NCBI GenBank assembly: GCA_013002205.1
Contig: JABDKN010000163.1
Location: 1-48,707, forward strand
Origin: Granulosicoccus sp.
Lineage (GTDB): Bacteria > Pseudomonadota > Gammaproteobacteria > Granulosicoccales > Granulosicoccaceae
Direction: 5' to 3'
Length of the DNA: 48,707 nucleotides
The notes under the pieces were generated by a model that saw only the letters and a list, made by a program, of their open reading frames with translations, was not told the origin of the DNA and ran no database searches. Below are positions 1 to 48,707 of this stretch, in pieces. The position numbers and the translations under genes are program-made. Within the stretch, counting starts at the first letter, position 1. Every line of letters begins with the position of its first letter.

Positions 1-59
1 CGCTGGCACCGCTGGCCATAGCCGGGGCTCTGCGAGTCGGCGTGGCTGCAGGGCGCTGA
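1..59 (+). CDS. ccmB: CcmB heme exporter permease, C-terminal end (partial)
   Basis: Only the last 18 codons are in the window, in the frame beginning at base 3 and ending with TGA at 57-59. They encode the tail LAPLAIAGALRVGVAAGR, which matches the typical CcmB ending (a proline-alanine stretch followed by AALR and a short hydrophobic end). CcmB is the membrane subunit of the CcmAB ABC transporter that releases holo-CcmE from CcmC during cytochrome c maturation. The downstream ccmC-H genes strongly support the identification, although the fragment is very short. Confidence 0.7.
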   Translation, partial: LAPLAIAGALRVGVAAGR

Positions 60-113
60 GCATCGCCTGTAAGGCGGTTACGCGCAGGCCTGGCCGACAC
101 ACGGGTCTATGGA

Positions 114-127
114 TTGATGTCGATCAA
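114..127. promoter_or_regulatory. FNR/Anr box upstream of ccmC
   Basis: TTGATGTCGATCAA is a perfect match to the FNR/Anr consensus TTGAT-N4-ATCAA. It lies in the 165-base gap between the ccmB stop and the ccmC start, about 100 bases before the ccmC start codon. FNR-family proteins use such sites to switch genes on at low oxygen. A TAAACT element at 189-194 is a possible -10, giving a class I-like distance of about 80 bases from the box centre. This suggests that ccmCDEFGH has an oxygen-responsive internal promoter. The box is seen directly; the regulation is inferred. Confidence 0.7.
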
Positions 128-224
128 ATAATTGCCCCGAGTGCAACGGACCGGTGGGCCGGGCGAGGCTTCACAGCGTAAATGGGGATAAACTACACCG
201 GCTCGAGAACAGGAAAACTCTAAC

Positions 225-968
225 TTGTTTCAGTGGATTCATCGATTTGGTTCATCGCCGTTCATGTACCGGCTGTCGGGACGTCTGGCGCCCTGGTTTG
301 CCGGACTGTGCCTGTCGAGTCTGCTGGGCGGTCTCTACCTCGGTCTGGTGGCTGCGCCTGCAGACTATGAACAGGGCGACAGTTACCGCATCATTTACAT
401 ACATGTGCCCGCCGCCTGGATGTCCATGTTCGTCTATGTCGTGATGGCCAGCGCCAGCGCCGTCTTCCTGATCTGGCGTCTGAAGCTGGCCGATATGGTG
501 GCGCTGGCATCCGCGCCCATCGGCGCGGCGTTTACCGCTGTTGCTCTGCTGAGCGGTTCCTTCTGGGGCAAACCCATGTGGGGCACCTGGTGGATATGGG
601 ACGCCAGGCTGACCTCAGAGCTTCTCTTGCTGTTCCTGTACTTTGGCTATCTGGCCTTGCGAGGGGCACTCGAGAACCCGCAAAGTGCGGCCAGGGCAGC
701 GGCCATACTGGCGGTCGTCGGCGTGATCAACATTCCGATCATCCACTTCAGTGTCGAGTGGTGGAATACCTTGCATCAGCCAGCCACTATCACCAAACTG
801 GATAAACCGTCCATGCATATCAGTATGCTGATACCACTGCTTCTGATGGTTCTGGCGTTCCAATGTCTGTATTTTCACAACCTGATGATCAGGATCAGGA
901 CACTGATACTTTCCCGGGAAAGCCGCGCAAGCTGGGTGGCAGATCTGGGTGCGGATTCGGGGCACTGA
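225..968 (+). CDS. ccmC: Cytochrome c maturation heme handling protein CcmC
   Basis: 247 residues, the normal CcmC length. CcmC is a six-helix inner-membrane protein that presents heme in the periplasm and loads it onto CcmE. The tryptophan-rich heme-handling motif WGTWWIWD lies at residues 119-126, and the periplasmic HVPAAW and IIHFSVEWWNTLHQ segments supply the conserved histidines. The TTG start at 225 is preferred because the N-terminus then aligns with E. coli CcmC, and AGGAAA lies upstream. It begins 165 bases after ccmB and overlaps nothing, with an FNR-type box between, so it probably begins its own transcript. CcmD follows one base after its stop codon. Confidence 0.96.
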   Translation: MFQWIHRFGSSPFMYRLSGRLAPWFAGLCLSSLLGGLYLGLVAAPADYEQGDSYRIIYIHVPAAWMSMFVYVVMASASAVFLIWRLKLADMVALASAPIGAAFTAVALLSGSFWGKPMWGTWWIWDARLTSELLLLFLYFGYLALRGALENPQSAARAAAILAVVGVINIPIIHFSVEWWNTLHQPATITKLDKPSMHISMLIPLLLMVLAFQCLYFHNLMIRIRTLILSRESRASWVADLGADSGH

Positions 969-969
969 G

Positions 970-1134
970 ATGATCGAATTTCTGAGTATGGGTGGCTATG
1001 CATTCTATGTGTGGAGCTCGTATGCCATTGCTACACTGCTATTGGGCGGGATCGTGATCTGGTCTGCACGACGGTACCGCAGCGTGCGCAACGATGCCAT
1101 AAACCGCGCCCGACGATACAGGCGAAAATCATGA
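970..1134 (+). CDS. ccmD: Heme exporter subunit CcmD
   Basis: Small protein of 54 residues starting at the ATG at 970, one base after the ccmC stop. It has a short N-terminal segment with MGGYAFYVWSSYA, one membrane helix (about residues 16-34) and a basic arginine-rich cytoplasmic tail, the standard CcmD plan. CcmD stabilises the CcmABC complex and aids release of holo-CcmE. An upstream in-frame ATG at 949 would overlap ccmC and add residues unlike the family, so 970 is chosen. Its TGA overlaps the ccmE start as ATGA, indicating translational coupling. Confidence 0.92.
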   Translation: MIEFLSMGGYAFYVWSSYAIATLLLGGIVIWSARRYRSVRNDAINRARRYRRKS

Positions 1135-1607
1135 ATCCAAAACGAAAACAACGCCTTTTACTGCTGGGCGTGATGCTGGTCGGGGTAAGCCTGGCAGTGG
1201 CCTTCGGTGTCAACGCTTTCAGGGAGAACATCATGCTCTTCCATTCACCCTCGGATGTCGTGGCGGGTACTGTCGAACCTGGCAAGTCCTTTCGCGTTGG
1301 CGGTATGGTGGTCGAGGGCAGTGTGCAGCGTAATGCGGATGATCTGGCCGTACGCTTTCAGCTGACCGATCACGCGCAGACGATACCCGTGAGCTTCTCG
1401 GGAATTCTTCCTGACCTGTTTCGCGAAGGGCAGGGAATCGTGGCACTGGGTTCCATAGATGCATCCGGCTCCTTCAGTGCAACCGAGGTACTGGCCAAGC
1501 ATGACGAAAACTATATGCCACCAGAAGTGGCCGATGCCCTGGAGAAAGCCGGGAACATGCCTGGAACCGCGGCAAAGTATGGTAGCAGGACGGTGGTCGA
1601 ACCATGA
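1131..1607 (+). CDS. ccmE: Periplasmic heme chaperone CcmE
   Basis: 158 residues from the ATG at 1131, which overlaps the ccmD stop by four bases. A basic N-terminus and one membrane anchor (about residues 9-28) are followed by an OB-fold periplasmic domain. The heme-binding motif is HDENY at 124-128: His124 is the residue that forms the covalent bond to heme and Tyr128 is the conserved axial ligand candidate. CcmE receives heme from CcmC and passes it to CcmF/CcmH for attachment to apocytochrome c. A longer frame opening at 1011 inside ccmD is rejected because it has no family support. Confidence 0.96.
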   Translation: MNPKRKQRLLLLGVMLVGVSLAVAFGVNAFRENIMLFHSPSDVVAGTVEPGKSFRVGGMVVEGSVQRNADDLAVRFQLTDHAQTIPVSFSGILPDLFREGQGIVALGSIDASGSFSATEVLAKHDENYMPPEVADALEKAGNMPGTAAKYGSRTVVEP

Positions 1608-3664
1608 TTCCTGAGCTCGGGCACTTCGCACTGATTCTCGCACTGTGTATGGCTGTCGTGCTGGCAGTGCTGCCGATGATCGGCAGCATCACCGGTTATG
1701 GCAGCTGGATGGCCCTGGCCCGTCCTGCCGCAGGTGCACATCTGTTCTTCGTCTCACTTGCCTACGCCTGCCTGACCTGGGCATTCATCAGTCACGATTT
1801 CAGTGTGCTCTATGTGGCCAATACCAGTAATCAGTCCTTGCCACTGATGTATCGCATTTCCGGAGTCTGGGGGGGGCATGAAGGCTCCATCCTGTTCTGG
1901 TGTTTCATTTCGTCCATCTGGACTGGTGCGGTAGCGGTGTTCAGTCGTTCACTGCCGGCAGTGTTGCTGGCTCGCGTACTGGCGGTACTCGGGTTCATCA
2001 GTGTCGGCTTTCTGCTGTTCGTGCTGCTCACCTCCAACCCGTTCGAGCGCCTGTTTCCTGTTCCGATGGACGGTGCATCCCTTAATCCCCTGTTGCAGGA
2101 TCCGGGTATGGCCATACACCCACCCATGTTGTATATGGGATATGTCGGCTTCTCGGTGGCTTTCGCCTTCGCCATTGCCGCACTGTTTGGTGGGCAGCTG
2201 GATGCGGCCACGCTTCGCTGGATGCGCCCGTGGACCAATATCGCCTGGATGTTTCTGACCATCGGTATTTCACTGGGAAGTTTCTGGGCCTACTACGAAC
2301 TCGGTTGGGGCGGATGGTGGTTCTGGGATCCTGTGGAGAATGCCTCATTCATGCCCTGGCTGGTGGGCACGGCACTGATTCATTCGCTGGCAGCCTCGGA
2401 GAAGCGGGGAGTATTCAAGGCCTGGACAGTGCTTCTGGCAGTGCTTGCTTTTTCCCTGAGTCTGCTGGGTACGTTTCTGGTACGTTCCGGCGTACTGACG
2501 TCCGTCCATTCATTTGCAGCCGATCCCACGCGCGGTTTGTATATTCTTGCCTTCCTGGGTGTCGTGGTCGGTGGTTCCCTGCTGCTGTATGCCTTGCGTG
2601 CCGGCAAGCTGACCTCCACGGCCAGTTATGAGCTGATCTCGCGTGAGTCGGCACTACTGCTCAACAACATTCTGCTGGTGGTCGCCAGTGGCGCTGTACT
2701 GCTGGGAACCCTGTACCCTCTGTTCGTCGATGCGCTCGGTTACGGCAAGCTGTCCGTGGGCGAGCAATACTTCAACGCGGTATTCGTGCCCCTGATGCTG
2801 CCCATCCTGCTGATGGTCGGTCTGGGCGCGATGCTCAACTGGAAGCGGGACCGACTTGCCGGGCGCTCCACGACACTGGCCTTGCTCGGCGTGGCCAGTA
2901 TCCTGCTGGCAGCACTGCTCACGACACGCCTTCTGGATTATCGACTCAGCGCAGTTGCCACGCTGGCACTTGCCATCTGGGTAGCCACCTCGACGGGGTA
3001 TGGGATCGTTTATCGTTTCCGTAACAAGCGCAGGCGACTGTCGGCCGTCATGCACACTCCCGCTGCCTTCTGGGGTATGAGCATCGCTCACCTGGGTCTG
3101 GCCGTGTTTACAGTTGGCGTAGCCCTGACATCCATCTATACCGAGGAGCAGACGGTCCGCATGGATATCAACGACTCGCACACGGTCGGTGGCTACACCT
3201 TCACGTTCACCTCTCTCGATCAGGTTCGCGGCCCGAACTACAGTGCAGCTGAAGCACGCTTTGCGGTGCAGAAAGAGGGAAAGGCGCTGGGTTCGATCAC
3301 GACCCAGAAGCGCGTTTACGACGTGCGTCGTGATTCCATGACCGAAGCTGGCATCGATGCTGGCCTGACACGTGACCTGTTCGTGGCGATGGGCGAACCC
3401 CTTGAGGGCGGCGATGCCTGGAGTGTGCGCATACAGACCAAGCCGTTCATTCGCTGGATCTGGATGGGGACGGTCTTCATGGCGCTCGGCGGACTGCTGG
3501 CAGCACTCGATCGTCGCTATCGTCGAGTCAGCGCCCGCCAGGCGGCACTCTCACCGACATCGACCACACCTGCCAGTGGTTCTTCGTCACTGGCGAGTGG
3601 CGCGACGGCGGGGGTTGCGCAAACAGCGTTGTCGTCAGCTGATGCCGGGCAGTTCCGCAGCTGA
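1604..3664 (+). CDS. ccmF: Heme lyase subunit CcmF
   Basis: 686 residues with many membrane helices, as expected for CcmF, the core of the cytochrome c heme lyase complex. The WWD heme-handling motif WGGWWFWDP lies at residues 235-243, followed by VENASFMPW. The C-terminal part has a periplasmic domain and a last membrane helix. It starts with an ATGA overlap on ccmE and its TGA shares one base with the ccmG start, so the operon is tightly coupled. The last 35-40 residues are rich in serine, alanine and threonine and are probably disordered. CcmF accepts heme from holo-CcmE and ligates it to the CXXCH cysteines. Confidence 0.96.
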   Translation: MIPELGHFALILALCMAVVLAVLPMIGSITGYGSWMALARPAAGAHLFFVSLAYACLTWAFISHDFSVLYVANTSNQSLPLMYRISGVWGGHEGSILFWCFISSIWTGAVAVFSRSLPAVLLARVLAVLGFISVGFLLFVLLTSNPFERLFPVPMDGASLNPLLQDPGMAIHPPMLYMGYVGFSVAFAFAIAALFGGQLDAATLRWMRPWTNIAWMFLTIGISLGSFWAYYELGWGGWWFWDPVENASFMPWLVGTALIHSLAASEKRGVFKAWTVLLAVLAFSLSLLGTFLVRSGVLTSVHSFAADPTRGLYILAFLGVVVGGSLLLYALRAGKLTSTASYELISRESALLLNNILLVVASGAVLLGTLYPLFVDALGYGKLSVGEQYFNAVFVPLMLPILLMVGLGAMLNWKRDRLAGRSTTLALLGVASILLAALLTTRLLDYRLSAVATLALAIWVATSTGYGIVYRFRNKRRRLSAVMHTPAAFWGMSIAHLGLAVFTVGVALTSIYTEEQTVRMDINDSHTVGGYTFTFTSLDQVRGPNYSAAEARFAVQKEGKALGSITTQKRVYDVRRDSMTEAGIDAGLTRDLFVAMGEPLEGGDAWSVRIQTKPFIRWIWMGTVFMALGGLLAALDRRYRRVSARQAALSPTSTTPASGSSSLASGATAGVAQTALSSADAGQFRS

Positions 3665-4206
3665 TGAACTTTCTACTCAAACTGTTGCCACTTGCAGTGT
3701 TCATCGCACTGGCAGCGTTTCTCGCCAAAGGCTTGACCCTGGATCCGTCCGAGTTGCCATCGCCACTGATCGATCAACCGGCACCGGCATTTGTCGCCGA
3801 TCGACTGCCGGCACAGGAGGGACAGTTTGACAGCCGCAGCATGGATGGTCAGGTCTGGATACTGAATGTCTGGGCGAGCTGGTGCGGACCCTGCGTGCAG
3901 GAGCATCCATATCTGCTGCAGTTGGCCGGAGAACGATCCGTACCACTGGTCGGGCTCAACTACAAGGACCTGCCGGCTGAGGCTCTACCGTGGCTGGCTC
4001 GACTGGGTAATCCGTTCACCCATGTACTGGATGATCGAGGCGGGGATGTGGGCCTGGATTTCGGGGTCTATGGTGTTCCCGAGACATTCCTGATAGACCA
4101 CAACGGGCGAGTACGTTACAAGCACGTAGGTCCACTGGATGCGAAAAGCTACAGCGAACAGTTGTTGCCTGCCATCGACAAGCTTGCTGCGGAGGTCAGG
4201 TCATGA
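3664..4206 (+). CDS. ccmG: Thioredoxin-like thiol:disulfide oxidoreductase CcmG/DsbE
   Basis: 180 residues: an N-terminal membrane anchor (about residues 5-22) and a periplasmic thioredoxin fold. The active site is WCGPC with Cys74 and Cys77, preceded by NVWAS as in CcmG proteins, and the cis-proline region GVPET is present further on. CcmG keeps apocytochrome and CcmH cysteines reduced so that heme can be attached. The WCGPC form is the thioredoxin-like version of the motif. The start codon overlaps the ccmF stop by one base. Confidence 0.94.
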   Translation: MNFLLKLLPLAVFIALAAFLAKGLTLDPSELPSPLIDQPAPAFVADRLPAQEGQFDSRSMDGQVWILNVWASWCGPCVQEHPYLLQLAGERSVPLVGLNYKDLPAEALPWLARLGNPFTHVLDDRGGDVGLDFGVYGVPETFLIDHNGRVRYKHVGPLDAKSYSEQLLPAIDKLAAEVRS

Positions 4207-4697
4207 ATTTGCCCAGGGCCGTCATGATGCTTCTGCTGCTGTTGCCGGTACAGCCATTGGTACAGGCTGCAGAAGTGCTCGTTGCCTTCGACAGTGCTGA
4301 ACATGAGCGGATGTACCACGAACTGCTGCGCGAATACCGTTGCCTGAAGTGCCAGAATCAAAATCTCGCAGATTCCAATGCCAGTCTTGCCGGTGATTTG
4401 CGTCGGGAGATTCGATTGCAGATACTCGATGGTAAAACCCGGCAGGACATAGACGATTACCTGGTGTCCCGCTATGGCGAGTTCGTGCTCTACCGGCCAC
4501 GATTCACCGGGAAGACCGCCATTCTGTGGCTTGGCCCGTTCGCCTTGTTGATCGTGGGGCTCGGAAGCATTGTTGCCCTGAGCAGACGCCGGAGTGAAAA
4601 CCGGCGCGAGGAAAGCGGTGTGGCGAGCGGCCGATCCACAGAATCTGACGATTACGCCGCCAGGTTGGAAAAAGCGCGTCGGTTACTGAAAAATTGA
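4203..4697 (+). CDS. ccmH: Cytochrome c maturation protein CcmH (short form)
   Basis: 164 residues with a signal peptide (cleavage predicted near QA/AE, residue 22), the redox motif RCLKCQNQN with Cys47 and Cys50 followed by ADSNA, and one membrane helix near residues 100-120. This is the short CcmH (CycL/Ccl2 type) rather than the E. coli fusion with a CcmI-like TPR domain. It reduces the apocytochrome CXXCH thiols together with CcmG. The start forms an ATGA overlap with ccmG. No ccmI gene follows; the operon ends here. Confidence 0.94.
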   Translation: MNLPRAVMMLLLLLPVQPLVQAAEVLVAFDSAEHERMYHELLREYRCLKCQNQNLADSNASLAGDLRREIRLQILDGKTRQDIDDYLVSRYGEFVLYRPRFTGKTAILWLGPFALLIVGLGSIVALSRRRSENRREESGVASGRSTESDDYAARLEKARRLLKN

Positions 4698-4720
4698 CGA
4701 TTCAGGTCGTTGTTGCGTAA

Positions 4721-4741
4721 AACGAGACAGGAAATCTCGTT
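4721..4741 (+). terminator. Weak hairpin after ccmH
   Basis: AACGAGA and TCTCGTT form a 7-base stem around a 7-base loop, 24 bases after the ccmH stop codon. A short AT-rich stretch follows, but there is no clear T-run, so it is a poor intrinsic terminator and could simply protect the 3' end of the ccm transcript. Confidence 0.35.
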
Positions 4742-4831
4742 AATAGAATGTCGTAAACTGTAAAATATTGACTGATTGGCTTTTCCGACAGTCGGTTGAC
4801 GTGATAATGTGTCAGTTGGGATCAGAAGAGA

Positions 4832-4844
4832 TGAATCTCATTCA
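4832..4844. promoter_or_regulatory. Short dyad in the leader of the XRE regulator gene
   Basis: TGAAT-CTC-ATTCA is an inverted repeat lying 19 bases before the regulator start codon, in an AT-rich leader (4698-4863). Its position would suit an autoregulatory operator. This is inference from symmetry and location only. Confidence 0.25.
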
Positions 4845-4863
4845 CAAATAGAGTGATTAGCTT

Positions 4864-5322
4864 ATGACGACGATTGAGCATTCTCCGCGTAACCTGCCAT
4901 GTCTCGACGAACTGACGACGGAGGAGTTTCTACTGGTAGTGGGCCAACGGGTTCGGCAGCAACGGGCACGCAAAAGCATGTCGCGAAAGCGTCTGGCAGA
5001 GGTATCTAACGTCTCGGAACGTTACCTGGCGCAGCTTGAGTCGGGGCAGGGCAACATGTCTATAGCCCTGCTCAGGAAGGTTACGTCTGCCATCGGTATT
5101 TCACTGGGCGCACTGATGTCGGAGGAAGTTACCGAAGCCTGTGCCGAAAGGACGACTCTGCAGCAGAGTGACCGTCGCACCCGCAATGCCTATCATCATG
5201 GCACGCCGGCGGTGGTCAGTGCCCGCCATGTCAGTCATACGGATGCCACCGGCTCGACTGCAAGGCGCGCTGGATCAACCCTGCGGGCGGACAGTCCGTC
5301 GGCACACGCGATTGAAGTCTGA
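4864..5322 (+). CDS. XRE-family HTH regulator, BoxR/BzdR-like DNA-binding domain without kinase domain
   Basis: 152 residues. Residues about 22-82 form a helix-turn-helix: VGQRVRQQRARKSMSRKRLA, then VSERYLAQLESGQGNMS, then LLRKVTSAIGISLGALM. This pattern is close to the N-terminal domain of BoxR/BzdR regulators, which respond to benzoyl-CoA through a C-terminal shikimate-kinase-like domain. Here that domain is absent: the remaining 65 or so residues are low complexity, rich in Ala, Thr, Ser and His, with no recognisable fold. It is therefore a DNA-binding protein of unknown signal. It sits alone between ccm genes and a convergent lipoprotein gene, with its own AT-rich leader. The family assignment is from pattern recognition. 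Confidence 0.8.
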   Translation: MTTIEHSPRNLPCLDELTTEEFLLVVGQRVRQQRARKSMSRKRLAEVSNVSERYLAQLESGQGNMSIALLRKVTSAIGISLGALMSEEVTEACAERTTLQQSDRRTRNAYHHGTPAVVSARHVSHTDATGSTARRAGSTLRADSPSAHAIEV

Positions 5323-5844
5323 TCAGTAGCTCATGATGATATTGGTCTGCGCCTTCTTACCCGCTCCAATCGCTCTACGCTCCTGATCGTCATTGAATTC
5401 GTGGATCACGATCCCTGGCCGATAGGTTGCCCAGGGGTCCCGGTCGTCGGCGCCACTGCTATAGCGAACGTAGTCGTTCATGGCAGTCAGCCGCGGCATG
5501 CCACGTTTCTGGCTGGCGTTCTGGTAGAACTCGTCGACCTCTTCGAATGAGTCAGTTGTCTCGAAAAGCACGATCTTAAGTCCGTTTTCCCCGCCAATTC
5601 GGTACTTGGAACCATTGGGATAAACCGGGTAGGGTATTTCACTGGCGCCCATCACTGCCGAGGCTCCCGAGTCGTCAGAGGACAGCCTGTCAGCGCCTGG
5701 CTCAACCGATGGAAACGGTGTCGAAGCAGTGTCCGCAACAGTGACTGTATGCGCATCAGCGCTGCCATCATCGCTGCCACAGCCAGGCAGGATGCTGATG
5801 CAACCAAGTGCCAGAATCAGTAGAGAAATATGTCGTCTGTTCAT
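5323..5844 (-). CDS. Predicted lipoprotein of unknown function
   Basis: 173 residues with a lipoprotein signal: a basic start, a hydrophobic stretch and an LPGC lipobox with Cys22 followed by Gly, suggesting outer-membrane sorting. The N-terminal 35 or so residues after the cysteine are Asp/Ser/Ala/Thr-rich linker. The conserved-looking part starts near EIPYPVYPNGSKYRIGGENG and continues with an FETTDSFEEVDEFYQ segment, giving a small alpha/beta domain. I do not recognise a function. It converges on the XRE gene with stop codons almost touching, and stands apart from the pxp genes downstream. Confidence 0.8.
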   Translation of the reverse strand: MNRRHISLLILALGCISILPGCGSDDGSADAHTVTVADTASTPFPSVEPGADRLSSDDSGASAVMGASEIPYPVYPNGSKYRIGGENGLKIVLFETTDSFEEVDEFYQNASQKRGMPRLTAMNDYVRYSSGADDRDPWATYRPGIVIHEFNDDQERRAIGAGKKAQTNIIMSY

Positions 5845-5946
5845 GGAGAGTCCCTGCTCATCGTTTCTACGCTAAAGATAGACCATAGGAGAATAATTGC
5901 GTGGGCGTTGCCGCATCCGGTCACTGGCCGCCGGGACACATGCCGC

Positions 5947-6726
5947 TTATGATGAACGACGTGCCATCAGCACGGGCAAGCCAAGCAGTTGGTGGCCCTG
6001 ATTCAGCAGAGCAGCCCGAATCTGCCGGGCAGTATCCACCGCGTGTGCAGTGTCTCCGTGTACGCAGATGCTGTGAAATGGCGTAGGCAGAATCTCACCG
6101 CTTTGCGTAACGATGCCATCAGCGTCGATCATTGCCTGGACATGAGTTATGCAGGCTGATGCTGTTTCCAGTACAGCACCCGGCTTCAGTCGGGAGACCA
6201 GGGATCCACTGGCGGTATAGGCGCGGTCGGCGAAAACCTCCAGCGCAAGGGGTAACGATGAATCTTCGGCTGCTGCCGCAAGCTGTGACAGTGCCGGTGC
6301 AAGGAAGATCAAATCAGGGTCGTAGTGCTTGACCGCTGCTACGATCACATCGGCAAGATGGCGATCTTCGCAGGCCATGTTGTTCAGCGCACCGTGAGGT
6401 TTGACATGTGTCATTGGCAGACCGGCACACCGGCCCAGACCATCCAGGGCCGCCAGTTGATACTGAATCATGGCCCGCAGCTCACCGTCGGGCAAGACCA
6501 TCGATCTGCGGCCGAACCCTTGCAGATCCGGAAATCCCGGGTGGGCACCGATGCTCACGCCGGCACGCTTCGAGGCATCGATGGTAGTGCTCATGACCAG
6601 CGGGTCTCCGGCATGAAACCCGCAGGCGATGTTCGCAGAATTCACGACATTCAGAAGACGGGCATCATCACCCATGGGCCAGGGGCCGAAAGATTCGCCC
6701 AGGTCGGCGTTCAGATTCAGCAGCAT
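5947..6726 (-). CDS. pxpA: 5-oxoprolinase subunit PxpA (LamB/YcsF family)
   Basis: 259 residues, full length for the family. The N-terminus reads NLNADLGESFG, the LamB/YcsF hallmark, followed by NIACGFHAGDP and the HVKPHGALNN motif. PxpA acts with PxpB and PxpC to open 5-oxoproline to glutamate using ATP. It is the last gene of a minus-strand operon running aldolase-like gene, pxpB, pxpC, pxpA, with a 107-base gap after pxpC. An AGGGAG ribosome site precedes the ATG at 6726. Confidence 0.93.
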   Translation of the reverse strand: MLLNLNADLGESFGPWPMGDDARLLNVVNSANIACGFHAGDPLVMSTTIDASKRAGVSIGAHPGFPDLQGFGRRSMVLPDGELRAMIQYQLAALDGLGRCAGLPMTHVKPHGALNNMACEDRHLADVIVAAVKHYDPDLIFLAPALSQLAAAAEDSSLPLALEVFADRAYTASGSLVSRLKPGAVLETASACITHVQAMIDADGIVTQSGEILPTPFHSICVHGDTAHAVDTARQIRAALLNQGHQLLGLPVLMARRSS

Positions 6727-6833
6727 TGGCGGGTCTCCCTACTGTTCATGCGGTGTGTGGCAGCCCTTCCGACGGCCCTGTTGCCGGAATTGGTTCGCAG
6801 CCTGGGATCCTATGGTAGCAGCCGCGATAGCCG

Positions 6834-7892
6834 CTAGATGAATCCGTCTGTGACACCATCGATCAGGTTGCTGGAAAAGAGTGATTCAGAACTGATGGCG
6901 GATTCCTTCACTGGACTGATCCGCTCGATGACGCCCTTTACCATCGTTTCGTGCTCGCGTACTGCATCGATGGCTTCCTCCAGTGACATTGCCTTGAAAC
7001 GGAAGCTGCTCCCCGGGCGCTGCAGTCCGAGCAGTGGCAGGTCGATGGAGATTACGGTGGCAATCTTGGGATAGCCACCGGCGGTGTGTGCATCGTTCAG
7101 CAGTACGATGGGCTGGCCGTTACCGGGCACCTGGATGGAGCCTGGCACGATGGCGTCGGAGACGATGTCGCGGGCGGCTTCGTCGCGGTGTTCAATTGCC
7201 GTACCTGTCAGGCGAGCCCCCATGCGATCGACGTCGGTGCTCAACTGATAGTCACCGGAGAGGAAAGCCTCCTGGCCACTGGCTGAGAAATGATCGTCCT
7301 GGGGACCCATGACGACACGCAGTATGGTGGACAGGTAATCCATGGGCGGTGCTACCGCGCACTGCGTCTCCGGCCCCTGTGGCGATGCAGATACCTCGAG
7401 ACTGACACCGACCGACAGGGCATGACCACCGATACCACCCAATCCGGCTTTTGCATAGGTGGACGTACTACCCAGCTGGGACACCGCCTGAATGCCCTGA
7501 ACGGCGATGAGCGCATGTCTGAACCTGCCGGTACTGAGCAGACTGACCGTCGTGTTCGCTGGCAGGGTATAACTTCTGCCTGGTCTGAGCGAGACCGTTC
7601 CATCTGTCGTTCCCAGCTTCATGATCATGTCCGCGGCTGCCAGGGTGGCGATGCGAATCGGTGCACCGAACGTGTGAAATCGCAAACCGCCTTCGAAGCA
7701 TTCGATGATGCTGTCATCCAGTGGATTGCCGACCAGGGCATTGGCCATCCGTTGCCAGACGGGCGTCAGGGCACCTGACCAGGGAATGCCCAGGTGGCGC
7801 AGGCCAAATCTTCCCCTGTCCTGGATGGTACTGAGCAGGCCGGGGTGCTCGATGGTGATTCCGGCACTGTATGCCGTGGTAACCGGCGACAT
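6834..7892 (-). CDS. pxpC: 5-oxoprolinase subunit PxpC (biotin-dependent carboxyltransferase-like, KipA family)
   Basis: 352 residues. The family start pattern HPGLLSTIQDRGRFGLRHLGIPWSGAL is visible at residues 17-43, and DRMGARLTG and VPGSIQVPGNGQPIVLLNDAHTAGGYPKIATV lie in the C-terminal half. PxpC together with PxpB forms the part of 5-oxoprolinase related to allophanate hydrolase subunit 2. Its start codon overlaps the pxpB stop as TGATG, so the two subunits are translationally coupled. Confidence 0.94.
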   Translation of the reverse strand: MSPVTTAYSAGITIEHPGLLSTIQDRGRFGLRHLGIPWSGALTPVWQRMANALVGNPLDDSIIECFEGGLRFHTFGAPIRIATLAAADMIMKLGTTDGTVSLRPGRSYTLPANTTVSLLSTGRFRHALIAVQGIQAVSQLGSTSTYAKAGLGGIGGHALSVGVSLEVSASPQGPETQCAVAPPMDYLSTILRVVMGPQDDHFSASGQEAFLSGDYQLSTDVDRMGARLTGTAIEHRDEAARDIVSDAIVPGSIQVPGNGQPIVLLNDAHTAGGYPKIATVISIDLPLLGLQRPGSSFRFKAMSLEEAIDAVREHETMVKGVIERISPVKESAISSESLFSSNLIDGVTDGFI

Positions 7893-8647
7893 CAGCGCCT
7901 GGACCCGGTCAGGCTGGAGCGCAGGAATGCACCTGATTCGACGGCGATCCGGATGTCATTGAACGGCTCTTTCTCGATGGCCGTGAAATTGACCGTGTCC
8001 CCGGTCTTGAAGAGTGCCGGAGGTGATTGATGCCCATCGAACAGGGGTACCGGACAGTTGCCCAGAATATGCCAGCCACCGGGGCTGTCCCAGGGATAGA
8101 CACCTGTAAGCTGCATGGCAATGGCGACACTGCCAGCAGGCACACGCAGGCGGGGCTCTCTACGGCGGGGCAAATGCAACGGGGCAGGTGTATCGCCCAG
8201 AAAGGCGAAACCGGGCAGGAATCCAAGCATGTACACCTTGAAGCGCGTCTGTTGATGCAATTCGATCACGCGCTCGGTTGTCAGGCCTGTCTGCTGCGCC
8301 ACGCTGGCCAGATCCGGTCCAGCGTCGCCACCATAGAGTACGGGCACTGTCCAGTGTTGCGCCTGCGTGTCTGGTGGTGTCGAGTGCTGGTAATCCAGTG
8401 TCCGTATCTGTTCAAGCAGTTCAGCCGGGGTCGTCATCAACGGGTCGAAAATCACCGCCAGTGAGCGAAAGGTAGGGGTTGTCTCCACGATACCCGACAC
8501 CTCGCCCGCCTGAACCGCACTGCGGATCCTGGCGTCGAGGGCAATAACCTGGTCGACCAGCGCACCATCGATGATCTGGCCGAATTCCAGAACGAGAGTT
8601 CTGTCACCCGCCGGGCGGAATGTCCAGTCTTCCGGAGGCGGAGTCAC
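7892..8647 (-). CDS. pxpB: 5-oxoprolinase subunit PxpB (KipI family)
   Basis: 251 residues, allophanate hydrolase subunit 1/KipI type. Recognisable segments are the YMLGFLPGFAFLG motif, PRLRVPAGSVAIA and the YPWDSPGGWHILG stretch. It pairs with PxpC in the ATP-dependent 5-oxoprolinase. The start is GTG at 8647, six bases after the stop of the aldolase-like gene, and its stop overlaps the pxpC start. A fusion with PxpC is common in other organisms; here they are separate. Confidence 0.94.
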   Translation of the reverse strand: MTPPPEDWTFRPAGDRTLVLEFGQIIDGALVDQVIALDARIRSAVQAGEVSGIVETTPTFRSLAVIFDPLMTTPAELLEQIRTLDYQHSTPPDTQAQHWTVPVLYGGDAGPDLASVAQQTGLTTERVIELHQQTRFKVYMLGFLPGFAFLGDTPAPLHLPRRREPRLRVPAGSVAIAMQLTGVYPWDSPGGWHILGNCPVPLFDGHQSPPALFKTGDTVNFTAIEKEPFNDIRIAVESGAFLRSSLTGSRR

Positions 8648-8653
8648 CGTGGC

Positions 8654-9406
8654 TTAGAATGTGAACACGCGATCTGGCTGCGCATTGTGTACCTCTGCCA
8701 GCGCCCTGAAGTGTTGCTCGGCGGAATGGTTCAGATCACGCCGAATCTGCGTCGCGGTGTGCTCGACAAGGGCGGGGGAGATGTGTTTGAGATCTTGTCC
8801 TGTCTGCAGCGCCAGCACGTGCTGGCGACAAGCGCGTTCCAGGTAGTAGAGATCATCGAACGCCATGGCAACACTATGCCCGCCGACCACCACGCCGTGA
8901 TTGGCCAGAAAAACGATGTCAGTGTCCGGACTGGCTGCCGCCCGATGGGCGATACGCTGACCTTCGCCGGCATCCAGCGCCAATCCTCCGAATTCAGGTT
9001 CGTAGGACAATCTGCCGTGAAATCGGATGGCTGTCTGGTGGGTCATCGGCAGGGTGCCGGCATCGCCGTCCAGCATGGTCAGTGTCGTCGCATACGGCAT
9101 ATGTGTATGCAGCACGACCTTGTGTCGGGGGTTGGCACGGTGGCTGGCCACATGAATGAAGCGCGCCGTGTCCTCAACGATGCCGGATCCCGCCAGGACG
9201 GCACCCTGCGCATCGATCAGCAGCAGTGAGTCGGCCTGAATCTGCGACCAATGGAGGCCGTAGGGATTGATCAGGTAGCGTTCCGGCTCCCCATCCAGTC
9301 GTGTCGAAAAATGGTTACAGATTCCTTCATGGAATCCGAAGCGTTCCGCCAGTCGAAATGCCAGAGCCAGTTGCTGGCGGTCGTGCTGCTCGCTGGTCGA
9401 AGGCAT
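8654..9406 (-). CDS. Class II aldolase/adducin-family protein
   Basis: 250 residues. The class II aldolase fold is indicated by GICNHFSTRL near residue 30, the metal-binding HTHMPYATTL pattern (two histidines) near residue 100, and FLANHGVVVGGHS with a third histidine. The family includes fuculose/rhamnulose aldolases, 3-oxo-tetronate phosphate decarboxylases and decarboxylase-like enzymes; the substrate cannot be fixed from sequence. It is the first gene of the operon with pxpB, pxpC and pxpA, so a role in degrading an acidic or pyroglutamyl compound is an inference from context only. Confidence 0.9.
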   Translation of the reverse strand: MPSTSEQHDRQQLALAFRLAERFGFHEGICNHFSTRLDGEPERYLINPYGLHWSQIQADSLLLIDAQGAVLAGSGIVEDTARFIHVASHRANPRHKVVLHTHMPYATTLTMLDGDAGTLPMTHQTAIRFHGRLSYEPEFGGLALDAGEGQRIAHRAAASPDTDIVFLANHGVVVGGHSVAMAFDDLYYLERACRQHVLALQTGQDLKHISPALVEHTATQIRRDLNHSAEQHFRALAEVHNAQPDRVFTF

Positions 9407-9514
9407 GATGTCGTACCTGCTCGGGAACCGTGGTTGAGTTACCGGGTGTCCAAGCTACCCGGCGCACCTGACAGTCTGGCCGGGTACCTGGCCGCTGTAC
9501 AGTGCCATGCACAT

Positions 9515-10270
9515 TCAGGCCGTGGCAGCTTCGCGCTTTTCCTCGGCTTCGTCAGCACCCGCGGTCAAGGTCTCGATGGCAGACAACAGTTTTGCCTCTG
9601 CCTTGGGAGCTGGCTCTTCAGCATCGGACTTGACTTCGATCTCGTCGGCCCAGGTACGCAATTCGCGATAGGCTGCAAGCAGGCTGGCAGCCTGTTCCTT
9701 CAGTTCCGACAAGGTATCCAGCTCTTCTTTCTGCTGCTTGTTTTCCTTTTTCAGTTTCCGGTTGGCATCCTCTGCATTCTTGCGCGCGGTCGCTTCATCG
9801 AGCTTCTGTTTTTTCAGGGTCTTCAGCTTCTTGACGATGTTTTCAGGCGTGTCTGCCAGGGCCGTATTGATCGCCTTGAGTTCCTTCTGTTTTTCCTCGA
9901 CGGCTCGCTTGGCCTTGCGCAGAGCCTCGGCATTGTCCTTGCGACCAACGGCCAGTGCCTGTTCGGCCGATTCCTTCTCGGCGAGCGCATGGTCCCGCTG
10001 TGCCTCCGCTTCGGTTCGTGATTTGATCGTCGCCTTGACCTCGGCCTGCATCTTGCCGATTTCTTCGGAGGCGCGATTTCGGGACTCTGCCATGTCCGCA
10101 TCGGCATCCCGTGCGCGTTTGATAGCTGCATCAAGCGCTGAGCGAAGGTCCTCGGCCGTGAAATCATCCTTCAGATTCAGGGCTTGCGCAGCTTCGTTCA
10201 TCAGCACCTGCTTGCTGATGGCCAGATCTTTCCAAATTCTCAGTTGCTGTTCGCTGTCGGCTTGACTCAC
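9515..10270 (-). CDS. Coiled-coil protein of unknown function
   Basis: 251 residues, highly charged and rich in Ala, Glu and Lys. A short N-terminal domain (residues 1-60, containing EQQLRIWKDLAISKQVL) precedes a long predicted coiled coil (about 60-205). A final segment contains ELRTWADEIEV and an acidic, alanine-rich tail. There is no signal peptide or membrane helix, so it is probably cytoplasmic. I do not recognise a function. The start is the GTG at 10270. It is divergent from the MFS gene across a 286-base gap. Confidence 0.8.
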   Translation of the reverse strand: MSQADSEQQLRIWKDLAISKQVLMNEAAQALNLKDDFTAEDLRSALDAAIKRARDADADMAESRNRASEEIGKMQAEVKATIKSRTEAEAQRDHALAEKESAEQALAVGRKDNAEALRKAKRAVEEKQKELKAINTALADTPENIVKKLKTLKKQKLDEATARKNAEDANRKLKKENKQQKEELDTLSELKEQAASLLAAYRELRTWADEIEVKSDAEEPAPKAEAKLLSAIETLTAGADEAEEKREAATA

Positions 10271-10565
10271 GTAATAATCTCTTGGACGAAAAGGGTAAAG
10301 TACGGGGACATTTCCAGAACCCGAAAATTTATGTTTTTTGTGTGCGCTGTGGCTGGTGCGGCACGACAGTTTGCGGCCGCTGTACGATTATTTCCTGAAA
10401 ACGTATTACCATCAAATCAGTTCAGGTGGCCAGTAAGCTAGCCGCTGTAAGACCGTTATGTGTTGGCCTGGTGTCGCTGCACCGGACGCGCTATTCATTC
10501 TCACCCGGTACAACTCCCAAGTATACCGCTTTTTGTAGCTGTCAACACCTCTTTGATTGTCGAGA

Positions 10566-11810
10566 ATGGTAATGCGTGACCAATTGCTGACATTCGCGCT
10601 TTTTCTGGCAGGTAATGTTCGCTGGTTGGCAGGCGGGATGCTCCTTACCTTCTTCTCCAGCGTGGGGCAGACTTTCTTCATCGCCGGCTTTGCCGGAGCT
10701 ATCCGGGAGGACTTCGGTCTGAGTCACGGTGGCTTTGGCGTCATCTACATGCTTGCCACCCTGGGTAGCGCAGCCAGCCTCATCATTGTGGGCCGAGTGC
10801 TCGATGAAATCTCCGTCGTCAAGGTTGCCACCGGACTGATTCTGATGCTGGCCGGGTCGGCGCTGCTGATGTCCGCAGCCACCACGGTTCCGGTTCTGCT
10901 GCTTTCCATTTATCTTTTACGTCTGTTCGGGCAGGGCATGATGACGCATACCGCGATGGTAGCCATGGGGCGGTGGTTCGTTGCCGAGCGCGGGCGGGCG
11001 GTTGCCGTAACCACGACCGGCCATCAGCTTGGAGAAGGCATACTACCTCTGGTGAGCGTAGCGTTGCTGTCGATTGCCGGTTGGCGTACTGCCTGGATGA
11101 CGGCTGCAGGGGTACTGGTGTGTATCGCCTTGCCCTTGTGTTACTACTGCCTGCGCATTCCCAGATCGCCCTTGACGCGGGAAGGTGATGATCACGAAAG
11201 CGGTCGGCAATGGACGCGGGCCGAGGTGCTTCGAGACGCGCCATTCTGGGCTGTATGTACCGGTGTACTGGCACCGGCATTCATAGGAACCTCGGTTTTC
11301 TTTCACCAGGTACACCTCGCCGAACTCAAATCCTGGGCACCCGGTGTCATTGCCGGGTCATTTGCCGTCATGTCCGTCACCTCGGTCACCGTTGGGTTGT
11401 TCACAGGACACCTCATCGACCGATACAGTGCGCGTATGCTGTTACCGTTTTTCCTGTGTCCTCTGGCATTGGGCTGTATCGTCCTGTCTGTCGCAGCGGC
11501 ACCGTTGACCATGACCGTGTTCATGTGTCTGCTCGGATGCTCCTATGGGCTGTCCAGTGCGGTGTTTGGCGCCATCTGGCCGGAGGTCTATGGCACACGG
11601 CATCTGGGTGCCGTGCGTGCCGTGGTGTCCGCTGCCATGGTGTTCGCGTCGGCACTTGGACCCGGTCTGACCGGCTGGCTGATCGATCAAGGGGTCGGTT
11701 TCGAGTCTCAGCTGCTGGGTATGAGTGCGTATTGCCTGGCGACCATGATGGTGCTCTTCCCGGTCTCGCGCGTTCTGCGACTGAGACAGGCGCAGGTCGT
11801 TTATACCTGA
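10566..11810 (+). CDS. Major facilitator superfamily transporter
   Basis: About 415 residues with 12 predicted membrane helices in two halves. The loop between helices 2 and 3 contains GRVLDEIS, the degenerate MFS motif A, and GHLIDRYSARM is the equivalent in the second half. The substrate is not recognisable; the general look is of a carboxylate or MCT/OFA-like carrier. TTG at 10557 and ATG at 10566 or 10572 are all possible starts, and none has a strong ribosome site. It faces the AEC transporter gene convergently with only 27 bases between them. Confidence 0.88.
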   Translation: MVMRDQLLTFALFLAGNVRWLAGGMLLTFFSSVGQTFFIAGFAGAIREDFGLSHGGFGVIYMLATLGSAASLIIVGRVLDEISVVKVATGLILMLAGSALLMSAATTVPVLLLSIYLLRLFGQGMMTHTAMVAMGRWFVAERGRAVAVTTTGHQLGEGILPLVSVALLSIAGWRTAWMTAAGVLVCIALPLCYYCLRIPRSPLTREGDDHESGRQWTRAEVLRDAPFWAVCTGVLAPAFIGTSVFFHQVHLAELKSWAPGVIAGSFAVMSVTSVTVGLFTGHLIDRYSARMLLPFFLCPLALGCIVLSVAAAPLTMTVFMCLLGCSYGLSSAVFGAIWPEVYGTRHLGAVRAVVSAAMVFASALGPGLTGWLIDQGVGFESQLLGMSAYCLATMMVLFPVSRVLRLRQAQVVYT

Positions 11811-11837
11811 CCCGATGTTTGCCGGTAGACTCCTGGC

Positions 11838-12785
11838 CTAGATCATCCCTGTCCGGACAAGATACAGATAGGTGGTGACCGTCACGACTGAGAGCAGGGT
11901 AGAGAGCACCACTGCGCTGGAGGCGCGTTCCTCCCAGACATGGTACTGCTGCGCAATGACGAAGACATTGGTGGCAGATGGCAAGGCGGCCAGCAGTACC
12001 GCTGCATGCAGCCAGGTTCTGTCAAGATCCGGTATCTGGCTGAGAAGCACATACATGAGCAGGGGATGAACGATCAGCTTGACTGGAATCAGGTAGGAAA
12101 GCTCTACGGGTACTCGACGCAAGGGTCGCAGGGCCGCCGTGACGCCCATCGCAAACAATGCGCAGGGAGCCGCCGCATTCGCGGCGCTGGCCAGCAATTG
12201 CTCGATCGGTGCCGGTGGTCGATAGGTAAAGACAGCGGCTGTGATGCCCGCCAGCGTGGCCAGTATGAAGGGATGGGTCAGAATGCTGCGCAGGATTCCG
12301 ATGAACAGGGTCGAGGCTCGCAGTTGTTGTCGTCCGTTACCCAGGGCCATCAGCGTGGGTGCCAGTGTGAAATGCATGGCATTGTCCAGACAGAACACCA
12401 GAGCAACCGGCACCCCGGCCTGTGGGCCGAATGCAGCGATAGCCAGCGGTGGTCCCATGTAGCCGATATTGCCATAGGCACCGGCAAATCCCTGGACCGT
12501 TGCCGTCCGGGTGTCGGTTCGGCGCACCGTTCTGGCGATCACGAAACAGGACACAAAAATGATGAATGTACCCAGCGTAGTGGTCAGCAGGTACCTGCCG
12601 TTGGCAAATTCCGCTACCGGTGTCGTTGCCAGTAATTGGAAGAACAGAGCGGGCAGCGCGATGTAGAGAATGAAGAAATTGAGCCATGCCAGGCCTTCGA
12701 GCGGAATCTTCCGCAGCCTGCCGGCCACATAGCCCAGCAAGATGAGTCCGAACAGCGGCAGTACCAGACCGGCTACCTGAAACAT
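11838..12785 (-). CDS. AEC family transporter (auxin efflux carrier type)
   Basis: About 315 residues, ten predicted helices. LPLFGLILLGYVAGR opens the protein and FFILYIALPALFFQLLA follows, the typical N-terminal signature of bacterial AEC permeases, which export or import malate, malonate or related organic acids. The second half has FAMGVTAALRPL and a VKLIVHPLLMYVLL stretch. The ATG at 12785 gives the family N-terminus; ATGs at 12794 and 12818 would add only a few residues. It lies just downstream of the GlcD-type oxidoreductase gene (46 bases) on the same strand, so organic-acid uptake linked to that enzyme is plausible. Confidence 0.88.
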   Translation of the reverse strand: MFQVAGLVLPLFGLILLGYVAGRLRKIPLEGLAWLNFFILYIALPALFFQLLATTPVAEFANGRYLLTTTLGTFIIFVSCFVIARTVRRTDTRTATVQGFAGAYGNIGYMGPPLAIAAFGPQAGVPVALVFCLDNAMHFTLAPTLMALGNGRQQLRASTLFIGILRSILTHPFILATLAGITAAVFTYRPPAPIEQLLASAANAAAPCALFAMGVTAALRPLRRVPVELSYLIPVKLIVHPLLMYVLLSQIPDLDRTWLHAAVLLAALPSATNVFVIAQQYHVWEERASSAVVLSTLLSVVTVTTYLYLVRTGMI

Positions 12786-12831
12786 GGCAGCCATCCGGGG
12801 TGTGAACACACATGGCATTCGCTGTCGGTTG

Positions 12832-14280
12832 TCAATCGATTATCTTGCCCGGGTTCAGAATTCCGGCAGGATCGAGCGTTTTCTTCAACGTGCGCATCAG
12901 CGATATTTCAGCCTGTGTGCGCGACAGCGACAGATAGGATTTCTTGGACAGTCCGATCCCGTGCTCTGCTGAAATGGATCCGCCGAGACCCTGCAGTGGA
13001 CCATAGACGATCGTGTTGCTGTGCCTATGCCAGTCAAGGCGGGTTGCCTCGTCCAGGGACTCATCTGCCGCAGGGGCGACCAGCACATGCAGATTGCCGT
13101 CTGCCAGATGCCCGTATACATACAGATTGCAACCCGGCCAACGTGTCTGCAGTTGAGTGTCGATGTCGCTGACATACGCCTGCATATCCGCAATCGGCAG
13201 ACTGATGTCATAGACGAATACGGGATCGTGTCGCAGTGCAATATCGATGTGTTCGCGAATGTGCCAGATGTTCCGCCGTTCACGTTCGGATTGTGCAATG
13301 ACCGCATCGCTGACCCAGCCCTTCTCCAGTGCCTCTTCCAGCGCCGTTGGTAACACACCGGAATCCGTTGCAGTCCTGGTAGCCCGTGACTCGGCGATCG
13401 CATAGATTGGATGATCTCTGGCCAGCGGCGCCTGGCTTGTACCCTCGATGCCGGGATCGGTATTCAGTCGGAAGAACGGCTGCCAGATAACCTCGAATGA
13501 ATCGAGCGTGCCATTCAGGTGCTGGCCCAGGTGATGCAGAGTGTCGGTGACGTGTTCAAACGAATCAAAAGCAAGAAGCGCCGTGTCCACGGCCGGGGTG
13601 GCTGCCCGCAACCGCAGCACGGCCCGCGTGATCACGCCCAGAGTGCCCTCGCTGCCAATGAACAGTTGCTTGAGGTCATAGCCCGCATTGTTCTTCATCA
13701 TGCGATTCATCGTAGACAGGATGGTACCGTCGGCCATCACGACCTCCAGTCCCAGCACCTGCTCGCGCATCATGCCGTATCGCAGTACTGACAGGCCACC
13801 GGCATTCGTCGATATGTTGCCACCGATGGTGCAGGAACCGCGCGAGCCCAGGTCAAGACCGAGTTGCAGGCCGGCATCGTGAACAGCCTGCTGAACGTTC
13901 TGCAGGATGGCCCCGGCGCCGGTGCTGACCGTTCGCCCGGCGACGTCCACGGGTTCGATAGTGTTCATGCGCTCCGTTGACAGGACGATATCGTCCGGTG
14001 TACAGCAATCACCGTCGACCAGTCCGGTGACTCCGCCATGGGTCACGACCACCTGTGAGGCGGTATTGCACAGGGACAGGACCTGTGAGGTTTCCTGCGT
14101 ATCTGCCGGCCTGACCAGTGCTGCAGCGTGAAGCGGCGAGGCATCCCGGAAATGGCTTGCGCGCGCACTGAGGTTCGCTCCCGTGAGTACGTTATCCTCA
14201 CCCACGATCTCCCTCAACCTGCTGATCAGGGTGTGGATTTCGCTCGCACTGCCAACTGGCGTATCCGATGATCCGGTCAT
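12832..14280 (-). CDS. FAD-linked oxidoreductase of the GlcD/D-2-hydroxyacid dehydrogenase family
   Basis: 482 residues. The N-terminal PCMH-type FAD domain contains VVVTHGGVTGLVDG, LDLGSRGSCTIGGNISTNAGG and the NNAGYDLKQLFIGSEGTLG region. The C-terminal substrate domain carries GHLADGNLHV and SAEHGIGLSKK, with the histidines and glutamate typical of flavin hydroxyacid dehydrogenases. It probably oxidises a D-2-hydroxyacid (lactate, glycolate or hydroxyglutarate type) and passes electrons to a quinone or electron-transfer flavoprotein. The ATG at 14280 overlaps the acyl-CoA dehydrogenase stop as TGATG, so it is translationally coupled. D-2-hydroxyglutarate would make sense next to glutaryl-CoA dehydrogenase, but that is inference. 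Confidence 0.92.
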   Translation of the reverse strand: MTGSSDTPVGSASEIHTLISRLREIVGEDNVLTGANLSARASHFRDASPLHAAALVRPADTQETSQVLSLCNTASQVVVTHGGVTGLVDGDCCTPDDIVLSTERMNTIEPVDVAGRTVSTGAGAILQNVQQAVHDAGLQLGLDLGSRGSCTIGGNISTNAGGLSVLRYGMMREQVLGLEVVMADGTILSTMNRMMKNNAGYDLKQLFIGSEGTLGVITRAVLRLRAATPAVDTALLAFDSFEHVTDTLHHLGQHLNGTLDSFEVIWQPFFRLNTDPGIEGTSQAPLARDHPIYAIAESRATRTATDSGVLPTALEEALEKGWVSDAVIAQSERERRNIWHIREHIDIALRHDPVFVYDISLPIADMQAYVSDIDTQLQTRWPGCNLYVYGHLADGNLHVLVAPAADESLDEATRLDWHRHSNTIVYGPLQGLGGSISAEHGIGLSKKSYLSLSRTQAEISLMRTLKKTLDPAGILNPGKIID

Positions 14281-15515
14281 CAGGTAAAGGCTTGCAATCC
14301 TGTCTGGCAACGACCCAGTATCAACGCATGAATATCATGGGTTCCTTCATAGGTATTGACGGCTTCCAGGTTCATGACATGACGAATGATGTGGTATTCA
14401 TCAGAGATTCCATTGCCACCAAGCATGTCCCTGGCCTGCCTGGCAATCTCCAGTGATTTGCCGGCGTTGTTGCGTTTCATCAGGGAAATCAGTTCTGATG
14501 ACGCCTGGTGAGCATCCATCAGTCGGCCCAGACGGAGTGAGCCCTGCAATCCCAGCGTGATCTCGGTCTGCATGTCGGCCAGTTTCTTCTGCATCAGCTG
14601 ATTGGCTGCCAGTGGTTTTCCGAATTGTCTGCGCTCCATGGTGTATACACGTGCCTGGTGCCAGCACGCCTCTGCTGCACCGATGGCTCCCCAACTGATA
14701 CCGTAGCGCGCGCGGTTTAGACAGCCGAACGGGCCTGCCAGGCCAGTGGCATCGGGTAGCAGCCTGTCCTCGCCGACCTCGGCATCCTGCAACTGGATCA
14801 TGCCGGTAACAGATGCCCGCAACGAAAATTTGCCATCGATTTTCGGAGTGGATAAACCGGGGTTGTCACGATCGACCAGGAATCCCTTGATCTGGCCATC
14901 GTGGGCATCGGATTTTGCCCAGACTACGCACACATCGGCGATCGGTGAATTGGTGATCCAGTTCTTGGCACCATTGAGTCGATAGCCACCGTCGGTCCTG
15001 GTGGCGCGGGTGACCATACTGGACGGATCAGATCCATGGTCCGGTTCTGTCAGGCCAAAACAGCCCACCCATTCCCCCGAGGCCAGCCGGGGAAGGTAGT
15101 GCTGGCGTTGTTCTTCCGTGCCATAGGCAAAAATCGGATGCATGACCAGAGAGGACTGCACGGACATCGCTGATCGATAACCTGAATCGACTCGCTCCAC
15201 CTCGCGTGCCACCAGGCCGTAGCTGACATAGCTGGCCGCTGCGCAGCCATAGGTTTCCGGCAGTGTCATGCCCAGTAGACCCAGTTCACCGAATTCAGAC
15301 ATGATGTCCCGGTCGAAGTTCTCGTGGCGATTGGCGGCGACGACCCGCCTCATCAACTCACGCTGGCAATAGTCATGGGCCGTATCGCGAATCAGGCGCT
15401 CCTCTTCGCTGAGCTGCTGGTCCAGCAGTGCCAGATCGTCCCATACGGCAGCTGCAGGTTTGGCACGGGCGAGCGCCGGAGTCATCTGCTCGTAGGTGTC
15501 GTCAGCTGCTTGCAT
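14280..15515 (-). CDS. gcdH: Glutaryl-CoA dehydrogenase-type acyl-CoA dehydrogenase
   Basis: 411 residues. Typical acyl-CoA dehydrogenase segments are [25 protein letters not shown] and the [18 protein letters not shown] stretch that is close to glutaryl-CoA dehydrogenases. The catalytic base is Glu390 in [15 protein letters not shown]. The enzyme would oxidise and decarboxylate glutaryl-CoA to crotonyl-CoA in lysine or tryptophan breakdown. The ATG at 15515 has an AGGAG ribosome site; an upstream reading frame to 15677 runs into the divergent gene and is rejected. A short intergenic region of 125 bases separates it from the divergent HlyD gene. Confidence 0.92.
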
Positions 15516-15640
15516 GGGATGTCTCCTTGAGTTTTCTCGCGTATTGTAGCGCTGCCCGGTCTGTTTGGTTCCCCGATGGCCTGCAAGTTGCAAATTCCTG
15601 GCAGTTGACACCTGCAACGGAACTACCCCCGGAACCATTG

Positions 15641-17491
15641 ATGGCTGTAGAGGCCCCAGAACGACCTCATTCATCACGGCGCACTGCGCCGCCGGATGTC
15701 CACACCGGGGTCCCAGGTTGGTTATCCTGGCTACAGCCGTTGCTTCCCGCGGGTGACTGGATCGGTGTGATAGTGAAGAGGCAAGGCGCCGCCGGAATCA
15801 GCTACAGCACGCACCCTTTTCCGGTGGGATCCAGTGCCCCTGCGGCTGCCATGCTGGTCGCAAGAAAGGTAATGGCTTCAGGGCGCGTTCTGTCGGTGAG
15901 GTTGAACGGGTCTGCGGGCACCGGCAAGGTGCTGCTGGCCATACCGCTGTCTTTTACTTCGCAGCCAGTCGATCACGTCCTGGTATTCAGTGGTCCATCA
16001 CTGCCTGCTGAACAACGCGAGTCCTGTATCAGGCTGTGCCGCTGGGCCAGCGCCTGGCTGCATTCGCCGCCACCATCCGGCAACGCGACAAACGGCCTGT
16101 CGCTCGCTTCCCTGCTGACACAACCGACGGCGCTCTCGGTGGCCATGGCCATGGTCAATACCTTGAAACTCGAATATGCCTGTCGGCGGGTATCACTGGC
16201 AGTCCGGCGTCCCGGATCGTCAGGATTGCACCTGATGGCGATGTCTGACCAGTCCGGTATCGATCAGCGCAGGGTGTTGGCCTGCCAGATCGTAGCGGCC
16301 ATGCAGGAGATGCTCGACGCTGGCGCACCACGCGCATTCCACGGTCGCCTGACTGATGCGCGCTCGGATCGTTTTCCCGAGTGTTTGCGCCTGTTCGAGG
16401 ATCAGGGGCGTTTGCCGTCGTTTGCCTGTGTGGTTGCCGAGTCCGCGAAGGGACTGTCCATAGAAGGCTTGCCACCTCCGGAGGCCACCGTGGTGGTGAT
16501 TCTCCTGGAACATGCGCCCGATCTGCTGCCTGGTCCTGCGCAAAGGACAGCCATCGAGGAGTTGGTAGAGCCTGCCTGTCGCCTGCTGATCGGCAGGCTT
16601 CGAGAGCAGACCAGTCTCCTGCGACGATTACGGGAGAAAACGTGCCTGTGGTTGAATGCTACTTACCTGCGTTCTCTGACAAACAGGCAGCTGGTGTACG
16701 CGTTGTCCGCTCTGCTCGCCGTCGGGGTACTCGTGTGGCCTGTACCCCAACGTATCAGTGCACGCGTCATGATCGAAGCGCGGGACCTGCAGGTACTGGT
16801 TGCGCCACAGGCTGGATTCATCGCCTCGTCACATGCGCGCGCCGGGGACCGCGTCGCCAAAGGTCAATTGCTGGCCACACTGGACGACCAGGATCTTACT
16901 CTGGCGGTCAGCAAGTGGCACAGCGAGGCAACCAAGAACAGGCAGGCGCTGAATATGGCGCTTGCATCACGTGATCGGGTGGAGCTTGGCAGGTTGCGGG
17001 CTGATGCCGAACGCATAGCCGCAGAACAGTCGCTGGTCGAGAGGCAATTGACCCGCGCCCGCCTGCGCGCACCATTCGACGGCGTTGTGCTCAGCGGAGA
17101 CCTGAGCCAGCAGCTGGGATCATCTGTCGTGCAGGGGGACACGCTGTTTACAGTCGGTTCTACGGATGCCTATCGTCTGATACTGGACGTGGATGAGAGG
17201 GATGTGGGACTGGTCAGCTCCGGTCAGCTGGCCCGTGTTCGTCTGGCAGCACTACCGAATCGCACCTGGCAGGCCAGGGTGGAGGCTGTACTTCCGGTTG
17301 CCACTGACACAGAGGATGGGATTGTCTTTCAGGTACCGGCGCGTCTCGATGAGGCGACAGATGTCGTGCGTCCGGGTATGGAAGGCGTTGCCAAACTGCA
17401 GGTCGGCACTCGATCGCTGGTATGGGTGTACACACGACGCTTGCGCGAGACGGTGAAACTGTGGTTCTGGCACCTGGGATTGATCCGTTGA
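15641..17491 (+). CDS. Membrane-fusion adaptor with large cytoplasmic N-terminal domain (HlyD family)
   Basis: 616 residues from the ATG at 15641. The first 350 residues have no signal or membrane segment and look like a cytoplasmic sensory domain, GAF-like in general arrangement, though I cannot prove the fold. One membrane helix follows at about 351-369. The last 245 residues are a periplasmic HlyD/RND-type adaptor: lipoyl half [31 protein letters not shown], a short alpha-hairpin, then [31 protein letters not shown] and a beta-barrel domain. It is the first gene of a three-gene unit; the next start follows after one base. An adaptor fused to a cytoplasmic domain suggests signal-linked export. 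Confidence 0.82.
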
Positions 17492-17492
17492 C

Positions 17493-19628
17493 GTGAACGA
17501 GCAAAGCCCCTCGCATTGGCAGAGTGTGTGCCGGCTTTGTCCGCAACAGGTCAACGGTGTGCAGTATCAGGATCGCATGGTGCGGGGCGAACCGTGGACC
17601 TTCGTGCACAGTGAAGTGACGGGTCAGCATGTCAGGATCAACGGTATCAACAGGCAGGTGGTGAGCTTGCTGGATGGGTGCTCTGCGGTCGAGCAGCTGC
17701 TGGAAATGGTGTCCCCCGAGTCTTGCGACGACGAAAAAGAAGCGCTTGCGCTGGGCTTGCTGGCACTTGCCAGCTACGGGCTGATCAGTCTGAACACCCC
17801 CGCCGCTCAAAGTCAGCTGCAGCAGCAGGCAGCCGAATCGAGCCGCTGCAGGGCACGAGCATGGCATAACCCCCTGGCCATACGCCTTCCACTGATGGAT
17901 CCGGACGCATGGCTGGAGAGGATCGATCGAGCCTGTCGGGGGGTATCGGTCGGTGCCCTGGTCAAGATTGCAGTGAGCCTGATTCTGTCAGCCCTGCTCG
18001 TCGCCGCATTGCATACGCGGGAACTGGCGGACCAGATCGCATTCATTGCGCGAACACCGCAACAGTGGTGGCAGATGATCGTGTTGTATCCGCTGCTGAA
18101 ATGTATTCACGAGTTTGCGCACGCAATGCTGGTCAAGAGGTTTGGCGGATCGGTACATGAGGTGGGCATTACTCTGCTGGTGCTGATGCCGGTTCCTTAC
18201 CTGGACGCATCAGACAGTTGGCGACTGGAGAGTCGCCGGCAGCGAATTCTGGTCAGCGCGGCGGGCATGCTGGCCGAAGGGGCAGTCGCTGCGCTCGGAC
18301 TGTTCACCTGGCTGCTTGTCGAGCCGGGTGTGCTCCATGACATGGGTTTCGCGCTGGCGTTGACCGGTTCTGTATCGACGTTGCTGTTCAATGCCAATCC
18401 ACTGCTGAAATTTGACGGTTACCAGATTCTGCAGGACACCATCGACATCCCTGATCTTGCACCCAGGGCAAGCCGTTATCTGCGTTATCTGTTCAGACGC
18501 CATGTCCTGGGTATCAGAGCGGCCAGCTCTCCGGTGTCGGCCAGCGGTGAACGGCGCTGGTTTATCGCGTATGGCCTGTCCGCTGGTGTATACCGCTGGG
18601 TACTGACGTTGAGTATTGCTCTGTATCTGGCTACGCGTTTTCCAATCCTGGGTTCGCTACTGGCGCTCTTCGCCCTCTTCCAGCTCATCGTCAGGCCTGT
18701 AATCCGAGCCATCGCCTACCTGGCACGCTCCCCCGAACTGCAGGATCGCCGGTCTACAGCCGCACTGGTGTCCGGTATCGTTGCCAGCACGTTGATCGCA
18801 ATCTTCCTGCTGGTACCTGCACCGACCAGTACCAGGGCACAGGGTGTGGTATCAGTGCCGTCACAGGCCAGGCTGTTTGCGCCGTATTCCGGCGAGATTG
18901 CCAGTCTCAACGTCAGCGACGGCCAGTTGGTAGCACGGGATCAGCTGCTGCTGACCCTGCGATCCCCGGAATTGACGACCCGGCTTGCCGTCACCCGCAG
19001 TGAACTCGATGTCATCGGCATTCGCTATCAGGCTGCCCTGGTCAACGATATCGGCAATGCGTCTTCGTTGCGCGAAGACCTGCAGGAGACGCGCCGGTTG
19101 TTGAGTACGCTTTCTGATCGGGTGGAGTCGTTGAAGGTGAAGGCGGGAACGTCGGGAACAGTGAAACTGGACTCCAGGCTTCTGCGCGTCGGGCAATACG
19201 TACAGGCCGGGACTTCCCTGGGGCATATCGTCAATGCAGATTCACTGCGAATAAAGGCTGTGGTCCGCGAAAGTGACATTTCACGGGTCAAGGCAGGAGT
19301 TCGACAGGTCAATGTCAGACTGGCCGAACGATTCTCGAAACCTCTGGATGCCAATCTCGTGCAGGAAACACCGGCAGCAAACAGGGACTTGCCCAGCCAG
19401 GCTATGGCCGGTAATGGTCTGGGCGGCATAGCTGTTGCATCAAAGCAGGACAGGAAGTGGGAGACGGTGGAGCCCGTGTTCCATCTGGAGCTGGAACTGC
19501 CGCAGGGTACCCGCGCATCCGGAATAGGAGGGCGAGCCTACGTTACGCTGACACATGAGGCTGAATCTCTCGGTAATCGCTCGTGGCGTACATTGCGGCA
19601 ACTGTTGCTCGACCAACTTGCCATCTGA
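17493..19628 (+). CDS. PqqD-like/M50 site-2 metalloprotease/HlyD fusion protein
   Basis: 711 residues, GTG start one base after the previous stop. Residues about 20-95 resemble a PqqD-type winged helix, with HVRINGINRQVVSLLDGCSAVEQL (shared with RiPP recognition elements). The membrane protease part has zinc motif HEFAH at 206-210 (His206, Glu207, His210) and NPLLKFDGY at 302-310 with Asp308 as third ligand, plus several helices between about 160 and 455. Residues about 455-711 form a periplasmic lipoyl/HlyD unit beginning near TRAQGVVSVPSQARLFAPYSGEI. The architecture resembles YydH-type peptide zinc metalloproteases. All catalytic residues are present, so cleavage of a membrane or peptide substrate is expected; the substrate is unknown. 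Confidence 0.85.
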   Translation: MNEQSPSHWQSVCRLCPQQVNGVQYQDRMVRGEPWTFVHSEVTGQHVRINGINRQVVSLLDGCSAVEQLLEMVSPESCDDEKEALALGLLALASYGLISLNTPAAQSQLQQQAAESSRCRARAWHNPLAIRLPLMDPDAWLERIDRACRGVSVGALVKIAVSLILSALLVAALHTRELADQIAFIARTPQQWWQMIVLYPLLKCIHEFAHAMLVKRFGGSVHEVGITLLVLMPVPYLDASDSWRLESRRQRILVSAAGMLAEGAVAALGLFTWLLVEPGVLHDMGFALALTGSVSTLLFNANPLLKFDGYQILQDTIDIPDLAPRASRYLRYLFRRHVLGIRAASSPVSASGERRWFIAYGLSAGVYRWVLTLSIALYLATRFPILGSLLALFALFQLIVRPVIRAIAYLARSPELQDRRSTAALVSGIVASTLIAIFLLVPAPTSTRAQGVVSVPSQARLFAPYSGEIASLNVSDGQLVARDQLLLTLRSPELTTRLAVTRSELDVIGIRYQAALVNDIGNASSLREDLQETRRLLSTLSDRVESLKVKAGTSGTVKLDSRLLRVGQYVQAGTSLGHIVNADSLRIKAVVRESDISRVKAGVRQVNVRLAERFSKPLDANLVQETPAANRDLPSQAMAGNGLGGIAVASKQDRKWETVEPVFHLELELPQGTRASGIGGRAYVTLTHEAESLGNRSWRTLRQLLLDQLAI

Positions 19629-19641
19629 AGGCACATAGAAC

Positions 19642-20559
19642 ATGAACTATGCTGATCAAATGCTAGTCGGACTACTTCGTTTAAAAGGCCTGCCCGCCTG
19701 TTGCACCGGCAAAGCGTCACTGCAGTCGCTACTGCTTGGTGCCGGATTTTTCCTGAGTCTTGGCACTCTGCTGCTGGGTGTGGTGCCCAGTTCACGTGCC
19801 TCACTGGAAGTATTGTCGGACATGGACTGCGTCGTCGAGCCCAGCGCGATGGTCGAGCTCGGGTCTGCCGTACCGGGACTCATAGCCGAAAGCTTCTATG
19901 ACCGTAGCGATTTTGTCAGCCACGGCACGGTGATGGCTCGCCTGGAGAGTGAAGTCGAACGTGTATCCCTGGCCATCGCCGAGCAGGTAGCAGGCAGTTC
20001 CACCGCCGTGCAGCTGCGCGAACTGACTGCCGGCTTCGGGCAGCGGACCCGTGACAGAAACGAGGAGCTGCTAAAGACGTCCGGTGTCTCCAGGCAGGTA
20101 GTGGACCAGGTGAGTACCGAGGCCCGGATCGCCAGTTTGCAAGTGGAACAGGAACGTGAGAGCCAGCGCCTTGCTGCACTGGAGGTGGCCCGGGCAAGGG
20201 CGCTTCTGGATCGACGCGAGATCCGTGCGCCGATCAGCGGCGCTGTCGTACAGCGATACAAGCGAATCGGGGAATACGTGGACAGCGAACCTGTCTACCA
20301 GATCGCGCAACTGGATCCCCTGCACGTAGAGGTCATCGTTCCTGTGGAGTACATGGGCAACCTTACTGCAGGCATGAACGCTGCGATCAGTATTGCATTG
20401 CCGCAGTTCGAGAATAACCTGTTGTCAGCCGTGGTCAGACGTATCGATGCAGTGGCTGATGCCGCCAGTGCCACCTATGGAGTTCGCCTGGTTCTGGATA
20501 ATCCGGACCTGAGCATTCCGAGTGGTGTGCGTTGCCAGGTTGATTTCCTGGCCTCCTGA
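19642..20559 (+). CDS. HlyD/RND-type periplasmic adaptor
   Basis: 305 residues: a membrane anchor at about 29-48, then a lipoyl half with SAVPGLIAESFYDRSDFVSHG, an alpha-helical hairpin (about 105-190) and RAPISGAVVQRYKRIGEYV with a beta-barrel domain, the plan of MexA-like adaptors. It starts 13 bases after the M50 fusion gene and is the third gene of the unit. No ABC ATPase, RND pump or TolC-like outer membrane channel is encoded next to it, so the three proteins must either use a remote channel or form a different kind of envelope complex. Confidence 0.88.
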   Translation: MNYADQMLVGLLRLKGLPACCTGKASLQSLLLGAGFFLSLGTLLLGVVPSSRASLEVLSDMDCVVEPSAMVELGSAVPGLIAESFYDRSDFVSHGTVMARLESEVERVSLAIAEQVAGSSTAVQLRELTAGFGQRTRDRNEELLKTSGVSRQVVDQVSTEARIASLQVEQERESQRLAALEVARARALLDRREIRAPISGAVVQRYKRIGEYVDSEPVYQIAQLDPLHVEVIVPVEYMGNLTAGMNAAISIALPQFENNLLSAVVRRIDAVADAASATYGVRLVLDNPDLSIPSGVRCQVDFLAS

Positions 20560-21064
20560 TGGATCTTCAGTGACCCTGGCTGAAATGATTCGTGTCTGAT
20601 CGTCTGCGTGGAGCAGGCTCGTTCAGCTGTCAGCAGAACAGGTCAGATCAGCCCGCTTGAGGGTAGATGATCGCGGGTTCATCATCCACGATCGATACAC
20701 GGCAGCGCATGGTCTCGGACCTGCTGCCGTGCGCATCCATCGAATCCAATGTCGCCTGTCCTTGATTTGTATCTGTCAGGGGCAACGGCCAGCGGAGCCA
20801 ACACTCTATTTGACGGAGATTGACCTGCGCGACACTGTGACCTGTATCACGACAGCGCATGTATCTGCTTCACAGATCACTGAAGTTCCTTGAGCGAATG
20901 CCGATTTCATGTGTTCGAGGCGGGATAAGTGCATTTGCCTGTCTGCGCAGGAATCGAATGGCAGGGCGTGAAGAATCGCCATCGGAACCGCAGGAGAGTC
21001 TATCGCGTGGCAAGCACCCAGAGAATGTTGTCCCTGCGACGGAGGACGCATTCAGGAGAAGAAC
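20560..21064. other. 505-base gap without a convincing gene
   Basis: This gap separates the HlyD unit from the histidine kinase gene. A 78-codon plus frame (20657-20893) and a 70-codon minus frame (20648-20860) overlap each other; neither has a good ribosome site, clear codon bias or known family, so I do not call them. A dyad lies at 20621-20639. The last bases carry the CAGGAG ribosome site of the kinase gene. The gap probably contains the kinase promoter and perhaps a small unannotated product. Confidence 0.5.
20621..20639. promoter_or_regulatory. Imperfect 19-base palindrome, possible operator
   Basis: GTTCAGCTGTCAGCAGAAC reads as GTTC-A-GCTG-T-CAGC-A-GAAC: both pairs of arms match, with symmetric A/A mismatches and a single central base. 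The central spacing is too short for an RNA hairpin, so a protein-binding site is more likely than a terminator. It lies 62 bases after the HlyD gene and 426 bases before the kinase gene. No regulator can be assigned. Confidence 0.3.
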
Positions 21065-24000
21065 ATGAACAGGTCGCGATTGAAGGCGATGTACAAGGCG
21101 CGGCCCAGGTTGCCGGCGCGGTTTCACATCACGTTCGGTCTGGCATCGGTCGTTACGTCGATTATCCTGCTGGCGAATTTTGCAGGATTTGTACCTAACC
21201 GTGAAGCGGCTATCCTGGAGGGCCGGCTCGCGTTGTCAGAAGCAGTAGCGTCCTCTACATCACTGCTGCTCGAGCGGGGCAGACTGTCGGAAATCAGGAG
21301 CAATCTGGAATTCGTCGTCAATCGCCAGGATGCGTTGAGCTCTGTGGTTCTGATGCGTGGAGATAACCTGTCGCAGGTTACGATCGGGGAGCCGGTCGAT
21401 GGTGAGCAGAATGCAATACGGGTTCCGCTGGTAAGAGGGAAAAGGCCCTGGGGTGAGCTGATATTCCACTTCAATGGTCTGGACTTACCTGGCTGGCTGG
21501 ATCGGTGGCGACAGTCCCCATTTGGCTTGATGACCTTCGTGGCACTGTTCTGTCTGCCGTCGTTCTATTTCTATCTTGGAAAAATGCTCAAGGAACTGAA
21601 CCCATCCTCCGCAGTTCCCGGTCGTGTACGCAGCGCACTGGATACGATCGCGGAAGCATTGATCGTCATCGACAGAAAGGGCAATATCGTTCTTGCGAAT
21701 TCCGCCTTCGCTGCCTTGAACGGCAAATCCGCTGAATCCCTGCTGGGCGTCCAGGCTGGCACGCTCGAGTGGCAGATGCTCGACGACGATCATTCGCAGT
21801 TTCCATGGCAGCTGGCGCTGGATACGGGCCTGCCAACGCGTAACGCGATGACTGGATTCGTAGATTGTGAAGGCAGCGTCAGGAAATTCCTGGTCAATTG
21901 TTCGCCGGTAACCGGTGCACAGGGCAGAGTGGGCGGGGTGCTGATCAGCATGGATGACGTCACCCTGCTGGAGGAGAAGGAAATGTTGCTGCGCCAGTCC
22001 ATGCATGCCGCGGAGGAGGCGAATCACGCCAAGAGCGCCTTCCTGTCCAACATGAGTCATGAGATCAGGACGCCAATGACGGCCATCCTGGGTTTCACGG
22101 AAGTATTGAAGCGTGGTCTGACACTCAGCGAGGATGAACAGCAGAAGCATTTGTGCACGATTTCCAACAGCGGACAGCACTTGCTTGAATTGATCAACGA
22201 TGTTCTAGATCTGTCCAAGATCGAAAGTGGTGCCATGGAGGTCGAGGCCATTCCCACGAATGTATGCCGGATTGCCCATGAGGTCATCAAGGTTCTCGAT
22301 GTCAAGGCGAACGAAAAACAGGTGGACCTGCAAATGGAACTGCTGTCGGATCTGCCGGAGAACGTAGTGACAGATCCAGCTCGATTGCGGCAGATACTGA
22401 CCAACCTGGTGGGTAACGCAATCAAGTTTACCGAACAGGGTAGTGTCACCATCGGCATGTCGTGCAACCGGGATGACGAATTGATAAAGATTGAAGTCGT
22501 GGATACCGGGATAGGCATGACTGCAGCCCAACAGGCATCGATATTCGATGCGTTCACGCAGGCTGATACATCGATAACGCGTCGCTTTGGTGGTACCGGA
22601 CTTGGTCTGTCCATCAGCAGGACGCTTGCCGAAGTCATGGGGGGCAGTATCGAACTCAGCAGTGCTCCCGGACAAGGGTCCACTTTTACCTTGACCGTAC
22701 CTACCGGTGATCTTGCTGGTGTGCCCATGTGCTCTGCGGCGCAATTGCTTGCAGGTATCGATGTGGTGGAGCAGCCCGGCGAATCGCACTGGGAGTTCCC
22801 CGAGGTGTCTGTCCTGGTCGTGGATGACGCGGTGGAGAATCGTGATCTGCTGTCTCTGGTGCTCAGAGACCTGGGTATCGACGTAACGACTGCCAGTAAT
22901 GGCCTCGAAGCCGTTGACCTTGTCGAAAAGTCTGCGTTTTCAGCCATATTGATGGACATCCAGATGCCGGTGATGGATGGCTACGAAGCATTGACTATCA
23001 TGCGTGCCAAGGGCGTCAAAGCGCCGGTAGTCGCATTGACCGCCAATGCAATGAAAGGCTACGAGCAGAAAATAATCGATGCCGGGTTTTCGCATTACCA
23101 GACCAAACCCATCGACCTGGACCAATTGGCTCGTTTGCTTGCGGGACTGCTAGGGGGAGTTGAGGTGGATGGTCCGAACACACGTGGCCAGACGGGGACC
23201 GGACTCGCAGCGGCGGAGCGCAGATCCGGATCGCAGCACGGGTATGCTTTGCAGGCGGCAACGCCCGCATCATCCGGAAGTAAGTCGACAGCGATACATG
23301 AGCCCGTCTACAACTCGCTGGCAGAAACGAATCCCAGGTTTCGACCTATCGTCGAACAATTCTTGCGCAAATTGCAGGATCAGCTTCAGGATATGCGTGA
23401 ACACTGTGATGCACAGCGCTGGAACGCGCTGGCGGAGCAGGCCCACTGGTTGAAAGGATCCGGCGGGACGGTGGGCTTCGACCAGTTATCAGCGCCTGCC
23501 AGATTACTCGAAATTGCAGCGATCAACGAGGATCGGAATTCTGCCGCACAGGTGCTGCAACAGCTGGAGTCATTGTCAATGCGCATGCGCACCGGTGCGG
23601 GGCATACGGTCACTGCGGGCGATGAGGATTCGAGACCGGACCTGCCGGATACGGGCAGCGTCTCACTGCCGGCGGCCTGTGGTGAGCGTCGCGTCACACA
23701 AATACCTGATCGTCTAAGCAAACCTGCAGAATCAGTCGATAGCCCTGTTATCAGTTCGTTGCTGGCACAGAATCCCAGGTTTCACCACATTGTCGAACGC
23801 TTCATCACAAAGCTTGAAGGGCAGATTGCTCAGCTGGAGTCTGCGTATGAGCAGAACGACTGGGATGGCGTGGCCGAGCTTGCGCACTGGCTCAAGGGCT
23901 CAGGTGGCAGTGTCGGATTTGACGGCTACACGCAACGTTCATATGCGCTGGAGCAGGCAGCCAGGGCACGCTCAGGTGCAGAGGTTCGCAGCAGTATCGA

Positions 24001-24073
24001 CTCCATTGTTCTCTATACCCGTCGAGTCATGCAGGGATGGAACGGCGCTGGTGTGCAGAGAAATTCAGCATGA
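21065..24073 (+). CDS. Hybrid sensor histidine kinase with PAS, REC and two Hpt domains
   Basis: 1002 residues. Two membrane helices (about 18-40 and 152-174) enclose a periplasmic sensor of about 110 residues. A PAS domain (about 190-305) follows, then the HisKA domain with phospho-acceptor His332 in SNMSHEIRTPM, and the ATPase domain with NAIKFTEQG, DTGIGM and FGGTGLGLSIS. The receiver has Asp631 in ILMDIQMP. Two Hpt domains carry His794 and His941, both in an (A)HWLKGSGG context. It is thus a complete phosphorelay protein, probably membrane-bound. CAGGAG precedes the ATG. Its TGA overlaps the start of the following REC-GGDEF-EAL gene, so the latter is the likely target. Confidence 0.94.
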   Translation: MNRSRLKAMYKARPRLPARFHITFGLASVVTSIILLANFAGFVPNREAAILEGRLALSEAVASSTSLLLERGRLSEIRSNLEFVVNRQDALSSVVLMRGDNLSQVTIGEPVDGEQNAIRVPLVRGKRPWGELIFHFNGLDLPGWLDRWRQSPFGLMTFVALFCLPSFYFYLGKMLKELNPSSAVPGRVRSALDTIAEALIVIDRKGNIVLANSAFAALNGKSAESLLGVQAGTLEWQMLDDDHSQFPWQLALDTGLPTRNAMTGFVDCEGSVRKFLVNCSPVTGAQGRVGGVLISMDDVTLLEEKEMLLRQSMHAAEEANHAKSAFLSNMSHEIRTPMTAILGFTEVLKRGLTLSEDEQQKHLCTISNSGQHLLELINDVLDLSKIESGAMEVEAIPTNVCRIAHEVIKVLDVKANEKQVDLQMELLSDLPENVVTDPARLRQILTNLVGNAIKFTEQGSVTIGMSCNRDDELIKIEVVDTGIGMTAAQQASIFDAFTQADTSITRRFGGTGLGLSISRTLAEVMGGSIELSSAPGQGSTFTLTVPTGDLAGVPMCSAAQLLAGIDVVEQPGESHWEFPEVSVLVVDDAVENRDLLSLVLRDLGIDVTTASNGLEAVDLVEKSAFSAILMDIQMPVMDGYEALTIMRAKGVKAPVVALTANAMKGYEQKIIDAGFSHYQTKPIDLDQLARLLAGLLGGVEVDGPNTRGQTGTGLAAAERRSGSQHGYALQAATPASSGSKSTAIHEPVYNSLAETNPRFRPIVEQFLRKLQDQLQDMREHCDAQRWNALAEQAHWLKGSGGTVGFDQLSAPARLLEIAAINEDRNSAAQVLQQLESLSMRMRTGAGHTVTAGDEDSRPDLPDTGSVSLPAACGERRVTQIPDRLSKPAESVDSPVISSLLAQNPRFHHIVERFITKLEGQIAQLESAYEQNDWDGVAELAHWLKGSGGSVGFDGYTQRSYALEQAARARSGAEVRSSIDSIVLYTRRVMQGWNGAGVQRNSA
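23330..23860 (+). repeat. Internal duplication encoding the two Hpt domains
   Basis: The first Hpt domain begins at NPRF (residue 756, base 23330) and the second at NPRF (residue 903, base 23771). The phosphorylated histidines are also exactly 147 residues apart. Both units read NPRF..IVE.F..KL and end in HWLKGSGG.VGF. The DNA at the two NPRF sites is still similar (AATCCCAGGTTT in both), so the duplication of about 441 bases is fairly recent or conserved by selection. Confidence 0.7.
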
Positions 24074-25911
24074 GTTCTGATCTGCACGAGGCGAACGGTA
24101 CCTGGCAGTCGGTGACAATCCACTCTGACAGGTACGATACGGATCTGCACGAGCTGGCTCGAACGCTGATCGCTGATGCCAAAATCATGATGGTGGACGA
24201 CGAAGAGCTGAATATGGAGATACTCCAGGTACACCTGGAGGAGGAAGGCTACCGGCGATTCGTATCCGTCTGTGACTCCACGCAGGCCATGCAGCGAATC
24301 CGCGAGGAACGCCCGGATGTCCTGTTACTCGATATCGTCATGCCGCGCGTGACAGGCTACGACATACTGAGCCTGATACGTGCCGATGAGAAGTTACGCT
24401 ACCTGCCAGTGATCGTACTGACCTCGGCAAACGATGCGCAGACCAAGCTCAAGGCGTTGAAACTCGGTGCAACCGATTTTCTGGCCAAACCGATCGATGC
24501 CAGCGAGTTGGCATTGAGAATGCGCAATACATTGACGGCCATGGCCTGGCAAAAACGCATGAGTGAAGTCGATCCGCTCACTGACTTGCCCAACAGGGTC
24601 TGGTTTACGCAATTACTGAGGCACAAACTGGATGACTGTCGTGCAGCTGGGTCCGTCTCGGCATTGATTTTGGTCAACATCAATCGCTTCAAATCCATCA
24701 ATGATTCACTGGGACCGGCTCGCGGAGATGAAGTGCTGGTCGCCTTCGGCAACATGATGCTGCAGTGTTTCAGGCAGGGAAAAAAGCAGGCGTGGTTCTC
24801 CAGCGATGTGCCAGGTGTGATTCTGCCCACGATATCCCGCCTCGACGGCGATCGATTCGCCGTTTACATGCCGCTGAGTGAACGTGGCGAGCTGGACGAC
24901 ACCTTGGCCAAATCAACCGAGACCTTGATTGATTCACTGAATACACCGTTCATGATCTCCGGTCAGCCCATTTACCTGGGTGTCAGTGTCGGGGTATCCA
25001 TACTGAGTCCCCAGACACAGAGTATCGAGTCACTCATCAACAATGCGGAAACGGCCATGCTGTTCACCAGGCGGCGCAGCGACAAGACGTTTTCCATCTA
25101 CTCCGATTTCATGGACGCCAAGGCTCGAGAGTTGCTGAGTATCGAGAACGGTTTGCGAACTGCTGTCGATAACGGCGAGATTTTCATGGTGTATCAGCCC
25201 AAGGTCGACGTCAAGAGTAACCAGATCAATGGCGCTGAGGCCCTGGTACGCTGGCTTCATCCGGAGTTTGGCCTCATCTCGCCAGTCAATTTCATTCCAT
25301 TGGCAGAAAATTCCGGCATGATCGTCTCCATCGGTGAGTGGGTACTGCGTGAATCCTGTTTTCAGGCCAGGCGCTGGATGCAGATGGGCTATGTTGACTT
25401 TCGCATTGCGGTCAACGTATCCATCAGACAACTTCATGAGCCGGATTTTATCGACACGGTCAAGAACGCGCTGATCGACAGTGCACTGCCGCCGGAATCC
25501 CTGATCATCGAGTTGACAGAGAACATGATCATGGAAAATGCTGAATCCAATGTGGTCAAGTTACAGAAACTAAAAAGCCTGGGTGTAAGAATTTCAATAG
25601 ATGACTTCGGGACCGGTTATTCGTCACTGAGTTATCTGCAGCGTTTCCCGCTGGATCAGTTGAAGATAGATCGCTCCTTCATCAAGGAAATACTGTCGGA
25701 AACCTGTTCTACACCCATCGTCAAGGCGGTGATATCACTGGCCCACGACCTCGGGCTGTCGGTCGTTGCCGAAGGTATCGAAACACCCACTCAACTGATG
25801 CACATTCGCCGGCTCAATTGCGAGGAGTACCAGGGATTTTTGTGCAGCAAACCTGTCATCGCCGCCGAGTTCCAGGAGTTGCTGGAGAGCGATTATCGGC
25901 ATCAGGCCTGA
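24070..25911 (+). CDS. Response regulator with degenerate GGDEF and intact EAL domain (c-di-GMP phosphodiesterase)
   Basis: 613 residues from the ATG at 24070, which overlaps the kinase stop as ATGA. REC domain at about 35-160 with phospho-acceptor Asp88 in LLLDIVMP and Lys in the AKPID loop. The GGDEF domain has lost its catalytic motif: it reads LDGDRF at 258-263, so no cyclase activity is expected. The EAL domain is intact: Glu390 in EALVRW, NVSIRQL, ELTENMI, IDDFGTGYSS, LKIDRSF and VVAEGIET. It should therefore hydrolyse c-di-GMP when switched by the upstream phosphorelay. Overlap and shared function point to one signalling unit. Confidence 0.93.
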   Translation: MSSDLHEANGTWQSVTIHSDRYDTDLHELARTLIADAKIMMVDDEELNMEILQVHLEEEGYRRFVSVCDSTQAMQRIREERPDVLLLDIVMPRVTGYDILSLIRADEKLRYLPVIVLTSANDAQTKLKALKLGATDFLAKPIDASELALRMRNTLTAMAWQKRMSEVDPLTDLPNRVWFTQLLRHKLDDCRAAGSVSALILVNINRFKSINDSLGPARGDEVLVAFGNMMLQCFRQGKKQAWFSSDVPGVILPTISRLDGDRFAVYMPLSERGELDDTLAKSTETLIDSLNTPFMISGQPIYLGVSVGVSILSPQTQSIESLINNAETAMLFTRRRSDKTFSIYSDFMDAKARELLSIENGLRTAVDNGEIFMVYQPKVDVKSNQINGAEALVRWLHPEFGLISPVNFIPLAENSGMIVSIGEWVLRESCFQARRWMQMGYVDFRIAVNVSIRQLHEPDFIDTVKNALIDSALPPESLIIELTENMIMENAESNVVKLQKLKSLGVRISIDDFGTGYSSLSYLQRFPLDQLKIDRSFIKEILSETCSTPIVKAVISLAHDLGLSVVAEGIETPTQLMHIRRLNCEEYQGFLCSKPVIAAEFQELLESDYRHQA

Positions 25912-25918
25912 ACGGGGT

Positions 25919-26710
25919 TCATCTGCGAAGCCGCTCAACGGGTACGACCCAGGGTACGGTTTCACATCCACTGATGACACTGACGCCGTAGACCGCCGCC
26001 AGGTTCTGCGCAGTGAGTACACTGGCAACTTCACCGGATGCCGCCATGGTGCCCTCGTGCATCAAATACAGACGATCACAATAGCGCGCTGCCAGCGATA
26101 AATCGTGCAGGACTACGATTGCCGCGCGTTCGTTCCGGGCAAAATCGCGCAGTAACTGCATCGTCTGCAACTGGTGTCCCAGATCCAGTGTGGCTATCGG
26201 CTCATCGGCGCACAACAATTCCGGTTCTGCCACCAGTGCACGCGCGAGCAGCACACGGGCACGCTCCCCGCCGGACAGGGTGGTCACCCGTCGCTGTCTC
26301 AGCGCATTACAATCACATACCCGTAACGCGTTTTCCACCGCCTCCCGATCCTGGTCCGAGACCCGACCCCAGGCGGGCAGGTGGGGTATCCTGCCCAGCA
26401 TGACCAGTCGTTCTACCGTGACCGGCCAATGAATTGCGCCTTGTTGTTCCACCCAGCTGATCTTCAGGGCGCGCTCGTATGCGCTGAACGTATGCAAGTG
26501 TTGCCCGTCCAGTTCGATCGTGCCGTGGATGTCCTGGTCAACACCTGCCAGGGCAGCCAGCAAGGTGGATTTTCCCGCCCCGTTGGGCCCGATCAGTCCG
26601 ACCAGTTCCCCGGCGTACACATCCAGCGATACCCTGGCAACCAGTCGTCGCGTGGCACGACTGATCGACACGGTCGTGGCCTGCAGTCTTTTTCGCGCTG
26701 ACCCCCTCAC
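25919..26710 (-). CDS. btuD: Vitamin B12 ABC transporter ATP-binding protein
   Basis: 263 residues of the FecE/BtuD/HmuV class. Walker A GPNGAGKST at 41-49, signature LSGGE at 145-149, Walker B with catalytic pair CADEP at 168-172 and switch histidine in VVLHDLS. The GTG at 26710 is chosen because it overlaps the permease stop as GTGA, and its ribosome site lies within the permease gene; an upstream frame to 27016 would lie inside the permease gene. Assignment to B12, rather than iron-siderophore or heme, rests on the operon order and the cobalamin riboswitch upstream of the first gene. Confidence 0.88.
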   Translation of the reverse strand: MRGSARKRLQATTVSISRATRRLVARVSLDVYAGELVGLIGPNGAGKSTLLAALAGVDQDIHGTIELDGQHLHTFSAYERALKISWVEQQGAIHWPVTVERLVMLGRIPHLPAWGRVSDQDREAVENALRVCDCNALRQRRVTTLSGGERARVLLARALVAEPELLCADEPIATLDLGHQLQTMQLLRDFARNERAAIVVLHDLSLAARYCDRLYLMHEGTMAASGEVASVLTAQNLAAVYGVSVISGCETVPWVVPVERLRR

Positions 26711-27729
26711 TGCAGGTACTGCCTGCGGCTGCGCAGGATGAGCAGGAGAAAGAATGGCGCCCCGACCAGTGCGGTCAATACACCGACTTTCAACGGTACG
26801 GGCAGCGCACTGTGCAGAGCGATGAGGCGCACTCCGATATCGGCCGCAAGCAGCATGACGGCTCCACCCAGCGCCGCCAGAAGTAGTAATTTTCCAGGTT
26901 GATGACCTGCCAGGGGACGCATCAGATGCGGCACGACCAAGCCGATGAATCCGATCATGCCCGTGGTCGCCACAGCGGCTCCTACACACAGGGACACGGC
27001 AATGAATATTCGCCACGACGTCATACTGGTATTGATACCCATACTGCGAGCCGTTCGTTCACCCAGTGTCATGGCATCCAGTGCTCGACCAGTTCCGCAC
27101 AACAGCAACCAGCCGGCGACTGTGCAAGGCAACATGACCCACAGATCCCGGAAGCTGCGATCGGATAGATCGCCGAGTGTCCACAGAACGAGTTCCTGCA
27201 CGGCGAAGGGACTGGGAGCCAGGTTGAGCAACAGCGACAGTGTGGCGCCCGCCAGCGCATTGATGGCCACTCCGGCCAGAATCAGCGTGCTCACTGAAGA
27301 ATCACTACCGGCCAGAAAATAGACCAGGCCGGTGGTCAGCAGCGCACCCAGCATACCGGCCATGGGCACGCTCTGCGGGTGCCAGCTGCCAGCAAAGAAA
27401 TACAGTGCCAGCACGGCACCCAGTGCTGCCCCGCTGGCACTGCCCACCAGTCCCGGGCTGGCCAGCGGATTCTGCAGCAGTCCCTGCATGGCGGCACCTG
27501 ACACGCCCAGTGAGATACCGGCAATGACTGCGATCAGTGTGCGTGGCAGCCTTATCTCGCGCACGATCACCGCCGTTACAGAATCCGGTTCGGCAAAGGG
27601 CAGACTGATCACCCGCCATGGGCTGATCCATTCCTGTCCCAGACATAGACTGACCACAGACAATAACAGTACCGCGACCAGAAGCAGCCATCGGGCAGGA
27701 TCAACTGCAGTGTCTGCACCCAGGGCCAT
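26707..27729 (-). CDS. btuC: Vitamin B12 ABC transporter permease (FecCD family)
   Basis: 340 residues with about ten helices, typical FecCD/BtuC. Conserved pieces are REIRLPRTLIAVIAGISLGVSGAAMQGLLQNPLASPGLVG near the start and GMIGFIGLVVPHLMR near the end, the coupling-helix area that contacts BtuD. It imports cobalamin or corrinoids across the inner membrane. It starts 24 bases after the lipoprotein gene stop and overlaps btuD. No periplasmic binding protein gene (btuF) is found in the cluster. Confidence 0.88.
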   Translation of the reverse strand: MALGADTAVDPARWLLLVAVLLLSVVSLCLGQEWISPWRVISLPFAEPDSVTAVIVREIRLPRTLIAVIAGISLGVSGAAMQGLLQNPLASPGLVGSASGAALGAVLALYFFAGSWHPQSVPMAGMLGALLTTGLVYFLAGSDSSVSTLILAGVAINALAGATLSLLLNLAPSPFAVQELVLWTLGDLSDRSFRDLWVMLPCTVAGWLLLCGTGRALDAMTLGERTARSMGINTSMTSWRIFIAVSLCVGAAVATTGMIGFIGLVVPHLMRPLAGHQPGKLLLLAALGGAVMLLAADIGVRLIALHSALPVPLKVGVLTALVGAPFFLLLILRSRRQYLQ

Positions 27730-27753
27730 TTACCTGGATTTCTCCCGTTGTGG

Positions 27754-29025
27754 TTACGGTGTGATGAACGCAATACCCTGCGGTACCAGGCTGGTGGCAA
27801 CGAACTCCGGTGCCAGCAGGCCTGTCGCCAGGTCTATCCGGTAGAATCCCGGACTGGCATCGTTGATGCCCACCCAGAGATGACCGTCCGGACCCTCGGC
27901 GATGGTCGTGATGTCGATGTTCTGCAGCTCCGGTATCGTCTCATCCGACAGGAGTCCGGTGGATGGATTGAAAGTGCGCAGGGAGGCGTCACCGAACGAG
28001 GCGTAGGTGACGAGATAGCCCAGTCCGGCATCGATGATTTCCACCTGCAGGAAATATCCCTGATTGTCGGTATCAGTGCCGTCGTCCAGTATCACGGAAT
28101 GCTGATACGTGGTCGGATCGATGACCTGGATGCCTCCGCTATGGAAATCAGTGGTGAGTTCGGTGCTTTCGAAGTAGTTGCCACGCCCGACCAGATAGAT
28201 CTGCCCGGTCGCTTCATCATACTGCAGAGATGTAGGATTGGTGACCAGTAGCTCGATCCCCTTGAGTCCGCCAGCACCCTGGTTTGTGTCTATCTCGGTA
28301 TCGGTAATCGTATTGAACACAGCCACGTAGGCACGCTTGTCCGGAACTTGTGCCTGTGGCAGTTCCAGAAGCCGTTCGATCAGCACGAACAGCTTGTTAT
28401 CCACGATGATGGCATCTGTCATGTTTGGCAGGTCGATGTCATAGGCACCCAGGTCGATTTCCCCGATCTTGAAGTCATCTGCCAGGGCAGCATCTGGATT
28501 GATGATCCACAGCTTGCTGGAACCTCGCCGGGTCAGGTACGCCTTGCTGCTGTCGACGAAGGCTATATCCTGGGGATTTGCGGACACGGTACCGGTATCG
28601 AGAACCGAATACTGATAGTCCACTATCGAGGTGTCCACTGCGTCAAAGCGTGTAATCGAATCGATATTGAAGCGGCCGATCTGATAGGGATGGACGCCAT
28701 CGGTATCGATGTCGATATCGGACAATGCGGCAGGGTAGCTACCATCGATGACATTGCCATCGGCCAGTGATATGCGATCGATTCGGCCGCTGCCGTAGTC
28801 CGCAGCGCGCGAGGCGACAAAGGCGAACATGCCTTCCAGTTCAGATTCAGAACCCAACGGTGGATTGCCGTCACCGCCTGTGTCTCCACCCGGCTGAACG
28901 TTGTCGTTTCTGGAGCTGCAGGCACCGAGTGTCACGATAAGTGATGCCAGGCACACAGTGCGGATCATCCCGACTGTGCGAGCCGGTTGGAATCTCGCCC
29001 AGTGCTGGAATTGTCTGCTGTTCAT
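27754..29025 (-). CDS. Predicted surface lipoprotein, beta-propeller-like (BtuG-like candidate)
   Basis: 423 residues from the ATG at 29025 (AGGAAAGGTG ribosome site; a GTG at 29034 would add three residues). The lipobox is LGAC with Cys36, after a longish N-terminal region. The rest is all-beta in appearance, with recurring short strands and Asp/Gly turns such as YLVTYASFGDASLRTFNPSTG and PDGHLWVGINDASPGFYRIDLATG, as in YncE-like propellers. It lies between btuB (92-base gap) and btuC under a cobalamin riboswitch. In Bacteroides, BtuG is a surface propeller lipoprotein that captures B12 for BtuB. The analogy is strong in context but unproven in sequence. Confidence 0.78.
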   Translation of the reverse strand: MNSRQFQHWARFQPARTVGMIRTVCLASLIVTLGACSSRNDNVQPGGDTGGDGNPPLGSESELEGMFAFVASRAADYGSGRIDRISLADGNVIDGSYPAALSDIDIDTDGVHPYQIGRFNIDSITRFDAVDTSIVDYQYSVLDTGTVSANPQDIAFVDSSKAYLTRRGSSKLWIINPDAALADDFKIGEIDLGAYDIDLPNMTDAIIVDNKLFVLIERLLELPQAQVPDKRAYVAVFNTITDTEIDTNQGAGGLKGIELLVTNPTSLQYDEATGQIYLVGRGNYFESTELTTDFHSGGIQVIDPTTYQHSVILDDGTDTDNQGYFLQVEIIDAGLGYLVTYASFGDASLRTFNPSTGLLSDETIPELQNIDITTIAEGPDGHLWVGINDASPGFYRIDLATGLLAPEFVATSLVPQGIAFITP

Positions 29026-29116
29026 AGTATTCACCTTTCCTGTTGGATGACTGATTGACTTTCCGGTGTTCGTTGCGTGACGCTAATCCGGGCAGCCTTT
29101 ACCCGGGAGTGACTGC

Positions 29117-31207
29117 TCACAGTATGCGTGACACTGAGAGTGCCCAGGTACGACCTGGTCGGGGAAATCCATTGAAATCCTCTATATTGTCATTGCCCAG
29201 ATTGTAAATGCCGATGCTGGCCGTCCAGCGTCCATTGCGCCATTCAAGCCCGATCGCATGTTGTTGACTGTTGCTTGCAGGCAGGAGATTCGCCCGGTCA
29301 TAGAATCGCTTTTTCAGAATCTCCAGCTCGTACCACATGCTGGTTCGCAGGACTTGATATTGCACTCTGGTGAACCATGCAAGCTGTGCTTCCCCGGGTA
29401 GCAACTTGTCCAGGAAGCCATCGACTTTCTCGCGACTCCGAGGTGACTGCCATGTCAGATTGCTGTGAACGTCAAGCCGCGGCAATACTGTCAAAAAGGC
29501 GGACAGTTCCAATCCGATGACGCGAGCTGCTCCTGCATTCGTCGGCCGCCCTACACCCTGAGCGTCGAATGCGGTCACAATCAGTTCATTGCGTTCGCTG
29601 CCGAATACGGTGCCAATGAGCCTCATCGAGTCTCTCCGCCACTCTATGCCTGCATCGATGTTCAGGCCTTCTTCGGCTTGCAGTTGCGGATTTCCGCTGA
29701 TCAGGCCGATCGAACCGTACAGTTCTCCAAACGTGGGCTCGCGATAGAAACTGCCAGCGTTGGCGGTCAGGGTGAGATGCGACGAAGGACGATACAGCAA
29801 CCCGAATTGCAGTCCACTGCGAGACGCCTTCGTCGTCGTGTCGTTGGCCTGTGACGAGTTTGCCCGGGTTCCGGACACGTCACTCGATTGCCATCGTACT
29901 GCAGGCGTGAGCGACAGGGTGTCTCCGCGGTTGAACCAGTTGTACTCGATGATGCCCACGCCGCTCAATCGCCGTACGTCGAAGTTGACGGAATCGTCCA
30001 GCCTGTTGACCGAATCGATATCCTCACGACGGATCTCAAGCGAAAGGCCCAGCGTCGCGGAGTCAGCCAGGTATTCCCAGTAGGTTTTCGCTCCCAGTGT
30101 GCGGGTCTGGTTGTCCGTATCCTGTGCCCCAAGGCCGACCTGACTCAGGGTGTCACGAAAGCGTGCATCGTCTTCATGCCAGAAGATACTGTGTCGGGAG
30201 TTCCAGTTCCCGATGGCATCCAGCACCTGGGACACCTGGAGCTGGCTGGTCTGCGTCGCGAAATCAGACATGTTGTCCGGGTTGTTACGCCATTCGGGAA
30301 CACCGAGTTCACGATCCGCCACTTGTAATGTCAGATCTGTCCGGGCGTTTGCGTGCTGGCGATGTGCAGTACGCAGCAGCGCGGCCGTTCGCGTGACGGA
30401 CGCATTGTTGCGCTTCTCTCGACGATCGTCTTCCGGATTGAGTGGTGTGCCGTTGTCGTTGGTGAACAGGAAATCATTGTCGCTCCGGCGGTGACTGACT
30501 GCGGCTGCGGATTCCCATCGACCCTGCCGACTTTGATGTGACAGTGACAGTTCTCTCTGAGACAGACTGCCTACACCCAGACGGAGGCGTGTCGAGGGCT
30601 CGGCGCCCGATTGCAGCGTCTTCAGATTCACCGCACCGCCGATCGCCCCGTGCCCCAACTGCATGGGACTACTGCCGCGATAAATGTCAACGGAATCGAG
30701 ATTGAGCATCTCCAGTGTGGAAAAATCGATTACCGGGTTGCCACCATTGTTGAGCAGGATGCCATCGAGGTAGACTCCGGTCTGTTCACCGCTGGCAGCG
30801 CGGATGGTGATGCTTGAAAAGCTGCCGAACCCTCCTGCCTGACGATTCTGCACGCCGGCTTCATGAGAAATGACAGCCGCCAGGGAACTGGTCGTTCCCT
30901 GCAGGGTGGTTCGGACGAGCCGGCTGTGACTGGCACTTGTCCCCTGGTCGATGATGTCACCCGTGCGCAGCGGTGATCCACCCACGGCTTCCAGCGTGTG
31001 CAGTTGCGTGGCGCTGATCCCTTGGGCCACGGTGGTGGATGAGGATGAGTCGCCAGTGGTAACCGTTGCCTGCAGCGGCGTAGCTGCCAGGCAAGGGCTT
31101 ACCCATACCGACGCCAGAGTGAACAGCAGGATGCCGGCTGGCAGGGTGATGAAGCCCCGGAGCGGTTGATCGTCTGTGGTCTGGCTGTTCGAAAGACAGG
31201 AACGCAA
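29117..31207 (-). CDS. btuB: TonB-dependent vitamin B12 receptor
   Basis: 696 residues from a TTG start at 31207. A signal peptide ends near CLA-ATP. The plug domain contains ISHEAGVQNRQAGGFGSFSSITIRAASGEQTGVYLDGILLNNGG and VDIYRGSSPMQLG, typical of BtuB/siderophore receptors. The barrel follows, ending in WALSVSRIL, where most family members end with an aromatic residue. The upstream 31208-31530 region carries a cobalamin riboswitch, which identifies the substrate class. No alternative ATG lies in this frame near the start, and GAGG sits 10 bases before the TTG. The next genes downstream are the lipoprotein, btuC and btuD. Confidence 0.9.
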   Translation of the reverse strand: MRSCLSNSQTTDDQPLRGFITLPAGILLFTLASVWVSPCLAATPLQATVTTGDSSSSTTVAQGISATQLHTLEAVGGSPLRTGDIIDQGTSASHSRLVRTTLQGTTSSLAAVISHEAGVQNRQAGGFGSFSSITIRAASGEQTGVYLDGILLNNGGNPVIDFSTLEMLNLDSVDIYRGSSPMQLGHGAIGGAVNLKTLQSGAEPSTRLRLGVGSLSQRELSLSHQSRQGRWESAAAVSHRRSDNDFLFTNDNGTPLNPEDDRREKRNNASVTRTAALLRTAHRQHANARTDLTLQVADRELGVPEWRNNPDNMSDFATQTSQLQVSQVLDAIGNWNSRHSIFWHEDDARFRDTLSQVGLGAQDTDNQTRTLGAKTYWEYLADSATLGLSLEIRREDIDSVNRLDDSVNFDVRRLSGVGIIEYNWFNRGDTLSLTPAVRWQSSDVSGTRANSSQANDTTTKASRSGLQFGLLYRPSSHLTLTANAGSFYREPTFGELYGSIGLISGNPQLQAEEGLNIDAGIEWRRDSMRLIGTVFGSERNELIVTAFDAQGVGRPTNAGAARVIGLELSAFLTVLPRLDVHSNLTWQSPRSREKVDGFLDKLLPGEAQLAWFTRVQYQVLRTSMWYELEILKKRFYDRANLLPASNSQQHAIGLEWRNGRWTASIGIYNLGNDNIEDFNGFPRPGRTWALSVSRIL

Positions 31208-31340
31208 CCCCGCGAAACCTCATGTTGAGCCGGATGAGGTAGAAGGAGGTCAGTTTTGACACTGTGGCTGCCGGTAGGCAGGCGGCCAGGATGTGCAAAA
31301 CGTCTCAAATTCCACCGGGCACCCCGCCAGGCTAGTGAAT

Positions 31341-31530
31341 GACGTATCGCCTGGCAGGTCTCCTGGCTCGTATCGGCCACCCCCTGGAACCTGTTTCCGG
31401 GGCGGAAAAATCGCTCCCTTCCCAGGCGTGTAACACACCCAGTGGGTTAACAGCGATTCGCGATACTGACAGTTGCGGGGGCAGCCGAGGACTCACACCT
31501 CGTTCCCTTTTCATCTCGATGAGAACCTTG
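31341..31530 (-). ncRNA. Cobalamin riboswitch (B12 aptamer) controlling btuB
   Basis: On the minus strand the conserved blocks of the cobalamin aptamer occur in order: AAGGGAAC-type P2/P3 start, GCCCCCGCAACTGT (31469-31482), the B12-box-like CCCACTGGG (31438-31446), GGGAAGG, and AGCCAGGAGACCTGCC (31353-31368). The aptamer lies about 135 bases before the btuB start. A segment of its 3' end, GCCAGGC (31349-31355), can pair with GCCTGGC (31326-31332) downstream, an obvious candidate switching helix. High cobalamin would be expected to lower expression of the btu operon. Ends are approximate. Confidence 0.93.
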
Positions 31531-31799
31531 CGATGTGCGACAGCATACACGCTCCCTGCCTTCAATATTCACCACATGGGTCCCTGAGCAACTGATTTTC
31601 ACGACTGCTTCAAGTGAAACCGAGCAAGATGGCTGGCGGACTGCCCGGCTCCGGGGAATTTTTCTGCAGTCACCGACCCAGGTTACACGCCACGTTACTT
31701 GGATATCCCGGGGCATGTTTCGTGATTGAGCCTGCTGGCGGGGTGCCTCGCTGCCGCCGCAAACGGTGGTCAGGGTCAAATGATGACATGTGCTGATTA

Positions 31800-32786
31800 A
31801 TGATGAACAAACGCGTACTGGTAACCGGAGCTGATGGATTCATCGGCTCGCACCTGACTGAGCTGCTGGTCGGCAAGGGCTACTCGGTGCGAGCTCTGGT
31901 TCAGTACAATTCCACCGGCTCGTGGGGTTGGCTCGAGGGGAAGGACAGGGCCGCGAACCTGGAGATCATCAGTGGTGATATCCGGGATGCCAATTTCTGC
32001 CGGGTGCTCACCAGAGATATCGATGTCGTATTTCACCTGGCCGCACTCATTGCCATCCCGTACTCCTACGTAGCCCCGGGCAGCTACCTGGATACCAATG
32101 CCAGCGGTACCTTGAACATCTGTCAGGCAGCGATTGACAACCAGGTCGGCAGAGTCATACACACATCGACAAGTGAAGTATACGGCACGGCACAATACGT
32201 CCCGATAGACGAACAGCATCCATTGCAGGCACAGTCACCTTACAGTGCATCCAAGATAGCAGCAGATGCCATGGCCATGAGCTTTCACCGGGCATTTGAC
32301 CTGCCTGTAACGATTGCCAGGCCATTCAACACCTATGGTCCGCGACAATCGGCACGGGCGGTCATTCCGGCAATCATCTGCCAGATTGCCGCAGGCAATC
32401 GGGAGATCAGGCTGGGAGACCTTTCACCGACGCGGGATTTCAACTATGTCATGGATACCTGCCGTGGCTTTCTGGCACTGGCAGAGAGTCCGGCAGCCGT
32501 TGGTGAGGTAGTCAACATTGGCTCCGGCAGCGAGATATCCATTCTCGACACCGTGGAGCTGATTCGTGAGCTGATGGACTCCGACACCCGGGTCGTGACG
32601 GAACAGTGTCGCCTGCGACCCGGAGCGTCCGAAGTGGTGCGACTGGTGTGTGACAACTCGAAGATCCGGCACATGACCGGGCATCAGGCGCAGGTTGATA
32701 TCCGTGAAGGATTGCAGCGCACTATCGACTGGTTGACAGAGCCGCACAATCTCCAGCGCTACAAGGCGGAGCTCTACCATGTTTGA
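31800..32786 (+). CDS. legB: NAD-dependent 4,6-dehydratase LegB
   Basis: 328 residues, extended SDR fold. Rossmann motif GADGFIGSH (near residue 11) and active-site pattern S/T-E-V-YG with YSASK (Tyr and Lys of the catalytic triad) around residues 120-155. The sequence opens VLVTGADGFIGSHLTELL and has SWGWLEGK, which resembles Campylobacter LegB, the nucleotide-GlcNAc 4,6-dehydratase that starts legionaminic acid synthesis. The next genes (neuC/legG, neuB/legI, ptmE) complete the link. An ATG at 31803 is equally possible. It starts about 270 bases from the divergent btu riboswitch. Confidence 0.9.
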   Translation: MMNKRVLVTGADGFIGSHLTELLVGKGYSVRALVQYNSTGSWGWLEGKDRAANLEIISGDIRDANFCRVLTRDIDVVFHLAALIAIPYSYVAPGSYLDTNASGTLNICQAAIDNQVGRVIHTSTSEVYGTAQYVPIDEQHPLQAQSPYSASKIAADAMAMSFHRAFDLPVTIARPFNTYGPRQSARAVIPAIICQIAAGNREIRLGDLSPTRDFNYVMDTCRGFLALAESPAAVGEVVNIGSGSEISILDTVELIRELMDSDTRVVTEQCRLRPGASEVVRLVCDNSKIRHMTGHQAQVDIREGLQRTIDWLTEPHNLQRYKAELYHV

Positions 32787-32815
32787 GCGGGCAGTGACAA
32801 TGGCAGGTGCTGCGC

Positions 32816-33991
32816 ATGCCCGATGAGCGCAAGGTGTGTGTGGTCACGGGAAGCCGGTCAGACTATGGCCTGCTACGCGAACTCATGGACGTGCTGAGCT
32901 GCCTGCCAGGTGCCGACATGCAGTTGCTGGTGACTGGATCGCATCTGTCGGGGTCACACGGCATGACCATCGATGTCATCCGTGCTGATGGCTACACCGT
33001 GGACTGGTCGGTGGACCTGCTGCTGGCTTCGGACACACCGTTGGCAACGGTCAAATCCATGGGTCTTGGCCTGATCGGATTTGCCGATGCATTCAGCGCA
33101 CTCAAGCCGGATCTGGTCGTGGTACTGGGCGATAGATACGAAATTCTGATGGCCGCTTCAGCCTGCCTGGTCCTGCGTATACCGATAGCGCATATACACG
33201 GTGGAGAACTCACCAGTGGGGCCATCGACGAGGCCATCCGCCACTCGGTGACGAAGATGGCGAGCTACCACTTCACGTCCACAGAACAGTATCGGCAGCG
33301 CGTCGTTCAATTGGGAGAGCAACCCGAGCGGGTCTTCAATACAGGACTGCTGGCTGTCGACGCCATAGAGCGGATGACGTTACTGACGCGGCCAGAGCTT
33401 GAAGAGGAGTTGGCCTTTGAATTCGCAGAACACAATGTACTGGTCACCTTTCATCCGGTGACGCTGGACCAGGATGCCGGTATTTCACATTTCCGCGAAT
33501 TACTGGCTGCACTGGCCGAGTTCGAGGATATCCATGTGATCTTCACCGAAGCGAATGCCGACTCGCTGGGAATCGAGCTGAACCGACTGATAGCCGAGCA
33601 CGTTCACCTGCATCCAGATGCGTGTGTGTCGTTCAAATACATGGGCCAGCTGCGCTATCTGTCGACCCTGAAGCTGGTCGATGTCGTCATTGGTAATTCG
33701 TCCAGTGGAGTGATCGAGGCACCGGTGCTGGGTACGCCATCAGTGAATATCGGAGAACGCCAGGGTGGTCGTCTCAGGGCGCCCTCGGTGGTGGATTGTC
33801 CGCCTGAAAAGGCAGCCATTGTCGCGGCCGTAAACGCGATCATTAGCCATGGTGCCCGGCACCGGTGCGACACCTGTGATCATCCGTTCGGCAACACCGG
33901 CGCTGCGCGCAGAATCGCTGACAAATTACTTGAGCTGCCACTGGAGGGTGTACTGGTCAAGCCATTTCACGACCTGGAGATCATCCCATGA
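32816..33991 (+). CDS. legG: Hydrolysing nucleotide-sugar 2-epimerase LegG/NeuC
   Basis: 391 residues from the ATG at 32816, chosen because GGCAGG lies eight bases upstream. The N-terminus has VTGSRSDYGLL, followed by GDRYEI, AHIHGGE and a late NSSSGVIEAPVLGTPSVNIGERQGGR region, all characteristic of hydrolysing UDP-GlcNAc 2-epimerases (NeuC). In the legionaminic acid pathway this enzyme removes the nucleotide and gives a diacetamido-trideoxy sugar, the substrate for LegI. It overlaps the next gene by ATGA. NeuC in sialic acid synthesis would be the alternative; LegB and PtmE next door favour legionaminic acid. Confidence 0.9.
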   Translation: MPDERKVCVVTGSRSDYGLLRELMDVLSCLPGADMQLLVTGSHLSGSHGMTIDVIRADGYTVDWSVDLLLASDTPLATVKSMGLGLIGFADAFSALKPDLVVVLGDRYEILMAASACLVLRIPIAHIHGGELTSGAIDEAIRHSVTKMASYHFTSTEQYRQRVVQLGEQPERVFNTGLLAVDAIERMTLLTRPELEEELAFEFAEHNVLVTFHPVTLDQDAGISHFRELLAALAEFEDIHVIFTEANADSLGIELNRLIAEHVHLHPDACVSFKYMGQLRYLSTLKLVDVVIGNSSSGVIEAPVLGTPSVNIGERQGGRLRAPSVVDCPPEKAAIVAAVNAIISHGARHRCDTCDHPFGNTGAARRIADKLLELPLEGVLVKPFHDLEIIP

Positions 33992-35073
33992 GCGGGGTCA
34001 GGATCATAGCGGAAGCGGGTGTCAATCATAATGGTGATCTGAGTCGTGCGAAAGCGCTGGTTGATGCGGCAAGCGCAGCGGGTGCATCGGCAGTCAAGTT
34101 CCAGACGTTCAAGGCAGATTTGCTGGCTACACCTGCAGCCGACAAGGCTGCCTATCAGAAACTGACTGCACCGGGCAGCGAATCGCAGCTGGCCATGATA
34201 AGGAAACTTGAGCTGAGTCAGGCGGCGTTCCTGGAACTGGCAGAGCACTGTGACAGGCAGGGGATAGAGTTCATGTCCACCGCGTTCGACAGTATCAGTC
34301 TGCGATTCCTGCATGAACGGATTGGCATTCGATGCTTCAAGATTGCGTCCGGGGAATTGACCAACCTGCCGTTTCTGCTGGAACATGCCCGGCTGGCCGA
34401 GCACCTGATCGTATCCACCGGCATGGCGACACTGGAGGAGATACGACAGGCTCTGGGTGTCATCGCCTTTGGCATGAATGTACAGCAGCATGCCGATGCC
34501 AGGGCTTCGCTGGAGTGCTTTGATGCCGCCTATGACGAGGCCGGGAAAACCGGCTTCCTGAAGGACAAGGTGACGCTGCTGCACTGCACGACAGAATACC
34601 CGGCGCCGATCGACCAGATCAATCTGTCGGCCATGTCCTCGATCAGGCAGCAGTTCAGTCTGCCGGTCGGATACTCGGACCACACGCTTGGCTTGACGAT
34701 ACCCGTTGCTGCCGTGGCCCTGGGCGCCTGTGTGATAGAGAAACATTTCACGCTGGACAGGACTCTTCCCGGCCCGGATCACGCGATGTCGCTGGACCCG
34801 CAGCAACTTGCCAGTATGGTGACGGCAATCAAGGATACCGTCTCTGCACTGGGCAACGGTTTCAAGGTGCCGGGGAGTGCGGAAAGGTCCAATATCGATG
34901 CAGTACGCAAGAGCCTGGTTGCCAGTTGCGCCATTCGGCCCGGGGAGGCGTTCACAAGTGACAACCTGTGCATGAAACGACCTGGAACAGGTATGCCCCC
35001 TGCGGAATACTGGAATTGCCTTGGCAGGTTAAGCGATCGGCACTACTGCAAAGACGAGTTCATCCGCCCATGA
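33988..35073 (+). CDS. legI: N-acetylneuraminate/legionaminate synthase LegI/NeuB
   Basis: 361 residues. The TIM-barrel part has AEAGVNHNGDL, KIASGEL, STGMAT, HCTTEYPAP, GYSDHTLG and EKHFTLDRTLPGPDH with the metal-binding and PEP-binding residues of NeuB enzymes. The C-terminal 60 residues form an antifreeze-like SAF domain, present in full (IRPGEAFTSDNLCMKRPG). It condenses PEP with the 2,4-diacetamido-trideoxy-mannose analogue to give the nonulosonic acid. Its ATG overlaps the legG stop. Related synthases for pseudaminic acid (PseI) exist; the cluster genes favour legionaminic acid. Confidence 0.93.
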   Translation: MSGVRIIAEAGVNHNGDLSRAKALVDAASAAGASAVKFQTFKADLLATPAADKAAYQKLTAPGSESQLAMIRKLELSQAAFLELAEHCDRQGIEFMSTAFDSISLRFLHERIGIRCFKIASGELTNLPFLLEHARLAEHLIVSTGMATLEEIRQALGVIAFGMNVQQHADARASLECFDAAYDEAGKTGFLKDKVTLLHCTTEYPAPIDQINLSAMSSIRQQFSLPVGYSDHTLGLTIPVAAVALGACVIEKHFTLDRTLPGPDHAMSLDPQQLASMVTAIKDTVSALGNGFKVPGSAERSNIDAVRKSLVASCAIRPGEAFTSDNLCMKRPGTGMPPAEYWNCLGRLSDRHYCKDEFIRP

Positions 35074-35127
35074 GCACCTGGATGACGACGCCGGGCAGCC
35101 GTGGAACCAACAGGAGTTTTCCAGCCC

Positions 35128-36171
35128 ATGTTTGACTGGACACGAATCAGATTGTCAGCCGGTGACACCATGCAGGCGGCCATTGAAGTGCTTGATCGAG
35201 AGGCCGTGAAGATAGCCCTGGTCGTCGATGACACAGACAGGCTGCTGGGCACCATAACCGACGGTGATATCCGGCGTGCCTTGTTGAAACGTCTGGGAAT
35301 GGATACCTGCGTGATGCAGGTCATGAATGCCAATCCGGTCAGTGCAGGGACCGATGCCAGCAGAGGGGCCGTTTTTCTGCAGATGAGACGCAGGAACTTG
35401 CTGCACATGCCGATCGTCGATGGCGCCTCACGGATGGTGGACATGAAGATGTTGCAGGATCACCTGTTTGGCGAAAAGTTTGCCAACCCGGTTCTACTGA
35501 TGGCTGGCGGTTTCGGTAAACGTCTCAGGCCGTTGACCGACAACATTCCCAAGCCTTTGCTCCCGATGGGTGACAAGCCCATACTCGAGGTGATACTGGA
35601 GCAATGTGTCGCCGCCGGGTTTTACAACTTTGTGATCTCGACCCACTACAAGGCTGAAATGGTCCGGGAGCACTTCAGGGATGGCTCGCGCTGGGGAGTG
35701 AATGTCCAGTACGCACACGAAACCACGCCACTGGGTACCGCTGGCGCTCTGGGTCTGTTACCTGAAAACCTGCCGGAACTTCCGATACTGGTAGTCAATG
35801 GCGATCTGGTCACTACCGTGGATCTGGACTGCCTGTTGAATTTTCACACCGAGCAGGGTGGTGTCGCCACAGTCTGCGTGAAGGAATACGATTACCAGGT
35901 GCCGTTTGGTGTTATCGAATCCGACGGCAGCCGAGTCGCCGCCATCACCGAGAAACCGACATTCAAGTATTTCGTCAGTGCCGGCATGTATGTGCTGGAA
36001 CCCCAGGCCATTGCTGCGGTTCGCAACCGCGGATACCTGGACATGCCCGATTTCCTGGCAGAATGCATTGCCGACCAGAAAGGCGTCAGCATGTTTCCCA
36101 TTCATGAGAAATGGCAGGACATCGGGCGCATCAACGAGTACGAAGATGCCTTGAAGCTCACCGGTACCTGA
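35128..36171 (+). CDS. ptmE: CBS-domain nucleotidyltransferase PtmE (GDP-glucosamine forming)
   Basis: 347 residues from the ATG at 35128 (AGGAG upstream; a GTG at 35101 would add nine residues). Residues about 1-115 are a tandem CBS pair, and from residue 122 there is a sugar-1-phosphate nucleotidyltransferase with LLMAGGFGKRLRPLTDNIPKPLLP. This CBS plus NTP-transferase plan is PtmE in Campylobacter, a GTP:glucosamine-1-phosphate guanylyltransferase that feeds LegB. Last gene of the four-gene plus-strand operon. It converges on the maf gene, 12 bases away. Substrate use is inferred from the family and neighbours. Confidence 0.87.
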   Translation: MFDWTRIRLSAGDTMQAAIEVLDREAVKIALVVDDTDRLLGTITDGDIRRALLKRLGMDTCVMQVMNANPVSAGTDASRGAVFLQMRRRNLLHMPIVDGASRMVDMKMLQDHLFGEKFANPVLLMAGGFGKRLRPLTDNIPKPLLPMGDKPILEVILEQCVAAGFYNFVISTHYKAEMVREHFRDGSRWGVNVQYAHETTPLGTAGALGLLPENLPELPILVVNGDLVTTVDLDCLLNFHTEQGGVATVCVKEYDYQVPFGVIESDGSRVAAITEKPTFKYFVSAGMYVLEPQAIAAVRNRGYLDMPDFLAECIADQKGVSMFPIHEKWQDIGRINEYEDALKLTGT

Positions 36172-36183
36172 GTGTCAGGGCGT

Positions 36184-38673
36184 TCAGGCCGCTCTTGCCC
36201 CGCCCAGCGCTGTCTGGCGAATCTCTTCAGCCCTGTGTGCTGCCTGTCTGGATAGCAGTTCATGACCGGCTTTCGCGTGTACCTGCGCCAGTTGTCTGGC
36301 CGCTCGCCAGTCGTGCGTGTAGTTATCCAGGTAGACCGTCAACAGTTCCAGGGCAGCGTCATGCTGTCCGAGCATCGTCAGAAGGTTTGCATACGATGGA
36401 ATGTACTGGGGCGAAATTTCGCACAGTGTACCCAGGGTGTTGATGGCCGATTCACCATCCTGTCTGTCCAGATACAAGCGTGTCAGATTGGTCAGCGTCT
36501 CCTCGACCAGGGAACCGATCGAATCCACAGAGGCTTTACCTGAGTTCAACCGGTCTCCGCAGTCATCGATAACCCGTTGATAGCACGCCAGTGCGTCATC
36601 CGGATTGTCAGATAACTCGGCCAGGATTCCCTGGATGTAGGTCGAGATGGTGTCGTAGGGCCATTCCAGGCCTGACAGTTTGCCTGAATAGGTCTGCAGA
36701 TCATCGATACACAGTTTGTTCTTCAGATAGCGAAGCGACTGCATGGTTTTGTGGATCGTGCCATAGGCTGACAAGACCCGCTCCGTATGCTGCGAGGCTG
36801 TCTCGGTCAGCGAGCTGCGGTAGGCATCCACTGCATTCTTCACCATTGCCGCTTCATCCGGTGTCGCTGTCCTGAGCAAGCTCTCCTGAAACTTGACGAC
36901 TCGGCCCGGTGTCTCATTCTGCCGCCACTGATCCAGCAGCCAGTGGATATCCGGTTCGGGTGCCAGTTCTGCCTCGCGCAGGGTAATGGTCCGCTCCGCT
37001 TCAGTCAGTAGCTCAATGAAAAACCTGGCCCCACGGCGTGTAATGGAGTAGTAGTCTCTGGCCCACTGTTCCATGTCTGATTCAGTCATGCCGGAAAACC
37101 CGCTGGGTTTTCGCAGTTGCGCGAACTCATGACCCATGTACAGCCTGATTGCTTTCAACAGCGGTGGCGCCGTTTTTTCCAGTCTGCCCTCCAGAGTATC
37201 CAGTCTCCTTTTGTAGGCTGGTCCGGGATCCCGCCCGGCGTCGCCATATAGTCTGTCAATAAGACGCCCGGCTTTCCTGCATAGACCAGTGATCAGTTTC
37301 AGTCGTTTCTTGTCATGAGCGATCCGCGAGCGAAGCTCGGCGAGTTCCGTACTATCGATGTCGGAGGCGTTCCGCGTGTCGAATACAGGTTTCCCGGTAC
37401 CCAGCAGTACGGCATCGCAATCGATATGCGGTATGGACGGAACCGCAGCCGCATGGATACTCAGGTTGAATAGCACATCGGCATACTGGTTTACACTTTG
37501 ACCGATGCGTTCCATGACTTCTATGCTCCGGTAGAAGTCGAATGAGGTACCAGCCTGCCGTCCGGAGTAGGTAGCTACCTGCGCATCGAAATTGCCGGGA
37601 AGTTTCAGCAGTTCAGCTTCGGGGGTTCCAGTGGCGTGCGAGTTGCCTTGCGCGTTCATGCACAGATCTATACCGCTGAGAAGTATCGTGGTGAATCCCA
37701 GTTGCGAAGCCAGGACCGTTGCTGCATGGCCCACGGTAGGGCCGGATGAGGGGATGATGGGTTCGAGATCAGGACAGAACTGATCCCAGGGAAAGCGGAA
37801 GCCCATGTGCCTGCGCGGACCGAGCCATTGCTGAGAGAGCAGGGGGCTGACATGATGGCTGTGGATCAGTGGGACGTCTTTCCACTGTGTGCCGGCCTTA
37901 CTGACGTTATAGAGTACCGAGTAGGGATCGATGGCGACGACCAGGTCCGGGTACAATTCCAGTTCCTGTAACTTCGTACAGATTCTGGATACGGCGATCA
38001 TGAATAGCCGGGATCGGTTTTCCATGATCCATGGCAGGTGCTGGTCCAGTGAAGGGCCGCCACCGAGGACGACGGCCACCTGGTCCCGGCCGAAATCCGG
38101 ATCGACATATATTGGCCTGTGATTGTCCACGCAGTTGAGCATTTGTGCGTGAGTGAAGGTCTTGACACTGTACTGACTGTGTACTTGATGGTGACGGTTC
38201 GCTATGGCCTCCCGGATGTCACGGTATAATGGATAGTACAGATTCACATAGTCTGTAATTGCGCAGTGTGACTGCGCAAGCTTGACTGTTCCAGCCAGGA
38301 ACCAGGCATTGTCACCACCGTCGAACACCTCGGTTTGCCACTGTGTACTGGACAGCAGTCTCACCGACGGTGAGTCTGCAGTGAATGCCTGACTGTCCAG
38401 CCACTGCTGGCATTCGGCAGACACCACCTCGAACACATCATCCGGTTCTATCAGTACGATACGCGAGCTCTCGGGCAACGCGCTGGATAACAGGTACTTG
38501 TAGAGAAGTCCGGAATCGCTGCCCACTACGAGTGTCAGGGTATTCTCGGCCTCACGATCAAATTCGAGTTCCCTGTCATAGATGGTCGAGGATCGATCAG
38601 ATTCGAACGCAGCTCTGTTCAGCGCTGGAATGAACCGCTCGTGCCATCGGCTTTCGGTATAGCAGTAATTCAA
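36184..38673 (-). CDS. Motility accessory factor (Maf/DUF115) flagellin nonulosonic-acid transferase with TPR tail
   Basis: 829 residues from a TTG at 38673, chosen because CAGGAG lies eight bases before it; a GTG at 38763 would add 30 residues unlike the family. The central MptE/DUF115 domain starts near AVVLGGGPSLD (residues 200-210) and contains AVSRICTKLQELELYPDLVVAIDP and HSHHVSP. The C-terminal part has TPR-like helical pairs (CYQRVIDDCGD, LCEISPQYIPSYANLLTMLGQHDAALELL). Maf proteins transfer pseudaminic or legionaminic acid to flagellin. Its position beside legBGI and ptmE supports this role. No flagellin gene is in the window. Confidence 0.9.
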   Translation of the reverse strand: MNYCYTESRWHERFIPALNRAAFESDRSSTIYDRELEFDREAENTLTLVVGSDSGLLYKYLLSSALPESSRIVLIEPDDVFEVVSAECQQWLDSQAFTADSPSVRLLSSTQWQTEVFDGGDNAWFLAGTVKLAQSHCAITDYVNLYYPLYRDIREAIANRHHQVHSQYSVKTFTHAQMLNCVDNHRPIYVDPDFGRDQVAVVLGGGPSLDQHLPWIMENRSRLFMIAVSRICTKLQELELYPDLVVAIDPYSVLYNVSKAGTQWKDVPLIHSHHVSPLLSQQWLGPRRHMGFRFPWDQFCPDLEPIIPSSGPTVGHAATVLASQLGFTTILLSGIDLCMNAQGNSHATGTPEAELLKLPGNFDAQVATYSGRQAGTSFDFYRSIEVMERIGQSVNQYADVLFNLSIHAAAVPSIPHIDCDAVLLGTGKPVFDTRNASDIDSTELAELRSRIAHDKKRLKLITGLCRKAGRLIDRLYGDAGRDPGPAYKRRLDTLEGRLEKTAPPLLKAIRLYMGHEFAQLRKPSGFSGMTESDMEQWARDYYSITRRGARFFIELLTEAERTITLREAELAPEPDIHWLLDQWRQNETPGRVVKFQESLLRTATPDEAAMVKNAVDAYRSSLTETASQHTERVLSAYGTIHKTMQSLRYLKNKLCIDDLQTYSGKLSGLEWPYDTISTYIQGILAELSDNPDDALACYQRVIDDCGDRLNSGKASVDSIGSLVEETLTNLTRLYLDRQDGESAINTLGTLCEISPQYIPSYANLLTMLGQHDAALELLTVYLDNYTHDWRAARQLAQVHAKAGHELLSRQAAHRAEEIRQTALGGARAA

Positions 38674-38779
38674 CCCTGACTCTCCTGTTCCCGCCGTGAA
38701 ATTCGCACGTGCTGACCGGTGTGATGCTGAGCATTTTTCCCGCTGCCCATCGCCTGTGGGCACGTCGACGACCAGTCAG

Positions 38780-38794
38780 TGATTCAGTGAATCA
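38780..38794. promoter_or_regulatory. Dyad between maf and methyltransferase genes
   Basis: TGATTC-AGT-GAATCA is a perfect inverted repeat with a three-base centre, in the 256-base divergent region (38674-38929). It is set in a short tandem run of CAGTGATT/CAGTGAAT. A second dyad, GTTAG-CTCTAT-CTAAC, lies at 38833-38848. Both could be operators for the divergent promoters. No regulator is assignable. Confidence 0.3.
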
Positions 38795-38929
38795 GTAAGC
38801 TTGCCATAACGCATACGGCCCGTGACGGGTGTGTTAGCTCTATCTAACCCCTGAACCTGCCGTACCTGGTCCGGTTGGCAAGCATCCTGTAGCGCCTGTC
38901 CATGATTCTGGCCCTTGTAGTGATCCCTG

Positions 38930-39625
38930 ATGAAGAATGACTTCCGGCAGGAGTGGGAGGACAGCTACGAGCGTCTGGAGAACACGCTGTTCTATCCGGG
39001 CGAAGAAGTGGTGCGTTTCGTCAATCGTTACATCAGGCGGCGCACCGGGCCGACCAGCTACTCGAAAGAGTTTGACAGTAAGCCGGTGTTTCTTGATCTG
39101 GGATCCGGGGCGGGTCGTCACCTGGTGTTTTTGCAGGAGAACGGCTTCTTCCCCATTGGCCTGGAACTCAGTGCCGAAGCGTGTAGACAGGCACAGGCAC
39201 TGATGTCATCCCGCGGCATCGGCGAAGATGACTACCGGATCATCAACGCATCGTCGGTAAACCTGGATCTGCCAGTTGAGTCTGTGGATTACGCTATGTC
39301 AGTATCCGTGCTGGACAGCATGCCCACGGCTACCGCAGTCAGGACACTGCAGCTGCTTCATGCCTGCCTGAAACCGGGTGCGTTGTTGTATGCAGATCTC
39401 ATATCCCAGCACTCCTGTCGGGAAGGCGTCATCGACGACAGTATGGACCAGATTGTCAGTGAGCATCACGAAGCCGGTACGGTTCAATCGTACTATGACC
39501 AGGAAAAGATCGACAGGGTATTCACTGGCTTCGATCTCATACGCCAGGAGCTGCATACCCGCGTCAATGCGAACGGTGAGCTGCTGGAAGCCCGCTGGCA
39601 TCTGGTGGCCCGCAATCGACAGTGA
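38930..39625 (+). CDS. SAM-dependent class I methyltransferase
   Basis: 231 residues. The S-adenosylmethionine site is FLDLGSGAGRHLVFL (motif I) at about residues 60-74, followed by GLELS (acidic residue binding the ribose) and a SVSVLDSMP post-motif region. No membrane segment. Divergent from maf and convergent with the FkbH-ACP-GNAT-NodB operon, so methylation of a nonulosonic acid, flagellin or cell-surface sugar is the most likely role. The substrate is unknown. The start codon lacks a good ribosome site. Confidence 0.88.
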   Translation: MKNDFRQEWEDSYERLENTLFYPGEEVVRFVNRYIRRRTGPTSYSKEFDSKPVFLDLGSGAGRHLVFLQENGFFPIGLELSAEACRQAQALMSSRGIGEDDYRIINASSVNLDLPVESVDYAMSVSVLDSMPTATAVRTLQLLHACLKPGALLYADLISQHSCREGVIDDSMDQIVSEHHEAGTVQSYYDQEKIDRVFTGFDLIRQELHTRVNANGELLEARWHLVARNRQ

Positions 39626-39691
39626 ACGATTGCCAGGCCACAAGCTGGCGAGTCCGGTTCTGCTGCAGCACAGTGACGTTTCCGCCGGCCT

Positions 39692-40636
39692 TCACGCCAC
39701 CAGCGAGCATACGTCATTGGTGTCAAACCGGGGTAATCGCAACGGCGACGACCCATCCAGGTCTGCAGCAGCAACTTCCGTGGTGAAACCCACGTCACAG
39801 CCGTGACGGGTGAGAACATCGATAAGTTCCTCATTCCACCCTCCATAGGGATAAGCCATTGCCCAGTAGTCGTCAACCGGGCTGCCGATGGCGCGCAGGA
39901 AATCCATCGACTCGACAACTTCAGCTTCCTGCTCCTTGCGTGACAGGGTATTCAGCCAGCGATGACTCGTGCCATGCGATCCGATGTACATGCCGCATGC
40001 CTGCATCGTTCGTAGCTGGTCAGAGGAACAATAGAGTTCGCTGGCAAAGACCTCCTCTTCGATACCGATGTGCCGGGAAAACAAGTCCGATGCAATGTCA
40101 TGACGCAGTGATTCTGGCAAGGCACGCTGTAGCATGCGTTTGACGTAGATCGTTTCCGCATCGTCAAACCGATTGGCAATAGCCCATCGATCCCGGTACT
40201 CCCTGACGCTGTCCAGCAATAATTCCGATTGGCGGTCGTCGACAACCTGATCGATAGTCTTCGCCAGCACAGTCGCCTCGGTGCAGGCGAGTAGAAAGTG
40301 CACACGATTGACATCCAGCAGAATGCCTCGGGCGCTCGAGGATACCGGAGGAAAGAAGGCTCCGGAAATACCAGCCTGCTGGAGGATCGGGAACACCGTG
40401 TCATAGTGCTCCTTGTAGCCATCGTCGAAAGTCAGCAGAGTAGCCTTCGGTGGTAATGTGTCCAATCCCCTCAGTGCCTGTATCACCGTCTCCAGGGAAA
40501 CCAGCTGGTAGTGACGCTGGAGGTGCGCCAGCTGCGATCGGAAATCCGCGACATCCAGCCCCTTGATTCGCGGGTAACGGGTACGCGCGAAGTCCCGCAC
40601 GTAGTGGTACATGATGACGTTGAGTGTACGGTTCAC
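39692..40636 (-). CDS. Polysaccharide deacetylase (NodB fold)
   Basis: 314 residues, GTG start at 40636. The metal-binding Asp pair lies in LLTFDDGYKEHYD, the histidines in GSHGTSH, and MAYPYGGWNEEL is the motif 3 region of carbohydrate esterase family 4. No signal peptide is visible, so it may act on a cytoplasmic sugar or nucleotide-sugar intermediate. It is the last gene of the minus-strand operon. N-deacetylation of a surface-sugar precursor would fit, but the substrate is unknown. Confidence 0.9.
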   Translation of the reverse strand: MNRTLNVIMYHYVRDFARTRYPRIKGLDVADFRSQLAHLQRHYQLVSLETVIQALRGLDTLPPKATLLTFDDGYKEHYDTVFPILQQAGISGAFFPPVSSSARGILLDVNRVHFLLACTEATVLAKTIDQVVDDRQSELLLDSVREYRDRWAIANRFDDAETIYVKRMLQRALPESLRHDIASDLFSRHIGIEEEVFASELYCSSDQLRTMQACGMYIGSHGTSHRWLNTLSRKEQEAEVVESMDFLRAIGSPVDDYWAMAYPYGGWNEELIDVLTRHGCDVGFTTEVAAADLDGSSPLRLPRFDTNDVCSLVA

Positions 40637-40673
40637 GGTTCGCTGATGGTCCTTGACTGATTGGTCCTGCCAG

Positions 40674-41804
40674 TTATGCCGAGGGTATGATCGATGCTGG
40701 AGGTCGAGTGTCTGTTACTACGGACGGTAGGTTGGGACGATCCTGATCTGAATCTGCCCTGAAGAATCTGATGGCCTTGCTGTTGGCCGTATCCAGAACC
40801 TGATAGGCCATCCTGACCTCAGCCGGCTGATCGAGAAAGGGTTCGAAATAATTGGGGATTTTCAAGTCGGGGAATCGCCTGGTGGACAGAAAACCGGTTT
40901 GCTGAAGGCAATCCTCATCGATTCCGGCACTCATCAGTTCAATGTATTCAGCGTTGTGCCGATTCGCCTGTGAGCGCAATGCAGCTCCAGTTGCCGCCCG
41001 CTGATCCGTTGCTGCTGGAAAATCGCCAATGAAGTCGACGATGCGCATCAGCCGGGAACCCTGTGAATCGATGCTCCTCCAGACCAGGATGCCAGTCAGT
41101 GCACTGTGCTCATACAGTCCCATGAATCCGTATTCATAGTAGGGGTGTCTGGCATAACGCCCCAGCAGATAGTCCAGTGTCTTTACCGGAGCATAGCGCC
41201 TGCCCAGGGAATCGACCGTTTCCCGGAATCTGGCCGATTGCGAATAGGTGCACCGTGAAATGCCTCTGGCGCTTATATCTGTCGTGACTGGAGGAACCGT
41301 GTCTCGTGGGTCTGGAAGATTGGCCAGAAGTGACCTGCTGCCACGCCACTCCGGGTTGAGCAGCACAGACTGAGTCATGACGCCGGTATTGAAGCCGAGA
41401 ATGTCGTACAGATCGCTCACTTCCTGATTGATGCCGATGACGAGGATCAGGCCGGGAGAAAGTCTTTCGATCAGATGCCTGAGTAACGCCACACCAGTGC
41501 CTGGTGCAGCAGCGGCTGTGACTTTCCACATTGCCAGGGACAACTCCGTACCGCATCCACTCCGGTCAAATCTCCGGTACGGCAGGAAACCGAGGATGCC
41601 CTCCAGCACCTGGTGTTCGTTCTCGGCAATGACAAAGCTCAGGGGGGACTGTGCGCTCTCGGTCCAGTCATGTTGCCACTGCAGTAATTCCGGCTTCTGC
41701 ACGAATATGTGTTCAGTATGCCAGTGGCGCTGCACGAAGCGCCTGATCGGTTCCAGATCCGCCGCCGTGGCGAAACGAATCACAGCGCGTCGATGACTGT
41801 TCAC
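40674..41804 (-). CDS. GNAT-family acyltransferase
   Basis: 376 residues, GTG start with an AGGAG site eight bases before it. The first half is a GNAT fold: IRFATAADLEPIRRFVQRHW at the start, then IAENEHQVLEGILGFLPYR and a GTGVALLRHLIERLSPG acetyl-CoA-like pyrophosphate loop. The second half appears to be another acyltransferase-like domain. It sits between the acyl carrier protein and the NodB deacetylase genes, so it may use acyl-ACP rather than acyl-CoA. The acceptor sugar is unknown. Confidence 0.8.
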   Translation of the reverse strand: MNSHRRAVIRFATAADLEPIRRFVQRHWHTEHIFVQKPELLQWQHDWTESAQSPLSFVIAENEHQVLEGILGFLPYRRFDRSGCGTELSLAMWKVTAAAAPGTGVALLRHLIERLSPGLILVIGINQEVSDLYDILGFNTGVMTQSVLLNPEWRGSRSLLANLPDPRDTVPPVTTDISARGISRCTYSQSARFRETVDSLGRRYAPVKTLDYLLGRYARHPYYEYGFMGLYEHSALTGILVWRSIDSQGSRLMRIVDFIGDFPAATDQRAATGAALRSQANRHNAEYIELMSAGIDEDCLQQTGFLSTRRFPDLKIPNYFEPFLDQPAEVRMAYQVLDTANSKAIRFFRADSDQDRPNLPSVVTDTRPPASIIPSA

Positions 41805-41889
41805 GTGTCACACTCCTGATATGACGACAGTGCGCCTGGCGGACCCGTGAAAACCAGGAAACCTTTCATGGTAAGTCCCGGCGCGGTAT

Positions 41890-42141
41890 TCAGGCTGCTC
41901 GCCGCTCGAGGAATTCTGCAATGGCATGCAGATCTGTCAGATGTGCAAAGGAGTCGCTGGGTACTTTTATCCCCAGGGTTGATTCAAGCTTCATGATGAG
42001 GCGCAGATGCGCCAGGGAATTCCAGTGACCATCACCGGCACTGGACTGAATCAGTTCCTCCTGTGTCAGCTCAGGAAACGTGGACTGCATCGACTCCATG
42101 ATTGCCTTGTACAGCGGGGTGTCAGTATTCATAGCATGCAT
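41890..42141 (-). CDS. Acyl carrier protein
   Basis: 83 residues, the usual ACP size with four helices. The phosphopantetheine attachment site is Ser in HWNSLAHLRLI, corresponding to the DSL motif of other ACPs (Asn replaces Asp here). The preceding GDGHWNS loop is typical of specialised ACPs in polysaccharide or polyketide clusters. It is flanked by an FkbH-like gene and a GNAT gene, 46 and 85 bases away. Starts at the ATG at 42141 or 42132. Confidence 0.87.
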   Translation of the reverse strand: MHAMNTDTPLYKAIMESMQSTFPELTQEELIQSSAGDGHWNSLAHLRLIMKLESTLGIKVPSDSFAHLTDLHAIAEFLERRAA

Positions 42142-42187
42142 AAATTGATCGACTGGTTGTTTGCACGTGCACGACAGGCTGCTTTGA

Positions 42188-43888
42188 TCAGGCCACCTGG
42201 CTGATATGCCCGACTATTTCGTAGCGAAACCAAGTCGGTCGCGCGATCCTGTGTCCGGGCAGGGCTAGACGGAAATGTGTTTCATCTGTCCTTGCGAATC
42301 CATGATTCTCATACAGTTGATGACAGGGTGAATTACGTTCATTGCAAATGATCTCGCCGACCAGTGCCGAGTGACCCTCGGCAATTGCCTGCTCACACAA
42401 AAAGGCCAGAATGCCTGTTTCGACATCGCGTCCCATGACTCGACATGACATCACCAGTGAGGTAATGACCAGCTCACCCGAGGGCCCGGCTTCAGTCGTT
42501 GTGACAGCGATGATCTCATCACTGCCGTATCTGTCACGCAGGCGGACGGTGTAGATGCGTGCGCCTGCTGCGATCAACTTCCGGATGTCCGCTTCAGCAT
42601 ATCGCCGAGTCGTGGTATTGAACTGATTGGTTTTGGTAAACAGCTGCAATGCTCGCTTCTGTGTCGACTGGGTCATGGGTCCGATGGCCAGCGTCATCGC
42701 CAGACTCTCGAGGAATGCTTCCCTGGTGGGCGCCTCGTGCTCAAGTGTGTCAAGGGTGCGCATCAACTGGTATTTTTCGCTTTTTGCGGTATCCGTCGCT
42801 GTACTGTCGTCTTTGTACAGGCCCGGCAACGCTGCGAGGAACTGCGGCCATTCACTGACGTCCTGCGGCAGGTCGGGCACCAGTACACCGGGGCAGTTGG
42901 TGCGAATCTCATGTCGTTCCACAGGGTTGTCGTCGATCACCAGCATGGAAGAAAGCCCCAGCCGGAGTGCAGTGCTGAGTTCCCTGATATTCCGGGACTT
43001 GGGTGCCCAGTTGATACGTTTGTCCACGAAGTCTTCGTTCCTCAGTATCATGTCCGGGTGTTGCGAGATGGCCGTGCTTGCAATGCTGTCCTCGTTCTTG
43101 GAGCAGAGCGTCAACACGATGCCCCTGCGCTGGAGTGATTTAATGAACTGCTGGACTGCCAGGTACTGGTTGCCGGGATAGTCCTGGCCAAGATCGATGC
43201 CCGCCAGACCGTCGTCACCGATGTTGCCTCCCCAGAGTGTGTTATCCAGGTCGAGTACCAGCGCGCGTACTGTGCGTTCGGTCACCGACAGCAGATGCCC
43301 TGCCAGATGGGCGCCGTATGCCATAGCGAACGCCTGACTGTAGGGACTTCTGCCCAGCAGATAGTATTTGCCGGGGTCGGCGTGGTCTCGACCGATACGC
43401 TCGATAACTCGCTCTACGGGCAGGTATGAGGTGTCTTCAAGGTGTGTACAGAGCTCCTGCAGCGTGCCGTTCATGCGCGTCAGCAGTTTCGCGATTGACT
43501 GTCCATTCGTTTCACCTGGAGTGTCAGCTGGGTAAATTCGCCGCGTATGATCGATGGCGTGGATGATCATGTGACCGGACAGATTACTGCGCGCAAGTCG
43601 CAGCAGCGCCAGATACTCCTGGAATCGATCCCACACGGCCGCTTCATCGACCAGGTAAAATGCGAATGCCGGCAGGAAGTCTTCGAGTCGCTCGGCGAAC
43701 ACCCAGTAATCCTGTGGCAGCTCGTAAAGCGCGCTGTGCGTGTTCCGTATCAGAAGAGGGTATTGACCGAATGCCGGCGTGTTGATGCTGGTGTCGATAC
43801 CGGTCAGCTCGCGGAGCTGCCCTTCAATGACCGGTGCCAGAATATCCCAGTTGGCGGCACTCAGTATGGTGATCTGGCAGTGTTTCAT
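42188..43888 (-). CDS. FkbH-like HAD-IIIC family protein with C-terminal GNAT domain
   Basis: 566 residues. The N-terminal 190 residues are the SGNH-like extension of FkbH proteins. The HAD core carries LVLDLDNTLWGG (nucleophile Asp and acid/base Asp) near residue 210, CSKNED, and a late MLVIDDNPVERHEI motif. A GNAT domain (about 410-560) ends the protein, with FTKTNQFNTTTRRY and CRVMGRDVETGILAF. FkbH-type enzymes load a glyceryl unit from 1,3-bisphosphoglycerate onto an acyl carrier protein. The ACP gene follows directly, so this is probably the first gene of a glyceryl- or hydroxyacyl-ACP pathway for sugar decoration. Confidence 0.9.
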   Translation of the reverse strand: MKHCQITILSAANWDILAPVIEGQLRELTGIDTSINTPAFGQYPLLIRNTHSALYELPQDYWVFAERLEDFLPAFAFYLVDEAAVWDRFQEYLALLRLARSNLSGHMIIHAIDHTRRIYPADTPGETNGQSIAKLLTRMNGTLQELCTHLEDTSYLPVERVIERIGRDHADPGKYYLLGRSPYSQAFAMAYGAHLAGHLLSVTERTVRALVLDLDNTLWGGNIGDDGLAGIDLGQDYPGNQYLAVQQFIKSLQRRGIVLTLCSKNEDSIASTAISQHPDMILRNEDFVDKRINWAPKSRNIRELSTALRLGLSSMLVIDDNPVERHEIRTNCPGVLVPDLPQDVSEWPQFLAALPGLYKDDSTATDTAKSEKYQLMRTLDTLEHEAPTREAFLESLAMTLAIGPMTQSTQKRALQLFTKTNQFNTTTRRYAEADIRKLIAAGARIYTVRLRDRYGSDEIIAVTTTEAGPSGELVITSLVMSCRVMGRDVETGILAFLCEQAIAEGHSALVGEIICNERNSPCHQLYENHGFARTDETHFRLALPGHRIARPTWFRYEIVGHISQVA

Positions 43889-44175
43889 TCCCGAGTAACA
43901 GGCATAAGCTGTTCCATGCCCATTTTCGAGTAACCCCTGTGCTGCTTACCATTGCCCGTTGTCATGCAGGCTGAGCCGACGCACGGCGTGACCGGGATCA
44001 TATCGATAGCGGAAGGCCATGGCGACAGGCAGGCCGCTCCCCGGCAACACGTCTGCGCGTGTCGAAACTAACACACCCAGTGCCCTGAGAATCAAATCCG
44101 GGGCGCATTAGCCGCTAAATAGCCTGACCGATTCATTCCATAGAACGTCGTAACGACGCAGCAGAGCATTTTCCC

Positions 44176-45252
44176 ATGCATATGAATAGCCCGATATCAT
44201 CCCGTGTTGTCCGGACGATCTGCATGGCAATGGTGAGCGTGGTGGCTCTGATGGTTGCCATGAACGCCAGTGCGGGCGATACGCTGAAGATCTTTACATG
44301 GTCCGAGTACATCGATCCTGAGGTCGTCCTCGAGTTCGAGGAAAGATACGACGCGAAACTTAAGTTTACCTACTTCGAATCTGATCAGGCTCGAGACGAG
44401 GAACTTGCACTGAGCGCCGGTCGTGGTTTCGATCTGATCATGATCAACGATCCGCAAATCGACCGATATGCTCGTCGAGGCTGGATTGCGCCGATTGACG
44501 AGGACATAGTCAGGAACATGAGGCATATCGAAGACCGGTGGAGAAAGAATTTCGAAGATGATACAAGTTATGCCTTGCCGTATTTCTGGGGAACCATGGG
44601 TATTGCCTATCGCAGTGACCTCTACCCAGACGGATTCACGACGTGGAAAGAACTGCTGGAACCCGCTGAATCCCTGAAGCAAAAAATACTGATGGTGAAC
44701 GACAGCCGCGAATTGATGGGTTTTGCCCTGAAATCGCAGGGTTACTCGGCCAATTCCAGGAACAGAAAGGAAATCGAGGAAGTGACCCAGATACTCAGGC
44801 TGCAGAAACCCTATGTCCTGACGTACGGCTATCCGATGCTGGACGAAACCTCTGTTATGCTCGACGGCACCATCTGGGCAGCGGCCATGTACAGTGGTGA
44901 TGTCCTGATGCTTCAGGAAATCGATGACCGCATCGTCTATTCGCTGCCCGAAGAGGGTGGATTGATCTGGGCCGATTATCTCACCGTGGCGCAGTCATCG
45001 CTCAACAAGAAACTGGCGTTCGAATTTCTCAACTTCATCAATGAACCGAGTATCGCTGCCCGGCAGGCGGAGTACGTGTACTACGCCACGCCAAACGCCG
45101 CAGCCATGGAGCTCGTGTCACAGGAATATCTGGACAATCCGGTTATTTTCCCTTCGGCAACAGATCTCGAAAAATCCGAATACCTAGAGCCTACGCCGCC
45201 CAGAATTCGGAAGAAGATCAACGTGGTAGGCACCGAGTTATTCTATCAGTGA
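44176..45252 (+). CDS. PotD/NspS-like periplasmic polyamine-binding protein
   Basis: 358 residues with a signal peptide ending near ASA (residues 31-33). Polyamine-binding residues of PotD are kept: WSEY (Trp42, Tyr45), Asp176 and Glu179 in NDSRE, Trp234 in GTIWAAAM, and Trp265/Asp267 in GLIWADYL. A tyrosine in YATPN matches PotD Tyr293, while the residue equivalent to PotD Tyr85 is not conserved. No ABC transporter genes follow; the next gene is a GGDEF-EAL protein with a periplasmic domain. This arrangement is like NspS-MbaA of Vibrio, where the binding protein acts as a norspermidine/spermidine sensor rather than a transporter subunit. An ATG at 44182 is also possible. Confidence 0.9.
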   Translation: MHMNSPISSRVVRTICMAMVSVVALMVAMNASAGDTLKIFTWSEYIDPEVVLEFEERYDAKLKFTYFESDQARDEELALSAGRGFDLIMINDPQIDRYARRGWIAPIDEDIVRNMRHIEDRWRKNFEDDTSYALPYFWGTMGIAYRSDLYPDGFTTWKELLEPAESLKQKILMVNDSRELMGFALKSQGYSANSRNRKEIEEVTQILRLQKPYVLTYGYPMLDETSVMLDGTIWAAAMYSGDVLMLQEIDDRIVYSLPEEGGLIWADYLTVAQSSLNKKLAFEFLNFINEPSIAARQAEYVYYATPNAAAMELVSQEYLDNPVIFPSATDLEKSEYLEPTPPRIRKKINVVGTELFYQ

Positions 45253-45334
45253 GTAACCTGCTGCACCATGACTACCAGGTGGCCGCCCGCGCTGACGCAG
45301 CATGGCCTGTTGGAGCTGAACTGACCAACTCGAC

Positions 45335-47872
45335 GTGAAACTCCAGGGAAAACTATTGGCTGTCATCGTGGTGGCCATCGTGTGCGCCATGCTCGCGCTG
45401 GCCAGCATGGCCTACGCACAACTCAGGCAGCAGAGTGAATCCGATCTGTTCCGTCAGATGCAATTGTTACTGGAACAAACCCATCAGAAAACACTCACCT
45501 CACTGCGTACAGCCTCGGCCAATACATTGCTGTTTGCGCGCTCGAATCTGATGGAACGCTATGTGCTGATCGAGGATGAAGTGGAGCGCTACGATCTCAT
45601 GCAGCCTGCTCTGTTGCGCTTATTTGCAAATTATCAGCAGGCGTATCCGGAATACAAGGAATTGCGGATGATACTTCCGGATGGCTACGAAGATACTCGA
45701 CTTGCCCAGGCGGGGCTGGCGAATTTGACAGAGGAGGAATTTGACACACCTTACTTTCAGGACATGCGCACACATGTGAATGAACAGTTTTCGACAATAC
45801 TGACCTATCCCGACGATCAGACGACATCGCTGATCACCAGCACCACGATCAGGCGACGCAATGCTGCGGATGGTTCTTTCCGGTCAGCTGGAGAGCTGCG
45901 TGGTTTCATGACCCTGACCATCGATCTGCCGGAGCTTGGACAGCAGGTGATCAACGCCCGAATCGGACAAACGGGGTATCTGATGGCCTTGTACAGAAAT
46001 GGAGACGTCGCGTTCCAGTCCATGCAGGAGGACATGGACACACCAGCGCCCAACCACGCCAGACTGATCAATCTGTTTCCGCAGGATGGTTCCAATGACG
46101 GCGTCATCTCGACGAGCCTTAACAGCGAGGCGGTTTCGATACAGGGCCAGTGGCTACACCCGGATCTTCTGTTGATTGCCGTATTGCCGGACAAGGAATT
46201 CTCGGCCATCAGTATAAGATTGATCAGCAGTGTTGCCTCCGTGGTGACAATTGCCATACTGGTCACCTCACTGATTCTATTTCTGCTGCTCAGGTCACTC
46301 GTCGTCGAACCCGTCCGGCAGTTACGCTCCACCGCTATCGCGATTGGCGACGGCAGGTCTGCTGAACTGCCGAAGCGCAACCTGCTGCGCGCAGATGAAA
46401 TAGGGGATTTGACGAAAGCCTTTCGCGACATGCAGCAAAAACTGGGCACTTCCATGGATGCTCTCAAACAGTCTCATGCGAAGATCGAACAGCTTGCCTA
46501 TCGTGACAGCCTGACCGGCCTTGCCAATCGGCGACTGTTTCTGGACCAGTTGGGGGCGGCCATCTATCAGGCCGCAAGCTCACACAAGCAGCTGGCTGTG
46601 TTGTTCCTGGACCTGGACGATTTCAAACGCATCAATGACACGCTCGGACACGAAGCAGGTGACGAACTGCTGCAGGCGGTCTCCGACCGCTTATCCGGCT
46701 GTATTCGCGACCTTGACCACGTGTTCTCCAGTAAGTGCACAGCGAGTAACGAGCTTCCGGCTGGCTCTGTCGCGAGACTCGGCGGCGATGAGTTCATCAT
46801 CCTGATCCACAATCTCGATGACGTCAGCGCTGTCAGGAGAATTGCCGAGCGTGTGTTACGTACGCTGAAAGACCCCCTTGCTATCCAGAATCACAGATTC
46901 GTGGTGGGTACCAGCATTGGCATTGCTACCTACCCGGAGCACGGCGACGATGTCGAGCAATTGATCAAGCACGCAGACATGGCGATGTACGACGCCAAGC
47001 ATACGCAGAAGAACAGCTATCGCATCTACGGTAATAACCTGCAGTCGGATATCGAATCTCGAATCGGTCTGGAACATGATCTACGCGACTCATTCGAAAA
47101 CGGGGATCTACACCTCAATTTCCAGGCGCAGTATGCCAGCCAGACACGCAGCATGATTGGTGCAGAAGTACTGCTGCGCTGGTCACATCCAGAGCGGGGT
47201 TTTGTCAGTCCGGTTGATTTCATACCGATTGCCGAAGAGACTGGATTGATTGGACCGATAGGGGAGTGGATCTTCATGGAAACCTGTCGCCAATGGACTG
47301 AGTGGCAAAACATGGGTATAGCGCCGCCACGCTTGTCTGTGAATGTATCGCAACGCCAGTTTACATTGTCGAATGTGCTGGATACGGTGGCTAATGCCCT
47401 CGCCATTCATAACATGCTTCCGGAAGCACTGGAAGTGGAAATCACCGAATCCTGCATCATGGAGGCACCGAGCAATGTCATCGCGACCCTTGAAAGCCTG
47501 CGGGACAGGGGAGTTCGCATTGCAATGGACGATTTCGGTACCGGATACAGCTCGCTGGGCGCGCTCACCACGCTGCCCATCGATACCCTGAAGATCGATC
47601 GAAGCTTCATCACGGGCGTGGAAGTTGGCAATGCCAATGAAAAGATCGTAGCGGCCATTTTGTCACTGGCCCAGGGTCTGAACCTGGAAGTCATTGCAGA
47701 AGGTGTCGAGACGCAATCAGAACTGGACTATTTGCGTGAGAAGAACTGTGACATTGTCCAGGGCTACCTGTTCAGTCGCCCGTTGAATACTGCAGACATG
47801 ACCATCTTGCTCGAGGAGGAGTACGGCTCCTCAGACGACCCTGGTATCGATCTTCTACGGGTAGTGGGCTGA
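45335..47872 (+). CDS. Membrane GGDEF-EAL protein with periplasmic dCACHE domain (MbaA-like)
   Basis: 845 residues from a GTG. Membrane helices at about 8-28 and 297-320 flank a double-CACHE-like periplasmic domain, followed by HAMP (about 320-375). The GGDEF domain has intact GGDEF at 483-487, but the preceding residues (LPAG) lack the RxxD inhibitory site. The EAL domain has EVLLRW (Glu611) in place of EAL, and keeps NVSQRQF, ITESCIM, MDDFGTGYSS, LKIDRSF and VIAEGVET. Both synthesis and hydrolysis of c-di-GMP are therefore possible. Starting 82 bases after the polyamine-binding protein, it likely couples polyamine sensing to biofilm or motility. Confidence 0.92.
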   Translation: MKLQGKLLAVIVVAIVCAMLALASMAYAQLRQQSESDLFRQMQLLLEQTHQKTLTSLRTASANTLLFARSNLMERYVLIEDEVERYDLMQPALLRLFANYQQAYPEYKELRMILPDGYEDTRLAQAGLANLTEEEFDTPYFQDMRTHVNEQFSTILTYPDDQTTSLITSTTIRRRNAADGSFRSAGELRGFMTLTIDLPELGQQVINARIGQTGYLMALYRNGDVAFQSMQEDMDTPAPNHARLINLFPQDGSNDGVISTSLNSEAVSIQGQWLHPDLLLIAVLPDKEFSAISIRLISSVASVVTIAILVTSLILFLLLRSLVVEPVRQLRSTAIAIGDGRSAELPKRNLLRADEIGDLTKAFRDMQQKLGTSMDALKQSHAKIEQLAYRDSLTGLANRRLFLDQLGAAIYQAASSHKQLAVLFLDLDDFKRINDTLGHEAGDELLQAVSDRLSGCIRDLDHVFSSKCTASNELPAGSVARLGGDEFIILIHNLDDVSAVRRIAERVLRTLKDPLAIQNHRFVVGTSIGIATYPEHGDDVEQLIKHADMAMYDAKHTQKNSYRIYGNNLQSDIESRIGLEHDLRDSFENGDLHLNFQAQYASQTRSMIGAEVLLRWSHPERGFVSPVDFIPIAEETGLIGPIGEWIFMETCRQWTEWQNMGIAPPRLSVNVSQRQFTLSNVLDTVANALAIHNMLPEALEVEITESCIMEAPSNVIATLESLRDRGVRIAMDDFGTGYSSLGALTTLPIDTLKIDRSFITGVEVGNANEKIVAAILSLAQGLNLEVIAEGVETQSELDYLREKNCDIVQGYLFSRPLNTADMTILLEEEYGSSDDPGIDLLRVVG

Positions 47873-48001
47873 CGGCTCCGGCCTTACTGCAAATTCAAGG
47901 TGTTCCGGCACAGGGTCAACGCCGGTGATGTCGATTGCCTGGGTCTCTGGGAAACAGCCTTCACTGGTCACGGGGTTTGCAACACCAGAGGGGCCCCGTA
48001 G

Positions 48002-48015
48002 TTGACGCAGGTCAA
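48002..48015. promoter_or_regulatory. FNR/Anr box upstream of the universal stress gene
   Basis: TTGACGCAGGTCAA is symmetrical and fits the FNR/Anr pattern TTGAC-N4-GTCAA. Its centre is about 40 bases before a plausible start of transcription: TATGCT at 48037-48042 would be the -10, giving a -41.5-like class II position. The universal stress protein gene starts at 48067. Anr-controlled universal stress proteins are known in Pseudomonas, so oxygen-limited induction is likely. Confidence 0.65.
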
Positions 48016-48066
48016 TCAATTCCTGCGCGTTTGGGATATGCTGTTTCCAACAATGGGAGAAGAGAT

Positions 48067-48474
48067 ATGTTCAAGAGCATCCTGGTCCCGGTAGCACTCG
48101 ATCATACGCGCAACGTCAACGCCGCGTTGGACATAGCACGCAGGCTACTGGAAGAAGGCGGGACGATAATCGCCCTGAATGTCATCGAAGCGATTCCGGG
48201 GTATGCCGCCGTGCATCTGCCCGCCAATTACCAGGAGAAAGGTCGCTCAGAAGCCAGGGCGGCGCTGCAGGCAGAGCTTGGTGAGGCGAGCGACATCAAG
48301 CTGGACGTGGTGACCGGGCATGCCGGGCGAACGATACTGAACTATGCCGAACAGCATGATTGCCAGTGCATCGTCGTGGCTTCGCACCGTCCTGGACTGC
48401 AGGACTATTTCCTGGGCTCAACCGCCGCGTGGGTAGTCCGCCACGCCGGGTGCTCGGTACACGTCGTTCGCTGA
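48067..48474 (+). CDS. Universal stress protein (UspA family)
   Basis: 135 residues from the ATG at 48067, with GGGAGAAGAG just before it. The UspA fold is shown by MFKSILVPVALDHTRN at the start and by the ATP-binding loop in VVASHRPGLQDYFLGSTAAWVVRHAGCSVHVVR at the end (G-x-x-G-x(9)-G-S/T type). It has a predicted FNR/Anr box 52 bases upstream. It is convergent with, and nearly touches, the truncated pcm-like gene. Confidence 0.93.
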   Translation: MFKSILVPVALDHTRNVNAALDIARRLLEEGGTIIALNVIEAIPGYAAVHLPANYQEKGRSEARAALQAELGEASDIKLDVVTGHAGRTILNYAEQHDCQCIVVASHRPGLQDYFLGSTAAWVVRHAGCSVHVVR

Positions 48475-48478
48475 CAGG

Positions 48479-48707
48479 CTAGTCCAACTTCCGGGTACAC
48501 ATCCGCCTGGTAGGCCGTGAACTGGCGAGGACGAGCTGATCGGTCAGGGGCAACGGGATGTGCGCGATCGCTCCGGAGACGATTATGGCGTCGAAGGGAG
48601 CTTGCTCCAGCCAGCCATCGGTCCCGGGATCATGCTTCAGGTGGACATTCTCCGCGTGCTGTCGCACAAGGCTCGCCATTGCGGTGACCGCCAGCTGCCC
48701 GTCGGGC
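48479..48707 (-). pseudogene. pcm: Truncated protein-L-isoaspartate O-methyltransferase-like gene (partial)
   Basis: The open frame runs off the right edge of the window. Visible residues include HAENVHLKHDPGTDGWLEQAPFDAIIVSGA, which corresponds to the NVHVRHGDG-GW-APFDAIIV region of Pcm enzymes. After PLTDQLVLASS the frame ends in a basic tail, so the usual C-terminal 35 or more residues (GGRLV region) are missing. No other frame restores them in the following bases. It is either a degraded gene or a shortened homologue; the start lies outside the window. Confidence 0.5.

Follow-up and report, generated by a model that had tools for sequence, protein, structure and literature searches.

The RREs form a class of domains that bind leader peptides and that are known from RiPP biosynthesis. 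The giants containing LEPR-XLL (NF012209) and DUF4347 (PF14252) rank among the largest bacterial proteins; they are so far known as domain names, and we have found no dedicated exporter described for them in the open-access literature. One published LEPR-XLL giant displays C-terminal RTX domains (PMC10868602), which suggests a type I export in some cases. The module described here shares with the type I systems of large adhesins (HlyBD-TolC, LapBCE) the HlyD adaptors, a TolC-family protein in sister loci, a giant repetitive surface protein as presumed cargo and c-di-GMP genes in the vicinity. However, it contains no ABC component, its inner-membrane part is an RRE-M50 fusion, often accompanied by a SecA-like ATPase, and its cargo mark is N-terminal (LEPR) and not a C-terminal RTX signal. 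As in the accessory Sec systems (SecA2) of Gram-positive adhesins, a SecA paralogue (E 1e-151) is encoded with a giant adhesin, but the present module is Gram-negative and includes adaptors and a protease. Like the daptide MpaP-type and YydH/LiaK proteases, it contains a membrane M50 protease, which differs from them by a fused HlyD adaptor and by a presumed cargo made of giants and not of peptides.

The window, i.e. the whole stretch of 48,707 nucleotides from Granulosicoccus sp. that was analysed, contains the module as three ORFs on the + strand (15428/15641-17491, 17493-19628 and 19642-20559) with intergenic gaps of 1 and 13 bp. The frame of the first gene (F1) is open from 15428; the start at 15641 is preferred because the homologues have about 614-645 aa and because the earlier start hits an acyl-CoA dehydrogenase gene of the opposite strand. 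F1 (15641-17491) is composed of a GAF-like cytoplasmic N-terminal region, a single TM helix detected by hydropathy and an HlyD/MFP periplasmic adaptor (Pfam HlyD_D23/HlyD_3, with HlyD_D23 at E 4.6e-23 to 5.6e-23). The GAF match is present in 6 of 18 homologues, the best E value for this family being 1.1e-9. F2 (17493-19628) encodes a protein of 711 aa which, from Pfam, alignment and predicted model, is a fusion RRE(PqqD-like)-M50 site-2-protease-HlyD. Its Peptidase_M50 match (E 3.7e-7) exceeds the gathering score of Pfam, and its C-terminal half (HlyD_D23/HlyD_3, E 9e-9) matches the MacA/MexA adaptors. F3 (19642-20559; 305 aa, HlyD_D23 E 4.8e-14) is the third HlyD-family periplasmic adaptor of the operon. 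The scan of the ORFs with Pfam detected no ABC, RND, MFS or TolC gene in this operon. The closest ABC genes (25919-27729) were rejected as partners of the module, since they encode a FecCD-type importer next to a TonB receptor; the whole region 25919-31207 consists of the genes of this FecCD-type ABC importer and of the gene of a TonB-dependent receptor, and is not the exporter of the module. Further along the window, a gene set of nonulosonic-acid type (31800-38763: sugar epimerases, NeuC-like, NeuB, nucleotidyltransferase and MptE-like protein) is probably involved in surface or flagellar glycosylation.

The N-terminal PqqD-like/RRE domain of F2 (residues 6-105; 17508-17807, + strand) was delimited with an AlphaFold model and by structural alignment. 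F2 of the window itself has no Pfam PqqD match, and PF05402 (PqqD) matches 8 of 22 F2 relatives, with a best value of 2e-4. The top match of a family profile of residues 6-105 is the solved PqqD 3g2b (E 0.0034), the PqqD 5sxy and TfuB1 being ranked lower down. The AlphaFold model of these residues has a pLDDT of 95 and, when compared with VIA-align, gives Z scores of 9.7 with TbiB1 bound to its leader peptide, 9.2 with TfuB1 and leader, 8.8 with the RRE of PbtF and 8.4 with PqqD. Since slightly better Z scores (10.1-11.4) than with the RREs are obtained with winged-helix segments of GdmN, of NovN and of a methyltransferase, the match is to be read as one to the RRE/winged-helix class, in which the RREs are the small whole-chain matches. 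The nearest solved relatives of the domain include leader-bound lasso-peptide RREs and PqqD. The model thus indicates that the PqqD-like domain is real and is predicted to fold as an RRE. In contrast to the known RREs and to PqqD, it is fused to a protease-adaptor and would have as ligand the LEPR tag carried by a giant protein.

The zinc motif HEFAH (residues 206-210; 18108-18122, +) and the motif NPLLKFDGY containing the third zinc ligand (residues 302-310; 18396-18422, +) were located in an alignment of 22 homologues, among which His206, Glu207, His210, Asn302, Pro303, Phe307, Asp308 and Tyr310 are invariant. F2 displays the HExxH and NPxxxxDG-type motifs of the M50 site-2 proteases, and its membrane part is helical in the model. 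A preliminary description of this DNA had reported three tightly spaced genes, three HlyD-type units, a PqqD-like part recalling the RREs and an M50 protease with a complete active site. All of these agree with the data above, both for the predicted fold of the N-terminus of the 17493 protein in the AlphaFold and profile comparisons and for the catalytic and zinc positions, which are intact in the sequence. Its statement that ABC, RND and TolC genes are lacking holds for the operon of the window but not for the family, where TolC-family/OEP genes adjoin the relatives.

The neighbourhood maps reveal that the recurrent neighbour of the module is a giant cadherin/Ig surface protein (about 1,300 to 14,000 aa) with an N-terminal LEPR-XLL motif and usually a DUF4347 domain. 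The giant gene adjoins the module in more than 20 loci from many families, distant gammaproteobacterial families included (L107-L117, L141), and the typical order is F1-F2, often a SecA-like gene and F3, then the giant ORF. The giants located at modules have 3158, 4826, 6182, 8704 and 2167 aa in the genomes G023 and G015, and 1792 aa in the locus L008. On alphaproteobacterial plasmids of Pontibrevibacter and Thalassospira, the neighbour of the module is named "LEPR-XLL domain-containing protein" by NCBI. The N-termini of the giants consist of a basic stretch followed by a LEPR-type motif (LEPRVLYSADAL, MEPRVLLSADAL, LETRILFSADA or LEARIMLDGAA; LPVAEILEPRVLYSADAL is an example of LEPR peptide), then usually by DUF4347 and by cadherin, Ig or lectin domains. 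No classical hydrophobic signal was found in the LEPR N-termini of the module-linked giants. Several giants end with a conserved hydrophobic segment and the sequence LSSLPAWRxxDPLPVL, referred to as the C-terminal anchor.

Some particularities of these loci can be mentioned. In five alphaproteobacterial loci (L149, L151, L153, L155, L160), a gene placed between those of the giant and of the first HlyD encodes a DUF3467 protein of about 93-113 aa, possibly an accessory protein, chaperone or targeting factor. A conserved ORF of 72 aa without Pfam match (L129 8489-8707, L130 8617-8835, L033 6293-6511, L041 2649-2867) adjoins unlinked LEPR giants and lies upstream of some modules. In G023 (C1 550171-569570, loci L051 and L032), the giant beside the SecA-type module is split into two overlapping ORFs of 2493 and 4015 aa, which points to a frameshift or a sequence error. 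A LEPR match of G274 (C84 83224-83289, - strand) falls within a 14,112-aa open frame, among the largest candidate cargoes, that extends toward an F1-F2-SecA module situated on this contig at about 33.7-39.7 kb. The genomes G029, G030 and G033 have 8, 4 and 5 anchor-bearing giants for 2, 1 and 1 modules, respectively, so that one module may serve several cargoes.

The co-occurrence of the module and of the cargo marks was surveyed in 321 genomes from across the class Gammaproteobacteria. F2 is present in 50 of these genomes. A strong LEPR match (E below 1e-3) is found in 24 genomes, 22 of which also have F2 (3.7 expected, p 3.4e-18). DUF4347 is found in 38 genomes, 28 being shared with F2 (5.9 expected, p 1.3e-18), and the C-terminal anchor in 16 genomes, 15 with F2 (p 1.5e-12); all these p values are inflated by relatedness, although many families are represented among the genomes. 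In the family of the window, 31 genomes possess both the module and the C-terminal anchor and 4 possess neither (p 1.9e-5), and the numbers of copies of the two are correlated in the genus (rho 0.74). Among the DUF4347-positive genomes, LEPR is encoded in the same ORF in 21 of 28 genomes with F2, whereas this is the case in none of 10 genomes without F2 (p 4e-5), which argues that LEPR rather than DUF4347 tracks the module. DUF4347 was rejected as export mark, since none of the DUF4347 proteins read from five F2-less genomes contains LEPR and 3 of the 5 have signal-peptide-like N-termini. No cargo mark was detectable in 15 of the 50 F2-positive genomes, where most F2 matches are weak, divergent or fragmentary. 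F2 is multi-copy in the genus, with three copies in the genome of the window and seven in G023, and matches are found in 38 of 57 related genomes; the module is thus far from a chance arrangement.

The sister loci contain additional parts. In many copies, the gene located between F2 and F3 encodes a SecA-like protein of 665-703 aa (E 1e-151 to SecA models) with Walker A and mostly DEAD motifs. As this gene is absent from the loci of window type, of E. coli and of Azospirillum type, the motor is not constant. A TolC-family/OEP gene, absent at the locus of the window, is present in seven sister loci (L034, L114, L121, L151, L153, L156, L158), whose hosts include Methylosinus, Thalassospira, Azospirillum and E. 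coli. No ABC exporter was found in the module of the window nor in those mapped sister operons for which an annotation or a scan was available. Related modules occur widely in Proteobacteria, and a compact version is carried by E. coli plasmids. The IncHI1B locus (L158/L162, NZ_CP060066.1 20836-38214) encodes, in this order, a giant of 3668 aa (DUF4347/Ig/cadherin, N-terminal ALESRQLFDGAA), TolC, HlyD, HlyD and RRE-M50-HlyD. Over positions 34-716, this last protein aligns with the family profile (E 5e-112); it retains the motifs HELGH and FMRFDGY and is carried by 24 of the 5426 complete E. coli genomes. The locus sits a few kb from a lac operon, and the M50-HlyD gene of this type is also located on Citrobacter, Hafnia and Kosakonia plasmids. 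The only current annotations of the widespread F2-type fusions are "PqqD family peptide modification chaperone" and "HlyD family protein".

Taken with the linkage and the co-occurrence, these observations make it fairly probable that F1, F2 and F3 provide the inner-membrane and periplasmic core of a complex dedicated to exporting and processing the giant surface proteins of the LEPR-XLL/DUF4347 type. The putative joint function of the three products is well supported by the genomic context. The preliminary description had proposed such a joint function in a new export or processing complex, which this context favours as a reading, and its guess that large adhesins lie beside the homologues was borne out by the giants. 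The small peptide cargo was not: what recurs beside the module is a giant protein, neither a RiPP precursor nor a modifying enzyme is a recurrent neighbour and, among the mapped loci of Gammaproteobacteria, no small ORF is recurrent. Its complex with two adaptors was also too small, since a SecA-like ATPase and an outer membrane protein of the TolC family are found in addition among the relatives.

In the proposed mechanism, the cytoplasmic RRE domain of F2 would bind the LEPR tag at the N-terminus of the giant, in the way that RREs bind leader peptides. The chain would then be handed over to the complex in the membrane and driven by a SecA-type ATPase, either dedicated where such a gene is present or else the housekeeping one, through a conduit formed by the GAF-HlyD, M50-HlyD and HlyD adaptors and by the TolC-family outer membrane protein, the transport being presumably directed outwards. 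The M50 site would cut the substrate, most likely near LEPR, which is common to most cargoes; a cut at the hydrophobic segment of the C-terminus, which only some of them have, is less likely. This segment was rejected as the universal M50 substrate because it was found in only 16 of the 321 genomes and not in the giants of E. coli, of the alphaproteobacterial loci or of 8704 aa, yet the M50 motifs are invariant. More tentatively, the whole may constitute a new class of Gram-negative secretion in which the RRE reads LEPR on giant adhesins and feeds these to an intramembrane protease-adaptor and a SecA-type motor, the three adaptors and the TolC-family protein serving as trans-envelope conduit; this class would extend across Proteobacteria, E. 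coli plasmids included.

The strongest competing explanation is that the giants exit by Sec or by an unlinked type I system and that the role of RRE-M50-HlyD is limited to trimming them or to anchoring them at the envelope. M50 is indeed a protease, the module has no ABC, RND or MFS transporter, the loci of window type are devoid of the SecA-like gene, the published LEPR giant has RTX domains (PMC10868602), and the C-terminal hydrophobic segment with LPAWRxxDPLPVL of some giants could be both an anchor and an S2P substrate. We nevertheless regard this explanation as unlikely, since the LEPR N-termini of the linked giants lack a classical hydrophobic signal, the genes for the TolC-family protein, three adaptors and the SecA-like protein share operons, and trimming alone would leave the adaptors superfluous.

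The locus of the window has neither a giant nor a SecA-like or TolC gene, which speaks against the export reading. In the window, the gene of a hybrid sensor kinase (F4, 21065-24073, +; 2 TM, PAS, HisKA, HATPase, REC and 2 Hpt) begins 505 bp after F3 and precedes that of a REC-GGDEF-EAL response regulator (F5, 24037-25911, +), both identified by domain search and recurrence. In the orthologous locus L008, the giant is located exactly between F3 and the hybrid sensor kinase, a position that corresponds to the gap 20560-21064. A cargo remnant in this gap was rejected: the search of nine giants by tblastn against 20401-21200 gave a best E of 0.008, and neither tblastn nor blastn detected anything past the end of F3. 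The window copy could be a decaying orphan that has lost its cargo and no longer works, as the comparison with L008 suggests. This is improbable, because the three ORFs are intact with their catalytic motifs and because the same cargo-less layout with the same flanks is retained in other Granulosicoccus (L035, L037, L047, L054, L057, L058, L060). Moreover, the module of window type is the sole module of the genome G006, whose only anchor-bearing giant (L129; 2068 aa, LEPRVLYSAD, DUF4347) is on another contig among metabolic genes, with no exporter alongside. The genome of the window itself contains, on contig C166, a C-terminal fragment of a giant that shares 40% identity, on 349 aa, with the giant of the closest orthologous locus. 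From these two cases, the cargo of the window copy, no longer adjacent, is probably encoded in trans. Concerning the other modules of this genome, the second one (C93 continuing into C148) is arranged as F1-F2-SecA-F3-LEPR giant and the third one, on C297, is cut at F3.

F4 recurs by the module or its cargo in seven loci (L008, L029, L040, L047, L107, L113, L139), and F5 recurs as a conserved neighbour of the module. Either F4 and F5 or F12, a GGDEF-EAL protein whose N-terminus contains a membrane region, lies beside the module or giant in the window (21065-25911) and in L033, L041, L044 and L117. The recurrence of sensor kinase and GGDEF-EAL genes suggests a control of the module by c-di-GMP, through which the adjacent proteins would link the system to surface attachment.

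A RiPP or peptide system of the daptide or YydH/LiaK kind, in which M50 would mature a small peptide exported by the adaptors, is very improbable. The predicted RRE fold of F2 is compatible with it, and the daptide metalloprotease model NF041824 matches residues 23-400, including the N-terminal domain, at E 1.2e-47, that of LiaK (NF058609) at E 2.3e-10. However, the scores are far under the curated cut-offs (162.9 for 300 and 40.6 for 225, respectively), so that F2 is not assigned to the daptide or LiaK proteases, and in the mapped loci it is the giants that recur by the module, never a precursor peptide or modifying enzyme. Finally, a remnant of ordinary tripartite efflux, with HlyD adaptors and an incidental protease for small-molecule pumping, is scarcely credible and was rejected: the HlyD halves resemble the MacA/MexA/EmrA adaptors, but the operon has no RND or MFS pump gene, three adaptors and a conserved RRE-M50 fusion, and is strongly linked to LEPR giants.

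The module is not a type I system, given that it has no ABC gene. It is not an accessory Sec system either, since the SecA-like genes of the sister loci are below the curated cut-offs of all SecA2 models and no SecY2 gene, nor Asp or glycosyltransferase gene, was seen in the module neighbourhoods. A complex that is neither type I nor RiPP is the best reading. The parts are of known kinds; their combination and cargo appear new, although this priority is not certain, as our search was made in 5.39 million open-access papers. This search found no earlier description of the combination with its cargo, and no paper on PqqD with M50 and HlyD, on peptidase M50 with a periplasmic adaptor or on peptidase M50 with HlyD and SecA. 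The term LEPR-XLL appears in two papers, one of which (PMC10868602) merely mentions a protein of this type. No such system is present in the accessible portions of a 2025 RRE survey and of a 2021 review of tripartite systems.

For the LEPR-XLL/DUF4347 giants without Sec signal or RTX tail, we have found no description of an exit route in the open-access literature. The defined operon and the recognisable tag make the proposal directly testable, and the compact version on E. coli plasmids places it in a well-known organism. If the proposal is true, it would give a role to a widespread fusion, provide an HlyD/TolC conduit with a drive that is neither ABC, RND nor MFS, and extend the RREs from peptide natural products to protein secretion.
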